Source of the DNA: Solidesulfovibrio magneticus RS-1
GTDB lineage: Bacteria > Desulfobacterota > Desulfovibrionia > Desulfovibrionales > Desulfovibrionaceae
Assembly: GCF_000010665.1 (NCBI RefSeq)
Contig: NC_012796.1
Span: 2,571,501 to 2,635,500 of the forward strand
Reading direction: 5' to 3'
DNA length: 64,000 nt
This document shows, one piece after another, positions 1 to 64,000 of this stretch; position 1 is the first letter of the stretch, and each line of letters starts with the position of its first letter. The notes under the pieces were generated by a model. The model had not been told where the DNA came from and did no database searches. It saw only the letters and a program-made list of their open reading frames with translations. Made by a program: the position numbers and the translations under genes.

Positions 1-1
1 T

Positions 2-1000
2 GCCCTTACGGCCTGTCTGGCCGTCCGGCGCGTCCTGCCCCAGCACGTCAACCTCACACTTCGGGCCTTCGAACTGTCGCGCACACGCGAAACGCCGCGC
101 CCGGCCCGGGCCGGCGAGGCGGCGGTGTGCCTGTATTCCATGAATAAGGAAGCGCTTTTCCGGGAGTGCCTGACCCACCTGGCCGCCACAGACCTTGGCG
201 AGGCCACGGTTGCGGTCCTGGACAACGGCTCCACCGACGGCACCGGGGCCATGCTCGAAGCCATCGCCGACCTTTTCCCGGCCGGCCGGTTCGTCATCGT
301 GCGTCTGCCGGTCAACATCGGCGCGCCCGGAGCGCGCAATTGGCTCCTGTCCGTGCCCGAGGTGGCGACATGTCAACATGTCGCCTTTCTCGACGACGAC
401 GCTTTTCCCGAACGCGACTGGCTCTCGCGCCTGCTGGCCACGGCCCGGGAGCATCCCCAGACCGGGGCGATCGGTTGCGCCATCACCGACTGCGAGCCGC
501 CGCGCGACCACCAATCGGCCGACTTCAACCTCTTTCCGCCCCAGATGGGCCGGCCGTCCATGGCCGAGGTCAAGGAGCGGCTTTTTGTCTGCGAACCCTG
601 CCGGGGCGCGGCCGATGTCGGGCTTTTCGCCTACACGCGGCCCTGCCTGTCGGTGTCGGGCTGCTGCCATCTGCTTTCGCGGGAAGCCCTCCAGGGGGCC
701 GGCCCCTTCGACATCCGCTTCAATCCCACCCAGTTCGACGATCTGGAGCGTGACATCCGCTCCTTTCTGGCCGGATTCCCCAGCGTCTACGACGGGACCG
801 TGCGGGTGCGCCACAAGCAGGGATCGAGCCTGGCCCTGGCCCAGACCCAGGCCCAAGTGAGCCAGGTGCTCGGCAACAAGATCAAGCTCGAATACTGCGT
901 GTCCGACGCCGACGCCGACCGGCTGTGGCGCGACAACTTGGCGCTGTTAGGCAAGGATTTAAAGGAGAAGGCTGCGGCTGTGGAGGCGCTTGGGGTGTAG
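2..1000 (+). CDS. Glycosyltransferase family 2, 5'-truncated by the window edge
   Basis: The reading frame is open to the left edge, so the true start lies outside the window. An internal GTG at 125 is not needed as the start, because the codons before it also read as protein. The visible part carries the nucleotide-sugar binding signature LDNGSTDGTG, then NIGAPGARN and the acidic metal-binding patch FLDDDAFPERDW, all typical of GT-A fold family 2 enzymes. The C-terminal part includes the acceptor-side motif FDDLERD. The sugar and acceptor cannot be told from sequence. It is followed at once by a GC-rich palindrome and a convergent exporter operon, so it is the last gene of its own transcript. 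Confidence 0.85.
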   Translation, partial: ALTACLAVRRVLPQHVNLTLRAFELSRTRETPRPARAGEAAVCLYSMNKEALFRECLTHLAATDLGEATVAVLDNGSTDGTGAMLEAIADLFPAGRFVIVRLPVNIGAPGARNWLLSVPEVATCQHVAFLDDDAFPERDWLSRLLATAREHPQTGAIGCAITDCEPPRDHQSADFNLFPPQMGRPSMAEVKERLFVCEPCRGAADVGLFAYTRPCLSVSGCCHLLSREALQGAGPFDIRFNPTQFDDLERDIRSFLAGFPSVYDGTVRVRHKQGSSLALAQTQAQVSQVLGNKIKLEYCVSDADADRLWRDNLALLGKDLKEKAAAVEALGV

Positions 1001-1010
1001 GCAATAATCG

Positions 1011-1057
1011 GGGCTCTGCCCCGCGCCCCGCCGGGGGGATGATCCCCCCGGACCCCT
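1011..1057. repeat. GC-rich palindromic intergenic element, copy 1
   Basis: A 10-bp perfect stem with a one-base loop (CCGGGGGGAT at 1031-1040, ATCCCCCCGG at 1042-1051) is preceded by GGGCTCTGCCC and followed by ACCCCT. Positions 1031-1057 are the exact reverse complement of 35751-35777, and relatives lie at 28365-28432 and 30871-30904. It sits between two convergent genes, so it may also act as a terminator in both directions, although there is no T-run. Confidence 0.75.
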
Positions 1058-1074
1058 CTATTGATGGAGAGCGA

Positions 1075-2217
1075 TTAGTCCAGCGTCTGGCGGTAGCGCT
1101 TGATCCCGATCCCCACCGACACGAGCAGGAAAAGCCCGATGGGCCACATGTGCGGCACGATGTCCACAAACGTGTTGCCCTTGAGCACGATGCCCCGCAC
1201 CACCCGCAGATAGTGGGTGAGCGGCAGAACCGAACCCAGCCACTGGGCCCACTGGGGCATGCCTTGAAAGGGAAACATGAAGCCGGACAGCAGGATTGAG
1301 GGCAGAAAAAAGAAAAACGACATCTGCACGGCCTGCAACTGGTTCTGGGCGATGGTGGAAAAGGTGATGCCCACGCCCAGGTTGGCCGCGATGAAGGGAA
1401 AGGACACCAGAAACAGCAGCGGCAGGCTGCCTACGAAAGGCACGGCGAACAACAGCCTGGCCGCCACCACGATAAGGCCCATCTGGATGTAGCCGACAAC
1501 AATATAGGGCAGGATCTTGCCAAGCAGCACTTCCGTGGGCCGCACCGGGGTGATGAGCAGGTTCTCCATGGTGCCCCGCTCGCGCTCGCGGGTGATGGCC
1601 AGCGAAGTGATGATGACCAGCGTCATGGTCAGCACCACGCCCATGAGCCCGGGCACGATGTTGTACTGGGTCACGGCCTCGGGGTTGTAGCGGGCGTGCA
1701 GCCGCAGATCGACCGGCCCGTCCTTGGCCCGAAGGGGCAGCAACGGTCCGGTGAGGTCGCGGTTGAAGGCGTCGGTGGCCGCCTGACGGATGGCGGCCAC
1801 GGCGTTGGAGGTGGCGGCCGGATCGGTGGCGTCGGCTTCGAGCAGGGCAACCGGGCGCACGCCCCGAACCAGATCGCGGCCGAAGTTCTGGGGGATGGTC
1901 AGGACGAACTGGATGCGGCCCAGGCGCAACAGCTCGTCGGCCTCGGCTTCGGTCCTGATTTCCTTGGTGAACTTGAAATAGTCGCTGTTTTTCATGGCTG
2001 CGGCCATGTCCCGGGAAAAGACCGAACGGTCGTTGTCCAGGATGGCCGTGGGCAGCTGTTTGGGGTCGGAATTGATGGCGAAACCAAACAGGATGAGCTG
2101 CAAAAGCGGAATTCCCACCATCATGGCAAAGGTCACCCGGTCCCGGCGCATCTGGGTAAATTCCTTGGACACCATGGCCCCGAACCGGGCCGGGGAGAAG
2201 CCGAGGAAGCCGGACAT
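1075..2217 (-). CDS. ABC-2 type exporter permease (YhhJ/YbhR-like)
   Basis: This is the membrane subunit of an ABC exporter, about 380 residues. It has one N-terminal membrane segment (FAMMVGIPLLQLILFGFAI), a large extracytoplasmic domain (about residues 50-175) and a block of five hydrophobic segments near the C-terminus, beginning after the RERERGTMENLL coupling motif. This is the layout of the ABC2_membrane_3 class. The ATG at 2217 shares one base with the stop of the ATPase gene; a GTG one codon earlier (2220) is equally possible. E. coli ybhGFSR has two permeases, whereas only one is present here, so a homodimer is expected. The substrate is unknown; a drug or lipophilic compound is an inference from the HlyD/TetR context. 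Confidence 0.9.
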   Translation of the reverse strand: MSGFLGFSPARFGAMVSKEFTQMRRDRVTFAMMVGIPLLQLILFGFAINSDPKQLPTAILDNDRSVFSRDMAAAMKNSDYFKFTKEIRTEAEADELLRLGRIQFVLTIPQNFGRDLVRGVRPVALLEADATDPAATSNAVAAIRQAATDAFNRDLTGPLLPLRAKDGPVDLRLHARYNPEAVTQYNIVPGLMGVVLTMTLVIITSLAITRERERGTMENLLITPVRPTEVLLGKILPYIVVGYIQMGLIVVAARLLFAVPFVGSLPLLFLVSFPFIAANLGVGITFSTIAQNQLQAVQMSFFFFLPSILLSGFMFPFQGMPQWAQWLGSVLPLTHYLRVVRGIVLKGNTFVDIVPHMWPIGLFLLVSVGIGIKRYRQTLD

Positions 2218-3140
2218 CACGACACCGCCTTGCGCATGAGGCTGATGAAGACCTCTTCGAGGTTGGAGGCAATGCGCCGCAGGGTCAGCGGCGCCGCGCC
2301 GTAAGGGGCGAGGCTTGCGGCCAACGCGTCGCCGTCGCGGCCGCTGACGTGCAGCGTCACGCCAAAGGCCACCACCTGTTCGACTCCGGGCAGGCCGCGC
2401 AGCTTGTCGATGTAGCCGTAGAGGTCGGGGCCGCTTATTTCGTAGGTGAAAAGCCCTTCCTGGGCCACGATCTCGCCCACCGTGCCGGTGGCCAGCAGAT
2501 GGCCGTAGGCGATGTAGGCCAGCCGGTGGCAGCGCTCGGCCTCGTCCATGTAATGGGTGGAGATAAGGGCGGTGATGCCCTCGCCGGCCAGCTTGTGGAC
2601 CTCGTCCCAGAAATCCCGGCGGGCCATGGGATCGACCCCGGCCGTGGGTTCGTCCAGGAGCAGCAGGCTCGGCTGGTGGATCATGCAGGCGGCCAGGGCC
2701 AGGCGCTGTTTCCAGCCTCCCGAGAGCGTGCCGGCCAGTTGGTCGCGAAACCGGCCCAGGTTCATGCGTTCGACGGTGCGGGCAACCCCGGCCGCCCGGT
2801 CGGCCACGGCGTACATGCGGGCGATGAAATCAAGGTTTTCCCGCACGGTCATGTCTTCATAGAGGGAAAACTTCTGGGACATGTAGCCCACATGAGGCTT
2901 TATCAACTCGGCCTGCTCCCGCACGTCGAAGCCCAGACACGTGCCATGGCCGTCGTCGGGACGCAGCAACCCGCACAACATGCGAATAAACGTGGTCTTG
3001 CCCGAGCCGTTGGGGCCAAGAAAACCGTAGATTTCGCCCCGATTGACCCGCATGTCGATGTGATCGACCACGGTCTTGCGGCCAAAAATCTTGGTCAGCC
3101 CGGTCACGTCGATGACGGCCGGCGAAACTCCGGCGTTCAC
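2217..3140 (-). CDS. ABC exporter ATP-binding protein
   Basis: This cytoplasmic ATPase of 307 residues powers the adjacent permease. Walker A (GPNGSGKTT) is near residue 40, the Q-loop region contains YMSQKFSLYEDMTVREN, the signature is LSGGWKQRLALA, Walker B is LLLLDEPTAGVD and the switch histidine is in ISTHYMDEAERC. The C-terminal 70 residues match the extension seen in DrrA/CcmA/YbhF-like ATPases. The start is GTG (3140), overlapping the TGA of the HlyD gene as GTGA, so translation is probably coupled. The single nucleotide-binding domain distinguishes it from YbhF, which has two. Its transport cargo is not evident. Confidence 0.94.
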   Translation of the reverse strand: MNAGVSPAVIDVTGLTKIFGRKTVVDHIDMRVNRGEIYGFLGPNGSGKTTFIRMLCGLLRPDDGHGTCLGFDVREQAELIKPHVGYMSQKFSLYEDMTVRENLDFIARMYAVADRAAGVARTVERMNLGRFRDQLAGTLSGGWKQRLALAACMIHQPSLLLLDEPTAGVDPMARRDFWDEVHKLAGEGITALISTHYMDEAERCHRLAYIAYGHLLATGTVGEIVAQEGLFTYEISGPDLYGYIDKLRGLPGVEQVVAFGVTLHVSGRDGDALAASLAPYGAAPLTLRRIASNLEEVFISLMRKAVS

Positions 3141-4117
3141 GGCTTGGCCCCTGTCATGGCCGGCTCCAGAGAGACGTCGATGGGCAGGCCTGGGTGCAGG
3201 CGCGGCGCGACGGCGGGATCAAAGGACGCCTCCACCATGACCACGAGCTTTTCCCGGAAGCCCTGGCTGTAAATGACCGGCGGGGTGTATTCCACCTTGG
3301 GCGCGATGTAGCTGATGGTCGCCGTAACCGCCTCGCCGCCCCCGTCCCAGGCCACGCGGACGGACTGGCCGGGCTTAAGGCCCCCGGCCACGGCTTCGGG
3401 CACGAAAAACCGGGCCTTGACGTTGGCGTCGGGCAACAGCACCACCACCGGGCTGCCGGCCGCCGTCCACTCGCCCCGGTAGTGGAGCAGATCGTAGACC
3501 AGTCCGCCGACCAGGGCGGACTGGCGCATCTGGTCGAGGTTCCACCTTGCCTGGGCGACCATGGCCCGGGCCGCGTCCACGGCATCGGCCGCCGCCCGGA
3601 TCTGGTCGATGCGGCTGGGCAGCTTGCCCGTGGCCAGCTTGGCCTCCAGCTCCCGGACCTGCTGCTTGTCGCGGGTGTGGGTGGTGCGCGAGGTGTCGAG
3701 CTCCTCCTGGGCGATGACCGCGCTGCCGTAGAGCTTGACGCGGCGGTCGTATTCCAGCCGCGACAGCTCGCGGGCAGCCTCGGCCCGGCGCAGATCGGCC
3801 TCGATCTGGTCGATCTCCTCGGGCCGCAGCCCCTTCTTGCGGTCGTCCAGGGTGGCCTCGGCCTGGCGCAGATCGGCCTGGGCCTGAGCCAGGGCGGCTG
3901 CCTCGAAAGCATGTTCCAGCACGTAGAGCGGCTGGCCCGGGGTCACACGCTGCCCGCGCGAAACGGCCAATTCGTCGAGCCGGCCGCCGATCTTGCCGGC
4001 CACATACACGAATTCGCCCTCCACATAGCCCTGATAGCTCGTCTGGCCGTCAGGCTTGCAGCCGCCAAGACCGCACACGGCCATCAGGCACAGCGCAGCG
4101 CAGAAATATGCTCTCAT
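3137..4117 (-). CDS. HlyD-family periplasmic adaptor, lipoprotein
   Basis: A 326-residue membrane-fusion protein links the ABC permease to an outer-membrane channel. The N-terminus is a lipoprotein signal (lipobox LGGC, Cys about residue 20). Next come the first half of a biotinyl-lipoyl-like fold (YVEGEFVYVAGKIGGRLDEL), a long alpha-helical hairpin rich in Ala, Gln and Arg (about residues 75-195), then the second lipoyl half and a beta-barrel domain. The order and size match YbhG/EmrA-like adaptors. A ribosome site AGGAGG lies inside the end of the upstream tetR gene, and ATGA overlaps couple the two. No TolC-like gene is nearby, so the outer-membrane partner must be elsewhere. Confidence 0.9.
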   Translation of the reverse strand: MRAYFCAALCLMAVCGLGGCKPDGQTSYQGYVEGEFVYVAGKIGGRLDELAVSRGQRVTPGQPLYVLEHAFEAAALAQAQADLRQAEATLDDRKKGLRPEEIDQIEADLRRAEAARELSRLEYDRRVKLYGSAVIAQEELDTSRTTHTRDKQQVRELEAKLATGKLPSRIDQIRAAADAVDAARAMVAQARWNLDQMRQSALVGGLVYDLLHYRGEWTAAGSPVVVLLPDANVKARFFVPEAVAGGLKPGQSVRVAWDGGGEAVTATISYIAPKVEYTPPVIYSQGFREKLVVMVEASFDPAVAPRLHPGLPIDVSLEPAMTGAKP

Positions 4118-4749
4118 GCCCCGCCCTCCTTGGGTTCCGCAGCCAGCCCCCGGGTCAGCACGCCGGCCAAAAAAGCGCCCATTTCCCCAACCGGCATGTC
4201 CGTGCGCATTCCCATGGCCTGGGCCACCTGGGCAAAGCGCTGGCGCAGCGGCTCGGACAGGCTGTAGACGATCATGCCGCCGACCAACGTCAGATGCACG
4301 AAAACCGGCTCGGCCGGCCGCAGCAGCCCGGTCTCCTGCCCCCGGGCCAGGATGCCCCGGGTGACGCCGAAAATGCGGCGAAATTCCATCATGGCCGCCG
4401 CCGGCATGTTGGCCGCGCCCGAGGCCATCTCCAAAGCCATGATACGCGGCAACATGGGCAGGCGGGAAAACAGACCGGCCAGAGCCTCGGCCAGGGCGGC
4501 CAGGGCCTCGCCCGGCGACAGCCCGGGCACGGCCGCCTGCTCCACCGCCCCGGCCACCTGGCCGAAAAGCCGGAGCATCACGGCTTCGTAGAGCTTTTCC
4601 TTGTTGCCCACATGATAATACAGGCCGGCCTTGTTGACCCCGGCTCGCTTGGCGATAGCCTCGACCTTGGCCCCGGCAAACCCCTGGCCGGCGAACTCCT
4701 CGGCGGCGGCATCCAGGATGCGGGAAACGATGTCCGATACGGCGTCCAT
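4114..4749 (-). CDS. TetR/AcrR-family repressor (CecR-like)
   Basis: This 211-residue DNA-binding regulator is the first gene of the exporter operon tetR-hlyD-ATPase-permease. The N-terminal helix-turn-helix (about residues 8-55) reads ILDAAAEEFAGQGFAGAKVEAIAKRAGVNKAGLYYHVGNKEKL in register with TetR proteins (only part of it is diagnostic: AGVNKAGLYYHVGNKE). The C-terminal half is all-helical, as expected for a ligand pocket, and matches the CecR C-terminal type (DUF1956-like) by context. An imperfect inverted repeat just upstream is its likely operator. Autorepression with release by the exported compound is inferred from the arrangement, as known for CecR with ybhGFSR. Confidence 0.9.
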   Translation of the reverse strand: MDAVSDIVSRILDAAAEEFAGQGFAGAKVEAIAKRAGVNKAGLYYHVGNKEKLYEAVMLRLFGQVAGAVEQAAVPGLSPGEALAALAEALAGLFSRLPMLPRIMALEMASGAANMPAAAMMEFRRIFGVTRGILARGQETGLLRPAEPVFVHLTLVGGMIVYSLSEPLRQRFAQVAQAMGMRTDMPVGEMGAFLAGVLTRGLAAEPKEGGA

Positions 4750-4764
4750 GGCATGCCCCCTCTC

Positions 4765-4797
4765 TTAACCGTTTAGTTCAAAATTTTGGTTAAACCG
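4765..4797. promoter_or_regulatory. Candidate TetR operator
   Basis: Between the tetR start (4749) and the divergent mlaE start (4909) lies an AT-rich island in GC-rich surroundings. It has an imperfect inverted repeat: TTAACCGTTTAG on the left and GGTTAAACCGG (4788-4798) on the right. TTAACC at 4765-4770 pairs with GGTTAA at 4788-4793. Position and symmetry fit autorepression by the TetR protein. Whether mlaE is also affected cannot be judged. Confidence 0.5.
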
Positions 4798-4908
4798 GAA
4801 CGTCCAAACCGTCAAGGGGAACATGAACGCCGCTTCCCATTTGGATTAAAGCAGTGTAATCCGTGAGCCGGCCGGCAGGAGACAACCACGCCCCGGCCCA
4901 AGGCGCCC

Positions 4909-5718
4909 ATGACCCAGACCGCCCTTTCCGTGCTTTTATCCCCCGCGACCGCTTTGGGCCGCGTGACCCTGCGCTTCGTGGCCGAGCTTGGCGGGCTGTT
5001 CCTGTTCACGCTCCAGGGACTTTGGCGCATCCTTGTCCCGGCCCCGTCCTGGTCCAAAATCGTGCAGCAGGTCTATTTCATCGGCGTCAAGTCGATCTTC
5101 GTCATCGCGCTCATCGGACTTTTCACGGGCATGGTGCTGGGGCTGCAGGGCTATTACACCCTGGTCAAGTTCGGCAGCGAGGGCCTTCTTGGCGCGGCCG
5201 TGGCCCTGTCCATCATCCGCGAGCTCGGGCCGGTCCTGACCGCCATCATGATCACCGGCCGGGCCGGCTCGTCCATGGCGGCGGAACTGGGCATCATGCG
5301 CATTTCCGAACAGATCGACGCCCTGTCCACCATGGACATCAACCCCATGCGCTTTCTGGTGGCCCCCAGGCTGGCCGCATCGCTTATTTGCTTTCCCCTG
5401 CTGACGGCCATTTTCGACGTGGTCGGCATCCTGGGCGGCTATCTTTCGGGCTGCGTGCTCCTGGGCATCAATCCGGGCGTGTATTTCGACCGCATCGACG
5501 CCACTGTGGAACTGGCCGACGTGACCGGCGGGTTCGTCAAATCCGTGGTGTTCGCCCTGCTCGTGGCCGTCATCTGCTGCTACGAGGGGTATTTCACCCA
5601 TGCCCGCCAGGGCGGTTTCGGAGCCAAGGGCGTGAGCCTGGCCACCACCTCGGCGGTGGTCCTGTCGTGCGTGGTCATCCTGGTCGCGGACTATGTCCTG
5701 ACCTCGTTTTTGCTGTAG
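4909..5718 (+). CDS. mlaE: MlaE-family lipid ABC transporter permease
   Basis: This inner-membrane permease of the Mla phospholipid transport system has 269 residues, the normal size. The family motif EQIDALSTMDINPMRFLVAP, which contacts the ATPase, is present, along with five or six membrane helices and the interfacial N-terminal helix. The start ATG is preceded by AAGG at 5-bp spacing. It heads the run mlaE-mlaD-mlaC-mlaA on the plus strand. The usual partner ATPase gene mlaF is absent both upstream, where a TetR exporter operon lies, and in the 53 bp before mlaD. The upstream ATPase at 2217-3140 is of the DrrA type and belongs to a different transporter. Confidence 0.93.
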   Translation: MTQTALSVLLSPATALGRVTLRFVAELGGLFLFTLQGLWRILVPAPSWSKIVQQVYFIGVKSIFVIALIGLFTGMVLGLQGYYTLVKFGSEGLLGAAVALSIIRELGPVLTAIMITGRAGSSMAAELGIMRISEQIDALSTMDINPMRFLVAPRLAASLICFPLLTAIFDVVGILGGYLSGCVLLGINPGVYFDRIDATVELADVTGGFVKSVVFALLVAVICCYEGYFTHARQGGFGAKGVSLATTSAVVLSCVVILVADYVLTSFLL

Positions 5719-5771
5719 AAAGGGGCCGGCGTGTTGCATCCCGGACACGTTGGCCGTAAAAGGCCGGTTGC

Positions 5772-6221
5772 ATGAAAAAATACGCAATGGAAACGTCCGT
5801 GGGCGTCTTTGTCCTGGCTGGCCTCTTGTGCGTGGCCTATCTGACGGTCAAACTCGGCAAGCTGGAGGTGGTCGGCGGCGACGGCTATCAGGTCACAGCC
5901 AAGTTCAAGGACGTCACCGGCCTCAAAAACGGCGCGTACGTGGAGATGGCCGGCGTGCGCATTGGCCGGGTTTCGGGCATCCGCCTTGATCCCAAGGACC
6001 ATGCCGCCCTGGTGGGCCTGACCCTGGACAAGGACGTGCGGCTGACCGACGACGCCATCGCCTCCATCAAGACCAGCGGCCTTATCGGCGACAAGTTCGT
6101 CAAGATTTCCCCGGGCGGGTCCGATGACGCGCTCACGCCCGGCGGCATGATCGTCGAGACCGAGTCTTCGGTCGATCTCGGCGATCTTATCGGCAAATAC
6201 GTTTTCGGCGGCGTGAAGTAG
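5772..6221 (+). CDS. mlaD: MlaD-family substrate-binding MCE protein
   Basis: A single N-terminal membrane helix (about residues 9-28) is followed by one MCE domain (about 36-115) with the hallmark GLKNGAYVEMAGVRIGRV and TSGLIGDKFVKI. The protein has 149 residues, somewhat shorter than E. coli MlaD (183), lacking most of the C-terminal helical tail that lines the hexamer pore. It carries lipid between MlaE and periplasmic MlaC. It lies 53 bp after mlaE, and the gap contains no other gene. The start ATG is chosen because the helix begins at once and the short basic N-terminus fits the positive-inside rule. Confidence 0.93.
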   Translation: MKKYAMETSVGVFVLAGLLCVAYLTVKLGKLEVVGGDGYQVTAKFKDVTGLKNGAYVEMAGVRIGRVSGIRLDPKDHAALVGLTLDKDVRLTDDAIASIKTSGLIGDKFVKISPGGSDDALTPGGMIVETESSVDLGDLIGKYVFGGVK

Positions 6222-6265
6222 CCCTTCCCCGCACCCTCGGCATCCTCACAGCGGTGGTATCCGGT

Positions 6266-6856
6266 ATGCAGCGTTTCGTTTCCCGCCTCGTTTTGACCCT
6301 TGTCCTGCTGGCCGCGACCGTGGCCGGCGCCCAGGCCGGACCGGCCACCGACACCCTGTCCCAGTCCGTGGACAAAATCATCGCCCTGCTGGCCGATCCG
6401 GCCTACAAGGCGTCCGATACCCGACCAGCCATGCGGGCCAAGCTCATCGCCGCCATCGGCGAAATCTTCGACATGAAGGAACTCTCCCGCCGCGCTCTGG
6501 GGCCGGAGTGGAACAAGTTCAACCCCGAGCAGCAGGAGCGGTTCGTCAAGGCCTTCGGCACGCTGCTGGAAAACACCTATCTCGACAAGATCGAGAGCTA
6601 CACCGACGAAAAGGTGCAGTACCTCACGGAGCAGGACCTCGGCGGCGGCAAGGCCGAAGTGAGCACCAAGGTCATGGGCAAGGGCAAGGAGATTCCCATT
6701 GCCTACCGCCTGACCGATCGCGGCGGCTGGAAGGTCTACGACGTGGTCATTGAAGGCGTCAGCCTGGTGCAGAACTACCGCAGCCAGTTTGGCCAGCTCC
6801 TCATGAACGAGAGTCCCGACGCCGTGATCGCCAAGATCTCGCAAAAACGCTCCTGA
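6266..6856 (+). CDS. mlaC: MlaC-family periplasmic phospholipid carrier
   Basis: This exported protein of 196 residues has a clear signal peptide ending in VAGAQA. The mature part has the MlaC/Ttg2D fold, with markers such as DMKELSRRALGPEWNKF, a central strand region (KAEVSTKVMGKGKEIPIAYRL) and the final VYDVVIEGVSLVQNYRSQF, which is diagnostic for the family. It shuttles phospholipid between MlaA in the outer membrane and MlaD in the inner membrane. A GTG four codons upstream (6254) is an alternative start, but the ATG gives the better signal peptide. It is in the same run as mlaD, 44 bp downstream. Confidence 0.93.
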   Translation: MQRFVSRLVLTLVLLAATVAGAQAGPATDTLSQSVDKIIALLADPAYKASDTRPAMRAKLIAAIGEIFDMKELSRRALGPEWNKFNPEQQERFVKAFGTLLENTYLDKIESYTDEKVQYLTEQDLGGGKAEVSTKVMGKGKEIPIAYRLTDRGGWKVYDVVIEGVSLVQNYRSQFGQLLMNESPDAVIAKISQKRS

Positions 6857-6994
6857 CCCTAAATTTCGAAAGCATTCCGCCAATTGGTCGTGATTAGGTT
6901 TTGACATGCCCTGGCCCGTGAGGCACTACCGAAGAGAAGTTCGACGCTTTGGATGGCTTGCCTTTCCCGCAACGCTGAACCGTGTGGAGTTGCC

Positions 6995-7915
6995 ATGACC
7001 GCCGCCTTGTCCCGAAAAAGCCTTCTTCCCCTGCTCCTGCTGTCGGTCCTGGTCATGACCGGCTGCAACGGCCGCCAAAAGACCAGCAAGGATTTCGACA
7101 AGGCTGTCGCGCCGACTCCCGCCGCCGTCCAGACGCCGGCCCAGGCTCCGACCCAGACGGCCGCCGCCCCGGCCTCGACCGAAACCGTCGCCGCCAAGCC
7201 GGCCGCCGCGCCCGTGGCCGCCGTCACCCAGACGGCCCCGGCCACGCCCCAGGCTGACGACTACGCGGAAACGCCCTACAAGCCCACGCCTGATCCGCTC
7301 TATTATTGGAACAAGACCTGGTTCAAATTCAATGACCTCTTCTACAGCGGCCTCATGCGGCCCTTTGCCAAGGGCTACGCCTTTGTGGTGCCCAAACAGG
7401 TGCGCAGCGGGCTGACCAACGCCTACCAGAACTTCATCTTCCCCATCCGCTTCTTAAACGCCCTGCTCCAACTGGACTTCAAGAAAGCTTCCAAGGAGTT
7501 CGGGCGTTTCATGATCAACAGCACCCTGGGCATCGGCGGTCTGGTCGATGTGGCCAAGGCCGATCCCAACCTGGCCCCGGGCAACGAAGACTTCGGCCAG
7601 ACCCTGGGCCGCTGGGGCGTTGGCGACGGCTTCTACATTGTCTGGCCGCTGCTTGGCCCCTCCACCGCCCGCGACACCATCGGCATGGCCGGCGACGCCG
7701 CCGCCAATCCGCTGACCTGGATCTTCGGCCCCTGGTCCATCTACGGCGACGACAATCCCTGGTACTGGTCCTACATCATCAAGGGCGCGGACGTGTTCAA
7801 CAACTTGCCGAACACGCTCGAAGCCTACGACGCCGTGGTCAAGCCGGCGGTCGATCCCTACACCGCCGTCAAGGACGCCTATATCCAGTACAGGCGAAAC
7901 GCCGTCTCCCAGTAA
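6995..7915 (+). CDS. mlaA: MlaA/VacJ-family outer-membrane lipoprotein
   Basis: This 306-residue lipoprotein (lipobox VMTGC) extracts phospholipid from the outer leaflet. A low-complexity Ala/Pro/Thr linker (about residues 38-95) tethers the MlaA domain, which begins at DPLYYWNKTWFKFNDLFYSG and continues through INSTLGIGGLVDVA and the GDGFYIVWPLLGPSTARD segment typical of VacJ. The ATG at 6995 is preferred over the longer frame from 6953, since GGAG precedes it and the lipoprotein signal starts there. The linker is longer than in E. coli MlaA. It is followed by a strong terminator, marking the end of the Mla run. Confidence 0.94.
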   Translation: MTAALSRKSLLPLLLLSVLVMTGCNGRQKTSKDFDKAVAPTPAAVQTPAQAPTQTAAAPASTETVAAKPAAAPVAAVTQTAPATPQADDYAETPYKPTPDPLYYWNKTWFKFNDLFYSGLMRPFAKGYAFVVPKQVRSGLTNAYQNFIFPIRFLNALLQLDFKKASKEFGRFMINSTLGIGGLVDVAKADPNLAPGNEDFGQTLGRWGVGDGFYIVWPLLGPSTARDTIGMAGDAAANPLTWIFGPWSIYGDDNPWYWSYIIKGADVFNNLPNTLEAYDAVVKPAVDPYTAVKDAYIQYRRNAVSQ

Positions 7916-7930
7916 CCGCCGCGACATCCG

Positions 7931-7965
7931 ACGCCGCCGCGCCCCCGGGCGCGGCGGCGTTTTTC
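7931..7965 (+). terminator. Rho-independent terminator after mlaA
   Basis: A 12-bp perfect GC stem, ACGCCGCCGCGC (7931-7942) paired with GCGCGGCGGCGT (7949-7960), has a short loop and is followed by TTTTC. It lies 15 bp after the mlaA stop. Confidence 0.92.
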
Positions 7966-7984
7966 ATGGATCAGGCCCGATTCC

Positions 7985-8893
7985 ATGCCCGTCCAAGACA
8001 AGTCCTCGGATCTGCCCCGACACAGCCAGCCTGCCACAGCCAAGGCTGAAGGACGGCTTCCTGGTTCCGACGCCGCAACCGCCCTGCGCCTGCCCTTGCT
8101 CGGCGGCGTCCTGGCCCTTTGCGCCAGCTACCGCACCCAACGTTTTTCCCGCCATGTCCATGAAGAATACGCCCTGGGCCGCATCGAAGCCGGGGCCTTG
8201 AGCTTCCGTTACCGGGGCGCCCGGGTGGTGGCTCCGGCCGGCAGCCTGTCCCTGGCCCAGCCGGGCGTGCCACACGACGGCGGACCGGCCGTGCCCGAAG
8301 GCTGGCGCTACCACATGCTCTATCTCCCGCCGACGGCCCTGGCCCAAGCCCTGCCGGCCGGCGCGAGCCTGCCGCACTTTCGCCCCGGCGTTATTGAGGA
8401 CGCCGCCCTGGCCGACCTGTTCGGCCGTGTCCATGGCCTGCTCATGACGCCCCAGGCCCCGAGCCTGGCCAAACAGACGCGTCTGCTCGCCCTGCTGGCC
8501 GCCTGGATCGCCCGCCACGGCGACGACCATCCGGCCGCCCCGCCCATCGGCCGGGAACCGGGAGCCGTGGGCCAGACACTGGCCATCCTGGCCGAGCGCT
8601 TTGCCGAAGATGTGCGCCTGGAGGAACTGGCCGCCGCGACCGGCCTGTCCCCCTGGCATCTGGCCCGGGCCGTGACCCGCCATACCGGACTGCCGCCCCA
8701 TGCCCATCTGCTGGAGTACCGCTGCCGGGCCGCCCGGGATCGCCTGACCGGACCGGAATCCCTGGCCGACATCGCCCTGGCCGTGGGTTTTGCCGACCAA
8801 AGCCACCTGACCCGGGTTTTCCGTGCCCGGTTCGGCCTGCCTCCCGGAGCCTGGCGCAAGATCGTTCAAGAAAAGCACCGCCGTCCCCGTTAG
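7985..8893 (+). CDS. AraC-family transcriptional regulator
   Basis: The 302-residue protein has an N-terminal cupin-like sensor domain (AraC_binding type; RHVHEEYALGRIEAGALSF near residue 55) and a C-terminal pair of helix-turn-helix motifs: LEELAAATGLSPWHLARAV and LADIALAVGFADQSHLTRVF, ending in the usual FGLPPGAWR. Such proteins generally control an adjacent gene, here the EamA transporter 34 bp downstream on the same strand. The effector is unknown; amino-acid or small-metabolite export is a guess from homologous pairs. Confidence 0.93.
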   Translation: MPVQDKSSDLPRHSQPATAKAEGRLPGSDAATALRLPLLGGVLALCASYRTQRFSRHVHEEYALGRIEAGALSFRYRGARVVAPAGSLSLAQPGVPHDGGPAVPEGWRYHMLYLPPTALAQALPAGASLPHFRPGVIEDAALADLFGRVHGLLMTPQAPSLAKQTRLLALLAAWIARHGDDHPAAPPIGREPGAVGQTLAILAERFAEDVRLEELAAATGLSPWHLARAVTRHTGLPPHAHLLEYRCRAARDRLTGPESLADIALAVGFADQSHLTRVFRARFGLPPGAWRKIVQEKHRRPR

Positions 8894-8927
8894 CTTCCGC
8901 CATCCTGACGATGGCGGAGGTTTTGCC

Positions 8928-9845
8928 ATGTCTTCCCGCATAAAAGCGGTCGCGTCCCTGATCGCGGCCATGGTCCTGGTCGGCTCGTCCGTGGCCGTGG
9001 GCCGCTCCATGACGGCCGCGCTGCCGCTGTCCTTTGCTTCCCTGGCCCGGTTCGTCCTGGCTAGCCTGGTGCTCGTACCCCTGGTGGTAGTCGTCGAGGG
9101 ACGCTTTCCCCGGGTGTCGCGGCGCACCTTTTACGCCTTGTTGGCCCAGGCTGCTTGCGGCTCCTTTGCCTTCACGGCCTGCCTGCTCTCGGGCCTTAAG
9201 TTGACCGGAGCCGCCTCGGCCGGGGTCACGGCCGCGGCCACGCCGGCCGTTGTCACGCTCCTTGGGGCCATCTGTTTCAAGGAAATCCCTGGCCGTTTGG
9301 CCCTGGCCGGCATCGGCTGCGTCACGGCCGGGCTGGCGGTCCTGGGTCTCGCGTCCGGTGGGCCGGTCATCGGCCCGGCTCCCTTCTGGGGCAACGCCCT
9401 GGTGCTTCTGGCCGTGTGCTTCGAGGCGGTGTTTTTGCTCCTGCGCCGCACCGTGCGCGAGCCGCTGTCCCCCCTGGCCGCCGCCATGTGGGTGTCGCTT
9501 CTGGGCGGACTCTTCTTTCTTGTCCCCGGCGTCTGCGAGGCCCTGACCCTGGACCTCGGCCATATCCCGCCACGCGCCGTGGGCGAGGTCGTCTACTACG
9601 GCCTGGGGGTCACGGCGGCGGCCTACATGTTCTGGTTTTACGGCGTGGTGCGGGTGGATGCGGCCACGGCCGGCGTGGCCTGCGGCGTCATGCCCGTGGC
9701 CGCCCTGGCCTGTGCCGCGCTGTGGTGCGGGGAAACCATTGGCTGGCGGGAAATGGCCGGCTGCGCCGGGGTGTTGGCCGGCATTCTGTGCCTGGCCGGC
9801 GGAGCGCGAAAAAAAAACGGGGCGGTCCGGGATTCGCATCCCTGA
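8928..9845 (+). CDS. EamA/DMT-superfamily transporter
   Basis: This 305-residue inner-membrane protein has ten predicted hydrophobic segments arranged as two EamA repeats, the standard drug/metabolite transporter layout (RhaT/YdcZ relatives). The start ATG is set by GGAGG at 8916-8920; the longer frame from 8823 overlaps the regulator gene and lacks hydrophobic content. The first repeat ends near LASGGPVIGPAPFWGNALVL. Its last 28 bp, including the stop codon, lie inside a terminator hairpin that serves the convergent SPOR gene. Likely role: export of an amino acid or similar solute under control of the AraC protein. Confidence 0.9.
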   Translation: MSSRIKAVASLIAAMVLVGSSVAVGRSMTAALPLSFASLARFVLASLVLVPLVVVVEGRFPRVSRRTFYALLAQAACGSFAFTACLLSGLKLTGAASAGVTAAATPAVVTLLGAICFKEIPGRLALAGIGCVTAGLAVLGLASGGPVIGPAPFWGNALVLLAVCFEAVFLLLRRTVREPLSPLAAAMWVSLLGGLFFLVPGVCEALTLDLGHIPPRAVGEVVYYGLGVTAAAYMFWFYGVVRVDAATAGVACGVMPVAALACAALWCGETIGWREMAGCAGVLAGILCLAGGARKKNGAVRDSHP

Positions 9846-9853
9846 CCGCCCCG
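9809..9853 (-). terminator. Strong terminator for the SPOR gene, embedded in the EamA 3' end
   Basis: CGGGGCGGTC (9818-9827) pairs perfectly with GACCGCCCCG (9844-9853), and an inner GGGAT/ATCCC extends the stem after one mismatch. Nine A residues at 9809-9817 become nine U in the minus-strand transcript. The element overlaps the last codons of the plus-strand transporter gene, which therefore encode a Lys-rich tail (RKKNG). Confidence 0.92.
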
Positions 9854-9883
9854 GAAAAAGCGTCCATGGTGGCCCCGGCGGGC

Positions 9884-10843
9884 TTATGATCCGCCGGCCT
9901 TGGGCGGCGGCGGCACGTAGCCGTCGGGCAGGGGCGGGGCCGGCTCGACAATGGGCGGCGGGATGTTACCCGAGGGCTTGGGCGACGGAGCCTTGGCCGT
10001 GCCCGTGGCGGCCGGGGCCGTTTTGGCCGACCCGGCCGCGCCGGACTTGGGCGCGCCGCCCCGGTCCAGGGGCCGCTCCTCGGTCAGGTGCGGTTCGGTG
10101 ACGCCGGCGGCGAAAAGCTCGCCCTCAAGCTCGGCCCGGTTGCCTTCCTTGACGGCGTAGACCTTGAAAAACGTCTTGTTGTTGAGCTTGCCCTGGTCGA
10201 TGCGGGTGGAAAACCCGCGCGACTCCAGGGCGTTCATGAGCTCCGAGGCTTTTTCCTTGTGGGCGAATGAACCGGCCATGAAGGTAAACGTCGCCCGGTC
10301 CGACGGCGCGCCGGCCGGTTCTTCCGAAGCCGGGCCGGCCGGTTCGGGCATGGGAGCAGGACGCGCGGCGGCAGGCGCGGCCATCGCCGCAGCCTGCCCG
10401 CTGGCGGCCGCGGGAGCGCCGGAATAACCAGCCTGGGACGCGGCGGCCTGTTCGGCCTCGGCCGCACCGGGCTTGAAGGGCTTGGGCGCGAAACGGGGGT
10501 CGGTCACGGTCGGGGCCGGCTCCACCACGGGCGGCGCGATGGTCCGTCCCGTCCCGCCCGAGGCAGCCGGCATGGCCGGCGCGGCGGCAGCCGGTGCCGC
10601 CTGGGCCGGAAGCGGCCGGGAAGCGACCGGCGCGGGCGGTGGCGGTGGGGCATACGGAGCCGGAGTGTAGGCCGGGGGCGGCGGAGGCGGCGGTGTGGCG
10701 GACTGGCGCGGCCAGCCCGTGTCGGTAGGAGATTCGGGAGCCTGTTGCCCCCAGATCTCCTTTTCGAAATCCTTGTTGTTGGAAGCGCAGCCAGACAGGC
10801 CAAAGGCCAGCAGGAGCGCCGCGATAGGTATACGACGGTTCAA
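9884..10843 (-). CDS. SPOR-domain lipoprotein with Pro/Ala-rich linker
   Basis: A lipoprotein signal (lipobox LSGC) is followed by about 170 residues rich in Pro and Ala, then a SPOR domain (ATFTFMAGSFAHKEKASELM to about residue 265) and another Pro-rich tail. SPOR domains bind denuded glycan strands at division sites. The start codon is an unusual TTG (10841-10843), supported by GGGAGGAG five bases upstream. The total of 319 residues is dominated by linker sequence. It is the last of the minus-strand genes here and ends at the embedded terminator. Role: probably cell-wall binding or division, inferred from the domain alone. Confidence 0.88.
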   Translation of the reverse strand: MNRRIPIAALLLAFGLSGCASNNKDFEKEIWGQQAPESPTDTGWPRQSATPPPPPPPAYTPAPYAPPPPPAPVASRPLPAQAAPAAAAPAMPAASGGTGRTIAPPVVEPAPTVTDPRFAPKPFKPGAAEAEQAAASQAGYSGAPAAASGQAAAMAAPAAARPAPMPEPAGPASEEPAGAPSDRATFTFMAGSFAHKEKASELMNALESRGFSTRIDQGKLNNKTFFKVYAVKEGNRAELEGELFAAGVTEPHLTEERPLDRGGAPKSGAAGSAKTAPAATGTAKAPSPKPSGNIPPPIVEPAPPLPDGYVPPPPKAGGS

Positions 10844-10884
10844 GGGGACTCCTCCCTGATAAGGACGAAGCCGGCAGGGCCGCG

Positions 10885-11256
10885 TCAGCAGATGCCCGCC
10901 AACCGGCTCAAGGTTTCCCTGGCGGCGTTGAATCGGCCGATGGCCAGGGCCAGGGCTTCGGCGGTTTGCTGTCTGGCCGCCGTTTCCACGGCGGCCGCCG
11001 CTCGGCTGAGCGCCTCGGCGCCGATGGAGGCGGCGGAACTCTTGATGGTATGGGCCTGCAAGGCCACGCCGTCCAGGTCTCCCGAAGCATAGGCCGCATC
11101 TAGGAGGCTGCGCCTGCGGCTCACCTCATCCCAGATGCAGTCGAACACGCGCCGAAAGCCGTCGGCGTCCACACCCATATGGCGACGCGCGGCTTCAGGA
11201 TCAAACGTCGCCGGACGACGGGCGGCGGTTTCCCCATGTTCCTCGTCGGCTGCCAT
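10885..11256 (-). CDS. Stand-alone HPt phosphotransfer protein
   Basis: This small soluble protein of about 123 residues is made of one four-helix HPt domain. The phosphorylatable histidine is H69 in QAHTIKSSAASIGA, the classic HPt motif. The internal ATG at 11256 is preferred, because AAGGA sits nine bases upstream; an ATG at 11265 overlaps that ribosome site. HPt proteins relay phosphate between a hybrid kinase and a response regulator. No hybrid kinase is next to it; the nearest is the large one at 20093-24232, which lacks its own HPt domain. A functional link between them is only a suggestion. Confidence 0.88.
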   Translation of the reverse strand: MAADEEHGETAARRPATFDPEAARRHMGVDADGFRRVFDCIWDEVSRRRSLLDAAYASGDLDGVALQAHTIKSSAASIGAEALSRAAAAVETAARQQTAEALALAIGRFNAARETLSRLAGIC

Positions 11257-11278
11257 AAACGTCATTCCTTGGGCATGT

Positions 11279-12052
11279 TCAGTCGAGAAACACCACTTCG
11301 GTGCCGACGTCGATCAACTTGGCCATGTCCTTGCCCTCGTCGTTGCGCATGCGGATGCAGCCGCTGGTGACGGGCCGGCCGATGGAGTTGGGATTGTTGT
11401 TGCCGTGGATGCGAAAACCGTAGCCATGGGACAGGATGATCTTGAACGGTCCCATGGGATTGTCCTTGACCCCGGGGCCAACGTATTCGGGCAGGGGTTT
11501 GCCTTTTTTAAGCGCCCGTTCCTTCATGGCCGGCGTGGGCCGCCAGGAAGGCTCGAAACTGATGCCCGTGACCACGCCCCAGCCCTGGGGCGCTTCCATG
11601 TCCCGGCCCGGCACGGCCACCACGTAGCTTCGGGCCAGATGGCGCGATCCATCAGGCAGATTTTCATAGAGGAAAAGCTTGCGCTGGGACAGATGGACCT
11701 CGATGGAATAATGATTCTTGCGGGCATTGTAGGCGGCGGCGTCTTCCGGGGCCACGGGTTCGCCGGTGGTCTGGGACGGGGCCAGGGTGGCCAGGAAGCG
11801 GTCCAACCCGCCGCCGTCGGCCACCGGCGCATAGGCCATGGCGGGCGCGGAGGCGGCCGGTTTTACCGCAACCGGCGCGGCCGAGGGTTTGGCCGCCGCT
11901 TTGGCGACAGGCTCCTGGGTTGATGTCCCGGTAGTCCCCTGCACAAACGCCACTTCCTTGGGACGCATTGCCTCAGTGGGCTGTTCCGTCGCCCCGCACG
12001 GCGTCGCGGCCGCCAAAGCCAGCGCCGCGATCCCGAAAATCCATCCCCGCAT
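11279..12052 (-). CDS. L,D-transpeptidase (YkuD domain), exported
   Basis: A signal peptide (GIAALALAAATPCGA) precedes a linker and a YkuD catalytic domain starting near NHYSIEVHLSQRKLFLYEN. The active-site region reads FRIHGNNNPNSIGRPVTSGC and then IRM, with the conserved His and catalytic Cys of the H-x(n)-[ST]-x-G-C-[IV]-R signature. The enzyme forms 3-3 cross-links in peptidoglycan or anchors proteins to it. Length is 257 residues from the ATG at 12052, which has GGAGG nine bases upstream; an upstream ATG at 12061 directly abuts the ribosome site. It precedes the HPt and SPOR genes, a cell-envelope cluster. Confidence 0.92.
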   Translation of the reverse strand: MRGWIFGIAALALAAATPCGATEQPTEAMRPKEVAFVQGTTGTSTQEPVAKAAAKPSAAPVAVKPAASAPAMAYAPVADGGGLDRFLATLAPSQTTGEPVAPEDAAAYNARKNHYSIEVHLSQRKLFLYENLPDGSRHLARSYVVAVPGRDMEAPQGWGVVTGISFEPSWRPTPAMKERALKKGKPLPEYVGPGVKDNPMGPFKIILSHGYGFRIHGNNNPNSIGRPVTSGCIRMRNDEGKDMAKLIDVGTEVVFLD

Positions 12053-12134
12053 CGTTCCCATCCTCCGACGCATCCAGTCGCCCGCACTGTCCGGCCTTGC
12101 CATAAACCGTCCGTCCCGACAAGCCCAAACGGAA

Positions 12135-13049
12135 TCAAGCGGTTTTATACCGCACCAGCGGTCGCCGCCGGCCGGCCGGCCGGGCATAGGCCACGGCCGG
12201 CCAGCCCAGGGCCAAAACGGCATGGACGGTTTCCTCTCGAGGCAACCCCGCCGCCGCCTTGACCCGCTTGTCGTGACGCATGGCCTCAACAGCGTAGCCG
12301 ATAAGGCAGGAGCCAAGCCCCAGGCAGTGGGCGGCCAAAAGCATGTTGCCCGTGGCCAACAGCGCATCCTCGGCCGGACAGCTTGCCCCGGGTCTGGAGC
12401 CGACCACCACCACGGCCGTGGCCCCGTGAAAAAGCCGGTCCGTGCGGTCGCGCTCCCAGGCGGCCAACGCCTCGGCCACCGACGCATAATGCTCGCGGTA
12501 GTAGTCTTCCAGCTCCCGGCGACCCAGGAGGGCGTAGCCTTTGCGCACGAGCCGATTGGCGGCCAGGCGATTGACGCGGCCGAAAAAGCCGGCCACGGCC
12601 TGGCCCAGGCTCATGACCGCCGCCCGGGTGGCCAGCACCGTGAAGGTCCAGGCCTGGGAATTGGTGCCCGACGGCGCGGTGATTCCGGCGCGAATCACAT
12701 CCTCAATGACGGGGCCGGGCACGGGGCGCTCCAGATAGCGCCGGCAGGAACGCCGGGAGCGCATAATGTCGACCAGCCGGCCGGCCTGGCAGCCGCCCGG
12801 GGCGATCTGCTCGCCAGAGGGCTCGATGACGTCGTAGGCCTGGGCCCAGGGATCGTCGCCGGGAATGGTCAGGGCGCACTGGGGACACACGGCCCGGCAC
12901 TGGCCGCAGCCGATGCAGCCGGCCCCGGCCACCACCACCAGGCCGTCGCCCAGGGACAACACCCCGGACGGACAGACCGTCACGCACTCCCCGCAGCCCA
13001 CGCAGGCGGCGGCGTCCAGTATCGGCGAATCACTCCCCATGCGAACCAT
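12135..13049 (-). CDS. Nitroreductase with N-terminal 2x[4Fe-4S] ferredoxin domain
   Basis: The first 60 residues hold two CxxCxxCxxxCP clusters (CVGCGECVTVCP and CIGCGQCRAVCP), a bacterial ferredoxin module. Residues from about 85 are a nitroreductase-family FMN fold, with RRSCRRYLERPV, APSGTNSQAW and GLGSCLIGY typical of the family. The fusion suggests electrons from a low-potential donor are passed through the Fe-S clusters to FMN. Fused proteins of this kind are common in anaerobes. The substrate is unknown. Starts at 13049 or 13040 are both possible; neither has a strong ribosome site. Confidence 0.9.
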   Translation of the reverse strand: MVRMGSDSPILDAAACVGCGECVTVCPSGVLSLGDGLVVVAGAGCIGCGQCRAVCPQCALTIPGDDPWAQAYDVIEPSGEQIAPGGCQAGRLVDIMRSRRSCRRYLERPVPGPVIEDVIRAGITAPSGTNSQAWTFTVLATRAAVMSLGQAVAGFFGRVNRLAANRLVRKGYALLGRRELEDYYREHYASVAEALAAWERDRTDRLFHGATAVVVVGSRPGASCPAEDALLATGNMLLAAHCLGLGSCLIGYAVEAMRHDKRVKAAAGLPREETVHAVLALGWPAVAYARPAGRRRPLVRYKTA

Positions 13050-13067
13050 GCCTTTTTTTTGCGAAAA

Positions 13068-13796
13068 CTATTTCCGTCCCGCCTTGCGAGACGTCGCGCC
13101 GGCCTCAGGAGAACCGGCCTCGGTCCCGGGGGCGCGCGGCAGGCGGCGGGCGGCCACGAACCAGCGTTCGTAATCCGTGCCGGAAAGCTTGTCCACGCCC
13201 ACGCCGCCACGCCTAGGACTGGAATGGAGCATCCGGCCGCTGCCGAGATAGATGCCGACATGGCTGATGCCGACGTCCAGATTGGTGGCGAAAAAAAGCA
13301 GGTCGCCCGGGGCCAGTTCGGCCGTGGCCACGGCCGACCCCAGCCCGGCCTGGAGCCGGCTTTGCCGGGGCAGGGAGCAGCCGAAAATGGCGTAGACAGC
13401 CTTGGTCAGGCCCGAGCAGTCGATGCCGGCCGGGGTATCGCCGCCCAGACGGTAGGGCGCGCCCAGGTAAGGCTCGGCCGCGCGAAGGATGCGCTCCCCG
13501 ACTTCGGACAGCGGTCCCATGTCGGCCGGCAGCACAGCCCCCCGGGTGATCGGCGGCCCGCCCAGGGCGTTTTGCTCCCGCAGCGCCTTGACCAGGGCCT
13601 CATGGTCGGCCTTGGCCTCGCTGTCGTAGAGCGGTTTGTAGTGCTCGCTTAACTTGTTCGGACTCGTATGGAGCATGCCCAGGCTGTCTTCATAGCCGTA
13701 GACGGTGCGCGCCTGGGCCGGCAAGGCGGCCCAAAGCGACAGGCAGCAACAGGCCGCCGCCAGCAAGCGACGCGCGGCGAAAATGGGGCGGCGCAT
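13068..13796 (-). CDS. NlpC/P60 family cell-wall peptidase
   Basis: This exported 242-residue protein has an unusual Cys-rich signal peptide (AAACCCLSLWAALPAQA), a DUF4124-like N-terminal segment (ARTVYGYEDSLGMLHTSP) and an NlpC/P60 catalytic domain. The catalytic Cys is C127 in GIDCSGLTKAVY and the His is in ISHVGIYLGSGRMLH (H179 or H191). The enzyme would cut peptide stems of peptidoglycan. Its ATG overlaps the stop of the sensor kinase gene as ATGA, so kinase and hydrolase are translated together. The longer frame from 13886 is rejected, as it lacks a signal peptide at its start. Confidence 0.9.
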   Translation of the reverse strand: MRRPIFAARRLLAAACCCLSLWAALPAQARTVYGYEDSLGMLHTSPNKLSEHYKPLYDSEAKADHEALVKALREQNALGGPPITRGAVLPADMGPLSEVGERILRAAEPYLGAPYRLGGDTPAGIDCSGLTKAVYAIFGCSLPRQSRLQAGLGSAVATAELAPGDLLFFATNLDVGISHVGIYLGSGRMLHSSPRRGGVGVDKLSGTDYERWFVAARRLPRAPGTEAGSPEAGATSRKAGRK

Positions 13797-15148
13797 CAGC
13801 TGCCCCCGTAGACGAAGCGGCGGCCGTCGTCGATACGCAGGGTTTTGACGCATTCCCGTCGAAAGGCGCACAGCTCCTGGCCGCAACGGTCATGGACGCC
13901 CCAGGCGAAGCACGGGGCAAAGCCTTCGCGCTGCTGGATGGAGCGCACGGCGTCGATGGTGGTCAGCCCCGAGACGTCCAGGCCCAGTTCCCGGGCCTTG
14001 GTCATGAGTTCGCGCACGTCCAGGCCCATGGGACCATAAAAGGCCTCGCGCCCCAGGCCCGCCTCAGGGGTGTCGAAAAGCCGCACCGCCACCACCGCCC
14101 CACCGCCATCGCCCTGGCGCAGGTCGATTTCGCCGTTGTGTTCCAGCACGGCCTTGCGGGCCAGGGTCAGGCCGATGCCGGCTCCCCGGGCCTTGGTGGT
14201 GAAAAAGGGATCAAAGACAAACGAGCGCAGTTCAGGCCGCACCCCGGGTCCGTCGTCGGCGACGGTGAGTTGGCTGACGTCGTCGCGCCGGGCCAGATTG
14301 ATGGACACGCGCACGCGTTCATGGCCGGAAAATTCCACGGCATTCAGCAACACCTCGTCCAGGGCCAGGGAGAGCAAGGCCTCGTCAGCCACGATCTCCA
14401 CGTCTTCCAGGGAAATATGGCTCTCCAGACGTTTGTGGAGGCCTTCGGCGCTGCGGGCGGCCCGGGAAAGGGCCTCTTCCACCAGCCGGCCCAGGCGCAC
14501 GGCGGCAAACCGGGGGCTGCCAAGGGTCGACAGGCGCACCACCGCGCCGACCAGATCTTCCAGCCGCCGGGCTTCCTGGAAGATGATCTCGGGATATTCC
14601 ACGGGCAGGCGGCGTTCCTTGTGGTCGCGCAGGAGTTTGAGCGCGAAGCCGCCGATGGCCGCGGCCGGATTGCGCACCTGGTGGGCCACGGACAGGGCCA
14701 GGTTGTTGAGGCTCTCGATCATGTCGTGCTGGAGGCGGTTTTTTTCGCGAAGGGCGGCGTTTTCCCGCTCGCGGCTGCGATACAGCGCCGTGACGTCGTC
14801 AAAAAGGAGGGTGACGCCAATAGGCTTGCCGTCAACGCTCGGACAGGTGGCGGTCATGGAAAAGCGGCGCATCTCGCCGTCCGGGCGCTGGTAATCGGCC
14901 AGACACTGGCGGTAGGGCCGTCCGCTTTCCACGGCTTCGACGAGATTGCGATTAAACGATTCATTGGCCGGGGCGGGCAGAAGCAGCGTATGCCAATCGC
15001 ATCCCTCAAGGCTGGCTTCGGGCAGGCCAAGCAGATAGGCCGCCGAGGGACTGGCGGCGATGACCGTGCCGCGCGGACCGATGACGAGCAGGCCCACGGG
15101 TATGGTCTTGATGACGTTTTGAACGAGTATTTGTCTGACGCTTGGCAT
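13796..15148 (-). CDS. PAS sensor histidine kinase with Cys-rich C-terminal tail
   Basis: This soluble kinase of 450 residues has a PAS domain at about 8-120 (GLLVIGPRGTVIAASPSAAY), a short coiled region, a HisKA-like helix pair with the phosphoacceptor H156 in LALSVAHQVRNPAAAIGG, and an ATPase domain containing DDGPGV and FFTTKARGAGIGLTLA. After the ATPase domain comes an extra segment of about 80 residues with four close cysteines (CFAWGVHDRCGQELCAFRREC). This tail could bind a metal or Fe-S cluster. No membrane helices are seen. It is coupled to the NlpC/P60 gene downstream and follows a DsbA-like gene. No response regulator is adjacent. Confidence 0.9.
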   Translation of the reverse strand: MPSVRQILVQNVIKTIPVGLLVIGPRGTVIAASPSAAYLLGLPEASLEGCDWHTLLLPAPANESFNRNLVEAVESGRPYRQCLADYQRPDGEMRRFSMTATCPSVDGKPIGVTLLFDDVTALYRSRERENAALREKNRLQHDMIESLNNLALSVAHQVRNPAAAIGGFALKLLRDHKERRLPVEYPEIIFQEARRLEDLVGAVVRLSTLGSPRFAAVRLGRLVEEALSRAARSAEGLHKRLESHISLEDVEIVADEALLSLALDEVLLNAVEFSGHERVRVSINLARRDDVSQLTVADDGPGVRPELRSFVFDPFFTTKARGAGIGLTLARKAVLEHNGEIDLRQGDGGGAVVAVRLFDTPEAGLGREAFYGPMGLDVRELMTKARELGLDVSGLTTIDAVRSIQQREGFAPCFAWGVHDRCGQELCAFRRECVKTLRIDDGRRFVYGGS

Positions 15149-15190
15149 GGCGCTTCCCGGCCCCTTGGAGACGACTCATCCAAAGTAGGC

Positions 15191-15226
15191 CCGCTTCGGT
15201 CCGATGACAAGACCGGACCGAAGCGG
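15191..15226. other. 12-bp intergenic hairpin without T-run
   Basis: CCGCTTCGGTCC (15191-15202) is perfectly repeated inverted at 15215-15226. It lies between the dsbA-like gene and the kinase gene. There is no U-tract in either direction, so it may be an mRNA-stabilising hairpin or a weak attenuator rather than a clear terminator. Confidence 0.6.
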
Positions 15227-15252
15227 AGCGCAACACGAACGGGGGGAGGATC

Positions 15253-16032
15253 TTACTGGTTCTTGGCCGCAGCCGGGGTCTTGGCCGCCACGCCGACGAA
15301 TTCGTCAAAAACTTCGTAGGGAACGGCCCCACGCACCGGCGCGCCGTTTATGAGGAACACTGGAGTGCCTTCGAAACCGAAGTCCCGGGCTTCCTTGGTG
15401 TCGGCGGCGACCCGGTCGGCAAGCGCCTTGCTTTTGACGTCCTCGGCCAGCTTCTTGGCGTCCGCGCCGACTTCCTTGGCAATCGCGTCAAGGACTTCGT
15501 CGCCCTTCTCGGCCACGTCCTTTTGCCGAGCAAAGACCTTGTCCATGAAGTTCCAGGCCTTCTTGGCGTCCTGCTGGGCGATGGCCTCGAAATAGAGCGC
15601 GGCCCGCACGCTGTTTTTACCCGTGGCAAAGTGTTTGAACACCAGCCGGACGTCGTCAGGGCGTTTTTCCATCACGCTTTTGACGGTGCCCGAGGCCTGG
15701 CCGCAAAAGTGGCACAGGAAATCGGAATATTCCACGATGGTCACCGGGGCGTTTTGCGGACCAAGCGCAACCCGGCCGGCCTCCATGACCGGCGTGAGGG
15801 GCTTGGCCAGGGCCTGGCTGAAGCGCGCTCGCTCCAGGTCTTTCTGGCGCGCCCGGGCCGTGGTCTCGATGACTTCCAAAACGGCCGGACCCTGCTGGCG
15901 AATGGCCTCGACCACGATTTCAGGATGTTCGCGCAGCACCTTGCGAACCCGCTCCAGGTCGTCGTCGGCCGCGGCCGGCATGGCCGTAAGGCCAATAACG
16001 GCCAGCGCGACGAGCACTTTCCATTTGCCCAT
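15253..16032 (-). CDS. DsbA-like thioredoxin-fold protein, periplasmic
   Basis: A signal peptide (ALAVIGLTAMPAAA) is followed by a helical region of about 60 residues (DUF-like pre-domain seen in ScsC/Com1 relatives) and a DsbA-type thioredoxin fold. The redox motif is C107-H-F-C110 in YSDFLCHFCGQ, and the cis-Pro loop is EGTPVFLINGAPVRG. Residues between about 145 and 215 form the helical insert. Length is 259 residues, normal for the disulfide-exchange family PF13462/PF01323. It probably forms or isomerises disulfides in exported proteins. The ATG has GGAGGAAGC in front. No DsbB partner is nearby. Confidence 0.9.
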   Translation of the reverse strand: MGKWKVLVALAVIGLTAMPAAADDDLERVRKVLREHPEIVVEAIRQQGPAVLEVIETTARARQKDLERARFSQALAKPLTPVMEAGRVALGPQNAPVTIVEYSDFLCHFCGQASGTVKSVMEKRPDDVRLVFKHFATGKNSVRAALYFEAIAQQDAKKAWNFMDKVFARQKDVAEKGDEVLDAIAKEVGADAKKLAEDVKSKALADRVAADTKEARDFGFEGTPVFLINGAPVRGAVPYEVFDEFVGVAAKTPAAAKNQ

Positions 16033-16151
16033 GCTTCCTCCAGATAGCGCGCCGTGACAGCGCTTTCGATGCCGCCCGTCATAGACCCTTTCGCCCGGGC
16101 TGTCATCCGTTGCCCATCGACGCCACGCGGGGCACGTGGTAGGCTGGCGCC

Positions 16152-16241
16152 ATGGAATGGCTTATTCTCCTGGCCGCGCTGGTGGCCGGCCTATTCGCCT
16201 TTTGCCTCAGCGGGGCCAAGCAGCAGCCCGGCGGAACCTGA
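16152..16241 (+). CDS. Candidate 29-residue single-span membrane peptide
   Basis: In the 299-bp gap between two divergent genes lies a short frame with an ATG and a TGA stop. Its product begins MEWLILLAALVAGLFAFCLS and ends in a short polar tail with Lys, two Gln and two Gly, which is exactly the composition of a small one-helix membrane protein. The ribosome site is weak (GTAGG, eight bases upstream). It lies 90 bp before a rhodanese lipoprotein gene on the same strand. No family was recognised. Chance cannot be excluded for so short a frame. Confidence 0.35.
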   Translation: MEWLILLAALVAGLFAFCLSGAKQQPGGT

Positions 16242-16331
16242 CTGCCCGAGACCTGTCGCCGTCGGCGACCGCCTGAACAAACGCCATCAGCTGCCGATGA
16301 CGCCGGCCGCCCCCGGCCGTGAGGACCGCCC

Positions 16332-16871
16332 ATGCTTTGCCGCCCCCCTCGCCATCCCCTCGCCGCCCTCGCCCTGGCCCTCTGGGTCGTACCAGCCTTG
16401 TTGGCCGCTTGTGAAAGCCAGCCTACAACCGATCCCGACCGCAAGGCCAAAGCCTACGCCCTGTACGAAGGCTACAAAAAGGATTTTCCCGAGGCTGGGG
16501 CAATACGTCCCGAGGAAGCCTTGAAACTGCGGCAAGACGGTGGCGTGGTCTTCATCGACGCCCGCTCTGAGGCGGAACGGGCCGTGTCCACCCTGCCCGG
16601 AGCGATCACCGAGCAAGACTATCTGGCCGACCCGGGCCGATTTGCCGGAAAGCAGGCCGTCATCTACTGCACCATCGGCTACCGTAGCGGGGTGCTGGTC
16701 CAGAAACTTGCGGCCAAGGGCATGGCCGCCGCCAATCTGGCTGCCGGGATAGTGGGCTGGCTCCACGCCGGGGGAAGCCTCGTCGACGCCTCTGGCGCAC
16801 CGACCAGACGCGTCCATGTCTACGGCCGCACCTGGGATCTCGCCCCCCTGGCTTACACGGCCGTCTGGTAG
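16332..16871 (+). CDS. Rhodanese-like lipoprotein
   Basis: This exported 179-residue protein has a lipobox LLAAC (Cys27) and one rhodanese domain with the active-site loop C113-T-I-G-Y-R-S, matching the CxxGxR signature of single-domain sulfurtransferases. The start of the domain reads IRPEEALKLRQDGGVVFIDAR. The C-terminal 25 residues (RRVHVYGRTWDLAPL) fall outside the domain. A periplasmic rhodanese in a sulfate-reducer-like genome could handle sulfane sulfur, but the donor and acceptor are unknown. GAGGA lies eight bases before the ATG. Confidence 0.9.
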   Translation: MLCRPPRHPLAALALALWVVPALLAACESQPTTDPDRKAKAYALYEGYKKDFPEAGAIRPEEALKLRQDGGVVFIDARSEAERAVSTLPGAITEQDYLADPGRFAGKQAVIYCTIGYRSGVLVQKLAAKGMAAANLAAGIVGWLHAGGSLVDASGAPTRRVHVYGRTWDLAPLAYTAVW

Positions 16872-16923
16872 GGCCGCCGGCCGGCCGATCGGCGGTTTCC
16901 GTCAGGCCGGGATACGCCGCGCC

Positions 16924-19014
16924 TCACCTTTCATCCGCGCAACCCTGCGCCTTTTCCCCAAAACACGCCTCCGGCTCCCGGCCGTAATAGCGGCGGTAGT
17001 AGCGCCGGCCCGTGGCGTCGGCCAAGCCCAACCGCCGGGCGGCCAGATAGCCCAGGCACATGGCCACGACACCGGCCGCCTTGCCGCCAAAGCCCGAGCC
17101 GACCCAGCGCCGGCCCGAGGCCGTGACGCCGCCGCCCAGGCACAGCGTCTCCCCGGCCTGGCGCAGGAGCAAGGACAGTTCCACGTCTTCCATGAGGGCC
17201 AGGGCCGGAAATCCGCCGGCGTCCTCCAGGGCCTCGCGCCGGAAAAACTGGCCCTGGTCGCCGAAGCCAATACCGCAAAACCGCGCCCGCAGGGCATTGA
17301 GCAGCCCAAGGACGCCGAGCCCGTAACGGCGCGTGTCGTAGGTCATGCCGACCACGCCGCCGACCGCCTCGGGGCAACGGTCCAAAGCGGCCAGAATCCG
17401 GGCTGGCACGTCGGGGGCGATCACGGCGTCGGCGTGCAGAACAAGGACCACCTCGCCCCGGCAGGCGGCCAAGCCAGCCGCGATCTGCCCGCCCCGCCCG
17501 CCGCCCGCCGCGACGACTTTCGCGCCAAATCCGGCGGCCAGGGAAGGCGTGCCGTCGGTGGAGCCGCCGTCGGCCACCACGACCTCGTGCACCCCCGTGC
17601 CGTCCAGGCTTTCCAGACAGCGCACAAGCCCCCTGCCCTCGTTACGGGTCGGCACGACGACCGAGAGCCGCCGTGGTCTTTGCGCGGGGCCGATCGGGAC
17701 GGCCAGCCCGGGTCGCCAGGCGGAAAGGGCCAGGAGCAACAAGAACGGCAGCCAGATCGTGGCCATGGCCAGTCCCTGGCCGCCAAGTTCCTGGGCGCGA
17801 AGCCAGGTCGGGGTCACGGCCAAACCTTGAGCGGCCAGGAGCCATAGGGCAGGCCAGCCCGGACGCAGGGTCCACAGCGGCAGGACCATGAGCAAATACC
17901 AGGGATAGACCGTGGGCAAAGCGGCAAGGCCGACCAGACCGGCGAAAAGCGGCCCGCGCCCCCGATCCTGGAAGGCCAACCAACCGGCCATGAGCACCGC
18001 GCCGCCAAGGCCCAGGGACACGGCCGGGGCCAGGGAGCCGCACAGAGGCCAGACCAGGGCCGTCAACGGTCCGCCCTGAGCCAGGTAGCCGGCAAAGGCG
18101 GCAAGCGACTGAAAAAAGGCCGGGCCAGCCGCGCGGTAAGGCCAAAAGCTCGCCAGCGGCACGAGACAGGAGGCGGCCTGGCGCAGATTGCCCGGCCGCA
18201 AAAAAAAAGGAATGAGCAGCAAAACTGGATACTTCACTAGCCCGGCCGCGCCCAGGCACAAAAAACCCCAGCCGTCGCGGCGGGTCGCAAAGGCGGCCAG
18301 AGCCAGGGAAACACCCAAGGCCACCAGCGCGTCGAGATGGCCTTCCCCCGCGCCCATGATCAGGGACAGGGGGGAAAGCACATACAGGGCCAGCCAAGCC
18401 GGCGGCAGCCGACGCTTGGCCAGGACCACGGCCAGGGCCAGGGCGGCCAGGAGATCGGCCAGGGCAAAGGCTGCCCGGAAAGTCATGGGGGTGGGCGAGA
18501 CGGCGGCCACGGCCCGGCAGAACAGCTCGGCCAGGGGCGGATAGGCGGCGGTCAGCTCGGGGTGGTTGACCCGGCCAAGGACGGCCACGGCCTGGGCGGA
18601 CAACAGCCCAGGCAGCCTCGGGTCGCCGGGCGCGATCAAATAAGGGTTGCCTCCGGCCAGCTGCATGTCGCCTTCGACGATGTAGCGAAAGACGTCGGTG
18701 TCGACCGGCCAGGCCCAGACAAAGAGCAGCCGCGCGCCAAGGCCCAGGGCCAGCACGGCGGCGGTGACGCGGCCGCGATGCCCTCCGGTCGGCCAGCTAC
18801 GCACGGCCAGGACCAGGGTGGCGAAAGCTGCGGCAAAACAGGCGGCATACAAGTAGCGCCCGGCCTCCAGACGGCCGCACAGGGCCAGGGCGACAAGAGC
18901 CGCCAGGCAAAGCAGTCCGCGCCAGACGTGGCCAGGCAGGCCGGCAAACGCACCGGCCAAACACGCCCCGCCGGTCCCCACTGCCTGATGCACGCTTGGA
19001 AGCCTTCGTGTCAC
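16924..19014 (-). CDS. Two-domain glycosyltransferase: GT-C-like membrane domain fused to GT2 (TIGR04283-like)
   Basis: The first ~440 of 696 residues form about ten to twelve membrane helices with the GT-C-like motif DTDVFRYIVEGDMQLAGGNP, ending in a Pro-Trp-Tyr motif region (LPTVYPWYLL) as in DUF2029/mannosyltransferases. From about residue 450 a GT2 domain begins: LSVVVPTRNEGRGLVRCLES, VVADGGSTDGTPSLA, LVLHADA and LMEDVELSLLLRQAG, the pattern of the TIGR04283 family linked to arsenosugar clusters. The GTG start overlaps the stop of the DUF547 gene as GTGA. Such a fusion suggests one membrane enzyme that both makes and uses a lipid-linked sugar. The arsenosugar radical-SAM gene arsS is not in the window. 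Confidence 0.88.
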   Translation of the reverse strand: MTRRLPSVHQAVGTGGACLAGAFAGLPGHVWRGLLCLAALVALALCGRLEAGRYLYAACFAAAFATLVLAVRSWPTGGHRGRVTAAVLALGLGARLLFVWAWPVDTDVFRYIVEGDMQLAGGNPYLIAPGDPRLPGLLSAQAVAVLGRVNHPELTAAYPPLAELFCRAVAAVSPTPMTFRAAFALADLLAALALAVVLAKRRLPPAWLALYVLSPLSLIMGAGEGHLDALVALGVSLALAAFATRRDGWGFLCLGAAGLVKYPVLLLIPFFLRPGNLRQAASCLVPLASFWPYRAAGPAFFQSLAAFAGYLAQGGPLTALVWPLCGSLAPAVSLGLGGAVLMAGWLAFQDRGRGPLFAGLVGLAALPTVYPWYLLMVLPLWTLRPGWPALWLLAAQGLAVTPTWLRAQELGGQGLAMATIWLPFLLLLALSAWRPGLAVPIGPAQRPRRLSVVVPTRNEGRGLVRCLESLDGTGVHEVVVADGGSTDGTPSLAAGFGAKVVAAGGGRGGQIAAGLAACRGEVVLVLHADAVIAPDVPARILAALDRCPEAVGGVVGMTYDTRRYGLGVLGLLNALRARFCGIGFGDQGQFFRREALEDAGGFPALALMEDVELSLLLRQAGETLCLGGGVTASGRRWVGSGFGGKAAGVVAMCLGYLAARRLGLADATGRRYYRRYYGREPEACFGEKAQGCADER

Positions 19015-19901
19015 GGACGCTCCGGCATAGCGGCAGGCGCGCTGCCCGTGCCGTCGCCCTGGGGCGGCTGGCCCAAAGGCTCGCCTGATGGCGGTCCATC
19101 ACCGCCGACACCAACAAGCGGCGCGTCCGCGCCGATAAGGGCCGAAGTCCATGGCCCGGGCGCATCATTGAGGGACCAGTCATAGTCGTCATACACCGGC
19201 CGGCGCTCCGCCAGGGCGTCAAGCGCCGCGCCCAGCGCCGGCCCGGCAAAGCGTCGCACAAATTCCCACTGCCGGTCCCGGCCGCCGAAATCCTCGGCAT
19301 ACCAGTCAAAAATGCGGATCAGACGCAACCGGCCGCCGTCCACCCTCGCTCCGGCCGGGTCGTTCAGGCAGGCTCGAGTCCGTTCCTCCAGCATGGCGTC
19401 CAGGACCTCTCCCCGGTAGGGAACGGACAGCAGCGGCGGACAACTCTTGGAGGCGCAGTTGAGCACGAAGTGCAGCCGGGGGTCCGGGTATTGCCGGCGC
19501 AGGATGCCGTGCTCGATGTCGTCCAGGGAAAAGGTCTGACCGCCCAAACGCACAAAGGAACGCTTCCAGGGCGAGGCCAGGAAGCCGCCGGCCTCCTTGA
19601 TGGAGGATATCCCCGGCCAATGGTCCATGATGAGGCGGATGGTCCACAGGTTATAGGCGTTTATATAGAGCGCTACGCGATCAGGCCGGGCCAGGGCTTC
19701 GGGGTTTTCGGCGGCCATGAGCGCCAACGTCACGTCAAGACGGGCCATGTCCGCCTTGATGCCCGCATAGTTCACCACGCTCCCGCGTACATGGGCGGCC
19801 AAAAAATCACCGTATTGGTCAAGATAGTCAGGAGATTGGGCAGCTTTGGCAAAGCCTGCGAAAAGCAACAACAAAATCGCCAGTAAAACCATCTTGGACA
19901 C
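19011..19901 (-). CDS. DUF547 protein, exported
   Basis: This 296-residue protein has a signal peptide (VLLAILLLLFAGFAKA). The DUF547 core is recognised by LYINAYNLWTIRLIMDHWPG, SPWKRSFVRLGGQTFSLDDI, EHGILRRQYPDPRLHFVLNC and ASKSCPPL. The conserved Cys and His suggest a papain-like or transglutaminase-like catalytic site, but the activity of the family is not established. The start is taken as GTG at 19901, which has GGAGG five bases upstream; the ATG three codons later is too far from it. It is co-transcribed with the glycosyltransferase downstream and divergent from the large hybrid kinase. Confidence 0.88.
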   Translation of the reverse strand: MSKMVLLAILLLLFAGFAKAAQSPDYLDQYGDFLAAHVRGSVVNYAGIKADMARLDVTLALMAAENPEALARPDRVALYINAYNLWTIRLIMDHWPGISSIKEAGGFLASPWKRSFVRLGGQTFSLDDIEHGILRRQYPDPRLHFVLNCASKSCPPLLSVPYRGEVLDAMLEERTRACLNDPAGARVDGGRLRLIRIFDWYAEDFGGRDRQWEFVRRFAGPALGAALDALAERRPVYDDYDWSLNDAPGPWTSALIGADAPLVGVGGDGPPSGEPLGQPPQGDGTGSAPAAMPERP

Positions 19902-20092
19902 ATCAACCTCCTCAACGCTCTGGGATAAACCCCGCAGTGACGGTTCAGCGCAGGAGTTGGACATCAGGCGCGATGAGCCGTGGAAAACCAATTGAATTCC
20001 TTCCGGTATTGTTGCATATTCCTTCGGTCTTCAGTTCGTTGGGGGGCATAACGTCGTCGAACCCGCGCACCGGCAACCCTTGTGCAACAACC

Positions 20093-24232
<4,140 letters not shown>

Positions 24233-24270
24233 TCACCGCCCAAACCAGAGACTTGCCCACGCCAGAACGG

Positions 24271-24672
24271 TTACTGCCCGAGCCGGAAGCTGATGACGGC
24301 GCGCTGATCGTCGATAAAGGCGTACAGCAGGCTTTGGACGTCCGCGTACTCCTTTGCCGTATACGCCGTCTTGTTGATAACCAACTCCCGCTTGACTGTG
24401 AGCTTTCCGTCAATAACCTCGTAGCTGGCGGTAAAGCGCCCTGCCGGACTGTTCAGGTCCACGGCCGCCGGCAGATGTTCGACCGCAGCTTTCAAAGGTA
24501 AGGCGATGACCGAACGCCAGGAGTATTGCCTGGCCCCTACGATGACCGGATAGTGGCGCGGTGTGCCTGTGGTGAGATAGGCGCGCAGATTGTTCGCCGG
24601 CGCGACGTCGAGGCCAAGGGGCACGGTCATGTACACCAAGGGGGAAGACTGGACCACGCCGTGGGGGCTCGT
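24271..24672 (-). pseudogene. C-terminal remainder of DUF3857/transglutaminase gene after an in-frame TGA
   Basis: This open stretch continues the upstream gene in the same reading frame directly after the TGA at 24673-24675. Its product begins TSPHGVVQSSPLVYMTVPLG and ends EYADVQSLLYAFIDDQRAVI plus five residues, like the last domain of DUF3857-transglutaminase proteins. There is no ribosome site of its own; GTG codons at 24657 and nearby are unsupported. It is therefore the severed end of one gene rather than an independent one. Confidence 0.75.
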
Positions 24673-26151
24673 TCACTGGCCCTCGATTTCCAAATGTTTG
24701 GTCAGATCGCGCGGGTTCGTCGAGCGAATTTCTCCATAGCCGCCTTCCGGAGTGGCCTGGAGCAGCTGATTGGCCAAGGCGGCCAGGGAACTCGCCCCGG
24801 CCAGGACGCGGCGGACAGCGCCGTCCGCGCCGGGGGAAAGGGTCATGCGGACCTTCCCGTGCACCGTCCCGTCGGCATCCACGGACAACTCGGCGTTATA
24901 CTGGTAGGTATTGGAGGCCGGGGTCTGGGCCGGAGTTTGGCGCTTCTCCCCGTCGCCGCTGGCGATGACCGTCAGTTTGTCGGCCAGGCCGTTGTCGAGG
25001 ACGCCAAAAACCGCGAACGGATCGGTGGGATTGGCGTAGGTGTCGAAGTCCGGCAAATAAGCCAGCACATGATTGAACGACGCCGAAGACCACAGCGGCA
25101 ACGGTTCCATGCTTATGCCCCAGTTCACAAGGGCCGGCAGCACGCGGATGCCCAGCGTCCCCAGCAAGGCCTGCATGAGCACGACATGGTCTTTGCAGTC
25201 GCCGTAGCCGTTGCGCAAGACGGTTGCCGCCTCATGGGGCACGACATTGTCGCTTTCATTGAGAAAAACGGCCACGTAGCGGATATGGGCCGCCACCCAG
25301 TCATGGACGGCCCGGGCCGCGTCAAGCCCCTTGGCGTCGCCGACGATGTTTCGTGCCAAGGCTGCGATTTCCGGCGTCGGCGCAGCCTTGCCGGCGCTGC
25401 GGGCCGCATAGACGGCTCCCAAGGCCTCGTAGCCGGCCAGGGTGGTGGCGACAAAGACCGGCCCGACGTCCATCGGGGAAACCATGGACGCCTCGGCCGG
25501 TGACAAGGCGCCGACGTCGATGGCGGCGGTCAGCACCCGGTTGCTGCCAGCCTGGGCGTCATCGACCGCGAAACCACCGCGCTGGCCCCACTGCAGCGGC
25601 ACGGACGACGGAGCCTCGATGCGCGTCTCCTGGCGCATGTGGCCCCCAAGGCCCAGGGCAAAAACAACATTGAAGCCGAAGACGGCGGGTTTGCTGACGA
25701 CATGCCGCCAGGTGCAGTGCACGACGCTGCCGAGGCGCAGCTGGGGAAATTCGATGGTCGTCGTCTGGGAGGCCACGAACCCCGGCGTGTTCCGGGCGGC
25801 GGCGCTGGGGCGGGTGAAAATGTTCTCCGCCGGCACGTCGAGGCGCTGTCCGTCCGGCTGGAGCACCCAGGCTTCGAGCACCTCCAGGGTCGCGGCGGCA
25901 GGGTCGAAGGTGAAAGCCGCCGTGCTGTTGGCTGCCAGCAAATGTTCATCGGCAAGAACAAGTTCCGAGGTTTGCGTCTCGACGTAGGTCAGGTCGGCCG
26001 CCACGAGATAGTCATTGCGCTGCAGACGATGGACTCCCTCCGGCAAGGCGGCCAGGGCATTGCCCGCGAAAAGCGCCCAGACGGCAACGCCCCAAAGGGC
26101 AACTTGTAAACTACAAACGTTTCCCAAAAATTTTGGGCACTTCACAGCCAT
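24673..26151 (-). pseudogene. DUF3857 plus transglutaminase-core protein, interrupted by in-frame TGA
   Basis: A signal-anchor region (ALWGVAVWALFAGNALA) leads into a DUF3857 domain (about residues 45-215) and a transglutaminase core with catalytic Cys in NGYGDCKDHVVLMQALL, His in SASFNHVLAYL and Asp in ANPTDPFAVFG. The frame stops at TGA (24673-24675) after HLEIEGQ, yet the same frame stays open for another 133 codons with family-like sequence. The full length would be 626 codons, the usual size. A TGG to TGA change would explain it (EIEGQ-W-TSPHG). The ATG at 26151 is preceded by GGAAG. Truncation leaves the catalytic domain complete, so some activity may remain. Confidence 0.8.
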
Positions 26152-26207
26152 ACGTCTTCCTTGGCCAGCCCGGTGCATCACGTCCGGGCCGAAAGGGAAC
26201 CACCGCC

Positions 26208-26618
26208 TTATTCCAGTTCCCGGCACACGGCTTCGCCAAGGCCGCCAGGCCGCATGGGCCGCCACCCCGAAGCGGGCGACAGGGTGCGGTCCAGGAACTT
26301 GCCGTCCACCCCGACCCAAGCCGCCTGCTGCCGGATGATCCGCCCCTGACCGCAGTCCAGGGTCACCCGTTCCAGGGCATAGGCCACGCCGGTGGGAAAG
26401 CCCATCTCATGGGCGATCTCCAGCCCCTCGGCCTCGTCGAACACCCGCTTTACCCGAAGCCGCAGCACCTCACCCGAGACGCGCACCGAATGCCGGTCAT
26501 AGTAGAGTTCCACCGACCTGTCGTCATGGGCGGCCAGAAAACGCCAGTCCGTGGCCTGGGCCGGTGGGCAGACGGCCAGAATATAAACCAGGGCCGTAAG
26601 CAGCAACATCAGGCGCAT
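26208..26618 (-). CDS. Small exported protein, surface-adhesin-E-like (PF16747 type)
   Basis: A signal peptide (LLLTALVYILAVCPPAQA) is followed by about 115 residues resembling the adhesin-E/DUF domain: WRFLAAHDDRSVELYYDRHS, RLRVKRVF and LDCGQGRIIRQQAAWVG. These domains are common in small periplasmic proteins of unknown role. The ATG at 26618 has GGGAGG six bases upstream; the long open frame extending to 27134 runs antisense through the RNase P RNA and is not coding. Length is 136 residues. Confidence 0.82.
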   Translation of the reverse strand: MRLMLLLTALVYILAVCPPAQATDWRFLAAHDDRSVELYYDRHSVRVSGEVLRLRVKRVFDEAEGLEIAHEMGFPTGVAYALERVTLDCGQGRIIRQQAAWVGVDGKFLDRTLSPASGWRPMRPGGLGEAVCRELE

Positions 26619-26724
26619 CGCACACCTCCCGGAGACGGAAAACAACGGTTTCAGGCTATTAGCATTCTTATAGCCAGCCCTCAAGCCGGCAGTCGCCCAG
26701 CATCCCGCCACATCCCACATCCCT

Positions 26725-26753
26725 TTGACGCAGGGGCAAAAGGGCCTTATGAC
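26725..26753 (+). promoter_or_regulatory. Sigma-70 promoter of the RNase P RNA
   Basis: TTGACG (26725-26730) and TATGAC (26748-26753) are separated by 17 bp, and the first base of the mature RNA (26760) lies seven bases after the -10 box. Confidence 0.75.
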
Positions 26754-26759
26754 TCCCCC

Positions 26760-27123
26760 GGGGAGTCGGACAGGCTGTCGTCGCGGGCCGCAAGACCCGG
26801 GGAGGAAAGTCCGGGCTCCACAGGGCAGGACGCTGGATAACGTCCAGCGGGAGCGATCCCGGGAGAGCGCCACAGAAAACAAACCGCCGGCGCCTGCGCC
26901 GGTAAGGGTGAAACGGTGGGGTAAGAGCCCACCAGTTGCCGCGGCGACGCGGCAAGCTCGGCATGCCCCGTTCGGAGCAAGACCAAATAGGAAGGCGTTA
27001 AGGCTGGCCCGGCCGTGCCTTCGGGTAGGTTGCTTGAGGCCGCGAGCAATCGCGGTCCTAGAGGAATGATGGCCGCCCCGGTTTATCCGGGGAACAAAAC
27101 CCGGCTTATCGGCCGACTCCCCC
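26760..27123 (+). ncRNA. rnpB: RNase P RNA, bacterial class A
   Basis: This is the catalytic RNA that trims tRNA 5' ends. The conserved block GAGGAAAGTCCGGGCTCCAC (from 26800) is followed by AGGGCAGGACGC, the central ACAGAAA and the 3' block AGAGGAATGATGGCCG (27060-27075), with the tail ACAAAACCCGGCTTATCGGC. The 5' GGGGAGTCGG (26760-26769) pairs with 3' CCGACTCCCC (27113-27122) to form helix P1, which fixes both ends. A run of T residues follows (27124-27129). Confidence 0.97.
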
Positions 27124-27156
27124 TTTTTTATCACGCTTTAGCGCAAAGGATTCCCC

Positions 27157-28359
27157 GTGTCCCTGTGGACCGTGCTGCTCGCCGCCGGCTCCGGAACCCG
27201 TCTGGCCCAGGCCTCGGGCGGCGTCAAAAAACAGTTTCTCTCCGTCGGCGGCCGCCCGCTCTACTGGAAAGCCCTGACCGCCTTTGCCAAGTCCCCGGAC
27301 GTGGCCGGCGTGGTCGTGGTTTTTGCGCCCGAAGACCTGGCCGAGGCCACCCGTGAGCTGGCCGGCTTCCTGGATGCCAATCACCCGGGCCTGCCGGTCC
27401 TGACCGCCGCCGGCGGAGCCAGACGCCAGGATTCCGTCAAAAACGGCCTCGACGCCCTGCCCCGCGAAGCGCGTCTGGTGCTGATCCACGACGCGGCCCG
27501 GCCCTTTGTCGATGCCGGGCTCATCGCCCGGGTGGCCGACGCCCTGGCCGCCGGACGCAAGGCCGTCATCCCGACCCTGCCCGTCACCGACACCGTCAAG
27601 CAGGTGGACGGCGACAGGGTGACCGCCACCCTGCCCCGCCATGAGCTGGCCGCCGTGCAAACGCCCCAGGGCTTCGACCTGACCCTGCTGCGGCAAGCCT
27701 ATGCCCACGCCAGACCGGATTTCGACGTCACCGACGACGCCAGCCTGGTCGAACACTACGGCCAGCCCGTTTTCACCGTGCCCGGAGCGCCGCGCAACAT
27801 GAAAATCACCCATCCCGAGGATCTGGCCAGCCTGGCCGAGGCCGCCGCGCCGCCCGTGCCCGTCACCGGCTACGGCTACGACGTCCACCGCTACGCCGAT
27901 CCGCGCAACCCCGGCAAACAGCCCCCGCGCCCCATGAAGCTCGGCGGCTTCCCCATCCTCGGCGCGCCCGAGGTGCTGGCCCACTCCGACGGCGACGTGC
28001 TGCTCCATGCCCTGACCGACGCGGTGCTGGGCTGCGTGGCCGGCGGCGACATCGGCCGGCTCTTCCCGGACAGCAACCCGGATTTCGACAACATGGCCTC
28101 GGGCGTGTTCTTGAGCGAAGCCCTGCTGGCCGCCAAGGCCAAGGGCCTGACCATCACCCACGTGGACCTGACCATCATCGCCCAAATTCCCAAGATCAGC
28201 CCCCACGCCGAGGCCATCCGCCTCAACGTGGCCGCGCTTTTGGGGCTCAATAAAGAGCAAGTGAACCTCAAGGCCACCACCGAGGAAGGCCTGGGCTTTA
28301 CCGGCGAGAAAAAAGGCATCAAAGCCGTCGCCCTGGTCTCCGGCTGGCGACGCCCGTAA
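27157..28359 (+). CDS. ispDF: Bifunctional IspD/IspF (MEP isoprenoid pathway)
   Basis: One polypeptide of 400 residues catalyses two steps of isoprenoid synthesis: CTP-dependent cytidylylation of methylerythritol phosphate (IspD) and cyclisation to the 2,4-cyclodiphosphate (IspF). The IspD half (1-230) has LLAAGSGTRL, VKKQF and IHDAARPFVD; the IspF half (from about 237) has YGYDVHR, the zinc-binding HSDGDVLLHALTDA, and the C-terminal KATTEEGLGFTGEKKGI. The intermediate IspE step is not present. The fusion occurs in many Desulfovibrio-like bacteria. The start is GTG (27157), with AAAGGA six bases upstream. It follows rnpB directly. Confidence 0.97.
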   Translation: MSLWTVLLAAGSGTRLAQASGGVKKQFLSVGGRPLYWKALTAFAKSPDVAGVVVVFAPEDLAEATRELAGFLDANHPGLPVLTAAGGARRQDSVKNGLDALPREARLVLIHDAARPFVDAGLIARVADALAAGRKAVIPTLPVTDTVKQVDGDRVTATLPRHELAAVQTPQGFDLTLLRQAYAHARPDFDVTDDASLVEHYGQPVFTVPGAPRNMKITHPEDLASLAEAAAPPVPVTGYGYDVHRYADPRNPGKQPPRPMKLGGFPILGAPEVLAHSDGDVLLHALTDAVLGCVAGGDIGRLFPDSNPDFDNMASGVFLSEALLAAKAKGLTITHVDLTIIAQIPKISPHAEAIRLNVAALLGLNKEQVNLKATTEEGLGFTGEKKGIKAVALVSGWRRP

Positions 28360-28364
28360 GGTGC

Positions 28365-28432
28365 TGGGCTCTGCCCAGACCCGGCCGGGCGCTGCCCGGC
28401 GCCCGCCGGGGGGCTTAGCCCCCCGGACCCCC
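28365..28432. repeat. GC-rich palindromic intergenic element, copy 2
   Basis: Begins with GGGCTCTGCCC like copy 1 and has the core CCGGGGGG (28406-28413), CTTAG loop, CCCCCCGG (28419-28426), then ACCCCC. It starts six bases after the ispDF stop. Confidence 0.75.
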
Positions 28433-28550
28433 AACCTGGGTTGCCCATGAGCGCAACAACGTAACCGGGCGGCTGGCTATAATAACGTTAAAGCTAAACT
28501 TGAACTATCGCACCCCACCCCCTTAAAAAGTTTTTGGGGAAGGAGGGGGT

Positions 28551-28598
28551 CCAGGGGGAGGAAACCCCTTTTTTCAAAAAGGGGTTTCCTCCCCCTGG
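28551..28598. repeat. Perfect 23-bp inverted repeat with two-base loop
   Basis: Positions 28551-28573 are the exact reverse complement of 28576-28598. The arms run through CCAGGGGGAGG, AAACCCC and a stretch of T. It is preceded by CTTAAAAAGTTTTTGGGG (28522-28539). It sits 55 bp before cysS, after a second hairpin. It could form a very stable hairpin in either transcript, and the internal T-run would give a terminator-like shape. Confidence 0.85.
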
Positions 28599-28653
28599 TT
28601 GACTTTGGCCCTTGGCTTTGCAAAGGGTGGGAACTTTTCGACGGGAGGCGAGG

Positions 28654-30111
28654 ATGCAGCTGTACAATACCATGACCCGGACCAAGGAGCCGTTCGTTTC
28701 CCGCGTGCCGGGGAAGGTGGCCATGTACGTGTGCGGGATCACCGCTTACGACCTGTGCCACATCGGCCACGCCCGCTCGTCGGTGGTTTTCGACGTGCTC
28801 GTGCGCTATCTGCGCCATATCGGCTTTGACGTGACGTTCGTGCGCAACTTCACCGACGTTGACGACAAGATCATCAAGAAGGCCAACGCCGAGGGGACGA
28901 CCTCCCAGGAAATCGCCGAGCGGTATATCGCGACCTTCTATGAAGACATGGACAAGCTCGGAATACTGCGCCCCAACGCCGAGCCCAAGGCCACGGAATA
29001 CATCGGCGAAATGGCTTCCCTGGCCCAGCGGCTTATCGACAGCGGCCACGCCTACCGCACGCCGTCGGGCGACGTGTATTTCCGGGTGCGTTCCTTTGCC
29101 GGCTACGGCAAGCTTTCCGGCCGCGACGTGGAAGACATGCGTTCCGGCGCGCGGGTGGCCCCGGGCGAGGAAAAGGAAGATCCGCTGGATTTTGCCCTGT
29201 GGAAGGCCTCCAAGCCCGGCGAGCCGGTCTGGGAAAGCCCCTTTGGCCCGGGACGTCCCGGCTGGCACCTGGAGTGCTCGGCCATGAGCGAAAAGCTTCT
29301 TGGGATGCCCATCGACATCCACGGCGGCGGCCAGGATCTCATTTTCCCCCACCACGAAAACGAGATCGCCCAGAGCGAGGCGGCCATCGGCGGGGAATTT
29401 TGCCGTTACTGGGTCCATAACGGCTTCGTGCGCATCAACACCGAGAAGATGTCCAAGTCCCTTGGCAACTTCATCACCATTCGCGACATCTACGCCCGCT
29501 ACCTGCCCGAAGTGCTGCGGTTTTTCCTTCTCTCCTCGCAGTATAGAAGCCCGCTCGACTATTCCGACCAGGGCCTGGACGAGGCAGAAAAAGGCATCAA
29601 GCGCATCTACGCCGCCAAGGTGCAAATGGAGCAGGCGCTTGGCCGCGCCAAGTGGAGCGAGACCAAGCTGCCGGCCGACGTGACGGAAGAGCTGTCGCGC
29701 CACGAGGAAGGCTTCACCGCCGCCATGGACGACGACCTCAACACCGCCCAGGCCATGGGCCACGTGTTCGGCCTGGTGCGCCTGGCCGGCCGGCTCATGG
29801 AAGACAAGACCCTGGCCAAGAGCCGCGAGACGGCCGAGGTCCTGGGCCGCATCCTGGCCGATTTCGGCGTCTGGGCCGAGGTGCTTGGCGTGTTCGGCAC
29901 GGACGCGACGGCCTTCCTGGCCGATCTCAAGGCCTGTCGCCTCACGCGCCTGGGCATCGACGCCGCCCGGGTGGATGGTCTGGTGGCCGAGCGCCAGGAC
30001 GCCCGCAAGGCCAAGGACTTCGCCCGCTCCGACGCCATCCGCGACGAGCTGGCCAGCCTTGGCGTCACGGTCATGGACACGCCGACCGGCCCGCAATGGG
30101 ACATCGCCTAG
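28654..30111 (+). CDS. cysS: Cysteinyl-tRNA synthetase
   Basis: This class I aminoacyl-tRNA synthetase of 485 residues charges tRNA-Cys. The HIGH motif is in CGITAYDLCHIGHARS, the zinc-binding His/Cys set lies around GWHLECSAMS and FPHHENEIAQSEA, and KMSKS appears in EKMSKSLGNFITI. The C-terminal anticodon-binding domain includes AARVDGLVAERQDARKAKDF. The start is ATG at 28654 with GGGAGGCGAGG in front; the in-frame ATG at 28612 has none. It is separated from ispDF by two hairpin elements, and a metal hydrolase gene follows after eight bases. Confidence 0.97.
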   Translation: MQLYNTMTRTKEPFVSRVPGKVAMYVCGITAYDLCHIGHARSSVVFDVLVRYLRHIGFDVTFVRNFTDVDDKIIKKANAEGTTSQEIAERYIATFYEDMDKLGILRPNAEPKATEYIGEMASLAQRLIDSGHAYRTPSGDVYFRVRSFAGYGKLSGRDVEDMRSGARVAPGEEKEDPLDFALWKASKPGEPVWESPFGPGRPGWHLECSAMSEKLLGMPIDIHGGGQDLIFPHHENEIAQSEAAIGGEFCRYWVHNGFVRINTEKMSKSLGNFITIRDIYARYLPEVLRFFLLSSQYRSPLDYSDQGLDEAEKGIKRIYAAKVQMEQALGRAKWSETKLPADVTEELSRHEEGFTAAMDDDLNTAQAMGHVFGLVRLAGRLMEDKTLAKSRETAEVLGRILADFGVWAEVLGVFGTDATAFLADLKACRLTRLGIDAARVDGLVAERQDARKAKDFARSDAIRDELASLGVTVMDTPTGPQWDIA

Positions 30112-30119
30112 CCAAAGAC

Positions 30120-30833
30120 ATGCCGCGCATCGTCTACATCCACCACAATTGCTTCGTGCTGGAGGCGGGGGAACGAACGCTGCTGTTCGACTACCCCGCC
30201 CCGGCCTATCTGCCCGAGGCGGCGGCCCGGATCTGCGCATCGCATCTGGCCGGGCGGCAGCTGACTGTCTTTGCCTCCCACAGCCATGACGACCACTTCG
30301 ATCCGGAGATCGTCGCCGCGACCAGCGGCGCGGCCGCCCGGCAGTTCGTGGTGTCCGACGATGTGGCCGACCTCTACGGCGACGCCCTGCCGCCGGGCCG
30401 TATCACCATGGAACCCGAGGATCGGGTGGACCTAGACGGCCTGACCGTGACCGCCCTGGAAAGCAACGATATGGGGCTGGCCTATCTGCTCGAAATGGAC
30501 GGGCTGACGGTCTATTACGGCGGCGACATGGCCCTGTGGGACTGGCCGGGCAACTCGCCCGCCGCCAACCGGGCCGTGGGCATGACCTGGCGGCGGCAAC
30601 TGGGTCGCCTTGAAGGCAAGCGCCTGGACGTGGCCTATTCCAATACCGACCCAAGGCTGCCGGAAAGCCTGTGCGGCGCGCCGGAACTGCTTGACCGGGT
30701 GCGCCCCCGAGTTTTTGTCCCCATGCACCTCGGCGGCCATGTCCACTACCTGGACACCTTCGCCCCCCGCCTGACGCGCCCCGGCACGACGCTTTTCCGC
30801 TACGCCAAGACCGGCGATATTTTAGATATTTGA
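30120..30833 (+). CDS. Metallo-beta-lactamase-fold metal-dependent hydrolase (UlaG-like)
   Basis: The protein has 237 residues. The N-terminal IHHNCFVLEAGERTLLFDYP and the metal motif SHSHDDHFDPEIV correspond to the HxHxDH site of the fold. Later ligands are in VYYGGDMALWDW (Asp) and VPMHLGGH (His). It resembles UlaG/YtkL-like hydrolases with a short linear fold. The substrate is unknown. It starts eight bases after cysS ends and is probably co-transcribed. It ends at a GC-rich repeat. Confidence 0.88.
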   Translation: MPRIVYIHHNCFVLEAGERTLLFDYPAPAYLPEAAARICASHLAGRQLTVFASHSHDDHFDPEIVAATSGAAARQFVVSDDVADLYGDALPPGRITMEPEDRVDLDGLTVTALESNDMGLAYLLEMDGLTVYYGGDMALWDWPGNSPAANRAVGMTWRRQLGRLEGKRLDVAYSNTDPRLPESLCGAPELLDRVRPRVFVPMHLGGHVHYLDTFAPRLTRPGTTLFRYAKTGDILDI

Positions 30834-30870
30834 GGCGAATTTAAAGCTGGATGTGAAGAAGAAGAGCCTC

Positions 30871-30904
30871 CGGCGGCCGGGGGCCTGAGGCCCCCGGACC
30901 CCCA
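30871..30904. repeat. GC-rich palindromic intergenic element, copy 3
   Basis: CCGGGGGCC (30877-30885), TGA, GGCCCCCGG (30889-30897), then ACCCCC. The core is slightly diverged from copies 1 and 4. It lies between convergent genes and may terminate both. Confidence 0.7.
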
Positions 30905-30960
30905 AATGGGATGTCGAGGGCCGGGGGGCAGATTCCCGGCCTCCGCCGCCTCGTCCTAGC

Positions 30961-31725
30961 CTACCGACAGTCAAGCTCCAGGCCCACGGGGCAGTGGTCG
31001 GACCCCATCACGGCCGCGTCGATCCAGGCCCGCTTGACCTTGGGCCGCAGTTCCTCGGACACGAAGAAATAGTCGATGCGCCAGCCCACGTTGCGGTCCC
31101 GGGCCTTGAACCGGTAGTCCCACCAGGAATAGTGCCCGCCTTCGGTCGTGAACAGCCGGAAGGTGTCGACGTAGCCGGCGGCGACGAAGCGGTCGAGCCA
31201 GGCGCGTTCCTCGGGCAGAAAGCCGGAGGTCTTTTCGTTGGCCTTGGCGTTTTTGAGGTCCAGGGCGGTGTGGGCGGTGTTGAAATCGCCGCAGACCACG
31301 ATGGGCTTGTGCTTGCGGAGTTCTTCGGCATGGGCCAGGAAGGCGTCGTAGTAACCGAGTTTGTAGGCCAGCCGCTCCGGCCCCCGGCCGCCATTGGGGA
31401 AATAGATGTTGAAGAAATGGAATTCCTCGTATTCGAGGTGGAGTAGCCGCCCTTCACCGGCAAAAGCGGGATCGGGCAGTTCCATGGCGATGGACAACGG
31501 CTCGGCCCGGTAGAAGCAGCCGACCCCGGAATAGCCTTTTTTCACCGTGGAACTGCACCAGACGGTCTTGTACTGGTCGGTGTGGCCGAAATCCGCTTCA
31601 TGGCCGGTCTGGATTTTGGACTCCTGGATGCCGACCACGTCCGCACCGCTGCCGGCCAGCCAGTCCCAAAAGCCCTTCTGCACCACGGCCCGCAGGCCAT
31701 TGACGTTCCAACTCACCAGTATCAT
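30961..31725 (-). CDS. xthA: Exodeoxyribonuclease III / AP endonuclease
   Basis: This 254-residue DNA repair enzyme of the exonuclease-endonuclease-phosphatase fold cuts at abasic sites and trims 3' blocked ends. Signature parts are LVSWNVNGLRA (Asn), VVGIQESKIQ (metal Glu), SGVGCFYR, FNIYFPNGGRG, CGDFNTAH (Asp and Asn), and MGSDHCPVGLEL (catalytic Asp-His). Length and motif order match the ExoA/XthA group. It stands alone between a repeat element and the HD-GYP gene, 65 bp apart. Confidence 0.96.
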   Translation of the reverse strand: MILVSWNVNGLRAVVQKGFWDWLAGSGADVVGIQESKIQTGHEADFGHTDQYKTVWCSSTVKKGYSGVGCFYRAEPLSIAMELPDPAFAGEGRLLHLEYEEFHFFNIYFPNGGRGPERLAYKLGYYDAFLAHAEELRKHKPIVVCGDFNTAHTALDLKNAKANEKTSGFLPEERAWLDRFVAAGYVDTFRLFTTEGGHYSWWDYRFKARDRNVGWRIDYFFVSEELRPKVKRAWIDAAVMGSDHCPVGLELDCR

Positions 31726-31790
31726 ACGAATCCTTTAGTCGTCTCCGCCGACTAGTCCCCTGGACAACGCCATGGGGCCAGCCTGTGGCA

Positions 31791-33545
31791 TCAAGCGGGT
31801 TCCTCGGCCAAGTCTTCACGAGGGGCGGCCGCTTCTCCGTCGAGCATGGTTAGAAACGCCTCGGCACAGATCGGGCAAAACTGCCGGCCAGCCTCCTCGC
31901 GGATGATGTCCAGCGCCTGGGATAACGGCATCCCCTTGCGGTAGGGCCGGTCGGTGGTCATGGCGTCAAAGGCGTCGGCAATGGCGATGATGCGCGCTCC
32001 CAGCGGAATATCCTCGCCGCTGATGGCCGTGGGATAGCCCCTGCCGTCCCAGCGTTCGTGATGGAGCAGGATCAGGGGCAGCACCGGGGCCAGGGAGGCG
32101 ATGGGCCGCAGGATCTCGGCCCCGATGACGGCGTGCTCCTGGATGATGGCGTATTCCTCGGGAGTCAGCCGGCCGGGCTTGAGGAGCACGGCGTCGCGTA
32201 CGCCGATCTTGCCGATGTCGTGGAGATTGGAGCCGATTTCCAGGTTACGCAACTCGCGTTCGCCAAGGCCCATGGCCCGGCCCAGGCGCATGGCCATGCG
32301 CGACACCCGGGCGGTGTGGCCCTTGGTGTATTCGTCCCGGGCTTCCAGGGCAGTAATGAGCGCTGACATGCTGGACAGGACGTGCTCGTGCTCTTTTTTC
32401 AGGTGGCGGTAGCTTTCGCCAAGGAGCTGCTCCACCACCAGATGCATCTTTTCCACGTCAAAGGGTTTGACGAAATAGCGTGACACGCCAAGCCGCTCGC
32501 CACGTTTGATGTCGCTGGCATGGCCCCGGGCGCTCATGATGACGACCAGGGTGTTGCGCAGCTCAGGCTGCTTGCGGATGTGTTCGCACAACTCGTAGCC
32601 GTCCATCTCGGGCATTTCGATGTCGGTGACCACCACGTCGGGCTGCTCGGCCAGGGCGAGTTCCAGGGCCTTGGCCCCGTTTTCGGCGGTCAGGACGCAG
32701 TGGCCGTTTTTCACGAAATTGTGGCGCAGCATTTCCCGGATGAGCTTGCTGTCGTCCACGACCAGAATTTTATTGTGGCGCTTACGTTCGGCGATGTCGA
32801 GGTGTTCCGAGACTTTTTTGGAAAGCATCTCGGCGGTGAACGACTTGAGCAGATAATCATCAGCCCCGTAGTTGAAGGCCGTGTCCATGTCCAGGGCATT
32901 GTCGCTGCTGGAAAGCATGATGACCGGGAGGTACGGTCCGGCGTTGTCTTCCTTGAGCTTGCGGCACAGCTCCAGGCCGGACATGCCGGGCAAGAGCACG
33001 CTGGTCAGCACCAGCTCGAAGGCGTGGCGGCGGCACAACGCCAAGGCGTCCTCGGCGTTTCGGGCCGAAACCACCCGAAAGCCGCTGCTGGCCAGGGCGG
33101 CGCGCACCACATGGAGCAGGGTGCGGCCGGCGTCGACAAACAGGATTTCGCGCGGCCCGGCAACGGGTTGGCGGGCCTGGGAGGCGGCCTTGAGTTCGGC
33201 CAGCACGCCGGCCAGGGTCAGGCGATTGACCGGCATCACCTCTGGGCCAAGGATCTGGCAGGCTTGGTGTTCCTGATGCTGCCCTTCCTCGAAGGGACGC
33301 AGGCACAGGATGGGCAGCTCCCGACCCGCTTTCCGGCCCGCCTCGCGGATGGTCCCGAGCAGGTCGCGGCAGTCGCAGCCGGCATAGGAATCCTGCACCA
33401 GCACGGCATTCGCCGGCGGGTCGAGAGCGGCCAGTTCCTGGGCGGCGTCCGGACTCAAAAAACGGTAATCGACTCCGGCCGTCAGGTAGATCTTGCTCAG
33501 GAAGGCCCGGTAGAACAGGATGTCGATGATATTGACGATCAGCAT
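31791..33545 (-). CDS. HD-GYP c-di-GMP phosphodiesterase with two receiver domains, the first degenerate
   Basis: The protein has 584 residues. Residues 1-140 look like a worn receiver fold. A second domain (about 143-260) keeps the receiver shape but has LVLTSVLLPGMSG where LVLxDxxLPG is expected, so the phosphoacceptor Asp is missing. The third (about 263-385) is intact: KILVVDDSKLIREML and VVVTDIEMPEMDGYEL. The C-terminal HD-GYP domain (about 400-570) has LHDIGKIG and HHERWDGRGYP, the active-site and GYP signatures for c-di-GMP breakdown. The ATG at 33545 has GGAG in front. It is a soluble regulator; a kinase partner is not adjacent. Confidence 0.92.
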   Translation of the reverse strand: MLIVNIIDILFYRAFLSKIYLTAGVDYRFLSPDAAQELAALDPPANAVLVQDSYAGCDCRDLLGTIREAGRKAGRELPILCLRPFEEGQHQEHQACQILGPEVMPVNRLTLAGVLAELKAASQARQPVAGPREILFVDAGRTLLHVVRAALASSGFRVVSARNAEDALALCRRHAFELVLTSVLLPGMSGLELCRKLKEDNAGPYLPVIMLSSSDNALDMDTAFNYGADDYLLKSFTAEMLSKKVSEHLDIAERKRHNKILVVDDSKLIREMLRHNFVKNGHCVLTAENGAKALELALAEQPDVVVTDIEMPEMDGYELCEHIRKQPELRNTLVVIMSARGHASDIKRGERLGVSRYFVKPFDVEKMHLVVEQLLGESYRHLKKEHEHVLSSMSALITALEARDEYTKGHTARVSRMAMRLGRAMGLGERELRNLEIGSNLHDIGKIGVRDAVLLKPGRLTPEEYAIIQEHAVIGAEILRPIASLAPVLPLILLHHERWDGRGYPTAISGEDIPLGARIIAIADAFDAMTTDRPYRKGMPLSQALDIIREEAGRQFCPICAEAFLTMLDGEAAAPREDLAEEPA

Positions 33546-33650
33546 CGAAGCTCCGGGCGGTTCCAGATGGCGGCGCTTGCCGGTCCTCGCGTGGCCGGAC
33601 AGGACCGGTTGTCGTAGTCGTCGGGGCTGGCCAGGGGCCATGCCTAACGG

Positions 33651-34319
33651 TCAAACCTGACACAATCGAGCGGTCAACCCCTGGGCGTTGCGTTCGATAC
33701 GGGCATATCCCCCGCCGGCCAGAGCGCCGGGGTTGATGACCACAGTACGTCCGATGGCATCGACAGCGACGGACTCGTGGATGTGACCGGTAAGGCACAC
33801 GGCCGGCTGGGTGCGTTCGATAAACTCCCGCACAGCCCGGCTGCCGACATGGACTCCGCCCCCGACCTGGTCCGTGGCCGTACCGTAGGGTGGCGTGTGG
33901 CAGACGAGGACGAGGTCGGGGCAATGGGCCACGGTCTGCCAGGCGGCTTCGAGCCAGGCGGCGATACGGTCCTCGCCGGCTTCGCTGGGGGTGCCGAACG
34001 GAGTCGGCGTGGACCAGCCGCAGCCGAAAAACCCTACGCCCTGGGCCGTGACCCGGCCGGTGGCGTGGAGGTTTATCCCCTCGCCCGAAAGATAAGCGTC
34101 CACCTCGGCCAGATCCATGTTGCCGATCTGAGCCATGAGCACCGGGTTGACCTCGCGCAGGGCCGCGATGACCCGTCGGGCGGCGGAGGCCCCGCCCTTG
34201 ATGGTCAAATCGCCGCTAACGACCAGGCCGGCGGCGGCGGCCAGATTGGGAATTCGCCCGAGCATGGACACGTCGTCATGGATGTCGCCCATGCCGATCC
34301 AGAAAGCGTCTGCGCTCAC
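33651..34319 (-). CDS. Calcineurin-like metallophosphoesterase
   Basis: This 222-residue protein has the metal-binding series GMGDIHDD, VSGDLTIKGG, IGNMDLAEV, CHTPPYG and LTGHIHES of the calcineurin fold, plus VVINPGAL. It resembles the YfcE/MJ0936 and TTHA0053-like small phosphoesterases. The start GTG at 34319 is supported by GGGAGG five bases upstream; the longer frame from 34391 would overlap the divergent gene. Substrate unknown. It is divergently arranged with the folate cyclo-ligase gene over 62 bp. Confidence 0.88.
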   Translation of the reverse strand: MSADAFWIGMGDIHDDVSMLGRIPNLAAAAGLVVSGDLTIKGGASAARRVIAALREVNPVLMAQIGNMDLAEVDAYLSGEGINLHATGRVTAQGVGFFGCGWSTPTPFGTPSEAGEDRIAAWLEAAWQTVAHCPDLVLVCHTPPYGTATDQVGGGVHVGSRAVREFIERTQPAVCLTGHIHESVAVDAIGRTVVINPGALAGGGYARIERNAQGLTARLCQV

Positions 34320-34381
34320 CCTGTCCTCCCTGGTTACGCGCCCTTCCCCTGACGGGGTTCGCCTGTTACTATGAAACGGTT

Positions 34382-35005
34382 GTGAAAACATTGCAACCAG
34401 ATCAGCCGACCGATACCGGCAAAGCCCTGGCCAAGAACGCCCTGCGCCGCGACATGTCGGCCCGGCGGGCCGCCCTGACGCCGGAAGCCGTTGCCGCCGC
34501 CGGCTTGCTGGCCGCCAAGCGCGTCCTGGCCCTGCCCGCCTATGTCCAGGCCCGGGAAATCCTGGCCTACATGGCCGTGCGCAACGAACTTGACGCCGGG
34601 CTGATCGCCAGCCAGGCCCTGGCCGACGGCAAACGGCTGCTCTTGCCGCGCTGCCGCGATGGCGCGCCGGGACTGGTCGACCTGGGCTGCGTGCGTTGCC
34701 TGTCCGAGGCCGCCCCTGGGAGCTACGGCATCCCGGAGCCGCCGCGCGAGGCCTGCCTGCCTCCGGAGGCCTTCTCGCCGGACCTGATCCTGGTCCCGGG
34801 CCTGGCTTTTGACCGGCGTGGCAACAGGCTTGGTTTCGGCGGCGGCTACTACGACCGTCTGCTCGCCCTGCCCATGGCCCAAAACGCGTTCACCGTAGGC
34901 CTGGGCTACGATTTCCAGCTTATCGCCCTGCTCCCGGCCGAACCCTGGGACAAACCTGTCAACGCCGTGGTCACCGACCGGCAAACCCTCCTGACAACAC
35001 CATGA
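34382..35005 (+). CDS. 5-formyltetrahydrofolate cyclo-ligase family protein
   Basis: This 207-residue protein of the MTHFS family converts 5-formyl-THF to 5,10-methenyl-THF with ATP, salvaging folate. Typical elements are KNALRRDMSARRAALTPE at the N-terminus, the central LILVPGLAFDRRGNRLGFGG and GGYYDRLL, the substrate loop of the family. The start is GTG at 34382. The ATG of the next gene overlaps its TGA by four bases (35002-35005). Confidence 0.93.
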   Translation: MKTLQPDQPTDTGKALAKNALRRDMSARRAALTPEAVAAAGLLAAKRVLALPAYVQAREILAYMAVRNELDAGLIASQALADGKRLLLPRCRDGAPGLVDLGCVRCLSEAAPGSYGIPEPPREACLPPEAFSPDLILVPGLAFDRRGNRLGFGGGYYDRLLALPMAQNAFTVGLGYDFQLIALLPAEPWDKPVNAVVTDRQTLLTTP

Positions 35006-35712
35006 ATTACATCCCCTTCGCCTTCCCGGATATCCCCAACGTGGCCTGCGCCTTTGGCACGGGGCCACGCACCATGGCCTTTACCGGCGCGGCCGATCCC
35101 GGGGACGTCATCGCCGTCCGGCAAAGCCTCAAGGCATCCTTGGGCTTCGCCGCCTGGCACAGCCTGCGGCAGGTGCATGGCGTGGACATGATTTTCGAAC
35201 CGGAATTCGAAACCCTGGACCGTCCGAGCATCGAGGCCGGCGACGGCATGACCGAAACCCGGCCCGGCCACGCCCTGGCCATCAAGACCGCCGATTGCCA
35301 GCCGGTGCTCATCGCCCATGCCTCGGGGCGCTACGTCATGGCCTTGCACGTGGGCTGGCGGGGCAATGTCCAGGATTTTTGCGCCCGGGCGGTGCGCTCG
35401 TTTTGCGTGCGCTACGGCCTGTCGCCGGCCGAGTTGTCGGCCGTGCGGGGGCCGAGCCTGGGGCCAGGCGTCTCGGAATTCACGGCTTTTGCGGGCGAAT
35501 TCGGCGAGGCCTTCCGGCCCTGGTACGACTACCGCACCCGCCGGGTCGATCTGTGGCGGCTCACCCGCGACCAGCTGGTCAAGGCTGGCCTGGACAGTGA
35601 GCGCATCTTTTCCCTGGACCTGTGCACCCTGTCCCTGCCGCTGTTCTTTTCCTACCGCCGCGACAAATCGACCGGCCGCCAAGCCAGCCTCATCTGGATC
35701 AAGGAAGATTGA
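35002..35712 (+). CDS. pgeF: PgeF/YfiH (multicopper-oxidase-like) family, peptidoglycan editing factor
   Basis: This 236-residue member of the Cu-oxidase_4/DUF152 family removes wrongly incorporated residues from peptidoglycan stems in E. coli YfiH, and homologues act as purine nucleoside enzymes. The zinc-binding trio is seen at LRQVHGVDMIF (His), KTADCQPVLIA (Cys) and ALHVGWRGN (His). The C-terminal FFSYRRDKSTGRQASLIW is diagnostic. The ATG overlaps the stop of the cyclo-ligase gene, so the two are coupled. A GC-rich repeat follows 40 bp downstream. Confidence 0.92.
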   Translation: MNYIPFAFPDIPNVACAFGTGPRTMAFTGAADPGDVIAVRQSLKASLGFAAWHSLRQVHGVDMIFEPEFETLDRPSIEAGDGMTETRPGHALAIKTADCQPVLIAHASGRYVMALHVGWRGNVQDFCARAVRSFCVRYGLSPAELSAVRGPSLGPGVSEFTAFAGEFGEAFRPWYDYRTRRVDLWRLTRDQLVKAGLDSERIFSLDLCTLSLPLFFSYRRDKSTGRQASLIWIKED

Positions 35713-35750
35713 CAACCAGCCGACGCCGCGCTGGCCTCGCCTTCCCGTCA

Positions 35751-35777
35751 AGGGGTCCGGGGGGATCATCCCCCCGG
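35751..35777. repeat. GC-rich palindromic intergenic element, copy 4
   Basis: Exact reverse complement of 1031-1057: CCGGGGGGAT (35757-35766), C, ATCCCCCCGG (35768-35777), here in the opposite orientation. It lies between convergent genes. Confidence 0.8.
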
Positions 35778-35807
35778 CCGCCGGAGGCGATTCCCTTCCC
35801 TTCTCGA

Positions 35808-37160
35808 CTACAATCGATAGCCGTCTTGGAGAAAAAGCTCCAGGCAGGCGTCGACCACGTCGGCGTCGTACCGGCTGCCGCGACCAGAACGCAGCTCGTC
35901 CAGGGCGACTTCCCGGGCCAGGGCAGCCCGGTAGGGGCGATGGGAGTTCATGGCTTCCACGACGTCGGCCACGGCCAAAAGCCGGGAACCGAGCAGGGTG
36001 TCCCGGCCGGAAAGGCCCTTGGGATAGCCCGAGCCGTCCAGACGTTCGTGGTGCTCCAGCACCATGCGGGCCACGGGCCAGGGGAAGGGAATGTCCTTGA
36101 GGATTTCGTGGCCCACGGCGCTGTGGTCGCGCACGATGCCCATCTCCATGGCGTTTAGGGCCTCGGGCTTGGCCAGGATCTCGGAGGGCACGTGGATCTT
36201 GCCGATGTCGTGGACCAGCCCGGCCACGCGAATCCCCTCGCGTTCGTCCTCGCCAAGCCCCAGCCGGGCGGCCAGGGCCACGGCCAAGGCGGCCACGCGC
36301 TGCTGATGGCCGGCGGTGAAGGGGTCGCGCTTTTCCGAGGTGACGGTGAGCGCGTTAACGGTCTCGGCCAGGGTCAGGCGCAGATTGTCCACGGAATCGC
36401 GCAATGCCCGCTCCACCTCGCGGCGATGGGTCATGTCGCGGAAAACCAGCACCGAGCCGATGGACTGGCCCCGGCCGTCGAGGATGGGCGACACAGTCTG
36501 CTCCACGGGCACGTCGCGGCCGTCGGTCCTGTGGAGGGTGGCGGCTTCCCGCCCGTTTGGGCCGTCGGCCTCGTCCATGGTGGCCTGGTAGACTTCGGCC
36601 AGGGGGCGGCCGGCCAGCTCGGCCGCCCCCACGCCCAGAAGCGTCTCGGCGGCCGGATTGGCAAAAACCACCCGCCCAGTTTCGTCTGTGGTGAGCAGGC
36701 CCTCGCCCAGACAGCGCAGGGTCACGGCGGTGAGACGCTCGGAGCGGGCCAGGCGCTTTTCCATACGCGACTTGTACAGGGCGATCTCTAGGGCGCTTTG
36801 CAGCTCCCGTTCCTCGAAGGGCTTGATGAGATAGCCGTAGGGACCGGCCGCGCCGGCCCGACGCAGGGTGGCCCGGTCGGAGTGAGCGGTCAAAAAGACC
36901 ACGGGAACGCCGTAGCGGTCGCGGATGGCGGCGGCGGCGTCGATGCCGTCCATTTGCCCGGCCAGCATGATGTCCATGAGCACCAGATCCGGGGCCAGTT
37001 CGCCGGCCAGGCGCACGGCCTCCTCGCCGGTATCGGCCTGTCCGGCCACGACGTAGCCGAGGCGGCGCAGCCGATGGCAGACGTCGATGGCCACCACGGC
37101 CTCGTCCTCGATGACGAGCACCCGGGCCGGCACGGCGTTTTCGCTAGCCAGATCATGCAT
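35808..37160 (-). CDS. Response regulator with PAS and HD-GYP domains
   Basis: The 450-residue regulator has a receiver (about 10-125; VLVIEDEAVVAIDV and LVLMDIMLAGQMDG with intact Asp), a PAS domain (about 140-260; GLLTTDETGRVVFANPAAETL) and a HD-GYP domain (about 275-435; LVHDIGKIHVPSEIL and HHERLDGSGYPKGL). It would degrade c-di-GMP on phosphorylation. Its start overlaps the stop of the upstream TIGR01777 epimerase gene by eight bases (37153-37160). It is the second HD-GYP protein within 6 kb, but unlike the first it has one receiver only. Confidence 0.92.
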   Translation of the reverse strand: MHDLASENAVPARVLVIEDEAVVAIDVCHRLRRLGYVVAGQADTGEEAVRLAGELAPDLVLMDIMLAGQMDGIDAAAAIRDRYGVPVVFLTAHSDRATLRRAGAAGPYGYLIKPFEERELQSALEIALYKSRMEKRLARSERLTAVTLRCLGEGLLTTDETGRVVFANPAAETLLGVGAAELAGRPLAEVYQATMDEADGPNGREAATLHRTDGRDVPVEQTVSPILDGRGQSIGSVLVFRDMTHRREVERALRDSVDNLRLTLAETVNALTVTSEKRDPFTAGHQQRVAALAVALAARLGLGEDEREGIRVAGLVHDIGKIHVPSEILAKPEALNAMEMGIVRDHSAVGHEILKDIPFPWPVARMVLEHHERLDGSGYPKGLSGRDTLLGSRLLAVADVVEAMNSHRPYRAALAREVALDELRSGRGSRYDADVVDACLELFLQDGYRL

Positions 37161-38079
37161 GGACAGGGTCCGATCCGCCCAGGATGTCGTCCAGGGCGGC
37201 GGTCAGGGTTGGAAAACGAAAGGCAAACCCCAGGCGCGTGAGCCGCTCCGGCACTGCCCGGACGCCGTTTAAAAAGAGTTCCTGGGCCATTTCCCCGAGC
37301 GTAAGCCGCAGCGCCATTGCCGGCGTGCGCAGCCAGGCCGGCCGGGAAAGCGCCCGGCCGATGGCCCGGGACAATTCGTTTTGGGTCACGGCTCCGGGCG
37401 CGGCCAGATTATACGGTCCTTGGGCTTCGGGGGATTCCAGCAAAAACCGGATGGCCCGCACCTCGTCGGTGAGATGAATCCAGGGAAACCACTGGTTGCC
37501 GGCCCCCAGCGGCCCGCCGACGAAAAACCGGTACGGCGCAAGCATGCGAGGCAAAGCCCCGCCGCTGCCGTCGAGCACCACGGCCGTTCGGGCCACGACC
37601 CGGCGCACCCCCAAAGCCTCGGCCCCGGCTGTGGAAGCTTCCCATTTCTCGGCCACTTCGGCCAGGAAACCCCGTCCAACCGGAGCGTCCTCGGCGGCGG
37701 GGGCGTCCCCCCGGTCGCCGTAGTAGCCCGTGGCCGAGCCTTGGACGAGCACGGCCGGCCGGGAAGCCACCGAGGTCAGGGCGTCCATGACGGCCCGGCC
37801 GGCGGCCAGGCGGCTGTCCAGGATGCGGCCCTTGCGCGCCGCCGTCCAATAGCCCGAGGCGATGTTCTCGCCGGCCAGATTGACCAGGGCGTCGGCCCCG
37901 TCAAGGCTCTCCCGCCAGCCCGTGCCGCTTCGGCCGTCAAAAGAGGCGAAGGAAACGCCGCCAACGGCCGCCCGGGGCGCGCCGCGCGAAACAATGACGA
38001 CCTCGTGCCCGTCCCCGGTCAGGGAAAGGGTCAGGGTCCGACCGATAAACCCCGAACCGCCCAGGATGACCACGCGCAT
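37153..38079 (-). CDS. TIGR01777-type NAD(P)-dependent epimerase
   Basis: This 308-residue short-chain dehydrogenase/epimerase relative (SulA/YfcH group) begins with the Rossmann motif ILGGSGFIGRTL, continues through DALVNLAGENIASGYWTA and ATGYYGDRGDAPAAED, has GNQWFPWIHLTD, and ends with the family-specific DUF1731 region (LGEMAQELFLNGVRAVPERL). The substrate is unknown; homologues are linked to cell division in some bacteria. The ATG at 38079 has AGGAGGGC upstream. It is the first gene of a pair with the HD-GYP regulator. Confidence 0.92.
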   Translation of the reverse strand: MRVVILGGSGFIGRTLTLSLTGDGHEVVIVSRGAPRAAVGGVSFASFDGRSGTGWRESLDGADALVNLAGENIASGYWTAARKGRILDSRLAAGRAVMDALTSVASRPAVLVQGSATGYYGDRGDAPAAEDAPVGRGFLAEVAEKWEASTAGAEALGVRRVVARTAVVLDGSGGALPRMLAPYRFFVGGPLGAGNQWFPWIHLTDEVRAIRFLLESPEAQGPYNLAAPGAVTQNELSRAIGRALSRPAWLRTPAMALRLTLGEMAQELFLNGVRAVPERLTRLGFAFRFPTLTAALDDILGGSDPVHA

Positions 38080-38154
38080 GATGCCCTCCTTGCTCCGCCA
38101 AACGGCTGGCTTCAATATACGGGATCCCGGGAGGATGGCAACTCGCGCACGGAC

Positions 38155-38745
38155 TCAGTAGGTGAAATCGAGCTGGTAGGAAACGGGCCGGGCGGCGTCG
38201 AAGGACCAGAAAAAAAGGCCGTTTTTGAGCCACGGCGACACGTCTGGCCGGGTCAGGGACAGTTCCAGGGACAGGACGTAGGTCACGCCGCGCTCCAACC
38301 GGTCCCAGGGGCCGAGATCAATGAGGATTTCACCGAGATGCTTGCGAAAAAGCGAACCGAGGTCCTTGTCGGCGGCCGATCCCTGGCCCGGCAGGGAACC
38401 GACATATTCGCCGGTCTTGATGCGCCGCAGTTCCCCTTCCCAGGCAGCGGCGCTGACGCTCTGGTTCCAGACGTAATCCCGTTTGAGGGAGAGTCTGGCT
38501 CGACAACGCAGGTTCAGGCGCTCGCCGACGTCCAGGACCTGGACGATGCGATCTAGCCCGGTGGGTTCGATGCCGAAGCGCACCCGGATGCGGCCCTCGT
38601 AGTTGTTGAGCACGAGGTTGGTCAAAAGCAGTTCCTGGGCCGAAGCCGGCGCATAGGCGCCGCAACACAAGACCCCGGCCAGAGCCCAGACCAGGCAGGC
38701 GGCAAACCGCCGACGTGTCATCGTCCCAAGGCGCATAAACGACAT
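38155..38745 (-). CDS. DUF4390 protein, exported
   Basis: A signal peptide (ACLVWALAGVLCCGAYAPASA) precedes a DUF4390 domain, recognised by LVLNNYEGRIRVRFGIEPT and the later LERGVTYVLSLELSLTRPDV. The domain has no known function; genes for it often neighbour NtrY-like kinases, though none is next to it here. GGAG precedes the ATG at 38745. Length is 196 residues, normal for the family. Confidence 0.85.
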   Translation of the reverse strand: MSFMRLGTMTRRRFAACLVWALAGVLCCGAYAPASAQELLLTNLVLNNYEGRIRVRFGIEPTGLDRIVQVLDVGERLNLRCRARLSLKRDYVWNQSVSAAAWEGELRRIKTGEYVGSLPGQGSAADKDLGSLFRKHLGEILIDLGPWDRLERGVTYVLSLELSLTRPDVSPWLKNGLFFWSFDAARPVSYQLDFTY

Positions 38746-38871
38746 GCCGCTCCAACGTGGGGCGAAAGACGCGACCCCACCGATCATGCCCTAAACCAAG
38801 GCGGCCGCTTTGACAACAACGCCCCCCTCGGCTACCACCCCGGCAGGTCCGCCGCAGCGGCCGCCAAACCT

Positions 38872-39336
38872 ATGAAACCCCTTCGACTCATCGCCGTCGG
38901 CCAGGTCCGAACCCCGTACTTCCGCGAAGCCTGCGCCCATTACCTGACGGCCGTTCGACGCTACCTGCCGGCCGAGGAGATTCTCGCCCGGGACGGCAAA
39001 TCGGCCGATCCGGCCCGGCGCAAGGCCGAGGAGGCCAAGGCCGTGCTGGCGGCCCTGGCCCCGCGCGACTTCGTGGTGGTCCTGGACGAGCACGGCCCGT
39101 CCCTGCCCTCGACCGAACTGGCCGCGCTGCTCAAAAAGCGCATCGAAGATCCGGGCCGCGCTCCCGCCTTTGTTATCGGCGGCCCCTTTGGCCTGGACAA
39201 AGCCGTCCTCGACCGGGCCGACCGCCTCCTGGCCCTGGGGCCGGGCACCCTGCCCCACGAATTGGCCCGGGTGGTGCTCTACGAACAGCTCTACCGCGCT
39301 GCCTCCATCAACGCCGGCGCGCCCTATCACCACTAA
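38872..39336 (+). CDS. rlmH: 23S rRNA pseudouridine-1915 N3-methyltransferase
   Basis: This 154-residue SPOUT methyltransferase modifies helix 69 of 23S rRNA. The knot region includes FVVVLDEHGPSLPSTELAAL, FVIGGPFGLDKAVLDRAD and the conserved C-terminal LGPGTLPHELARVVLYEQLY plus RAASINAGAPYHH. Length and C-terminal end at YHH are exactly as in RlmH. It is a plus-strand gene followed after 19 bp by a small acidic protein gene. Confidence 0.97.
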   Translation: MKPLRLIAVGQVRTPYFREACAHYLTAVRRYLPAEEILARDGKSADPARRKAEEAKAVLAALAPRDFVVVLDEHGPSLPSTELAALLKKRIEDPGRAPAFVIGGPFGLDKAVLDRADRLLALGPGTLPHELARVVLYEQLYRAASINAGAPYHH

Positions 39337-39355
39337 CGCACAAGGATCACCGCCC

Positions 39356-39586
39356 ATGGCCCTGCCGCTCATCAACGCCGCCTATCTGGAAAAGCTGCGC
39401 GAATATTTCGTCTCCGGCGACATCGTTTTCGACTTCGAAAACGCCTCCGAAGCCGACAAGGGCGAAATCCTCGATTTCCTGGAGACGCTCATGGACCTGG
39501 CCGAAGCCGCCGACGCCACGGCCACCCGGCTTATTTTCAAGGACGCCTATCTGGCCTCGGCCCAGGGCGAGAACAGCGAAATGTAA
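39356..39586 (+). CDS. Small acidic conserved-looking protein of unknown function
   Basis: This 76-residue protein (MALPLINAAYLEKLREYFVS..., ending GENSEM) is helical and acidic, with no membrane segments. No domain was recognised. It has AAGGATCACC before its ATG and follows rlmH, so co-translation is likely. Its last 40 bases overlap the end of the convergent rsmG gene. Its codon usage is that of the neighbours, so it is probably real. Confidence 0.7.
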   Translation: MALPLINAAYLEKLREYFVSGDIVFDFENASEADKGEILDFLETLMDLAEAADATATRLIFKDAYLASAQGENSEM

Positions 39587-40254
39587 CGCGTCTTGTCGCC
39601 AATCCGGTAGTCGCCGGCCGCGCTCAGGGCAAAGCCCGGCGGGATTTCGTCGCCTTGCGGCGGCGTGCCCGTCATGGTCAGCACGGCCATGGGCCGAGGC
39701 ACGAGTTCCCGGCAGATGGCCAAAAACTGCGGCCAAGGCGCGAAGGCGCGGCTCAGGCACAGGATGAACGCGCCGGGATGGGCCGCCACAATGGGCGGTA
39801 CCGTGGCCTCCACCCGACCCTCGGCGGCAAAAAGGCCGGCAAAACCCAGGCGCGCGGCGCATTCGCCAAGAAAGACCGCCCGTTTTTGCCGGGCTTCGAG
39901 CAGATGGTAGTCGCCCCGGTTCCAAAAGGCCCGCAGCGGCACGCCGGGCAGCCCGGCCCCGGCCCCGAAATCCAGGGACACGACAGACTCGCCGGCCGGC
40001 GGCAAAAACGCCGCGCCCGGGCCGGACAGGAAATCAGCCACATGCCAGGAATCGGCGATGAGCGTTTCCAGTATCTCGCGCCAGTCCGATGGTCCGACCA
40101 GATTGACCCGGCCGCGCCAGCGGGTCAAAAGCGTCAGATAGCCGGCCAGTTTTTCGGCTTGTTCAGGCATCAGCCCGCGCCCCAGGCTCGCCGCCGCCTG
40201 GGCCACGCCGGCGGTGTCCAGCCCCGATTGTCCTTGCTCCACGGGTTCCTCCAC
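39547..40254 (-). CDS. rsmG: 16S rRNA m7G527 methyltransferase
   Basis: RsmG (GidB) adds N7-methyl to G527 of 16S rRNA. The 235-residue protein shows the family's LTLLTRWRGRVNLVGPSDWR (N-terminal helices), DSWHVADFL, a SAM-binding loop LDFGAGAGLPGVPLRAFW and the following ARQKRAVFLGECAARLG. The loop departs from the usual DVGSGAGFPG, and the insertion after the second strand is modest. The 3' end overlaps the small plus-strand gene by 40 bp. The divergent fabD starts 86 bp away. Confidence 0.92.
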   Translation of the reverse strand: MEEPVEQGQSGLDTAGVAQAAASLGRGLMPEQAEKLAGYLTLLTRWRGRVNLVGPSDWREILETLIADSWHVADFLSGPGAAFLPPAGESVVSLDFGAGAGLPGVPLRAFWNRGDYHLLEARQKRAVFLGECAARLGFAGLFAAEGRVEATVPPIVAAHPGAFILCLSRAFAPWPQFLAICRELVPRPMAVLTMTGTPPQGDEIPPGFALSAAGDYRIGDKTRYISLFSPWAEAR

Positions 40255-40340
40255 GTCAAAATTGACCGTTGCACATTTAGGCCCGTTGCTCTACCAATCG
40301 CGGCCGAAACGATGCGAAAAGCTCTTAAGGAGAGGCGAAC

Positions 40341-41291
40341 GTGAGCGCAACCGAAAACCGCCTGGCCGTGCTGTTCCCCGGCCAGGGTTCCCAGGAAAAA
40401 GGCATGGGCCGCGAACTGGCCGAGGCTTCGGCCGAGGCGGCGCAGCTGTGGTTGATGGCGGAAAAGGCCTCGGGCCTCCCCCTGCGTGAAATCTACTGGG
40501 AGGGCGACGAAGCGGCCATGGCCGATACCCGCTCTCTCCAGCCCGCCATGACCGCCGTGACCCTGGGCCTGTGGTTTCATCTCAAGTCGAAACTGACCCC
40601 GCTGGTCGGGTTTGTCGGGCACAGCCTTGGCGAATACGCCGCCCTGGCCGCCTCGGGCATGGTCGAGATTCCGGCCGTGTTCGAACTGACCAGCCTTCGC
40701 GGCCGGCTCATGGCCGAAGCCGCAGGCGGCGACGGCCGGATGGCCGCCGTGCTCAAGCTCTCTCTTGACGACATCGAGGACGTGGTGCGCCAGGCGGGCG
40801 AGTCGACCGGCAAGATCCTTTTGGTCGCCAACTACAACTCCCCGGGGCAGTACGTCATTTCCGGCGAAGCCGCGGCTGTGGAGGCCGCCGCCGCCCTGGT
40901 CAAGGACAAGAAGGGCCGGGCTGTGCCCCTGGCCGTCAGCGGCGCGTTTCACAGCCCGCTCATGGCCGAGCCGGCCGCCGAACTGGAAAAGGCCCTGCGC
41001 CGGGCCGGGCTGCGCGCCCCGTCGGTCGCTCCGGTCTTCCACAACGTCACCGGCCGCCCCGAGCCCGACGCAGCCAAGGCGCTTGACCTCATGTGCCGCC
41101 AGATGACCTCGCAGGTGCGCTGGATCGACACTCTGGCCGCCCTGTGGCAGGCCGGCGCGCGCACCTTTGTGGAGCTTGGCCCCAAGGGCGTGCTGACCAA
41201 GCTCCTTTCCGCCAACCTCAAGGAATGCGGCGAACCTTATACGGGCGTTTCCGTGGCCAAACCTGCCGACGCCGCCGCTTTGGAGGCCTGA
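40341..41291 (+). CDS. fabD: Malonyl-CoA:ACP transacylase
   Basis: This 316-residue enzyme loads malonyl onto acyl carrier protein for fatty-acid synthesis. The N-terminal LFPGQGSQEKGMGREL, the nucleophile S95 in GHSLGEYAALAA, the LRGRLM arginine loop and the His in AVSGAFHSPLM are all canonical. The start is GTG, preceded by AAGGAG. It is followed four bases later by argS, a loose operon. No other fab genes are in the window. Confidence 0.95.
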   Translation: MSATENRLAVLFPGQGSQEKGMGRELAEASAEAAQLWLMAEKASGLPLREIYWEGDEAAMADTRSLQPAMTAVTLGLWFHLKSKLTPLVGFVGHSLGEYAALAASGMVEIPAVFELTSLRGRLMAEAAGGDGRMAAVLKLSLDDIEDVVRQAGESTGKILLVANYNSPGQYVISGEAAAVEAAAALVKDKKGRAVPLAVSGAFHSPLMAEPAAELEKALRRAGLRAPSVAPVFHNVTGRPEPDAAKALDLMCRQMTSQVRWIDTLAALWQAGARTFVELGPKGVLTKLLSANLKECGEPYTGVSVAKPADAAALEA

Positions 41292-41295
41292 TTCC

Positions 41296-42951
41296 ATGCG
41301 CGCCACCGCCATTTTGCGCGATCTTCTGGCCAGCGCCCTGGAAAACCAGGGCATTGCCTGGCCGGTCAAGACCACCATTGAGCCGCCCCGGGACAAGGCC
41401 CACGGCGATCTGGCCACCAACGTGGCCATGATGGCCTCCAAGGCGGCCAAGAAGCCGCCCCGGGAACTGGCCGAGTCCCTGCGCCAGGCCCTGGCCGCCG
41501 ATCCCCGGCTGGCCTCGGTGGAGGTCGCCGGCCCGGGCTTTCTCAATGTCGCCTTCACGCCGGCCTTCTGGCAGGAGACGGTTTGCGACGTGGCCAAGGC
41601 CGGCGACGGCTACGGCCTGCTCGACATCGGCCAGGGCGTGAAAATACAGGTGGAGTTTGTCTCGGCCAACCCCACCGGGCCGCTGCATATCGGCCACGGA
41701 CGCGGCGCGGCCGTGGGCGACAGCCTGGCCCGGGTGCTTCGGGCCGCCGGCTTCACCGTGGAGACCGAATACTACATCAACGATGCCGGCCGCCAGATGC
41801 GCATCCTGGGCATGTCCATCCTCTATCGCTACAAGGAGCTCATCGGCGAGCCCGTGACCGAGCCCGAGGACTACTACCGGGGCGAGTACGTCATTCCCCT
41901 GGCCCAGGATATGATCGACGCCCACGGCCGCAAGCTGCTGGAGATGCCCGAGGCCGAAGCCACCGACATCTGCCGGCTGCACGGCGAACGCGAGATCCTG
42001 GCCGGCATCAAAAAGGACCTGGAAGACTTCCGGGTCCACCACGACGTCTGGTTCCCGGAATCGACCCTGCTCGCGGCCGGGGCCGTGGACGCCGCCTTCA
42101 ATGAACTACGCGACAAAAAACTGGCCTACGACCAGGACGGGGCCTTCTGGTTCGCCTCCACCGCCTTTGGCGACGACAAGGACCGGGTGCTGGTCAAGTC
42201 CGGCGGCGAACTGACCTACTTCGCCTCGGACATCGCCTACCACGCCGACAAGTTCCGCCGGGGCTTCGACGTGGTGGTGGACATCTGGGGCGCCGACCAC
42301 CACGGCTACGTGCCGCGCATGAAGGCCTGCGTTTCGGCTCTTGGGCGCGACCCCGAGGCCAGCCTCAAGGTCATTTTGGTGCAGCTTGTCAACCTGCTCA
42401 AGGGCGGTGAGCAGATCGCCATGTCCACCCGGGCCGGCAAGTTCGAAACCCTGGCCGATGTGGTCAAGGAAGTCGGGGCCGACTCCGCCCGCTTCATGTT
42501 CCTGTCACGCAAATCCGACAGCCACCTGGACTTTGACCTCGACGCGGTCAAGGAGAAGTCCATGGACAACCCGGTCTACTACGTCCAGTACGCCCACGCC
42601 CGGGTGCGCTCGCTTTTTGCCAAGGCCCAGGAGCGCGGTCAGGCCGTGGCCGAGACCTCGCCGGAACTCCTGGCCTTACTCACCACCGACGAGGACCTGG
42701 AGCTGCTTAAGCTGCTGGAGCAATATCCCGACACCGTGGCCGCCGCCGCCCGGACTTTTTCGCCCCATCTGGTAAGCTTTTACCTGCGCGATCTGGCCGG
42801 ACGCCTGCACCGCTACTACACCGTCAACCCGGTCCTGACCGCCGGGAGCGACGACCTGGCCTCGGCCCGGCTGCGGCTCCTCGACGCCGTGGCCCAGACG
42901 ATCAAAAACGGCCTGGACCTGCTTGGCGTCAGTGCGCCAGACAAGATGTAA
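41296..42951 (+). CDS. argS: Arginyl-tRNA synthetase
   Basis: This class I synthetase of 551 residues charges tRNA-Arg. HIGH appears in SANPTGPLHIGHGRGAAVGD. The KMSKS position is replaced by MSTRAGKFETL, usual for ArgRS. The N-terminal additional domain (EPPRDKAHGDLATNVAMMAS) recognises the tRNA D-loop, and the C-terminal DALR domain contains YYVQYAHARVRSLFAKA. Downstream lies a SPOR protein after 55 bp. Confidence 0.97.
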   Translation: MRATAILRDLLASALENQGIAWPVKTTIEPPRDKAHGDLATNVAMMASKAAKKPPRELAESLRQALAADPRLASVEVAGPGFLNVAFTPAFWQETVCDVAKAGDGYGLLDIGQGVKIQVEFVSANPTGPLHIGHGRGAAVGDSLARVLRAAGFTVETEYYINDAGRQMRILGMSILYRYKELIGEPVTEPEDYYRGEYVIPLAQDMIDAHGRKLLEMPEAEATDICRLHGEREILAGIKKDLEDFRVHHDVWFPESTLLAAGAVDAAFNELRDKKLAYDQDGAFWFASTAFGDDKDRVLVKSGGELTYFASDIAYHADKFRRGFDVVVDIWGADHHGYVPRMKACVSALGRDPEASLKVILVQLVNLLKGGEQIAMSTRAGKFETLADVVKEVGADSARFMFLSRKSDSHLDFDLDAVKEKSMDNPVYYVQYAHARVRSLFAKAQERGQAVAETSPELLALLTTDEDLELLKLLEQYPDTVAAAARTFSPHLVSFYLRDLAGRLHRYYTVNPVLTAGSDDLASARLRLLDAVAQTIKNGLDLLGVSAPDKM

Positions 42952-43006
42952 CCGACTTGACATTGCCTCGTGATCGGCCATTGTCGACAGACGAGGAACC
43001 TTGCCC

Positions 43007-43795
43007 ATGAAGCTTTTAAGCCGCCTAAACGCCACCCGCGAAAACGGGGGGCCGCGAAAATTCACCTTTGAGATCAGCATGTCCGGCGTGGTTTCCGTCG
43101 GCATCGTGGTCGTGCTTGGCATGTGCTGGGTGTTTATTCTCGGCATTCTGGTCGGCCGGGGCTACAAGCCCGAGACGGCCGTGCCCCAGATCGCCCAGAT
43201 GATGCCGACCACCGAAGCCAAGCTGCCCGACGGCGAAGCCAAGGCCCCGCCTTCGGTGCTCAAGCCCGAGGATCTCCAGTTCATGGAGGATGTCCACAAC
43301 CAGCCAGGAGCCGACGCCGCCGACGCCGCGCCGACCAAGACTCCGGCCGATCCCAAGAAACAGGCCGCAGCCGCCAAGCCCCACGACCAGACCGAAGTGC
43401 GTCCCGTGGGCGGCGCTGCCGCCGCAGCTACGCCCCGTACGATCACGTCGCCGGCTGCTTCGGCCGCGCCCCGGGCGGTGGCCGTCGTTCCCCCGCCGGC
43501 CAAGCCGGCCGACACGCCCAAGGTCGATCCCAAATCGACCTTCGACAAAAAGGCCGGGATGCGCTATACCGCCACCTATCAGGTGGCCTCGTTCCCGGGC
43601 AAAGCCCAGGCCGAAACCCACGTCAAGGATCTGGCGAAAAAGGGCGTGACCGCTTCGGTGCGCGAGGCCAAGTCCGGCAATAACGTGGTATTTCGGGTCA
43701 CTATCCAGGTGAAGGGGTCGGATGCGGAAATATCCGACTCCCTCAAGAAGAGCGGCGAAAAAGGCGCTATACTTCTCGGCAAAAAACCCTTATGA
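43007..43795 (+). CDS. SPOR-domain membrane protein
   Basis: This 262-residue single-pass inner-membrane protein has a cytoplasmic N-terminus, one helix (VVSVGIVVVLGMCWVFILG; about residues 27-48), a low-complexity Ala/Pro/Lys linker, and a C-terminal SPOR domain (about 180-260; YTATYQVASFPGKAQAETHV, VTASVREAKSGNNVVFRV). It resembles FtsN-like and DedD-like proteins that bind septal peptidoglycan, although the catalytic FtsN core helix cannot be asserted. GAGGAA lies before the ATG at 43007. It follows argS, as SPOR proteins do in several Desulfovibrio-like genomes. Confidence 0.9.
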   Translation: MKLLSRLNATRENGGPRKFTFEISMSGVVSVGIVVVLGMCWVFILGILVGRGYKPETAVPQIAQMMPTTEAKLPDGEAKAPPSVLKPEDLQFMEDVHNQPGADAADAAPTKTPADPKKQAAAAKPHDQTEVRPVGGAAAAATPRTITSPAASAAPRAVAVVPPPAKPADTPKVDPKSTFDKKAGMRYTATYQVASFPGKAQAETHVKDLAKKGVTASVREAKSGNNVVFRVTIQVKGSDAEISDSLKKSGEKGAILLGKKPL

Positions 43796-43841
43796 GGATT
43801 CCCCGCTTTCGCGGCAAATCAGAGTGTAAAGAGGACTGCCC

Positions 43842-44396
43842 ATGCTTCCAGGCTCTTCCGTTCCCACCAAGGCGTTTTTCACCAAGGGCGTCGGCCGCCA
43901 CAAGAACAAGCTGCAGTCGTTCGAGCTGGCGCTTCGCGAGGCTGGCATCGAAAAGCTGAACTTGGTTTACGTGTCGAGCATTTATCCGCCCCATTGCCAG
44001 CTTCTGACCCCCGAAGAGGGCGTGAAGCTCCTTAACCCCGGGCAGATCACCTTCTGCGTCATGGCCAGAAACGCCACCGACGAAAAGAACCGCCTGGTCG
44101 GCTCCGCCGTGGGCATGGCCTTCCCGGCCGACAAGTCGAACTACGGCTACATCTCCGAGCACACCGGCTTTGGCGCGGAAGAGCAGGAGATAGGCGATTT
44201 CGCCGAGGATTTGGCCTCCACCATGCTGGCCACCACCCTGGGCATCGACTTCGACCCCGAGACCGCCTACGACGAGCGCCGCGAGACCTATCTCATGAGC
44301 GGCAAGATCATCGACTCGGCTTCCATGCCCTGCGTCACCACTGGTGAAACGGGCATGTGGACCACGACCATCTCGGCGGTGGTTTTCATCCCCTAA
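43842..44396 (+). CDS. Pyruvoyl-dependent arginine decarboxylase
   Basis: The enzyme converts arginine to agmatine and CO2 with a covalently bound pyruvoyl group made by self-cleavage. The expected Ser-Ser cleavage site is S45-S46 in LVYVSSIYPP, with the preceding FFTKGVGRHKNKLQSFELAL typical of the family. Length 184 is right. The fragment MSGKIIDSASMPCVTTGE is characteristic of bacterial PvlArgDC. It lies in the same direction as nth and the spermidine-synthase-like gene, hinting at a polyamine link. It begins 46 bp after the SPOR gene. Confidence 0.95.
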   Translation: MLPGSSVPTKAFFTKGVGRHKNKLQSFELALREAGIEKLNLVYVSSIYPPHCQLLTPEEGVKLLNPGQITFCVMARNATDEKNRLVGSAVGMAFPADKSNYGYISEHTGFGAEEQEIGDFAEDLASTMLATTLGIDFDPETAYDERRETYLMSGKIIDSASMPCVTTGETGMWTTTISAVVFIP

Positions 44397-44461
44397 GCCC
44401 TCATGGGACTTTTCGGGGCAACCCTCGCCTGCCTGCCGGCCGCGTCCATCCGGGGCTCCCG

Positions 44462-45097
44462 ATGATGGACGCGGCTTTGCGTGCTGCGGTCATCCATGAC
44501 CGCCTGCGCCCGCTTTATCCCGACCCCAAGCCGGCCCTGGATCACCAAAACGCCTACGAGCTGTTGGTGGCCACGGTGCTGGCCGCCCAGTGCACCGACG
44601 CCCGGGTCAACACCGTCACGCCGGAATTCTTTCGCCGCTGGCCCGACCCCGCCGCCCTGGCCAAGGCCAACATCGGCGAGGTCGAAGCCGTGGTCCATCC
44701 CACCGGTTTTTTCCGGCAAAAGACCAAAAACCTCGTGACCACGGGCAAGATTCTGGTCGAGCGCCACAACGGCCGGATACCGGCCACCATGGCCGAGCTG
44801 ACCGCTTTGCCCGGCGTGGCCCGCAAGACCGCCAACATCGTCCTGTCCAACGCCCTGGGCATCAACGTCGGCATCGCCGTGGACACCCACGTGCGCCGCC
44901 TGTCCTTTCGCCTGGGCTTGACGACGTCGGAAAACCCGGTCATCATTGAAAAAGATTTAATGCCCCTGTTTGCCCCCGAGGTTTACGGCGAGATCAACCA
45001 CCTCCTCGTCCTTTTTGGACGCGAGGTGTGCAAGGCTCGCCGGCCCCAGTGCGGCGACTGCGTGCTCAACGACGTCTGCCCCAAACACGGGGTGTGA
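44462..45097 (+). CDS. nth: Endonuclease III (DNA glycosylase/AP lyase)
   Basis: This 211-residue base-excision repair glycosylase removes oxidised pyrimidines. The helix-hairpin-helix LTALPGVARKTANIVLSNAL with the catalytic Lys, Asp in GIAVDTHVRRLSFRLGL, and the C-terminal [4Fe-4S] loop CKARRPQCGDCVLNDVC (C-x6-C-x2-C-x5-C) are complete. The start ATG at 44462 or 44465 is not strongly marked by a ribosome site; a longer frame from 44357 overlaps the decarboxylase gene. Confidence 0.96.
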   Translation: MMDAALRAAVIHDRLRPLYPDPKPALDHQNAYELLVATVLAAQCTDARVNTVTPEFFRRWPDPAALAKANIGEVEAVVHPTGFFRQKTKNLVTTGKILVERHNGRIPATMAELTALPGVARKTANIVLSNALGINVGIAVDTHVRRLSFRLGLTTSENPVIIEKDLMPLFAPEVYGEINHLLVLFGREVCKARRPQCGDCVLNDVCPKHGV

Positions 45098-45166
45098 CGT
45101 CTTTACGCCATGCCCGCCGGGGCGCCGGCCCGCCGGTCCCGCAGCGGCGCGCTCCCGAGGTCAGCC

Positions 45167-48040
45167 ATGCCGGCCACTGCCGCCTCCCCCCATGCCACCC
45201 GCGCCGACCGACTGGTCCTCGCCGCCGTCTTTCTCGTTTCCGGCGCGTCGGCGCTGCTGTTTGAAACGCTCTGGCTCCACCTGGCCGGGCTGACCTTTGG
45301 CGTCAGCGTCTATGCCAGCGCGCTCGTCCTTTCGAGTTTCATGGGCGGACTGGCCCTGGGCAATGGGCTGATTTCCCGCTTTGGCCGCGACATCACCGAT
45401 CCGGTGCGGTTCTACGCCGCCATGGAAGTCCTGGTCGGCCTGTGGGGGTTGATGCTCGTCCTGGGCTTTCCCTGGCTGACGGTCTGGCTCGGGGCAGTGC
45501 TCCATCCTGCCTTGGACAAGCCGATGCTTCTTAATACCCTGCGCTTTTCCTTCTCGTTTTTGCTCTTCCTGCTGCCGGCCACGGCCATGGGCGCCACCCT
45601 GCCGCTTCTGGTCAAGGCCCTGGCCCGTCGGCCCGGCGAATTTGGCAAGGCCCTGGGCCGACTGTACGGCATCAACACCCTGGGGGCCTGCCTGGGGGCG
45701 CTGCTCGGTGAGATGGTCCTCATCGCCCCTCTGGGCCTTTCCGGCACGGGGCTGGTGGCCTGCGGCTTAAACCTCCTGGCCGCCGGGGGAGCCTTGGCCA
45801 TCGCCCGGCGTTTCCGGGACGAGCCGGTCCGGGATGACGAGGCGGCCAAGACTGCTCCCGTGCGCCTAAGCCCTCGGGCCAAGCGGCTGCTGGCGGCCGG
45901 CTTTTGCTGCGGCGCGGCCTTTTTGGCCCTGGAAGTCGTCTGGATGCGCTTTTTGCAGCTCTTTGTGCGCTCCACGAGCCTGGCCTTTGCCGTCATGCTG
46001 GCCGTGATCCTGGCCGGCATCGGCCTTGGCGGCATGTTCGCCGGCTGGTGGCTACGGCGCGAAGCCGACGGTCGGCGCATCGCCGCGCCCCTGGCCCTGC
46101 TTACGGCCGCTGCCGCCCTGGCCTCGTTTCGGCTTTTTGAAGCCGCCTCGGGCGTCACCATCGAAGGCTACCAGTCCCTGGACTGGCGCTATGTGGCCGT
46201 GCTGTCGGTCACCCTCATGTTCCCGTCAGCCTTTCTCTCGGGCATCCTTTTCACGGCCCTGGGCGAGGCCTTCCACCGCGAGGTCGGCGACCGGGCGCGC
46301 TCGGCCGGCCTCATTGCCATGGCCAATACCCTCGGGGCCATGGCCGGCCCGCTTCTCGGCGGCTTTGTCCTCATCCCGGCCCTGGGCATGGAAAAGGCCC
46401 TGTTTGCCCTGTGCGCCCTGTATCTCGCGCCGGCCCTGCTGTGCGCCGGCGGCAGCGCGCCCTGGCCGTCCTTTCGTACCGGCCGCTTCCTGCAGATCGC
46501 AACCGCCGCCTTTACCCTGTTCCTGGCCGCCTTTCCCTTCGGCGTCATGCGCCAGTACCTGAACAAGGCCTGCGTCGATTTCCTCAAGGACGGCGAAATC
46601 CTGGTGCGCACCGTGGAAGGCGTCACCGGCACGCTTCAATACCTGCGCAAGGACTACCTCGGCCAGCCGCTCTACTACCGCCTCGTCACCGACGGTTACT
46701 CCATGTCTTCCACCGACCGGGGCGCGCGGCGCTACATGAAGCTGTTCGCCTACTTCCCCCAGGCCGTGCTGCCCAATCCCAAGTCCGCCCTGCTCATCTG
46801 CTTCGGCACCGGCTCCACGGCCTCGGCCCTGGTCGAGAACAAGGGCCTGGAACGCATCGACGTGGTGGACATCTCCCGTGACGTCCTGGCCGGCAGCCAG
46901 GTGGTCCATCCCCAACCCGGGACCAATCCCCTGGACGACCCGCGTGTGCGCGCCCATGTCGAGGACGGCCGCTTCTACCTGCTGGCCAGCCAGCGCAAGT
47001 ACGACATCATCACGGCCGAGCCGCCGCCGCCCATGATGGCCGGCGTGGTCAACCTCTATTCCCGCGAATACTTCGCGCTCATGCGCGACCGCTTAAACGA
47101 CGGCGGCATGGTCACCTATTGGCTGCCCGTGTTCGAAATCTCGCCCGGCGACGCCAAAGCCATCCTCAAGGCCTTCAGCGACGTGTTCGAAAACGCTTCG
47201 CTGTGGACCGGTGACAACTTCAACTGGATGATGGTGGGCGTCAAAAAGCCCAAGGGCCCCAAACCGGCGGCTGATTTCCCCACGCCCTGGAAGACCGCGC
47301 CCACAGCCGAAGGCCTGCGCCAGATCGCCGTGGAAGAGCCGGCCCAGCTCGGGGCGCTATTCATGCTCGACGGCCAGGACATGGCCGCCTACCTCGGCGA
47401 CGCCAAGCCGCTCACCGACAACTACCCCAAGCGCCTCACCGGCTATCCCGAGTCGCCCCAGGCCCAGCAGCGCGACGTGGCCGCCCACAACGCGCTCATG
47501 GACGCCAACGCCTCCAAGGAACGCTTCGCGACCTCCAAGCAGGCCGCATTGCTCCTGCCCCAGTCCGTCAAGGCCGAGGCCGAAGCCTGGTTCGAAACCC
47601 AGCAAATCATCAACACCTACCTCAACAACATGATCCCGCCGCCGCCGCCCCTGCCGGCCGTCAACTACGTGCTGGCAGGCACGGACCTCACCGTGCTGCC
47701 GCTGTGGCTCATGAAGTCCGACCCCAAAAAGGTGGACATCGTGGAAAGGGCCCTGGCCGCCGGCATGCCGCCCTCGGCCGAGACCGAATTCCAACTCGGC
47801 GTCAAAGCCCTGTCCGACCGCAACTACCTGCTGGCCGAAGCCAAGCTCAAGCGCGCCCAGGACCTCGGCTACCCCAGCAACCTGGCCCCGGCCCGGGTCT
47901 ACATCCTGTGCATGGCCGGGCTGCTCTCCCAGGCCGAAGACCTGGCCAGACAAGCCTTCAAGGGCGGCCAGGCCAGCGCCTCGGCCCGAGCCTACATGGA
48001 ATGGCTGGCCCAGACGTTCGGGTTCACGAGTCCGTTTTAG
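45167..48040 (+). CDS. Membrane-fused spermidine-synthase-like protein
   Basis: This long protein of 957 residues has an N-terminal membrane region of about 12 to 14 helices (residues 1-460; VLAAVFLVSGASALLFETLW as the first), then a spermidine-synthase-like Rossmann domain (about 475-720; LLICFGTGSTASALVENKGL, ERIDVVDISRDVL, EDGRFYLLASQRKYDIITAE) and a C-terminal alpha-helical part with TPR-like repeats. The synthase catalytic Asp after the fourth strand is replaced by AEPP in IITAEPPPP, so classical aminopropyl transfer is uncertain. The start ATG has GAGG six bases upstream. It is the last gene of the fabD run and overlaps the end of the OLD gene by 17 bp. Confidence 0.88.
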   Translation: MPATAASPHATRADRLVLAAVFLVSGASALLFETLWLHLAGLTFGVSVYASALVLSSFMGGLALGNGLISRFGRDITDPVRFYAAMEVLVGLWGLMLVLGFPWLTVWLGAVLHPALDKPMLLNTLRFSFSFLLFLLPATAMGATLPLLVKALARRPGEFGKALGRLYGINTLGACLGALLGEMVLIAPLGLSGTGLVACGLNLLAAGGALAIARRFRDEPVRDDEAAKTAPVRLSPRAKRLLAAGFCCGAAFLALEVVWMRFLQLFVRSTSLAFAVMLAVILAGIGLGGMFAGWWLRREADGRRIAAPLALLTAAAALASFRLFEAASGVTIEGYQSLDWRYVAVLSVTLMFPSAFLSGILFTALGEAFHREVGDRARSAGLIAMANTLGAMAGPLLGGFVLIPALGMEKALFALCALYLAPALLCAGGSAPWPSFRTGRFLQIATAAFTLFLAAFPFGVMRQYLNKACVDFLKDGEILVRTVEGVTGTLQYLRKDYLGQPLYYRLVTDGYSMSSTDRGARRYMKLFAYFPQAVLPNPKSALLICFGTGSTASALVENKGLERIDVVDISRDVLAGSQVVHPQPGTNPLDDPRVRAHVEDGRFYLLASQRKYDIITAEPPPPMMAGVVNLYSREYFALMRDRLNDGGMVTYWLPVFEISPGDAKAILKAFSDVFENASLWTGDNFNWMMVGVKKPKGPKPAADFPTPWKTAPTAEGLRQIAVEEPAQLGALFMLDGQDMAAYLGDAKPLTDNYPKRLTGYPESPQAQQRDVAAHNALMDANASKERFATSKQAALLLPQSVKAEAEAWFETQQIINTYLNNMIPPPPPLPAVNYVLAGTDLTVLPLWLMKSDPKKVDIVERALAAGMPPSAETEFQLGVKALSDRNYLLAEAKLKRAQDLGYPSNLAPARVYILCMAGLLSQAEDLARQAFKGGQASASARAYMEWLAQTFGFTSPF

Positions 48041-48370
48041 GGGAAGGCTGGAAATATTCTTTTAAAGCACACTCAACAATCCGTCGCCATTGCGCAGGGA
48101 CACCATTCCATTCTTCACCCCAAGGCTGAACAGCAACATAGGCTTTATATGGTTTTTCGGAATCAGAGACAGGGATACCAAGCACATTTTCGATATTCTC
48201 TTCCAACATAATCCTTTTTGATTCATCACCAAGAGCGTGCAAAATTGGACCATTCATCTGCTCCGCCTTAAGTGTGCTCAAGTCTCTATCATGTATTACA
48301 AATATATCTATATTCAATGGCGAGAGATAATTTAAAAGCGAGATAATAGCTCCCTTACCTCGTGCCTTAA
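48024..48370 (-). pseudogene. C-terminal fragment of the interrupted OLD-family nuclease
   Basis: Read right to left from the insertion boundary, the frame gives KARGKGAIISLLNYLSPLNI and then DIFVIHDRDLSTLKAEQMNG, the TOPRIM end of an OLD nuclease with the DxD metal pair. It ends at 48024, inside the tail of the convergent spermidine-synthase-like gene. It has no start or ribosome site of its own; a TTG at 48317 begins the open frame. The nucleotides are AT-rich, unlike neighbours. See the other fragment at 49713-51302. Confidence 0.85.
48367..48370. repeat. Left target-site duplication TTAA
   Basis: TTAA directly abuts the left end of the insertion sequence. The matching copy is at 49819-49822. 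One copy retained after excision restores the interrupted reading frame. Confidence 0.85.
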
Positions 48371-49818
48371 CAGCGTGTTGAAAAACTCCGCCAAGTGACC
48401 GAGAATCCAGCCATCGGGGTTCCGGAGGTGATCTGATGGGGCTTGGCCGTCAGGGTGATCAGCAGGGGACGATGTATCTGGCCTGGGATGAGATCCCTCG
48501 GTCTCGTGGGCACGCTTTTTACGATCGTCTCCAGCAGATTCTCCGGAAAGCCGGCTTCGATGGTTTCGCCGAGAAGCTGTGCAAGCCCTTCTATTCCGAC
48601 AAGGGGCGTCCCTCCATTCCGCCTGGCCGGTATTTTCGGATGCACCTCGTGGGGTATTTCGAGGGCATCGACAGCGAGCGCGGCATTGAGTGGCGCTGCG
48701 CTGATTCGCTTTCCCTCCGGAATTTTCTCCAGCTTTCGCCCAAGGAGTCTGTGCCGGATCATTCCTCGCTCAGCCGGACACGGTCCCGTCTGCCACTGGC
48801 GACCCACCAAGAGGTTTTCACCTGGGTTCTCAAGCTGCTCAGCAAGGATGGCTTGGTCCTTGGAGGCCGCATTGGCGTGGACGCTTCGACCATGGAGGCC
48901 AACGCGGCGCTCAAAACCATCGTGCGCCGGGACACGAGTGAGAGCTACCGCAAGATGCTCCTGCGCATGGCCAAGGAGAGCGGCATCGACTCTCCGATAG
49001 ATGAGGATCTGGCTCGCATGGACCGCAAGCGCGTCGGCAAGACGCTTTCGAACAAGGACTGGCGGTCACCGGTCGATCCCGAGGCGAAGATCGCCAAGAT
49101 GAAGGATGGCCGAACGCATCTGGCGTACAAGCCCGAGCACGCGGTGGACCTGGACACCGGCGCGGTGGTGGCGGCCGAGGTGCATGAAGCGGACAAAGGG
49201 GACACCTCGACTCTGCAAACGACGCTGAAAGCCGCTCAAGAAAGTCTGCGGCGGGTCACTTCCACACCGCCATGCCCGGACGACCCTGCGGAACTGGTCG
49301 CGGATAAAGGCTATTTCTCCCGGGATGTCCTCAAGGTTCTGGACGGTGGACCATGGCGGACGAGAATCGCCGAACCCAAACGCAACGGTCTGAACTCCTG
49401 GCGTGGCGACCAAGAGGCGCGACGCGCCGTGTACAACAACCGAATCCGGATATCCTCGATGGTCGGGAAGGCCATGGGAAAACAGCGGACGGAACTGGTC
49501 GAAAGAAGCTTCGAGCATACGCTGGACCGGTGCGGCGGCATGCGCCGGGTCTGGCTCAGAGGACGAGAGAACATCCGGAAACGCTATCTGGTCCATGTGG
49601 CTGGTTTCAATCTCGGCCTGCTGATGCGGGTCAAGACCGGCCATGGCACCCCCAGGGGCTGGGCCAGTGCCTGGCTTGCGCTCATTTGGCCTGACCAGCA
49701 TCCCTCAATGGCCTATTTGGCCATCGTCATGGTGGTCAAGGGACGATGCTGCGGGATCATCCCCATCGCCATCATCTGCGGGGGAGAATAGCCGGAAACA
49801 GCTTTTTGCAACGGCCTG
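48371..49818 (+). mobile_element. Insertion sequence, IS1182-like (IS5 superfamily), TTAA target duplication
   Basis: The element is 1448 bp and has imperfect terminal inverted repeats: CAGCGTGTTGAAAAACTCC at 48371 and CAGGCCGTTGCAAAAAGCTG reading inward from 49818 (CAGnnnGTTGnAAAA shared). TTAA occurs on both sides (48367-48370 and 49819-49822). It carries one transposase gene on the plus strand. It is GC-rich compared with the gene it interrupts. The family assignment rests on the transposase layout and TSD size. Confidence 0.88.
48436..49791 (+). CDS. Transposase, DDE superfamily
   Basis: The 451-residue transposase has an N-terminal DUF772/InsH-like domain (FYSDKGRPSIPPGRYFRMHL through the VPDHSSLSRTRSRL region), then an RNase-H-fold catalytic core with Asp in GVDASTMEANA, Asp in LVADKGYFSRDV and Glu in LVERSFEHTLDRCGG, the three DDE residues. 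A basic linker (MDRKRVGKTLSNKDWRSP) separates the first two. The start has an excellent ribosome site, GGAGGTGATCTG-ATG. The C-terminal 30 residues (MVVKGRCCGIIPIAIICGGE) run close to the right terminus. The gene looks intact, so the element may still move. Confidence 0.93.
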   Translation: MGLGRQGDQQGTMYLAWDEIPRSRGHAFYDRLQQILRKAGFDGFAEKLCKPFYSDKGRPSIPPGRYFRMHLVGYFEGIDSERGIEWRCADSLSLRNFLQLSPKESVPDHSSLSRTRSRLPLATHQEVFTWVLKLLSKDGLVLGGRIGVDASTMEANAALKTIVRRDTSESYRKMLLRMAKESGIDSPIDEDLARMDRKRVGKTLSNKDWRSPVDPEAKIAKMKDGRTHLAYKPEHAVDLDTGAVVAAEVHEADKGDTSTLQTTLKAAQESLRRVTSTPPCPDDPAELVADKGYFSRDVLKVLDGGPWRTRIAEPKRNGLNSWRGDQEARRAVYNNRIRISSMVGKAMGKQRTELVERSFEHTLDRCGGMRRVWLRGRENIRKRYLVHVAGFNLGLLMRVKTGHGTPRGWASAWLALIWPDQHPSMAYLAIVMVVKGRCCGIIPIAIICGGE

Positions 49819-51302
49819 TTAACTACCTGAACGTCTGCATATACTCGCGCTTTTACATCCGCTGGCAACCGTGAAAAAGTTTCTCTAAGGACAATATCCT
49901 CAGTATCGCCTTCAACAATTATAACTTTCTTCGCAAAAAAAACCCTTGATATGTAATCATCCATTTTTATTAGCATTTTAACATAAGTTCTGTCTTTGTC
50001 GACAAGATTTAAATAAGCATCAGACACATTAAATGGAACAACACACACAGCACCATCGACAACAGACATTCTATTAAGCACCTGACATGGCTTTCTTGAA
50101 AGATCAATCATATATGGAGAATGAGATGTACAAATTATCTGAGAACTTCCTATTGAAAGGTCATATATTGTATCTCGCATTTGATTTGCAGCATTCGGGT
50201 GCAAATATATTTCAGGTTCTTCAAATCCAATAATCAAAGGGCGAGACAGCCCTTTTCTTTTATGTATCCATTCATGACGGAACTTCAACAAAGCAAATAT
50301 TGCAGACCTAATCATTCCTGTCCCTTGATATGCAACAGGCGTTTTAACGTTACTCGACATATTAATTGTAAAAACAGGAACCAACGACTTGTCTGCGTCA
50401 TTTAAACTTGCTGTTGCATGCAATTTTGATTCAGGAAACACACTATTTATAACACCGTTCAAATCATCCATCATTCTGCTAAATTCAGACTCCTGATCTT
50501 CTGGATTTAATTCTTCTGCCAACAAAGCAAGATACTTTACGGCCTTTCCATAATTGTCGGACGCCTCCCGAATCTCTCGAAACAATTCGTTCATAAATGT
50601 TGCCAATTCTCCAGATTTTTGATCAAGGGCAGCAGCGCTGTGCTCAGCTGGTATTTTTATATATAAAGGCAACTTACTAATCACCACCGAGTGAATGCCA
50701 CCAGGATTATTAACCCACTCTGACACACCAGAATCGTCAACAATCCAGATGTCATTAATTTCTTCAAGCTTTTCGAGTTGTGCTTTTGATAATTTTTTAT
50801 CCAACTCTGGAAACAATTCTTCAACCAATTCTGAGTCAATTCCACGGTCTATCAAATCCCTGGCCTTAACTATGTTCTCAAATTCACTTTTCTTTACTCT
50901 GCTATAACACTTCATCTCTCTAATGCAACTTTTTGAAGACTTAGAAAAAGACTTTCTAAATACTACAGATAGGCCGCTATCATTTTCATTCTTTGTTTCA
51001 TATCGGATAAGCCGTCCCTTAAACCCTCTCCAACTATTTGCTTCTACTGGCAAATTCCTAAATTCCGCTTCAATAGAGCACTCAGTGCACTTATCAACTA
51101 TTTCCTCTGCACAAACTTCGCCCTCACAATTGTAATCAAATTCTGAAAGAGATTCACTCACTGACAGCAGACATCCTATTGCAGCTAGGACAGTACTTTT
51201 ACCGACATTGTTTGGACCAATCAAAAAAGTTGTATCACCAAATAGAATTGTAGCTTGCTTAATTCTGCGAAAATTACGTAGACACAATGAGTGCAGTCGC
51301 AT
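49713..51302 (-). pseudogene. OLD-family ATP-dependent endonuclease, N-terminal and central part, cut by IS
   Basis: The intact part is an AAA/ABC-like ATPase: start MRLHSLCLRNFRRIKQATIL, Walker A IGPNNVGKST, the signature-like YQGTGMIRSAIFALL, Walker B LIIGFEEPEIYLHPN and SHSPYMIDL. The TOPRIM domain begins at KKVIIVEGDTEDIVL and breaks at VYADVQVV where the element lies; the last 35 residues (from NRPLQKAVSGYS) are read from IS sequence. OLD proteins act in DNA repair or phage defence. Restored length would be 608 residues. The ATG at 51302 has GAGGTGAT upstream. No UvrD-like GajB partner is adjacent, so it is a stand-alone (class 1-like) OLD. The DNA is AT-rich, a sign of transfer. Confidence 0.88.
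49819..49822. repeat. Right target-site duplication TTAA
   Basis: Second copy of the 4-bp target, immediately beyond the right end of the insertion sequence; pairs with 48367-48370. Confidence 0.85.
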
Positions 51303-51327
51303 AGATATCACCTCATATTTTTTTGCA

Positions 51328-51357
51328 AGCATACATATAGACTATAGTCTAAATCAA
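51328..51357 (-). promoter_or_regulatory. Promoter of the OLD gene with 14-bp palindrome in its spacer
   Basis: On the minus strand TTGATT (51352-51357) and TATGCT (51328-51333) are spaced by 18 bp and lie 26 bp before the ATG at 51302. The spacer holds the perfect palindrome TAGACTATAGTCTA (51338-51351), placed exactly where a repressor would block the polymerase. No dedicated repressor gene is seen beside it. Confidence 0.6.
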
Positions 51358-51467
51358 CTTGTTTTTCCTATAAATAGAAGCAAGCTATCGGGACAGCGCC
51401 CACCTATAGCTTTTAACTATTTGAAATACATCAAATTATGACTATTTAAAAAAAAAGGAGCAAATAA

Positions 51468-52073
51468 ATGCCAACTTCCCTTGATTGCCGTGGTCTGGCC
51501 TGTCCCGGACCGGTCCTTCGCTGCAAGGAATGCGTCGAGAAAGACGCCCCCGATACCATTGCCGTCACCGTGGACAATGAAGCGGCCCGGGAAAACGTCA
51601 CCCGGTTTCTGACCATGCGCGGCTACGCCGTTACCGTGGCCGAGGCCGGAGACGGCGTCTACGTCCTGACCGCAACGGCGGGAGCCGCTCCCGTCGCTGC
51701 GCCCGATGCCACGCCGGCCGCCAAGGCCGAAGCCGGCAGCCGCACCGTCGTTTTTATCACCGCCGACGTCATCGGTCGGGGCGACGACACGCTTGGGGCC
51801 AAGCTCATGGTCAATTTCGTCGGCACCCTGCCGGAGCTGGGCGAACGCCTGTGGCGCATCGTCCTGGTCAACGGCGGCGTGCGCCTAGCCGTGGCCGGCA
51901 GTCCGGTTCTCGACAAGCTCAAGGCCATGGAACAGGCCGGCGTGTCCATTCTGGTGTGCGGCACCTGCCTGGACTTTTACGGCATTTTGGACAAGAAAGA
52001 GGTCGGCCAGACCACCAACATGCTCGATGTGGTGACCAGTCTCGATCTGGCCGATAAAATTGTACAAATCTGA
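51468..52073 (+). CDS. yedF: YedF-type selenium-metabolism sulfurtransferase-like protein
   Basis: Two domains in 201 residues: an N-terminal TusA/SirA domain (LDCRGLACPGPVLRCKE, with active-site Cys in CPGP) and, after an Ala/Pro linker, a DsrE-like domain (TVVFITADVIGRGDDTLG, ILVCGTCLDFYGILDKKEVG). This TusA-DsrE fusion is the protein found next to selenophosphate genes in anaerobes and named YedF; the exact reaction is not proven. The ATG has AAGGAG before it. No selD or selU is in the window. It immediately follows the AT-rich foreign segment and precedes a PAS kinase on the same strand. Confidence 0.92.
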   Translation: MPTSLDCRGLACPGPVLRCKECVEKDAPDTIAVTVDNEAARENVTRFLTMRGYAVTVAEAGDGVYVLTATAGAAPVAAPDATPAAKAEAGSRTVVFITADVIGRGDDTLGAKLMVNFVGTLPELGERLWRIVLVNGGVRLAVAGSPVLDKLKAMEQAGVSILVCGTCLDFYGILDKKEVGQTTNMLDVVTSLDLADKIVQI

Positions 52074-52192
52074 CGCGCCGACTTTCTACGGGCCGCTTGC
52101 CCGGCGGCCCGCTTTGCTTGCGCGGAGCAACGCCTTTCTGGCCCAGCTCCGCCAGTAGGACAGCCAGCGTGTCAGCACTTCAGGATGTACCC

Positions 52193-53329
52193 ATGGCTGA
52201 CGCGCCATTGCCCACGTTTTTCTTGCCGGCCGAACGCCTTAAACAGCCGGCCATCGACGCCATTGCCCGAGATATTGCCCACTCTCCTTCAGCTTTGACC
52301 TTGGGAGCGGTCCCGCTGGCCGTAGTCATCGTCAACGACACCCGCCAGATCGTTTACGCCAACGCCCGGTTTCTGGCCCTGGCCGGAAAAGCCGAGGCCA
52401 GCCAGGTCATCGGCCAGCGCATCGGCGAGGCTCTGGGCTGCGAGCATGTGGACGACAATATCGGCGGCTGCGGCACCACCCGGTTTTGCCAGTATTGCGG
52501 CGCGGCCCAGGCTGTGGTCAAAAGCCTCGAAGGCGAAAGCGGCACCCAGGAATGTGCCATCAACCGGGTTTCTGCCTCGACCCTGGACGCGCTCAATCTG
52601 CAGGTCTGGGCTGTGCCCATGGAGATCGAAGGGCACAAGCTGGTGCTCAACTCCGTGTTGGACATCGCCCACGAAAAGGCCCTGCGGGGCTTTGAACGCA
52701 TCTTTTTCCACGACATCCTAAACGCCGTCACCGGCATCAAGGGCATAAGCGACCTGCTTTCCCTGGAACTGCCCAAGAACTATCTGCGAGAATTGGAACT
52801 GCTGCGCCGCTCCATCGACGATTTACAGGACATCGTCGACACCCAGCGCGATTTTCTGGCTGTCGAGGCCAAGGAATACCGGCACAACTACACACGCCTG
52901 TATACCATCGACATTCTCAAGTACCTGGCTTCCTACTGCCAATCCTTCAACCATGGCGGCAAACGCCGCATCGATGTCGCGCCCCAGGCGGCAGCGCAAA
53001 TTTTCTCCTCGGACCTGCGCATCATCCAGCGCATCATGGTCAACATGGTCAAAAACGCCCTGGAAGCATCCGCCCCCGGAAAATCCGTGACGCTTGGCGC
53101 GGACGTAACCGATCGGGGAGCTGTGCGGCTGTGGGTCGCCAACCCGGGCGCAATGCCTGAAGAGGTGCAACTGCGGCTGTTCGAGAAGGGCTTCTCCACC
53201 AAGGGCGAAGGCCGTGGGCTTGGGACCTACAGCATGCGCCTTTTTGCCCGCCAGTGCCTGGGCGGCGAGATAAGCTTCACTTCCACGCCCGAGGACGGCA
53301 CGCGCTTTGCCCTCGAACTGCCGGCCTGA
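52193..53329 (+). CDS. PAS histidine kinase with conserved Cys cluster
   Basis: This soluble 378-residue kinase has a PAS domain (about 35-160) holding five cysteines (C83, C93, C99, C102, C121; the core is GGCGTTRFCQYCGAAQA). The cluster is placed to bind a metal or Fe-S cofactor or to form disulfides. The kinase part has the phosphoacceptor H173 in IFFHDILNAVTGIKG, and ATPase motifs NMVKNALEASAPG and FEKGFSTKGEGRGLGTYSM. It may be a redox-sensing kinase; no response regulator is adjacent. Start ATG at 52193 has AGGA at seven bases; a GTG at 52169 is an alternative. It lies 120 bp after yedF and 4 bp before an rRNA pseudouridine synthase gene. Confidence 0.87.
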   Translation: MADAPLPTFFLPAERLKQPAIDAIARDIAHSPSALTLGAVPLAVVIVNDTRQIVYANARFLALAGKAEASQVIGQRIGEALGCEHVDDNIGGCGTTRFCQYCGAAQAVVKSLEGESGTQECAINRVSASTLDALNLQVWAVPMEIEGHKLVLNSVLDIAHEKALRGFERIFFHDILNAVTGIKGISDLLSLELPKNYLRELELLRRSIDDLQDIVDTQRDFLAVEAKEYRHNYTRLYTIDILKYLASYCQSFNHGGKRRIDVAPQAAAQIFSSDLRIIQRIMVNMVKNALEASAPGKSVTLGADVTDRGAVRLWVANPGAMPEEVQLRLFEKGFSTKGEGRGLGTYSMRLFARQCLGGEISFTSTPEDGTRFALELPA

Positions 53330-53333
53330 CGCC

Positions 53334-54302
53334 ATGGATGCGACGGATTCGCGCCTCACGCGCATCAACAAGGCCCTGGCTTCGGCTGGGGTGTGTTCCA
53401 GGCGTCATGCCGACGACCTGATTGCCGCCGGACGGGTGACGGTCAACGGGGCCGTGGTCACCGAGGCCGGGCTTCGCATCGACCCTGCCCGCGACGCCCT
53501 GGCCGTGGATGGCGCGCCGGTCAACTTGGCCCCGGAAATCCCGATAACCCTGGCGCTGCATAAAAAGCCGGGCGTGGTGACCACGGCCAGCGACCCCGAA
53601 GGCCGGCCCACGGTCTTTGACGGCCTGCCCGAGGTGTGGCGCGGCAAGCGCCTTTTCCCGGTGGGGCGGCTGGACTTTTTTTCCGAAGGTTTGCTTTTGC
53701 TCACCACCGACGGCGAGCTGGCCCTGCGCCTGACCCATCCGCGCTGGCACGTACCCAAGCGTTACCGGGTCACCGTGCGCGGCCAGGTGACGCCGGACAT
53801 GCTCGGGACCATGGCTCGGGGCATGCGTCTGGCCGAGGGCGAGCGCCTGGCTCCGGTGGCCGCCCGAGTGGTCGAAGGGCCGGCCCAGGACCGATCGATT
53901 CTTGAAATGGAGCTGCATCAAGGCGTCAATCGCCAGATCCGGCGCATGTGCCGCGATTTGGGCCTGACCGTGCTGCGTCTGGCCCGGGTCAGCCAGGGGC
54001 CGGTGGCGCTGGGCGACTTGCCGCTCGGGGCCTGCCGCGAACTGACGCCGGCCGAACTGGCCACCCTGCGCCAGTCGGTGGGTTTGGACGATGCGGATGT
54101 CGCACCAGCCCCGCCCAGGCCCCGGCCGACAGCCGAAGGCGACACAAAACGCCCGCCGCGTCCAGCCCGTCCGCCCCAGGCCGGCGGCAAACGGCCGGCA
54201 ACCAAGGCCAGCGGCGGCGAGACCGAGACAGGACCGCGCCGTGACGGGCAGTCTGCGCCGCGCCGCGACCGCCCTGCCCGACGTCGCGGCCAATCTTCGT
54301 AA
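53334..54302 (+). CDS. RsuA/RluB-family rRNA pseudouridine synthase
   Basis: The 322-residue protein has an S4 RNA-binding domain (RINKALASAGVCSRRHADDL) and a catalytic domain with the Asp in GRLDFFSEGLLLLTTDGELA (the usual GRLDxxTxGLL, here with Ser for Thr), PKRYRVTVRG and the conserved EGVNRQIRRM-type RNA motif (LHQGVNRQIRRMCRDLGLTV). A long basic, Pro/Arg-rich tail of about 60 residues follows. The ATG lies four bases after the kinase stop. It modifies ribosomal RNA; which uridine is not determined by sequence. A strong terminator follows. Confidence 0.93.
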   Translation: MDATDSRLTRINKALASAGVCSRRHADDLIAAGRVTVNGAVVTEAGLRIDPARDALAVDGAPVNLAPEIPITLALHKKPGVVTTASDPEGRPTVFDGLPEVWRGKRLFPVGRLDFFSEGLLLLTTDGELALRLTHPRWHVPKRYRVTVRGQVTPDMLGTMARGMRLAEGERLAPVAARVVEGPAQDRSILEMELHQGVNRQIRRMCRDLGLTVLRLARVSQGPVALGDLPLGACRELTPAELATLRQSVGLDDADVAPAPPRPRPTAEGDTKRPPRPARPPQAGGKRPATKASGGETETGPRRDGQSAPRRDRPARRRGQSS

Positions 54303-54344
54303 TTTCCACGCCACGGTTTTGTCGAAGAAGCCTGGCGACCATGC

Positions 54345-54385
54345 ATAAAAAACCCGCCCGAGCTTCAAGCCCGGGCGGGTTTTTG
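54345..54385. terminator. Bidirectional rho-independent terminator
   Basis: AACCCGCCCG (54351-54360) pairs with CGGGCGGGTT (54372-54381), flanked by A-runs on the left and TTTTT on the right. It serves the pseudouridine synthase transcript and the convergent hydrolase transcript, and lies between their ends. Confidence 0.9.
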
Positions 54386-54428
54386 CGTTATCGGCAACGG
54401 CCGAACGCGCGCCATGGATTGGCCGGCC

Positions 54429-55292
54429 TCAAGCATCGGGCAAGCCGGACAGGAAGGCGGCCACGGCCTGCTGGGCCTGCCCTCTGTGGCTGAAGATGGC
54501 GGCGTGTTCGCCGCCGTTCAGAGCGGCCAGACGCGCCCCGGGGATGCGCTCGGCCAGTTGCTTGCCGTGAGCGGCAAAGGCCACGTGGGGATCGGCCGTG
54601 CCGTGGACGACCAGGGTCGGCACGGCGACGTCCTCCAGGGGATAGTCGCGGCTGCGGGTCACGGCCACGTCGTTGACGGTCCCGGCCAGCCGCTCTCCCA
54701 GACGGGACCGTGTCTGGGCCGAGAGTTCCGCGAAAAGGGCCAAGGCCTCGGGATCGTTCATGACGGCCCGGCGCGAGGCCGGATCGCCAAAGCCGCGCTT
54801 GACCGCTTGTTCGGGAGAGGCGGCTTTGGGTCGCAACATCGCCCCAAGTCGGGGGAACCGGGCCGCCAGACGCAGCATATGCCAAGCCAGGGGCAAGCGT
54901 TCCGTGATGCGCCCGGAGCAGGTGGAAACCAGCACCAAACCGCGCGTCAGGCGCGGATGGCCAAGCGCCAGATGCACGGCGCAAGGGCCGCCGCCCGAGA
55001 CGGCCATGACCGCCGCCGGCCCGACGTCCAGATGCTCCAGGAGCGCGGCGCACAGGTCGGCCTGGGTCTCGGGGGCCTCCCGGCCGCCGAGGGGTGTGCC
55101 CAGGTAGCCCGGACGCGACACGGCCAGGACGCGCCAACCCTCGGGGGCCAGCAGCCGGCCCAAGATCGTGCTTTGGTCATGGCCGCCCATGGCTCCGTGC
55201 AGACACAACAGCGGTGGACCGTCGCCGTAAGCGGCGTACTCCACCGGCCCCAGGGACGTCTCGACGCGACAGGGGGTCGATCCGGCGTTCAT
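54429..55292 (-). CDS. Alpha/beta hydrolase
   Basis: This 287-residue soluble hydrolase has the oxyanion LCLHGAMGGHDQ motif, a nucleophile elbow AVMAVSGGGPCAVH (S99), the acid residue region around VVHGTADPHVAF (Asp) and the His in LNGGEHAAIFSH. It belongs to the Abhydrolase_1/6 group; the natural substrate is unknown. The ATG overlaps the stop of the DUF2087 gene as ATGA, so the pair is translated together. It ends at a bidirectional terminator. Confidence 0.9.
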   Translation of the reverse strand: MNAGSTPCRVETSLGPVEYAAYGDGPPLLCLHGAMGGHDQSTILGRLLAPEGWRVLAVSRPGYLGTPLGGREAPETQADLCAALLEHLDVGPAAVMAVSGGGPCAVHLALGHPRLTRGLVLVSTCSGRITERLPLAWHMLRLAARFPRLGAMLRPKAASPEQAVKRGFGDPASRRAVMNDPEALALFAELSAQTRSRLGERLAGTVNDVAVTRSRDYPLEDVAVPTLVVHGTADPHVAFAAHGKQLAERIPGARLAALNGGEHAAIFSHRGQAQQAVAAFLSGLPDA

Positions 55293-55858
55293 CGCGGCGT
55301 CTCCCCGGCTTCTCCCGGCCGTCCCAGGCGGCGAATGAGTTCCCGGCCGGTGGCCTCGGGCCGGACTTCCACCCGCCGGTACTCCCGGCAATCCGGGGTT
55401 CGGGCCAGAAGGCCGCCGTCGCACAGCATCCGGCGCAGCAGCGCGGCGTCGCCAAAGGTGTGGCCGGCCTCCAGGCAGGCGTTAACCATCTTTTCCGTCA
55501 TGATCTGCCGGGCCGGCAAGCGCGACCAGAGCAACCACAAGATCACTTGCTGTTCGCTCCACTTGGAGGGCCAGCGCACCAAGCGGCCGTCGGCGTCGAA
55601 ATGACGCAGGAGCCGGCGCAGCCGGGCGTAATCCACGGGCTGCGGCGGCGCGGCCGGGGCGGCAGGCGCGTCAAGGCGGGCTTGCGCCTTGGCGTTGGCC
55701 CGGAAGTGCTGGAAATTGCGGCAGCCGGCGGCCCGGGCCAGGATGTTGAGCATCTCGACATGGCCGGGCGTAGCCTCAGCATCAGGAAGATTGCCGCGCA
55801 CTGCCTTGGCCAGGGCGGAAATGTCGTCCACGGAAAAAGGAATACGTTCGCGTGACAT
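55289..55858 (-). CDS. DUF2087 protein with N-terminal glyoxalase-associated-like domain
   Basis: The 189-residue protein has two parts. Residues about 8-55 resemble the small domain at the ends of glyoxalase-related proteins (HVEMLNILARAAGCRNFQHF). Residues 75-165 fit DUF2087: YARLRRLLRHFDADGRLVRW, PSKWSEQQVILWLLWSRL, EAGHTFGDAALLRRMLCDG, GLLARTPDC. DUF2087 is often seen fused to winged-helix repressors, but the DNA-binding part is missing here. Function unknown; co-translation with the hydrolase suggests a shared task. Confidence 0.82.
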   Translation of the reverse strand: MSRERIPFSVDDISALAKAVRGNLPDAEATPGHVEMLNILARAAGCRNFQHFRANAKAQARLDAPAAPAAPPQPVDYARLRRLLRHFDADGRLVRWPSKWSEQQVILWLLWSRLPARQIMTEKMVNACLEAGHTFGDAALLRRMLCDGGLLARTPDCREYRRVEVRPEATGRELIRRLGRPGEAGETPR

Positions 55859-56047
55859 CGCTTATCCTTGCAAGCGTGCCTGTCCGGGAAGGAGGATGTC
55901 GGTGGTCGCCGTCTTCCGACGCGGCACGGGATAAGGTGTCGGTGCGGAATGGATGCGTTGGCAGGTTTAGCACCCCTTGCGGGGCGGCGACGCCTGGGTG
56001 AACTGCCGACCGGTTCGGGGCTTACGACAGCCGGCCCGGCCTTGGCA

Positions 56048-56086
56048 AGCAAAAAACCGCCGCGACCGGTCCGGTCGCGGCGGTTT
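56048..56086 (-). terminator. Terminator for the smsCB-type operon
   Basis: AAACCGCCGCGACCGG (56054-56069) is followed after one base by its inverted copy (56071-56086); the minus-strand transcript then ends with six U residues (56051-56056). It lies 24 bp after the SufB-like stop. Confidence 0.9.
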
Positions 56087-56109
56087 GCGTGCGTATGGAC
56101 GAACCCGGT

Positions 56110-57267
56110 TTAGAACATGTCCTTTTCGGATTCGCTGATGGTGGCCTCGATGACGTCCTGCAATTCCTTGGGCAAGCCCATGATGTCCACGTTGAGGAAA
56201 CCCCGGACGATGGTGGAGGTGGCCTCCTCCTCGTCGAGTCCCCGGGCCATCAGGTATTCGATCTCTTCCTGGGCGATCTTGCCCACCGCCGCCTCGTGGG
56301 ACAGCTCCACGCCGTCCACCGAACCCAGCAGTTCCGGGATGGCGTGGATGACGCCGCCGCCGAGGATAAGCCCCTTGCACTCCAGGTGGCCCTTGGCCGG
56401 CACGGAATTGCCGCCAATAAAGCCACGGGCGATGATGGTGCCGCCCGAGGCGATGGTGCGGGAGATGATCTCGCCCTTGGTGTCCGGGGCGTTGAGTTCG
56501 ATGCGGCTGCCGGTGTCCACGTGGGACCCTTTGGGCGCGACGATGACGGAGTTAAACCGCGCCACCGCCCCTTGGCCGTTCAAGCGGATGACCGGATAGG
56601 ATTGGAGATCCTTGACGGGTTTTAACAGCACGTAGTTGTTGATGAAGACGCCGCCCTCTTCCACCGTGCCGCCGGTACGCGGCCGCACCACCGTGGACTC
56701 GGCCCAGTTGTGGATCATGGTGAAGGTGAGCTTGGCGTTCTTACCGACGAAGATCTCGGTGATGCCCAGGTGAGCAGCGCCCTTGGAGCCGTGGGCCACC
56801 GAGCAGCCGGTGATGATGTGCAGCTCGGAATCGTCCTCGACGATGATGACGTTGTGGACGTTCTGGCCGATCATGTCGCCTTTGAGGAACAGGCACGACT
56901 GCACCGGCTCGGCCACCTTGGCGCCCTTTTCGGTGCGCACGAAGTAGCCTCCGTGGAGATTCTCGGCCGCCGACCGGGTGAACTCGTCCTTGTCCTTGTC
57001 CACCTGGGTCCAGTAATATTGCGGCAGGCCGTCGTACTTGGCCAGAGCGTCCTTGATGTCCAGGACTTCCACGCCCTTTTGCAGGCTTTTGCAATGCACC
57101 CGGCCGTGGTCCACCTGAAGATAGGAGCCGGCGCGCTCACGCTCTTCCACGTCGATGCCGGACATGAGCATCTCGGCCTTGTCGGCGGCATCGAGAGTGC
57201 GCAGATCAGCGATTTCACCAAGGGTCGAGCCGGAAAACCGGAAATCCTTGAGTTCGATCTTTTCCAT
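56110..57267 (-). CDS. SufB/SufD-family Fe-S scaffold subunit (SmsB-like)
   Basis: This 385-residue right-handed beta-helix protein is one of the two components of a minimal Suf system. It lacks an N-terminal cysteine-rich region and reads as a single SufBD core (EIFVGKNAKLTFTMIHNW, ESTVVRPRTGGTVEEGGVFI, FNSVIVAPKGSHVDTG, AIPELLGSVDGVELSHEAAV and IGKIAQEEIEYLMARG are the family signatures). In archaea and many anaerobes a SufC-SufB pair (SMS) assembles Fe-S clusters alone, without SufS, SufE or SufA, as here. The ATG at 57267 has GGAAG in front; a GTG at 57300 is less likely. It is transcribed behind sufC, after a palindrome. Confidence 0.93.
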   Translation of the reverse strand: MEKIELKDFRFSGSTLGEIADLRTLDAADKAEMLMSGIDVEERERAGSYLQVDHGRVHCKSLQKGVEVLDIKDALAKYDGLPQYYWTQVDKDKDEFTRSAAENLHGGYFVRTEKGAKVAEPVQSCLFLKGDMIGQNVHNVIIVEDDSELHIITGCSVAHGSKGAAHLGITEIFVGKNAKLTFTMIHNWAESTVVRPRTGGTVEEGGVFINNYVLLKPVKDLQSYPVIRLNGQGAVARFNSVIVAPKGSHVDTGSRIELNAPDTKGEIISRTIASGGTIIARGFIGGNSVPAKGHLECKGLILGGGVIHAIPELLGSVDGVELSHEAAVGKIAQEEIEYLMARGLDEEEATSTIVRGFLNVDIMGLPKELQDVIEATISESEKDMF

Positions 57268-57351
57268 GGCATGGCTTCCTTGGGCTCGTGTCGCGGCCAC
57301 GAAACGCGCCTCGGGCGCTTCGCTGCCAACAAACTAAAACCCTTAATTTTT

Positions 57352-57379
57352 CTTAAAAAATACTGGCGTATTTTTTAAG
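57352..57379. promoter_or_regulatory. AT-rich palindrome between sufC and sufB
   Basis: CTTAAAAAATAC (57352-57363) and GTATTTTTTAAG (57368-57379) form a 12-bp perfect inverted repeat with a TGGC spacer. It sits 10 bp after the sufC stop, in the 122-bp gap before sufB. A repressor site or a processing or attenuation hairpin are both possible. Confidence 0.5.
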
Positions 57380-57389
57380 GGACGCGACA

Positions 57390-58151
57390 CTAGTTGAGAC
57401 AGCGGACGCATTCCTGGTAGCCATGCTGGCTGATGTGGTCCAGGATGTCGCGGGGATTGGCCTCGCAGCACAGATGGCCGTTATACAGCACCTGCCCCCG
57501 GTCGGCGTTCAAATATTCGAGGATGTAGCCGGTGTGGGTGATGATCAGCCCCGAGACCGGACGCCGCAGCGCCCGCTGCTGCTTCATGCTGGCCCCGGCC
57601 CGAGGTTCCAGACCGGCGGTCAAGACTTCGCGCACGGTATGGCCGATGAGTTTCATGTTTTCCAGGTCGACGCCGGATTCCGGCTCGTCGAAAAGGAGCA
57701 GATAGGGCTTTTGGGCCATAAGCTGGAGCAGTTCCGAGCGCTTGATCTCGCCACCAGAGAAACCGGCGTTGACGTCGCGCTCCAGGAACTCGTCCATGTT
57801 GACCTTGCGCGCCAGCGCGTCCACGTCGATCTCGCCCTGCCTGGCGCACATGCGCACCAGATGGCGGGTCTTTAAGCCATGGATGGTGGGCGGGCGCTGG
57901 AACGACATGCCCACGCCCAGCCGCGCCCGCTCGTAAATGGGGGCGTGGGTGATGTCATGGCCGCGAAAGAGGATGCGCCCCTTGGTGATTTCGTAGTTGC
58001 CAAAGCCCATGAGCGTCATGAGCAAGGTGGTCTTGCCCGAGCCGTTGGGGCCAAACAGGATGAAGGTTTCGTTGTCGGCAATGTGCAGGTTGATGCCGGA
58101 AAGCACCTCGCGTTCGCCGATTTTGACGTGCAAGTCTTCGATGCGAAGCAT
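57390..58151 (-). CDS. sufC: SufC-family ATPase (SmsC-like)
   Basis: This 253-residue ABC-type ATPase is the partner of the SufB-like scaffold. Walker A ILFGPNGSGKTTLLMT, Q-loop FQRPPTIHGLKTR, signature NAGFSGGEIKRSELLQLM, Walker B PYLLLFDEPESGVD and the switch His in GLIITHTGYILEYLN are intact. The insert around AGLEPRAGASMKQQRALRRP, and the C-terminal YQECVRCLN, are longer than in E. coli SufC, as in the archaeal-type SMS. It is followed by an AT-rich palindrome and the sufB-like gene. Fe-S assembly in anaerobes such as sulfate reducers relies on systems like this. Confidence 0.94.
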   Translation of the reverse strand: MLRIEDLHVKIGEREVLSGINLHIADNETFILFGPNGSGKTTLLMTLMGFGNYEITKGRILFRGHDITHAPIYERARLGVGMSFQRPPTIHGLKTRHLVRMCARQGEIDVDALARKVNMDEFLERDVNAGFSGGEIKRSELLQLMAQKPYLLLFDEPESGVDLENMKLIGHTVREVLTAGLEPRAGASMKQQRALRRPVSGLIITHTGYILEYLNADRGQVLYNGHLCCEANPRDILDHISQHGYQECVRCLN

Positions 58152-58268
58152 GATTCCCTCGCTTTTTGCGCCTTATTGGGCGTTGCTCCGCCTGGGGTCT
58201 ACGGAAAAACCCCGGCAAAGTCCACTCTTGGAGTCGGAAAGGGTTCCAGCCGGCAGGCGGGCGAGGAA

Positions 58269-58637
58269 TCAGTGGGTGTCGTAGGCGCGGATGATGGCCG
58301 CCAGTTCGTCGCAGTCGTAGGGCTTGGCCAGATAGTGGCGTACGCCGTGGCGTTTGAAGAAATCGATATGCTGGCGCACGCCGTAGCCGGTCAGCACCAC
58401 GATGGGAATGGACTTGACGGACCCGTCGGCCATGCGCACCCGGCCGATGAACTCGCGGCCGTCGATTTCGGGCAGGCGCATGTCCAGAAGCACCAAATCG
58501 AAGCGTTCCCGGACCACCGCTTCCAGGGCGCTTTTGCCATTGTCGGCCAGGGTGATGCGGTGGCCTTCGTCTTCCAGGGTCTGACAGGCCAGGGTAGCGT
58601 GATTGACGTCGTCTTCGGCAAGCAAAATACGCAACAT
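58269..58637 (-). CDS. Single-domain response regulator (CheY-like)
   Basis: This 122-residue receiver without an output domain has the acidic pocket AEDD at the N-terminus, the phosphoacceptor D52 in DLVLLDMRLPEIDG, the Thr in VVLTGYG and the conserved Lys in YLAKPYDCDEL. It could feed a kinase elsewhere or act by protein binding. The gene is alone, between the sufC promoter region and the acyltransferase. Confidence 0.93.
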   Translation of the reverse strand: MLRILLAEDDVNHATLACQTLEDEGHRITLADNGKSALEAVVRERFDLVLLDMRLPEIDGREFIGRVRMADGSVKSIPIVVLTGYGVRQHIDFFKRHGVRHYLAKPYDCDELAAIIRAYDTH

Positions 58638-58755
58638 AAATTGCCGTTCCTCCCTGCTAAGTCGGAGCAGGAAACATGCCGTTTTAGACCATCCAGCAAT
58701 CAGCTGAATTCATGAATATTTATGCCAGGCACGACCGTTTTGGGTGGAAAATAAT

Positions 58756-58776
58756 CCTGCTTTACGACAAAGCAGG
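58756..58776. terminator. Small hairpin downstream of the acyltransferase gene
   Basis: CCTGCTTT (58756-58763), five-base loop, AAAGCAGG (58769-58776). The minus-strand transcript then reads into an AT-rich stretch with TTATTTT. Probably a weak terminator of the acyltransferase gene, which ends at 58911. Confidence 0.5.
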
Positions 58777-58910
58777 AAAATCATTTAACCCTTTTTATCA
58801 GGTTTCCCGTGGCCCAGGCAAGCCCTGCCCTTAAGCGCGCCACCTTGCCGCGCTGCCGAGCAACGCAGCCCGGCGTTTCTCCCATGCCGGCCAAAGCCGT
58901 CAGCAGCCGT

Positions 58911-60020
58911 TCAGGCACGGCGGGGCGGAACCGCCCGAGCGCCCACGGCAAAGCCGTAGAGGCGGGGAACAAGCTTGGAGAGCGCCTCGGCCACAAGCCA
59001 AAGTCCGAAGATGACGGCCAACCCGCTGCCGAAATAGAAGACCACCTGTTGCAAGTCGCCGGCCGGCCGCCAGACGGCCAGGAGCTTCGTTTGCAGCACG
59101 GACATGGTCGGCTCATGGGCCAGGTAGACGAAAAAGCTGTGCCGGCCCATGCGGGACAGCAGCTTGCTGTCGTGGATGAGGGTAAAGGCCGAGGCCCGCC
59201 AGAACGCGGCGATGCCCAGAACCAGGTTGGCCTTGAAGCAAAACTGGCGCACGCCCTCGTCGGTAAAGCCCAGGGGCGTCCAGCAAACCAGCACCACGGT
59301 CAGCAGGCCAAAAGCCCAACACGCCGTCCGCTGCCACCAGGAGACGCCGGCAAGGGGCAACCGGAGGCGGGCGACATACCCGCCGAGATAGAAGGCGAAC
59401 ATGTCGCCAGCATAGGAGTACGGCCCTTCGGACAGGCCGGTCCAGAGGAGAAAAAAGGCAATGAGGCCCACGCCGGGAGCTTCCTTGAAAAAGACCAGAA
59501 AGACCGGCGAAACCAGGAAGACAACGAGCAGGTCGCGCAAAAACCACAACGGATAGTTGATGGGCGTGGTGCCAAGGCCAAAGGTTTTGGTGAACAGCCC
59601 TTCACCGACCAGGAAATTCCACGAGCCCATCATCTCGATGCTGCCGACAAAATAGAACCAGGCGGCCAGGCCGGCGTTAAAAAGCATGTAGGGCACGAGC
59701 ACCGAGACGAATTTCTTGCGCAACATGTCGCCGTAGGCGGCCAGGGACAGGTCGAACTTGCGCAGGAACAGAAAACCGGAGATGGCGAAAAAAAGCGGCA
59801 CGGCCACAAAATCCACATGGCCGTTTAAAACTTCGAGCAACAGCGTGGCCAACGGGCCGGTTTCGCCGGCAATGCGCACGGTGATGCCGCGCGCGCCGTG
59901 GGCCAGGACAATAAGGCCTATGAGAATGATGCGCAGCACCTCGATGCGCTTGGAAACGTCGCGGTCAATGGGGTCATGAACCGGCCCGAGCATCCAGGCC
60001 GGCTTGGCGGATTCGATCAC
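58911..60020 (-). CDS. Acyltransferase 3 family membrane protein
   Basis: This integral membrane protein of 369 residues has about ten helices. The N-terminal SKRIEVLRIILIGLIVLAHG with the conserved His, AVPLFFAISGFLFLRKF and the C-terminal SFFVYLAHEPTMSVL match the OafA/WecH group that acetylates or succinylates surface polysaccharides and lipids. The exact acceptor is not seen. It is upstream of a weak hairpin and downstream of a small protein gene, 42 bp away, on the same strand. Confidence 0.9.
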   Translation of the reverse strand: MIESAKPAWMLGPVHDPIDRDVSKRIEVLRIILIGLIVLAHGARGITVRIAGETGPLATLLLEVLNGHVDFVAVPLFFAISGFLFLRKFDLSLAAYGDMLRKKFVSVLVPYMLFNAGLAAWFYFVGSIEMMGSWNFLVGEGLFTKTFGLGTTPINYPLWFLRDLLVVFLVSPVFLVFFKEAPGVGLIAFFLLWTGLSEGPYSYAGDMFAFYLGGYVARLRLPLAGVSWWQRTACWAFGLLTVVLVCWTPLGFTDEGVRQFCFKANLVLGIAAFWRASAFTLIHDSKLLSRMGRHSFFVYLAHEPTMSVLQTKLLAVWRPAGDLQQVVFYFGSGLAVIFGLWLVAEALSKLVPRLYGFAVGARAVPPRRA

Positions 60021-60062
60021 GGGGGTGAACTCCTGGTCGTACGCCGCAGGACGCGGCGTGGA

Positions 60063-60266
60063 TCAATGGGCGTAGGCAAGCATCTTGCGCAGTCGTGCCG
60101 GGGTCACGGAATAGCCCTCTTCGCGCAGGATGCGCACGAAGCTGTCGATAATGCACTGCGTGGCAAAGTCTTTCTTTGTGATGCTTTGGGAATGCATGAT
60201 CTCCCGCAGCACGAGATCGATCATGTAGACGCAGTGGGCAATTTCCTTGATGTCCTTGTCTGGCAT
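60063..60266 (-). CDS. Small soluble protein of unknown function
   Basis: The 67-residue product (MPDKDIKEIAHCVYMIDLVL..., ending LRKMLAYAH) is helical and slightly basic, with no recognised domain. A second protein with similar properties lies at 60602-60907. The start ATG at 60266 has only a weak GAG ribosome site. It precedes the acyltransferase gene by 42 bp and may be co-transcribed with it. Confidence 0.65.
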   Translation of the reverse strand: MPDKDIKEIAHCVYMIDLVLREIMHSQSITKKDFATQCIIDSFVRILREEGYSVTPARLRKMLAYAH

Positions 60267-60601
60267 ACCATCTCACAGACGACTGCGGCCTTGGGAATCA
60301 GGCTCCGGCAGCGACTATAGTCCCACCAAACGCCCGACCGCCAAGGCATCATTGCCTTTTTTCACCGTGATGGCAACTACGGGGCCACCTGGCCCGCCAG
60401 GTCGAGGACAGAACACGAATCCGGCGCTTGCCCTGTCCCAGCCCAAGGCAGGACGCGCCTGGAAAGCCGTGCGCTTGGCGGCGAGCGGAAGATCGGCAAC
60501 AAGCCGGAGCACGGGAGGAAATGGCCGCGAGGGGTTGCGGCGCGTTACTGACAGGATTCCCCGGAACGCCAGGTTAGCCCTGGCGACCACATGACCGAGC
60601 G
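60267..60601. other. 335-bp gap without a convincing gene
   Basis: Open frames here (for example 60247-60594 on plus, and a frame through 60315 on minus) lack ribosome sites, and their products have the Arg/Ser/Pro-rich composition of shadow frames. No hairpin with a U-run was seen. The content is unknown. Confidence 0.6.
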
Positions 60602-60907
60602 TCAAATTTCGGGAACAACGCTCTGGCCTGCGACTATGCGGCGAAAGCCCGCCCCGTCCACCAGCCCCTGGCGGTAGGCCAGGGAGACGTACTCCCGGCG
60701 GACGCGGTCGATAAGCCGCTCCATGTCCTCGACCAAGCCCCGCGCCGCCTCGCCGGCGTCCTCGCGGGCCAAGGCCTCCAGGGCGGCCAGGCTGGCTTGC
60801 AGCTCTGTGAGATGAATGGCCAGTTCGCCGTCGAGCCCCTGGACATTGACCAGATCGTCGATGCGCGACTGCACCAGTTCCGGCAAATGCGCCTTGCAGG
60901 TGTCCAT
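60602..60907 (-). CDS. Small helical protein of unknown function
   Basis: The 101-residue product starts MDTCKAHLPELVQSRIDDLV and is strongly helical and acidic in the middle (DAGEAARGLVEDMERLIDRV), with no membrane segment. GGGGGGAGG precedes the ATG at 60907. The longer frame to 61117 is not supported. No family recognised. It ends 39 bp inside the gap preceding the 67-residue gene. Confidence 0.7.
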   Translation of the reverse strand: MDTCKAHLPELVQSRIDDLVNVQGLDGELAIHLTELQASLAALEALAREDAGEAARGLVEDMERLIDRVRREYVSLAYRQGLVDGAGFRRIVAGQSVVPEI

Positions 60908-61156
60908 GTCCTCCCCCCTGGCGGCATAAAGCCGCCGGTTGCGCCCGCGGATGCCTCCCGGGCGGGTTTGGCACGATGGCTGGCCTATAGCGCAATGCCG
61001 AGGCGGTGTAAAATGCCGGCCAGCATTCCGGCATGGCCTCTGATGGCGGCCGCTCTGGCGCGCCAACAGCCCCGAGCGTACCCGGGGCTGCCAGGGCGAA
61101 GCAAGGTGCGTATCCATCTATCCGGGACTTCAGCCGGCCACGGCACGCGGCCAGCC

Positions 61157-62071
61157 TCAGGAACGAACGTCCAGTGTCTGAAGATCGGCTTCGATACGCT
61201 CCCTGGCGGCCAAACCGGCCAGCCAGGGCTCGGGCAGCCCATCCCGGCCCGTAGCCGCGCCGACGAGCATCCCGGCGAGCAGCCCCCGGGCCGCGCTGTC
61301 ACCGCCGGCCATGACGTTTTGACGCAGACAGCCGGAGAGATCATAAGGGTAGCGGGCCACGAGATGGATGACGGCGGGCATGGCCTCGTCGATATGGCAG
61401 GTCTGGCCCAGGGCGGCGATGGCGTCCACGGTGTCGTCCTCGGCGGAATTGAGGCCGGCAGCCAGCCATTGGCCGATGGGAGCGCTGGCGTAGCCGGCCT
61501 CGGCGGCCAAACGCAGGGCGTCCACCGGCGTCTTGCCGCCAAGCACGGCCCGGGCGGCCCGGGCGAAGAATTCCGCCGCCTCGATGACCCGTGCGTGGTT
61601 ATGGGTCATTTTGGCCTGGCTACGGGCGGCGTCCACCAGGGCGGGCAGATCGTGAGCCAGGGCGAAGACCAGAGGGGCGATGCGGGCCGCACCGGCCAGG
61701 TCGTTGGAATTGGACCCGGAATTGGCTGGACCTTCGCCGAAATCGAAAATCTTGAGCGTCATGCGGGTGGCGCCGTCCACATAGCCGGCGTAGCCGGCAA
61801 AGAGCTTTCGCCAGCGTATGGCGAAGTCGTCCAGGTCAAACCCGCCGCAAGCGGCCAGGGAGTCGAGCAGCGCCAGGGTCTGGTCGCCGTAATGGGTCAG
61901 CTCGCCGGCTTTCTTGCCGCCATGATAACCGTCGGCCGGCGGATCGACATAACCGGCAATCTGGCCGAACCGGTCGGCCAGGGCCACGGTGTCGTACTCC
62001 CAGTGCGGCCCCAGGGCCAAAGCGTCGCCCATAAACGAAGCCCAAACCATGGCGCGTGCATTGTCAGACAT
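61157..62071 (-). CDS. ADP-ribosylglycohydrolase family protein with altered metal motifs
   Basis: This 304-residue protein has the ADP-ribosyl-(dinitrogen reductase) hydrolase fold. The N-terminal FMGDALALGPHWEYD corresponds to the GDAlGap-E motif, and SNSNDLAGAARIAPLVFAL and the C-terminal MAGGDSAARGLLAGMLVGAA to the metal-site regions. Where active hydrolases have TDDT and GGDTDT, this protein has GDQT and GGDSAAR, as in J1-crystallin-like relatives, so metal binding and hydrolysis may be lost or changed. The ATG at 62071 has GGGGGAGAGG upstream. It lies 89 bp after the NarL-like regulator start region, on the same strand. Confidence 0.87.
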   Translation of the reverse strand: MSDNARAMVWASFMGDALALGPHWEYDTVALADRFGQIAGYVDPPADGYHGGKKAGELTHYGDQTLALLDSLAACGGFDLDDFAIRWRKLFAGYAGYVDGATRMTLKIFDFGEGPANSGSNSNDLAGAARIAPLVFALAHDLPALVDAARSQAKMTHNHARVIEAAEFFARAARAVLGGKTPVDALRLAAEAGYASAPIGQWLAAGLNSAEDDTVDAIAALGQTCHIDEAMPAVIHLVARYPYDLSGCLRQNVMAGGDSAARGLLAGMLVGAATGRDGLPEPWLAGLAARERIEADLQTLDVRS

Positions 62072-62160
62072 GGCCTCTCCCCCGGGTTTACCATACCCTA
62101 CCGCATCGCTCTGAAAGAACCAAGGGCTTTTCCGGCCAGACTTCGGGCTATTCGGCCAGA

Positions 62161-62841
62161 TCACGACAAATCGTCGTCAAGATCGACAATCCCCAAGCGG
62201 GCGGCATAGCGCACAAGCTCAGCCAGGTTGGCCAGCCCCAACTTGCCGCAGATGTTGGCCCGGTGGTTTTCCACGGTCTTTTTGGAAATAAACAACTCGG
62301 TCGCAATGGCGGCTACGGACCGGCCTTCGGCTAAAAGCCGCAGGATCTGCTGTTCGCGGCGGGTGAGACTGTCGTAAGCCGGGTCCCGGGGGCCGGTCTT
62401 GCGGGCGGCGTATTCGTCCAGGCGCAGGAGCACCTGGGGCGTGATGGCCGCGTCAAGATACCGCTCGCCGCGAAGCACCGCCTCAATGGCCGCGACCAGG
62501 CTCGTGGCGGCGGAATCCTTGACCACGTAGCCCATGGCTCCGGCCCGAAAACAGGCGGCCACCAGATCCAGGCGGGCGTGCATGGTGACCATCACCACCC
62601 GGCACTCCGGGGCCAATCCGGCCACGCGGCCGGCCACATCCACTCCGCTGCCGCCGGCCAGACCCACGTCCAGAAGCAGCACGTCCGGGGCAAGATCGCG
62701 GGCCAGGCCAACCGCGCCGGCTGCGTCGGCCGCCTCGCCGACCACCTCGAACCGGGGATCGGCAGCCAATATGGCGGCCAACCCCTGGCGCATCAGACCG
62801 TGGTCGTCGGCAATGGCGATACGCGTCCGTTTCGTGCTCAT
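62161..62841 (-). CDS. NarL/FixJ-family response regulator
   Basis: This 226-residue regulator has a receiver (phosphoacceptor D58 in VLLLDVGLAGG; ADDHGLMRQG at the N-terminus) and a LuxR-type DNA-binding domain (LTRREQQILRLLAEGRSVAA, ISKKTVENHRANICGKLGLA). The ATG at 62841 overlaps the stop of the kinase gene as ATGA, so kinase and regulator are co-translated and surely work together. Target genes are unknown. Confidence 0.95.
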   Translation of the reverse strand: MSTKRTRIAIADDHGLMRQGLAAILAADPRFEVVGEAADAAGAVGLARDLAPDVLLLDVGLAGGSGVDVAGRVAGLAPECRVVMVTMHARLDLVAACFRAGAMGYVVKDSAATSLVAAIEAVLRGERYLDAAITPQVLLRLDEYAARKTGPRDPAYDSLTRREQQILRLLAEGRSVAAIATELFISKKTVENHRANICGKLGLANLAELVRYAARLGIVDLDDDLS

Positions 62842-63947
62842 GAGCCTTCCTCGGTCAGGGGAATCTCGGCCTTGATGCGGGTGCCGTGCCCCGGCCGGGA
62901 GCGGATGGTCAGCCGACCGCCAAGCAGGCGCACGCGCTCGCCCATGCTCCAAAGGCCCATGCGCTTTTCGCACAGCGCCTCGGGCAACCGGGCCTCGGGA
63001 TCAAAGCCCTGGCCGTCGTCGGCGACCCGCAGGAGCAGCAGCGGATGGGAGGCGACCAGGCGGGCCACGATGCGCGTCCCCCGTCCATGGCGGCAGGCGT
63101 TGGCCAGGGCTTCCTGGAGCACCCGGTAGACGGCCAGGGAGGTGTCGAAGCCCACGGCCAGACGCTCCAGGCCATCGGCGGAAAAATCTACGGTTAGTCC
63201 TGTCCGGGCGGCGGTGTCGCGACAAAGGGCGGCGGCGGCCTCGGCCAGTCCCAGCCGGTCCAGGACCGGCGGCAGCAGGTCGCCGGCCAGGTTGCGCAGG
63301 CTGGCGATGGCCGCGCCCAGCCGGGCCGAACTGTCGCGCAGCACCTCCCCCGAGTCCGCGTCCGGCAGCGGCTCCTTGGCGGCGAGCAGCCGCTCCAGGC
63401 CCATGCGGGCCAGGGACAGGTGCTGCCCCACGTCGTCGTGGAGTTCCCGGGCGATGCGCTGGCGTTCGGTCTCCTGGGCCTTGATGAGTTCCTGGGAGAG
63501 CCGGCGCAGCCGTTCCTCGGCCCGGCGCGAGGCGATGATGCGGCCGAGATGTTCGGCCAGGGCATCAAGGAGATGGCGTTCCTCGCGCAAAAAGGGCCCT
63601 TCGTCGGCCGGCGGGCGCTTGTCCAGATAGCCGACTTCGATGCGCCCCACGGTCTCGCCGCCGATGACTATGGCGCTTTCCTGCCGGGCCACCGGACGCC
63701 GCCAGTTGGGCGTGGCGAAGGTCTGGCCGCCAAGGCTTAGGCGCACGCAAGCGGTCTCGGGGTACTGCCAAGCCCGGGCGGCCACGGAACACGCTCCGGC
63801 CAGGATGCCGGCAAGGGCCAGTTCCTGGCGCTGGGAAAGCCGGGTGATCTCGTAGAGGCAGTCGAGTTCCTTGACCCGTTCCCGCAGGGCGGCCAGGGTC
63901 CTGGCGTGTTCAGCGACGTCGGGGGTGGGCGTGGCGTTGGCGTGCAT
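62838..63947 (-). CDS. NarX-like sensor histidine kinase (HisKA_3)
   Basis: The kinase of 369 residues has no membrane helices. The N-terminal part (about 25-140) is a GAF-like sensor with a coiled start; the phosphoacceptor is H170 in RQRIARELHDDVGQHLSLAR. The ATPase region includes VLQEALANACRHGRG and VADDGQGFDP and KRMGLWSMGERVRLLGG. Such cytoplasmic relatives of NarX sense small molecules or redox state. It is the first gene of a two-gene operon with the NarL-like regulator, and its start is 53 bases from the window edge. Confidence 0.93.
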   Translation of the reverse strand: MHANATPTPDVAEHARTLAALRERVKELDCLYEITRLSQRQELALAGILAGACSVAARAWQYPETACVRLSLGGQTFATPNWRRPVARQESAIVIGGETVGRIEVGYLDKRPPADEGPFLREERHLLDALAEHLGRIIASRRAEERLRRLSQELIKAQETERQRIARELHDDVGQHLSLARMGLERLLAAKEPLPDADSGEVLRDSSARLGAAIASLRNLAGDLLPPVLDRLGLAEAAAALCRDTAARTGLTVDFSADGLERLAVGFDTSLAVYRVLQEALANACRHGRGTRIVARLVASHPLLLLRVADDGQGFDPEARLPEALCEKRMGLWSMGERVRLLGGRLTIRSRPGHGTRIKAEIPLTEEGS

Positions 63948-64000
63948 GGCTGTTTCGGATTGGCGATGTGGCGACCTTGCCTGACACGACCTGTCGCGGG

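What the first reader, a model, noticed from the sequence alone, without database searches (positions are those of the whole stretch)
48024..51302. OLD-family nuclease gene split by an IS with TTAA duplication; virtual excision restores 608 residues
Removing 48371-49818 and one TTAA joins VYADVQVV to KARGKGAIISLL in frame, giving a continuous OLD protein with ATPase, TOPRIM and DxD parts. The combined coding length (1827 bases) is divisible by three. The IS transposase and the gene's remaining halves look intact, so the disruption is probably recent and perhaps reversible. OLD proteins can be phage-defence or repair factors, so the loss of function would be a strain-specific event.
Basis: seen in the sequence. 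Interest (0 to 1): 0.7.

Follow-up and report, generated by a model that had tools for sequence, protein, structure and literature searches.

The report
Phage-defence gene broken by jumping DNA
A foreign, probably phage-defence gene in a magnet-making sulfate-reducing bacterium was recently cut in two by one of the bacterium's own jumping DNA elements; the event is real but of an ordinary kind.

Summary
A 1448-base insertion sequence (IS, 48371-49818) between two TTAA copies splits an OLD-family gene (ABC ATPase plus TOPRIM). Across the empty site 608 codons read without a stop. Independent support: 65 of 65 uninterrupted homologues align without a gap over the join, and the KARGK motif it recreates is nearly invariant. 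The IS is one of 13 full-length copies in this genome, each with an open transposase frame; 11 of 13 keep a perfect 4-base duplication. Contig sizes point to Solidesulfovibrio magneticus RS-1 (recalled); a published RS-1 study describes a 13-copy IS found in magnetosome genes of laboratory mutants, which I take to be this element. The OLD gene is an AT-rich gain: its neighbours lie side by side in 12 of 13 other same-genus genomes, the 13th being broken there. TTAA is about ten times denser in the gene than in a genome sample, enough to explain the hit without special targeting. Loss of nuclease function is inferred, since the DxD motif lies beyond the break; reversibility is unsupported. A new example of a known kind of event.

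The parts
49823..51302 (-). 5' part of the OLD gene: residues 1-494, ABC ATPase (Walker A GPNNVGKS, FEEPE) and TOPRIM up to EGDTE 464-468
48024..48370 (-). 3' part of the OLD gene: residues 495-608, with KARGK and the HDRD (DxD) motif 520-523
48371..49818 (+). insertion sequence, 1448 b, one of 13 full copies in the genome
48436..49791 (+). transposase, 451 aa, DUF772 plus DDE_Tnp_1
48367..48370 (.). TTAA target duplication, left
49819..49822 (.). TTAA target duplication, right
48371..48385 (+). left terminal inverted repeat (11 of 15 bases equal to the right one)
   Evidence: sequence
49804..49818 (-). right terminal inverted repeat
   Evidence: sequence
49713..51302 (-). remnant frame that runs into the IS: 529 aa (494 native plus 35 from the IS)
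   Evidence: (frame 49713-51332), arithmetic
48044..51467 (.). gained AT-rich segment (about 2 kb without the IS) in place of a short spacer; outer limits approximate
45110..48040 (+). core neighbour, 976 aa, convergent with the OLD gene
51468..52073 (+). core neighbour, 201 aa (YedF-like; name recalled)

Best explanation
A single-gene (Class 1-like) OLD ATPase-nuclease gene of foreign, AT-rich origin was acquired between two core genes. Later a resident DDE insertion sequence, which duplicates 4 bases and prefers sites with a central TA, inserted into it. Shown here: the structure, the in-frame empty site, the family, the gain relative to same-genus genomes, the near-identity of the IS copies. 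Inferred: that the insertion is recent; that the gene was hit because it is rich in target sites; that the nuclease is lost because the DxD motif is cut off; that the intact protein served in phage defence.
For: In-frame join of 608 aa; 65 of 65 homologues ungapped over the join; AAA_15 and OLD-like_TOPRIM, PADLOC Old 1e-64, PDB 6p74 8.4e-18; 13 full IS copies, 11 perfect duplications, all 13 transposase frames open and 0-2 base differences within each of two groups; neighbours adjacent in 12 of 13 other same-genus genomes; 36-40% GC in 500-base windows of the gene against 64% in a 200-kb sample, TTAA 9.3 against 0.94 per kb; a 13-copy IS seen to have mobilised in RS-1 mutants.
Against: No IS-free allele of the gene itself was found. 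Function of this OLD group was not tested, and one Class 1 OLD works without Toprim. Flank GC of the 13 copies is borderline below NTAN sites (P 0.04-0.08), though not below YTAR or TTAA sites, so a wider AT bias than the site itself is not excluded. The identity of the published IS with this one rests on copy number, place and family, not on sequence.
Confidence: 0.88

Rival explanations
1. The interruption does not silence the gene: the 529-aa remnant, with the complete ABC ATPase and no working TOPRIM, still acts as an ATPase-driven effector.
For: The remnant frame is open through the ATPase. In YbjD the Toprim domain was dispensable and the ATPase domain essential for anti-phage phenotypes (PMC13261556).
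Against: P2 Old needs both activities in vivo (PMC7049728, abstract). All five acidic TOPRIM residues are kept in 65 of 65 homologues, which speaks for selection on the nuclease. The cut falls inside the TOPRIM fold, not between domains.
Confidence: 0.08
2. Selection: the acquired OLD nuclease was costly to the cell and the insertion was favoured because it removed the cost.
For: P2 Old kills recBC-deficient E. coli (PMC10568477 section 2); this genome has no RecC match and no RecB match over the cut-off. Inactivation of defence genes by IS is documented (PMC10359306).
Against: An AddAB-like pair (1234 and 1078 aa frames near C2:3814474-3820595) may stand in for RecBCD; YbjD toxicity is independent of RecBC; target-site density alone explains the hit. 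No population data.
Confidence: 0.2
3. Assembly artefact: a repeat copy was placed here wrongly.
For: 13 near-identical copies make such errors possible; 2 of 13 copies have flanks that differ by one base.
Against: This copy has matching TTAA on both sides, and its flanks joined read one continuous gene; wrongly joined flanks would not.
Confidence: 0.02

Closest known systems
Class 1 OLD nucleases (P2 Old, Thermus scotoductus OLD, E. coli YbjD)
   Same: N-terminal ABC ATPase and C-terminal TOPRIM; gene without a dedicated partner; best PADLOC hit Old, best PDB hit 6p74
   Different: Low identity (26% to P2 Old over 54% of the protein); belongs to its own group of about 600-aa homologues; here broken by an IS
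Gabija GajA (Class 2) and AriA of PARIS
   Same: Shared ATPase and, for GajA, TOPRIM region
   Different: Weaker scores; no helicase or AriB-like partner beside the gene and no general partner beside homologues
RS-1 13-copy transposon with similarity to IS5-family transposases (PMC4287615)
   Same: 13 copies, one inside the magnetosome island, IS5/IS1182-like transposase
   Different: The passages read give no sequence, so identity is inferred
IS1 and IS10 insertions into defence genes (PMC10359306)
   Same: A resident IS breaks an immunity gene and leaves a short duplication
   Different: There IS1 and IS10 in CRISPR-Cas and 12 other defence clusters; here another IS and a single OLD gene

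Membership tests
[quoted passage not shown]
   AAA_15 1-399, 1.3e-39; G29, N31, N32, G34, K35 and F360-E364 kept in all homologues with letters there
OLD family nuclease | C-terminal TOPRIM with conserved acidic residues | tested here: met
   Only in the joined reading: OLD-like_TOPRIM 455-523, 4.3e-15; E464, D466, E468, D521, D523 in 65 of 65. In the window as it stands the domain is cut
Class 1 OLD | Single gene, no UvrD-like helicase (GajB) or reverse transcriptase partner | tested here: met
   Neighbours are core genes without such a hit; around 66 homologue loci no family other than OLD itself recurs in more than 5. Clustering only; not every neighbour was scanned against profiles
Class 1 OLD | Shorter than Class 2 by about 50 aa, lacking the helical insert in TOPRIM | tested here: inconclusive
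   608 aa, longer than 6p74 (528 aa); no structure was predicted
Class 1 OLD | ATPase and DNA- or RNA-cleaving activity, phage interference | not testable with these tools
   needs bench work
Gabija GajA | Adjacent GajB helicase | tested here: not met
   for the window; for homologues
Insertion sequence (DDE type) | Open transposase frame, terminal inverted repeats, target duplication, several copies | tested here: met
IS1182 family | NCBIfam IS1182 transposase score over the curated cut-off | tested here: not met
   NF033551 162.4 bits against 270; the IS5 models score lower still and also miss their cut-offs

The most novel reading that the evidence does not exclude
The broken gene is still active: capture by the IS made a natural TOPRIM-less OLD ATPase (529 aa) that keeps an ATPase-dependent defence or regulatory effect, as Toprim-deleted YbjD does, so that transposition remodelled the effector instead of killing it.
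Probability: 0.08. Interest if true: 0.5.

Novelty: new member of a known kind. Interest (0 to 1): 0.27.

Why it matters
It is a clean case of gain and then interruption of a probable defence gene in a genetically tractable magnetotactic bacterium. It illustrates how an IS with an AT-containing target site, in a GC-rich genome, tends to land in AT-rich acquired genes, so that site preference alone can prune foreign genes. It also points to a widespread group of single-gene OLD proteins, found on plasmids, in viral contigs and in a filamentous phage, whose function is open. The event itself is of a kind already described.

Tried and rejected
IS-free allele: none. One search covered 59 genomes, this one included; single-sequence scans of genome and viral contigs gave no relative; an alignment query then gave 60 and 5 loci.

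Targeting of foreign DNA beyond the site preference: flank GC of 13 copies lies far below random positions (P at most 0.0004 in 20,000 draws, four flank sizes), borderline below NTAN sites (P 0.04-0.08), not below YTAR (P 0.33-0.43) or TTAA sites (P 0.32-0.37), against a 200-kb sample of 20 stretches, one of which holds an IS copy. YTAR fits 7 of the 11 perfect duplications and NTAN 10 of 11, so the fair control lies between; not established.

Other copies in defence genes: 10 open-frame pieces at the edges of 8 of the other 12 copies gave no PADLOC match, and in Pfam only one piece matched (IS66 transposase). 4 of 12 copies had no piece of 100 aa or more, and 7 of the 17 pieces listed were not scanned.

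Upstream palindrome as an operator: 7 of 66 upstream regions have a perfect palindrome of 12 bases or more, shuffles give 5.8 on average; rejected. Dedicated partner gene: none general. tRNA near by: none in 40000-56000. Promoter-like and terminator-like sites: at chance level. Toxic cost through lack of RecBCD: inconclusive.

Rows dropped: one search took 66 loci (60 genome-contig, 4 of 5 viral, 2 annotated records; L144 was left out); L116 gave no closed frame, so 65 homologues entered. L129 and L124 are incomplete. Duplicates were kept: L082 and L141 are one contig by length and range; L037, L085 and L087, L038 and L143, and L100 and L114 look identical in the printed stretch.
Full report
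What is there. On the minus strand, 51302 to 48024 encode an OLD-family protein interrupted by a 1448-base insertion sequence (48371-49818) with TTAA on both sides. Removing the IS and one TTAA in a script leaves 1827 bases, a frame of 608 residues and a stop. The joined protein matches Pfam AAA_15 (1-399) and OLD-like_TOPRIM (455-523); PADLOC Old is best at 1e-64, AriA (1.9e-44) and GajA (5.5e-29) follow; the best solved structure is an OLD endonuclease, 6p74.

Is the join right? The strongest test is from genes that were not interrupted. A Raoultella plasmid gene (49% identity) and a Vibrio filamentous phage gene (44%) align over the full length. An alignment query found 60 genome-contig loci and 5 viral loci; 65 homologues, duplicates included, were aligned. 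All 65 are ungapped over residues 480-515, and the motif at the join, KARGK (495-499), is conserved at 0.91, 0.94, 0.97, 1.00 and 1.00. The break lies inside the TOPRIM domain, between EGDTE (464-468) and HDRD (520-523); E464, D466, E468, D521 and D523 are present in 65 of 65.

The IS. It occurs 13 times at full length, 12 on the 5.25-Mb contig and one on a 58.7-kb contig, plus 4 partial or diverged matches. All 13 encode an uninterrupted 451-aa transposase. They form two groups of 5 and 8 copies, 56-58 bases apart and 0-2 bases apart within groups; the window copy is in the group of 5 and differs by one base from each of the other four. The 11 perfect duplications are TTAA (5), TTAC (2), TTAG, CTAA, ATAG and TGTA; in the other two copies the flanks differ by one base. 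Of 13 other same-genus genomes 10 have some match, nearly full-length only in two, at 92% and 88%. The transposase is of the IS5/IS1182 kind, below the curated IS1182 and IS5 cut-offs.

The host and the activity of the IS. The genome has 5,315,620 bases in 3 contigs, among them 5,248,049 and 58,704. From memory these are the sizes of Solidesulfovibrio (Desulfovibrio) magneticus RS-1. A study of non-magnetic RS-1 mutants (PMC4287615, passages read) reports a transposon with similarity to IS5-family transposases, with 13 copies in the genome, one of them in the magnetosome island, which appears to have mobilised during mutagenesis and selection and was found in mamB and tauE. The count of 13, and a copy at 4655332-4656779 inside the island bounds given there (4607747-4689778), fit the element here. 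I take them to be the same, so the IS is probably active; the passages give no IS sequence.

The OLD gene is a late arrival. GC in 500-base windows of the gene is 36-40%, against 64% in a random 200-kb sample. In 12 of 13 other same-genus genomes the two neighbours lie 117-277 bases apart (distances taken from the match tables); in the 13th (G012) both sit at contig ends. Against five of these genomes, homology stops at window 48038-48043 and resumes at 51455-51477, so about 2 kb (without the IS) stands in place of a short spacer. Two of the 13 have weak partial OLD-like matches (8.4e-9 and 1.8e-4) and none a close copy. The nearest homologues found, 52%, are in a Pseudodesulfovibrio metagenome-assembled genome and in Psychromonas hadalis (L080, L082).

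Why the IS hit this gene. TTAA occurs 9.3 times per kb in the gene and 0.94 per kb in the sample; NTAN 65 against 17. IS flanks are AT-rich compared with random positions, borderline against NTAN sites, and not different from YTAR or TTAA sites. Site preference is thus a sufficient cause. I found no sign of a preference for defence genes in the part examined: 10 pieces at the edges of 8 of the other 12 copies.

How it most likely worked. By homology the intact protein is an ATP-regulated nuclease of the Class 1 kind: a single gene with no general partner. A homologue sits beside a CBASS operon on a Raoultella plasmid (cyclase, E1-E2, JAB and SAVED effector), another in a Vibrio filamentous phage, and one in Vibrio fluminensis (L130) next to a secretin gene. 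A review (PMC10568477, abstract and one section read) says that as of 2023 P2 Old was the only Class 1 protein shown to defend against a phage. A 2026 paper (PMC13261556, first of two parts read) reports anti-phage phenotypes for induced YbjD and cites a Vibrio cholerae OLD. Defence is likely but not shown for this group.

What the insertion does. The frame from 51302 runs into the IS and stops at 49713, giving 529 aa with the ATPase complete and the TOPRIM cut; the 3' part could start only at a TTG (97 aa) among the frames listed. I infer loss of the nuclease. Against full loss: YbjD without Toprim kept its effect. For loss: P2 Old needs both activities (PMC7049728, abstract). Precise excision would restore the frame, but nothing here shows it, and it is recalled as rare for such elements.

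Cost as a driver. P2 Old is lethal to recBC-deficient cells. This genome has no RecC match and no RecB match over the cut-off, but two long adjacent frames look like AddAB (name recalled). The idea of a costly gene removed by the IS stays open.

What is known already. IS insertions that inactivate defence genes are described, with IS1 and IS10 in 12 defence clusters besides CRISPR-Cas (PMC10359306, one section and passages read). The present case adds another IS and a single OLD gene. In seven literature searches no listed title or shown start of an abstract described this insertion; that is no proof that it is unreported. Other papers opened: PMC12111858 (abstract and one section), PMC12137116 (passages), PMC6210102 (passages), PMC10790759 (passages).

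Noticed in passing
L038 5001-6794, L143 948-2780, L130 6001-7794: OLD homologues as cargo of Vibrio filamentous phages: in phage vB_Vipa71 beside a PLD-like protein (PF13091), in L130 next to a secretin gene; L143 shows the same frame sizes as L038.
   Followed up: partly
L099 7868-8899; likewise L100, L114, L132: In 4 of 66 homologue loci a protein of 340-343 aa follows the OLD gene by 5-74 bases on the same strand; the L099 one has no Pfam or PADLOC match, but its IAIECKFD stretch looks to me like a PD-(D/E)xK nuclease motif: a possible two-gene variant.
   Followed up: partly
L037 179-4491: CBASS operon (cyclase, E1-E2, JAB, 2TM-SAVED effector) directly upstream of the OLD homologue on a conjugative Raoultella plasmid; L085 and L087 share the SAVED-type neighbour.
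   Followed up: partly
G000:C2:3067538-3069989, 4738308-4740759, 2051423-2053562: Three repeated pairs of a UvrD-like helicase frame (663-668 aa) with a PDDEXK_1 nuclease frame (314, 314 and 192 aa) in the genome.
   Followed up: no
L011 and L012 (G000:C2:3318384 and 1591843): Two of the five near-identical IS copies have flanking 4-mers that differ by one base (CTAA/TTAA and ATAA/ATAG): point change or recombination between copies.
   Followed up: no
window 51338-51351: Perfect 14-base palindrome 35 bases upstream of the OLD start; palindromes there are not commoner in homologues than in shuffles.
   Followed up: yes
G000:C2:1622568-1622771: A second OLD-like TOPRIM match in the genome, in an open frame of 416 aa.
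   Followed up: no
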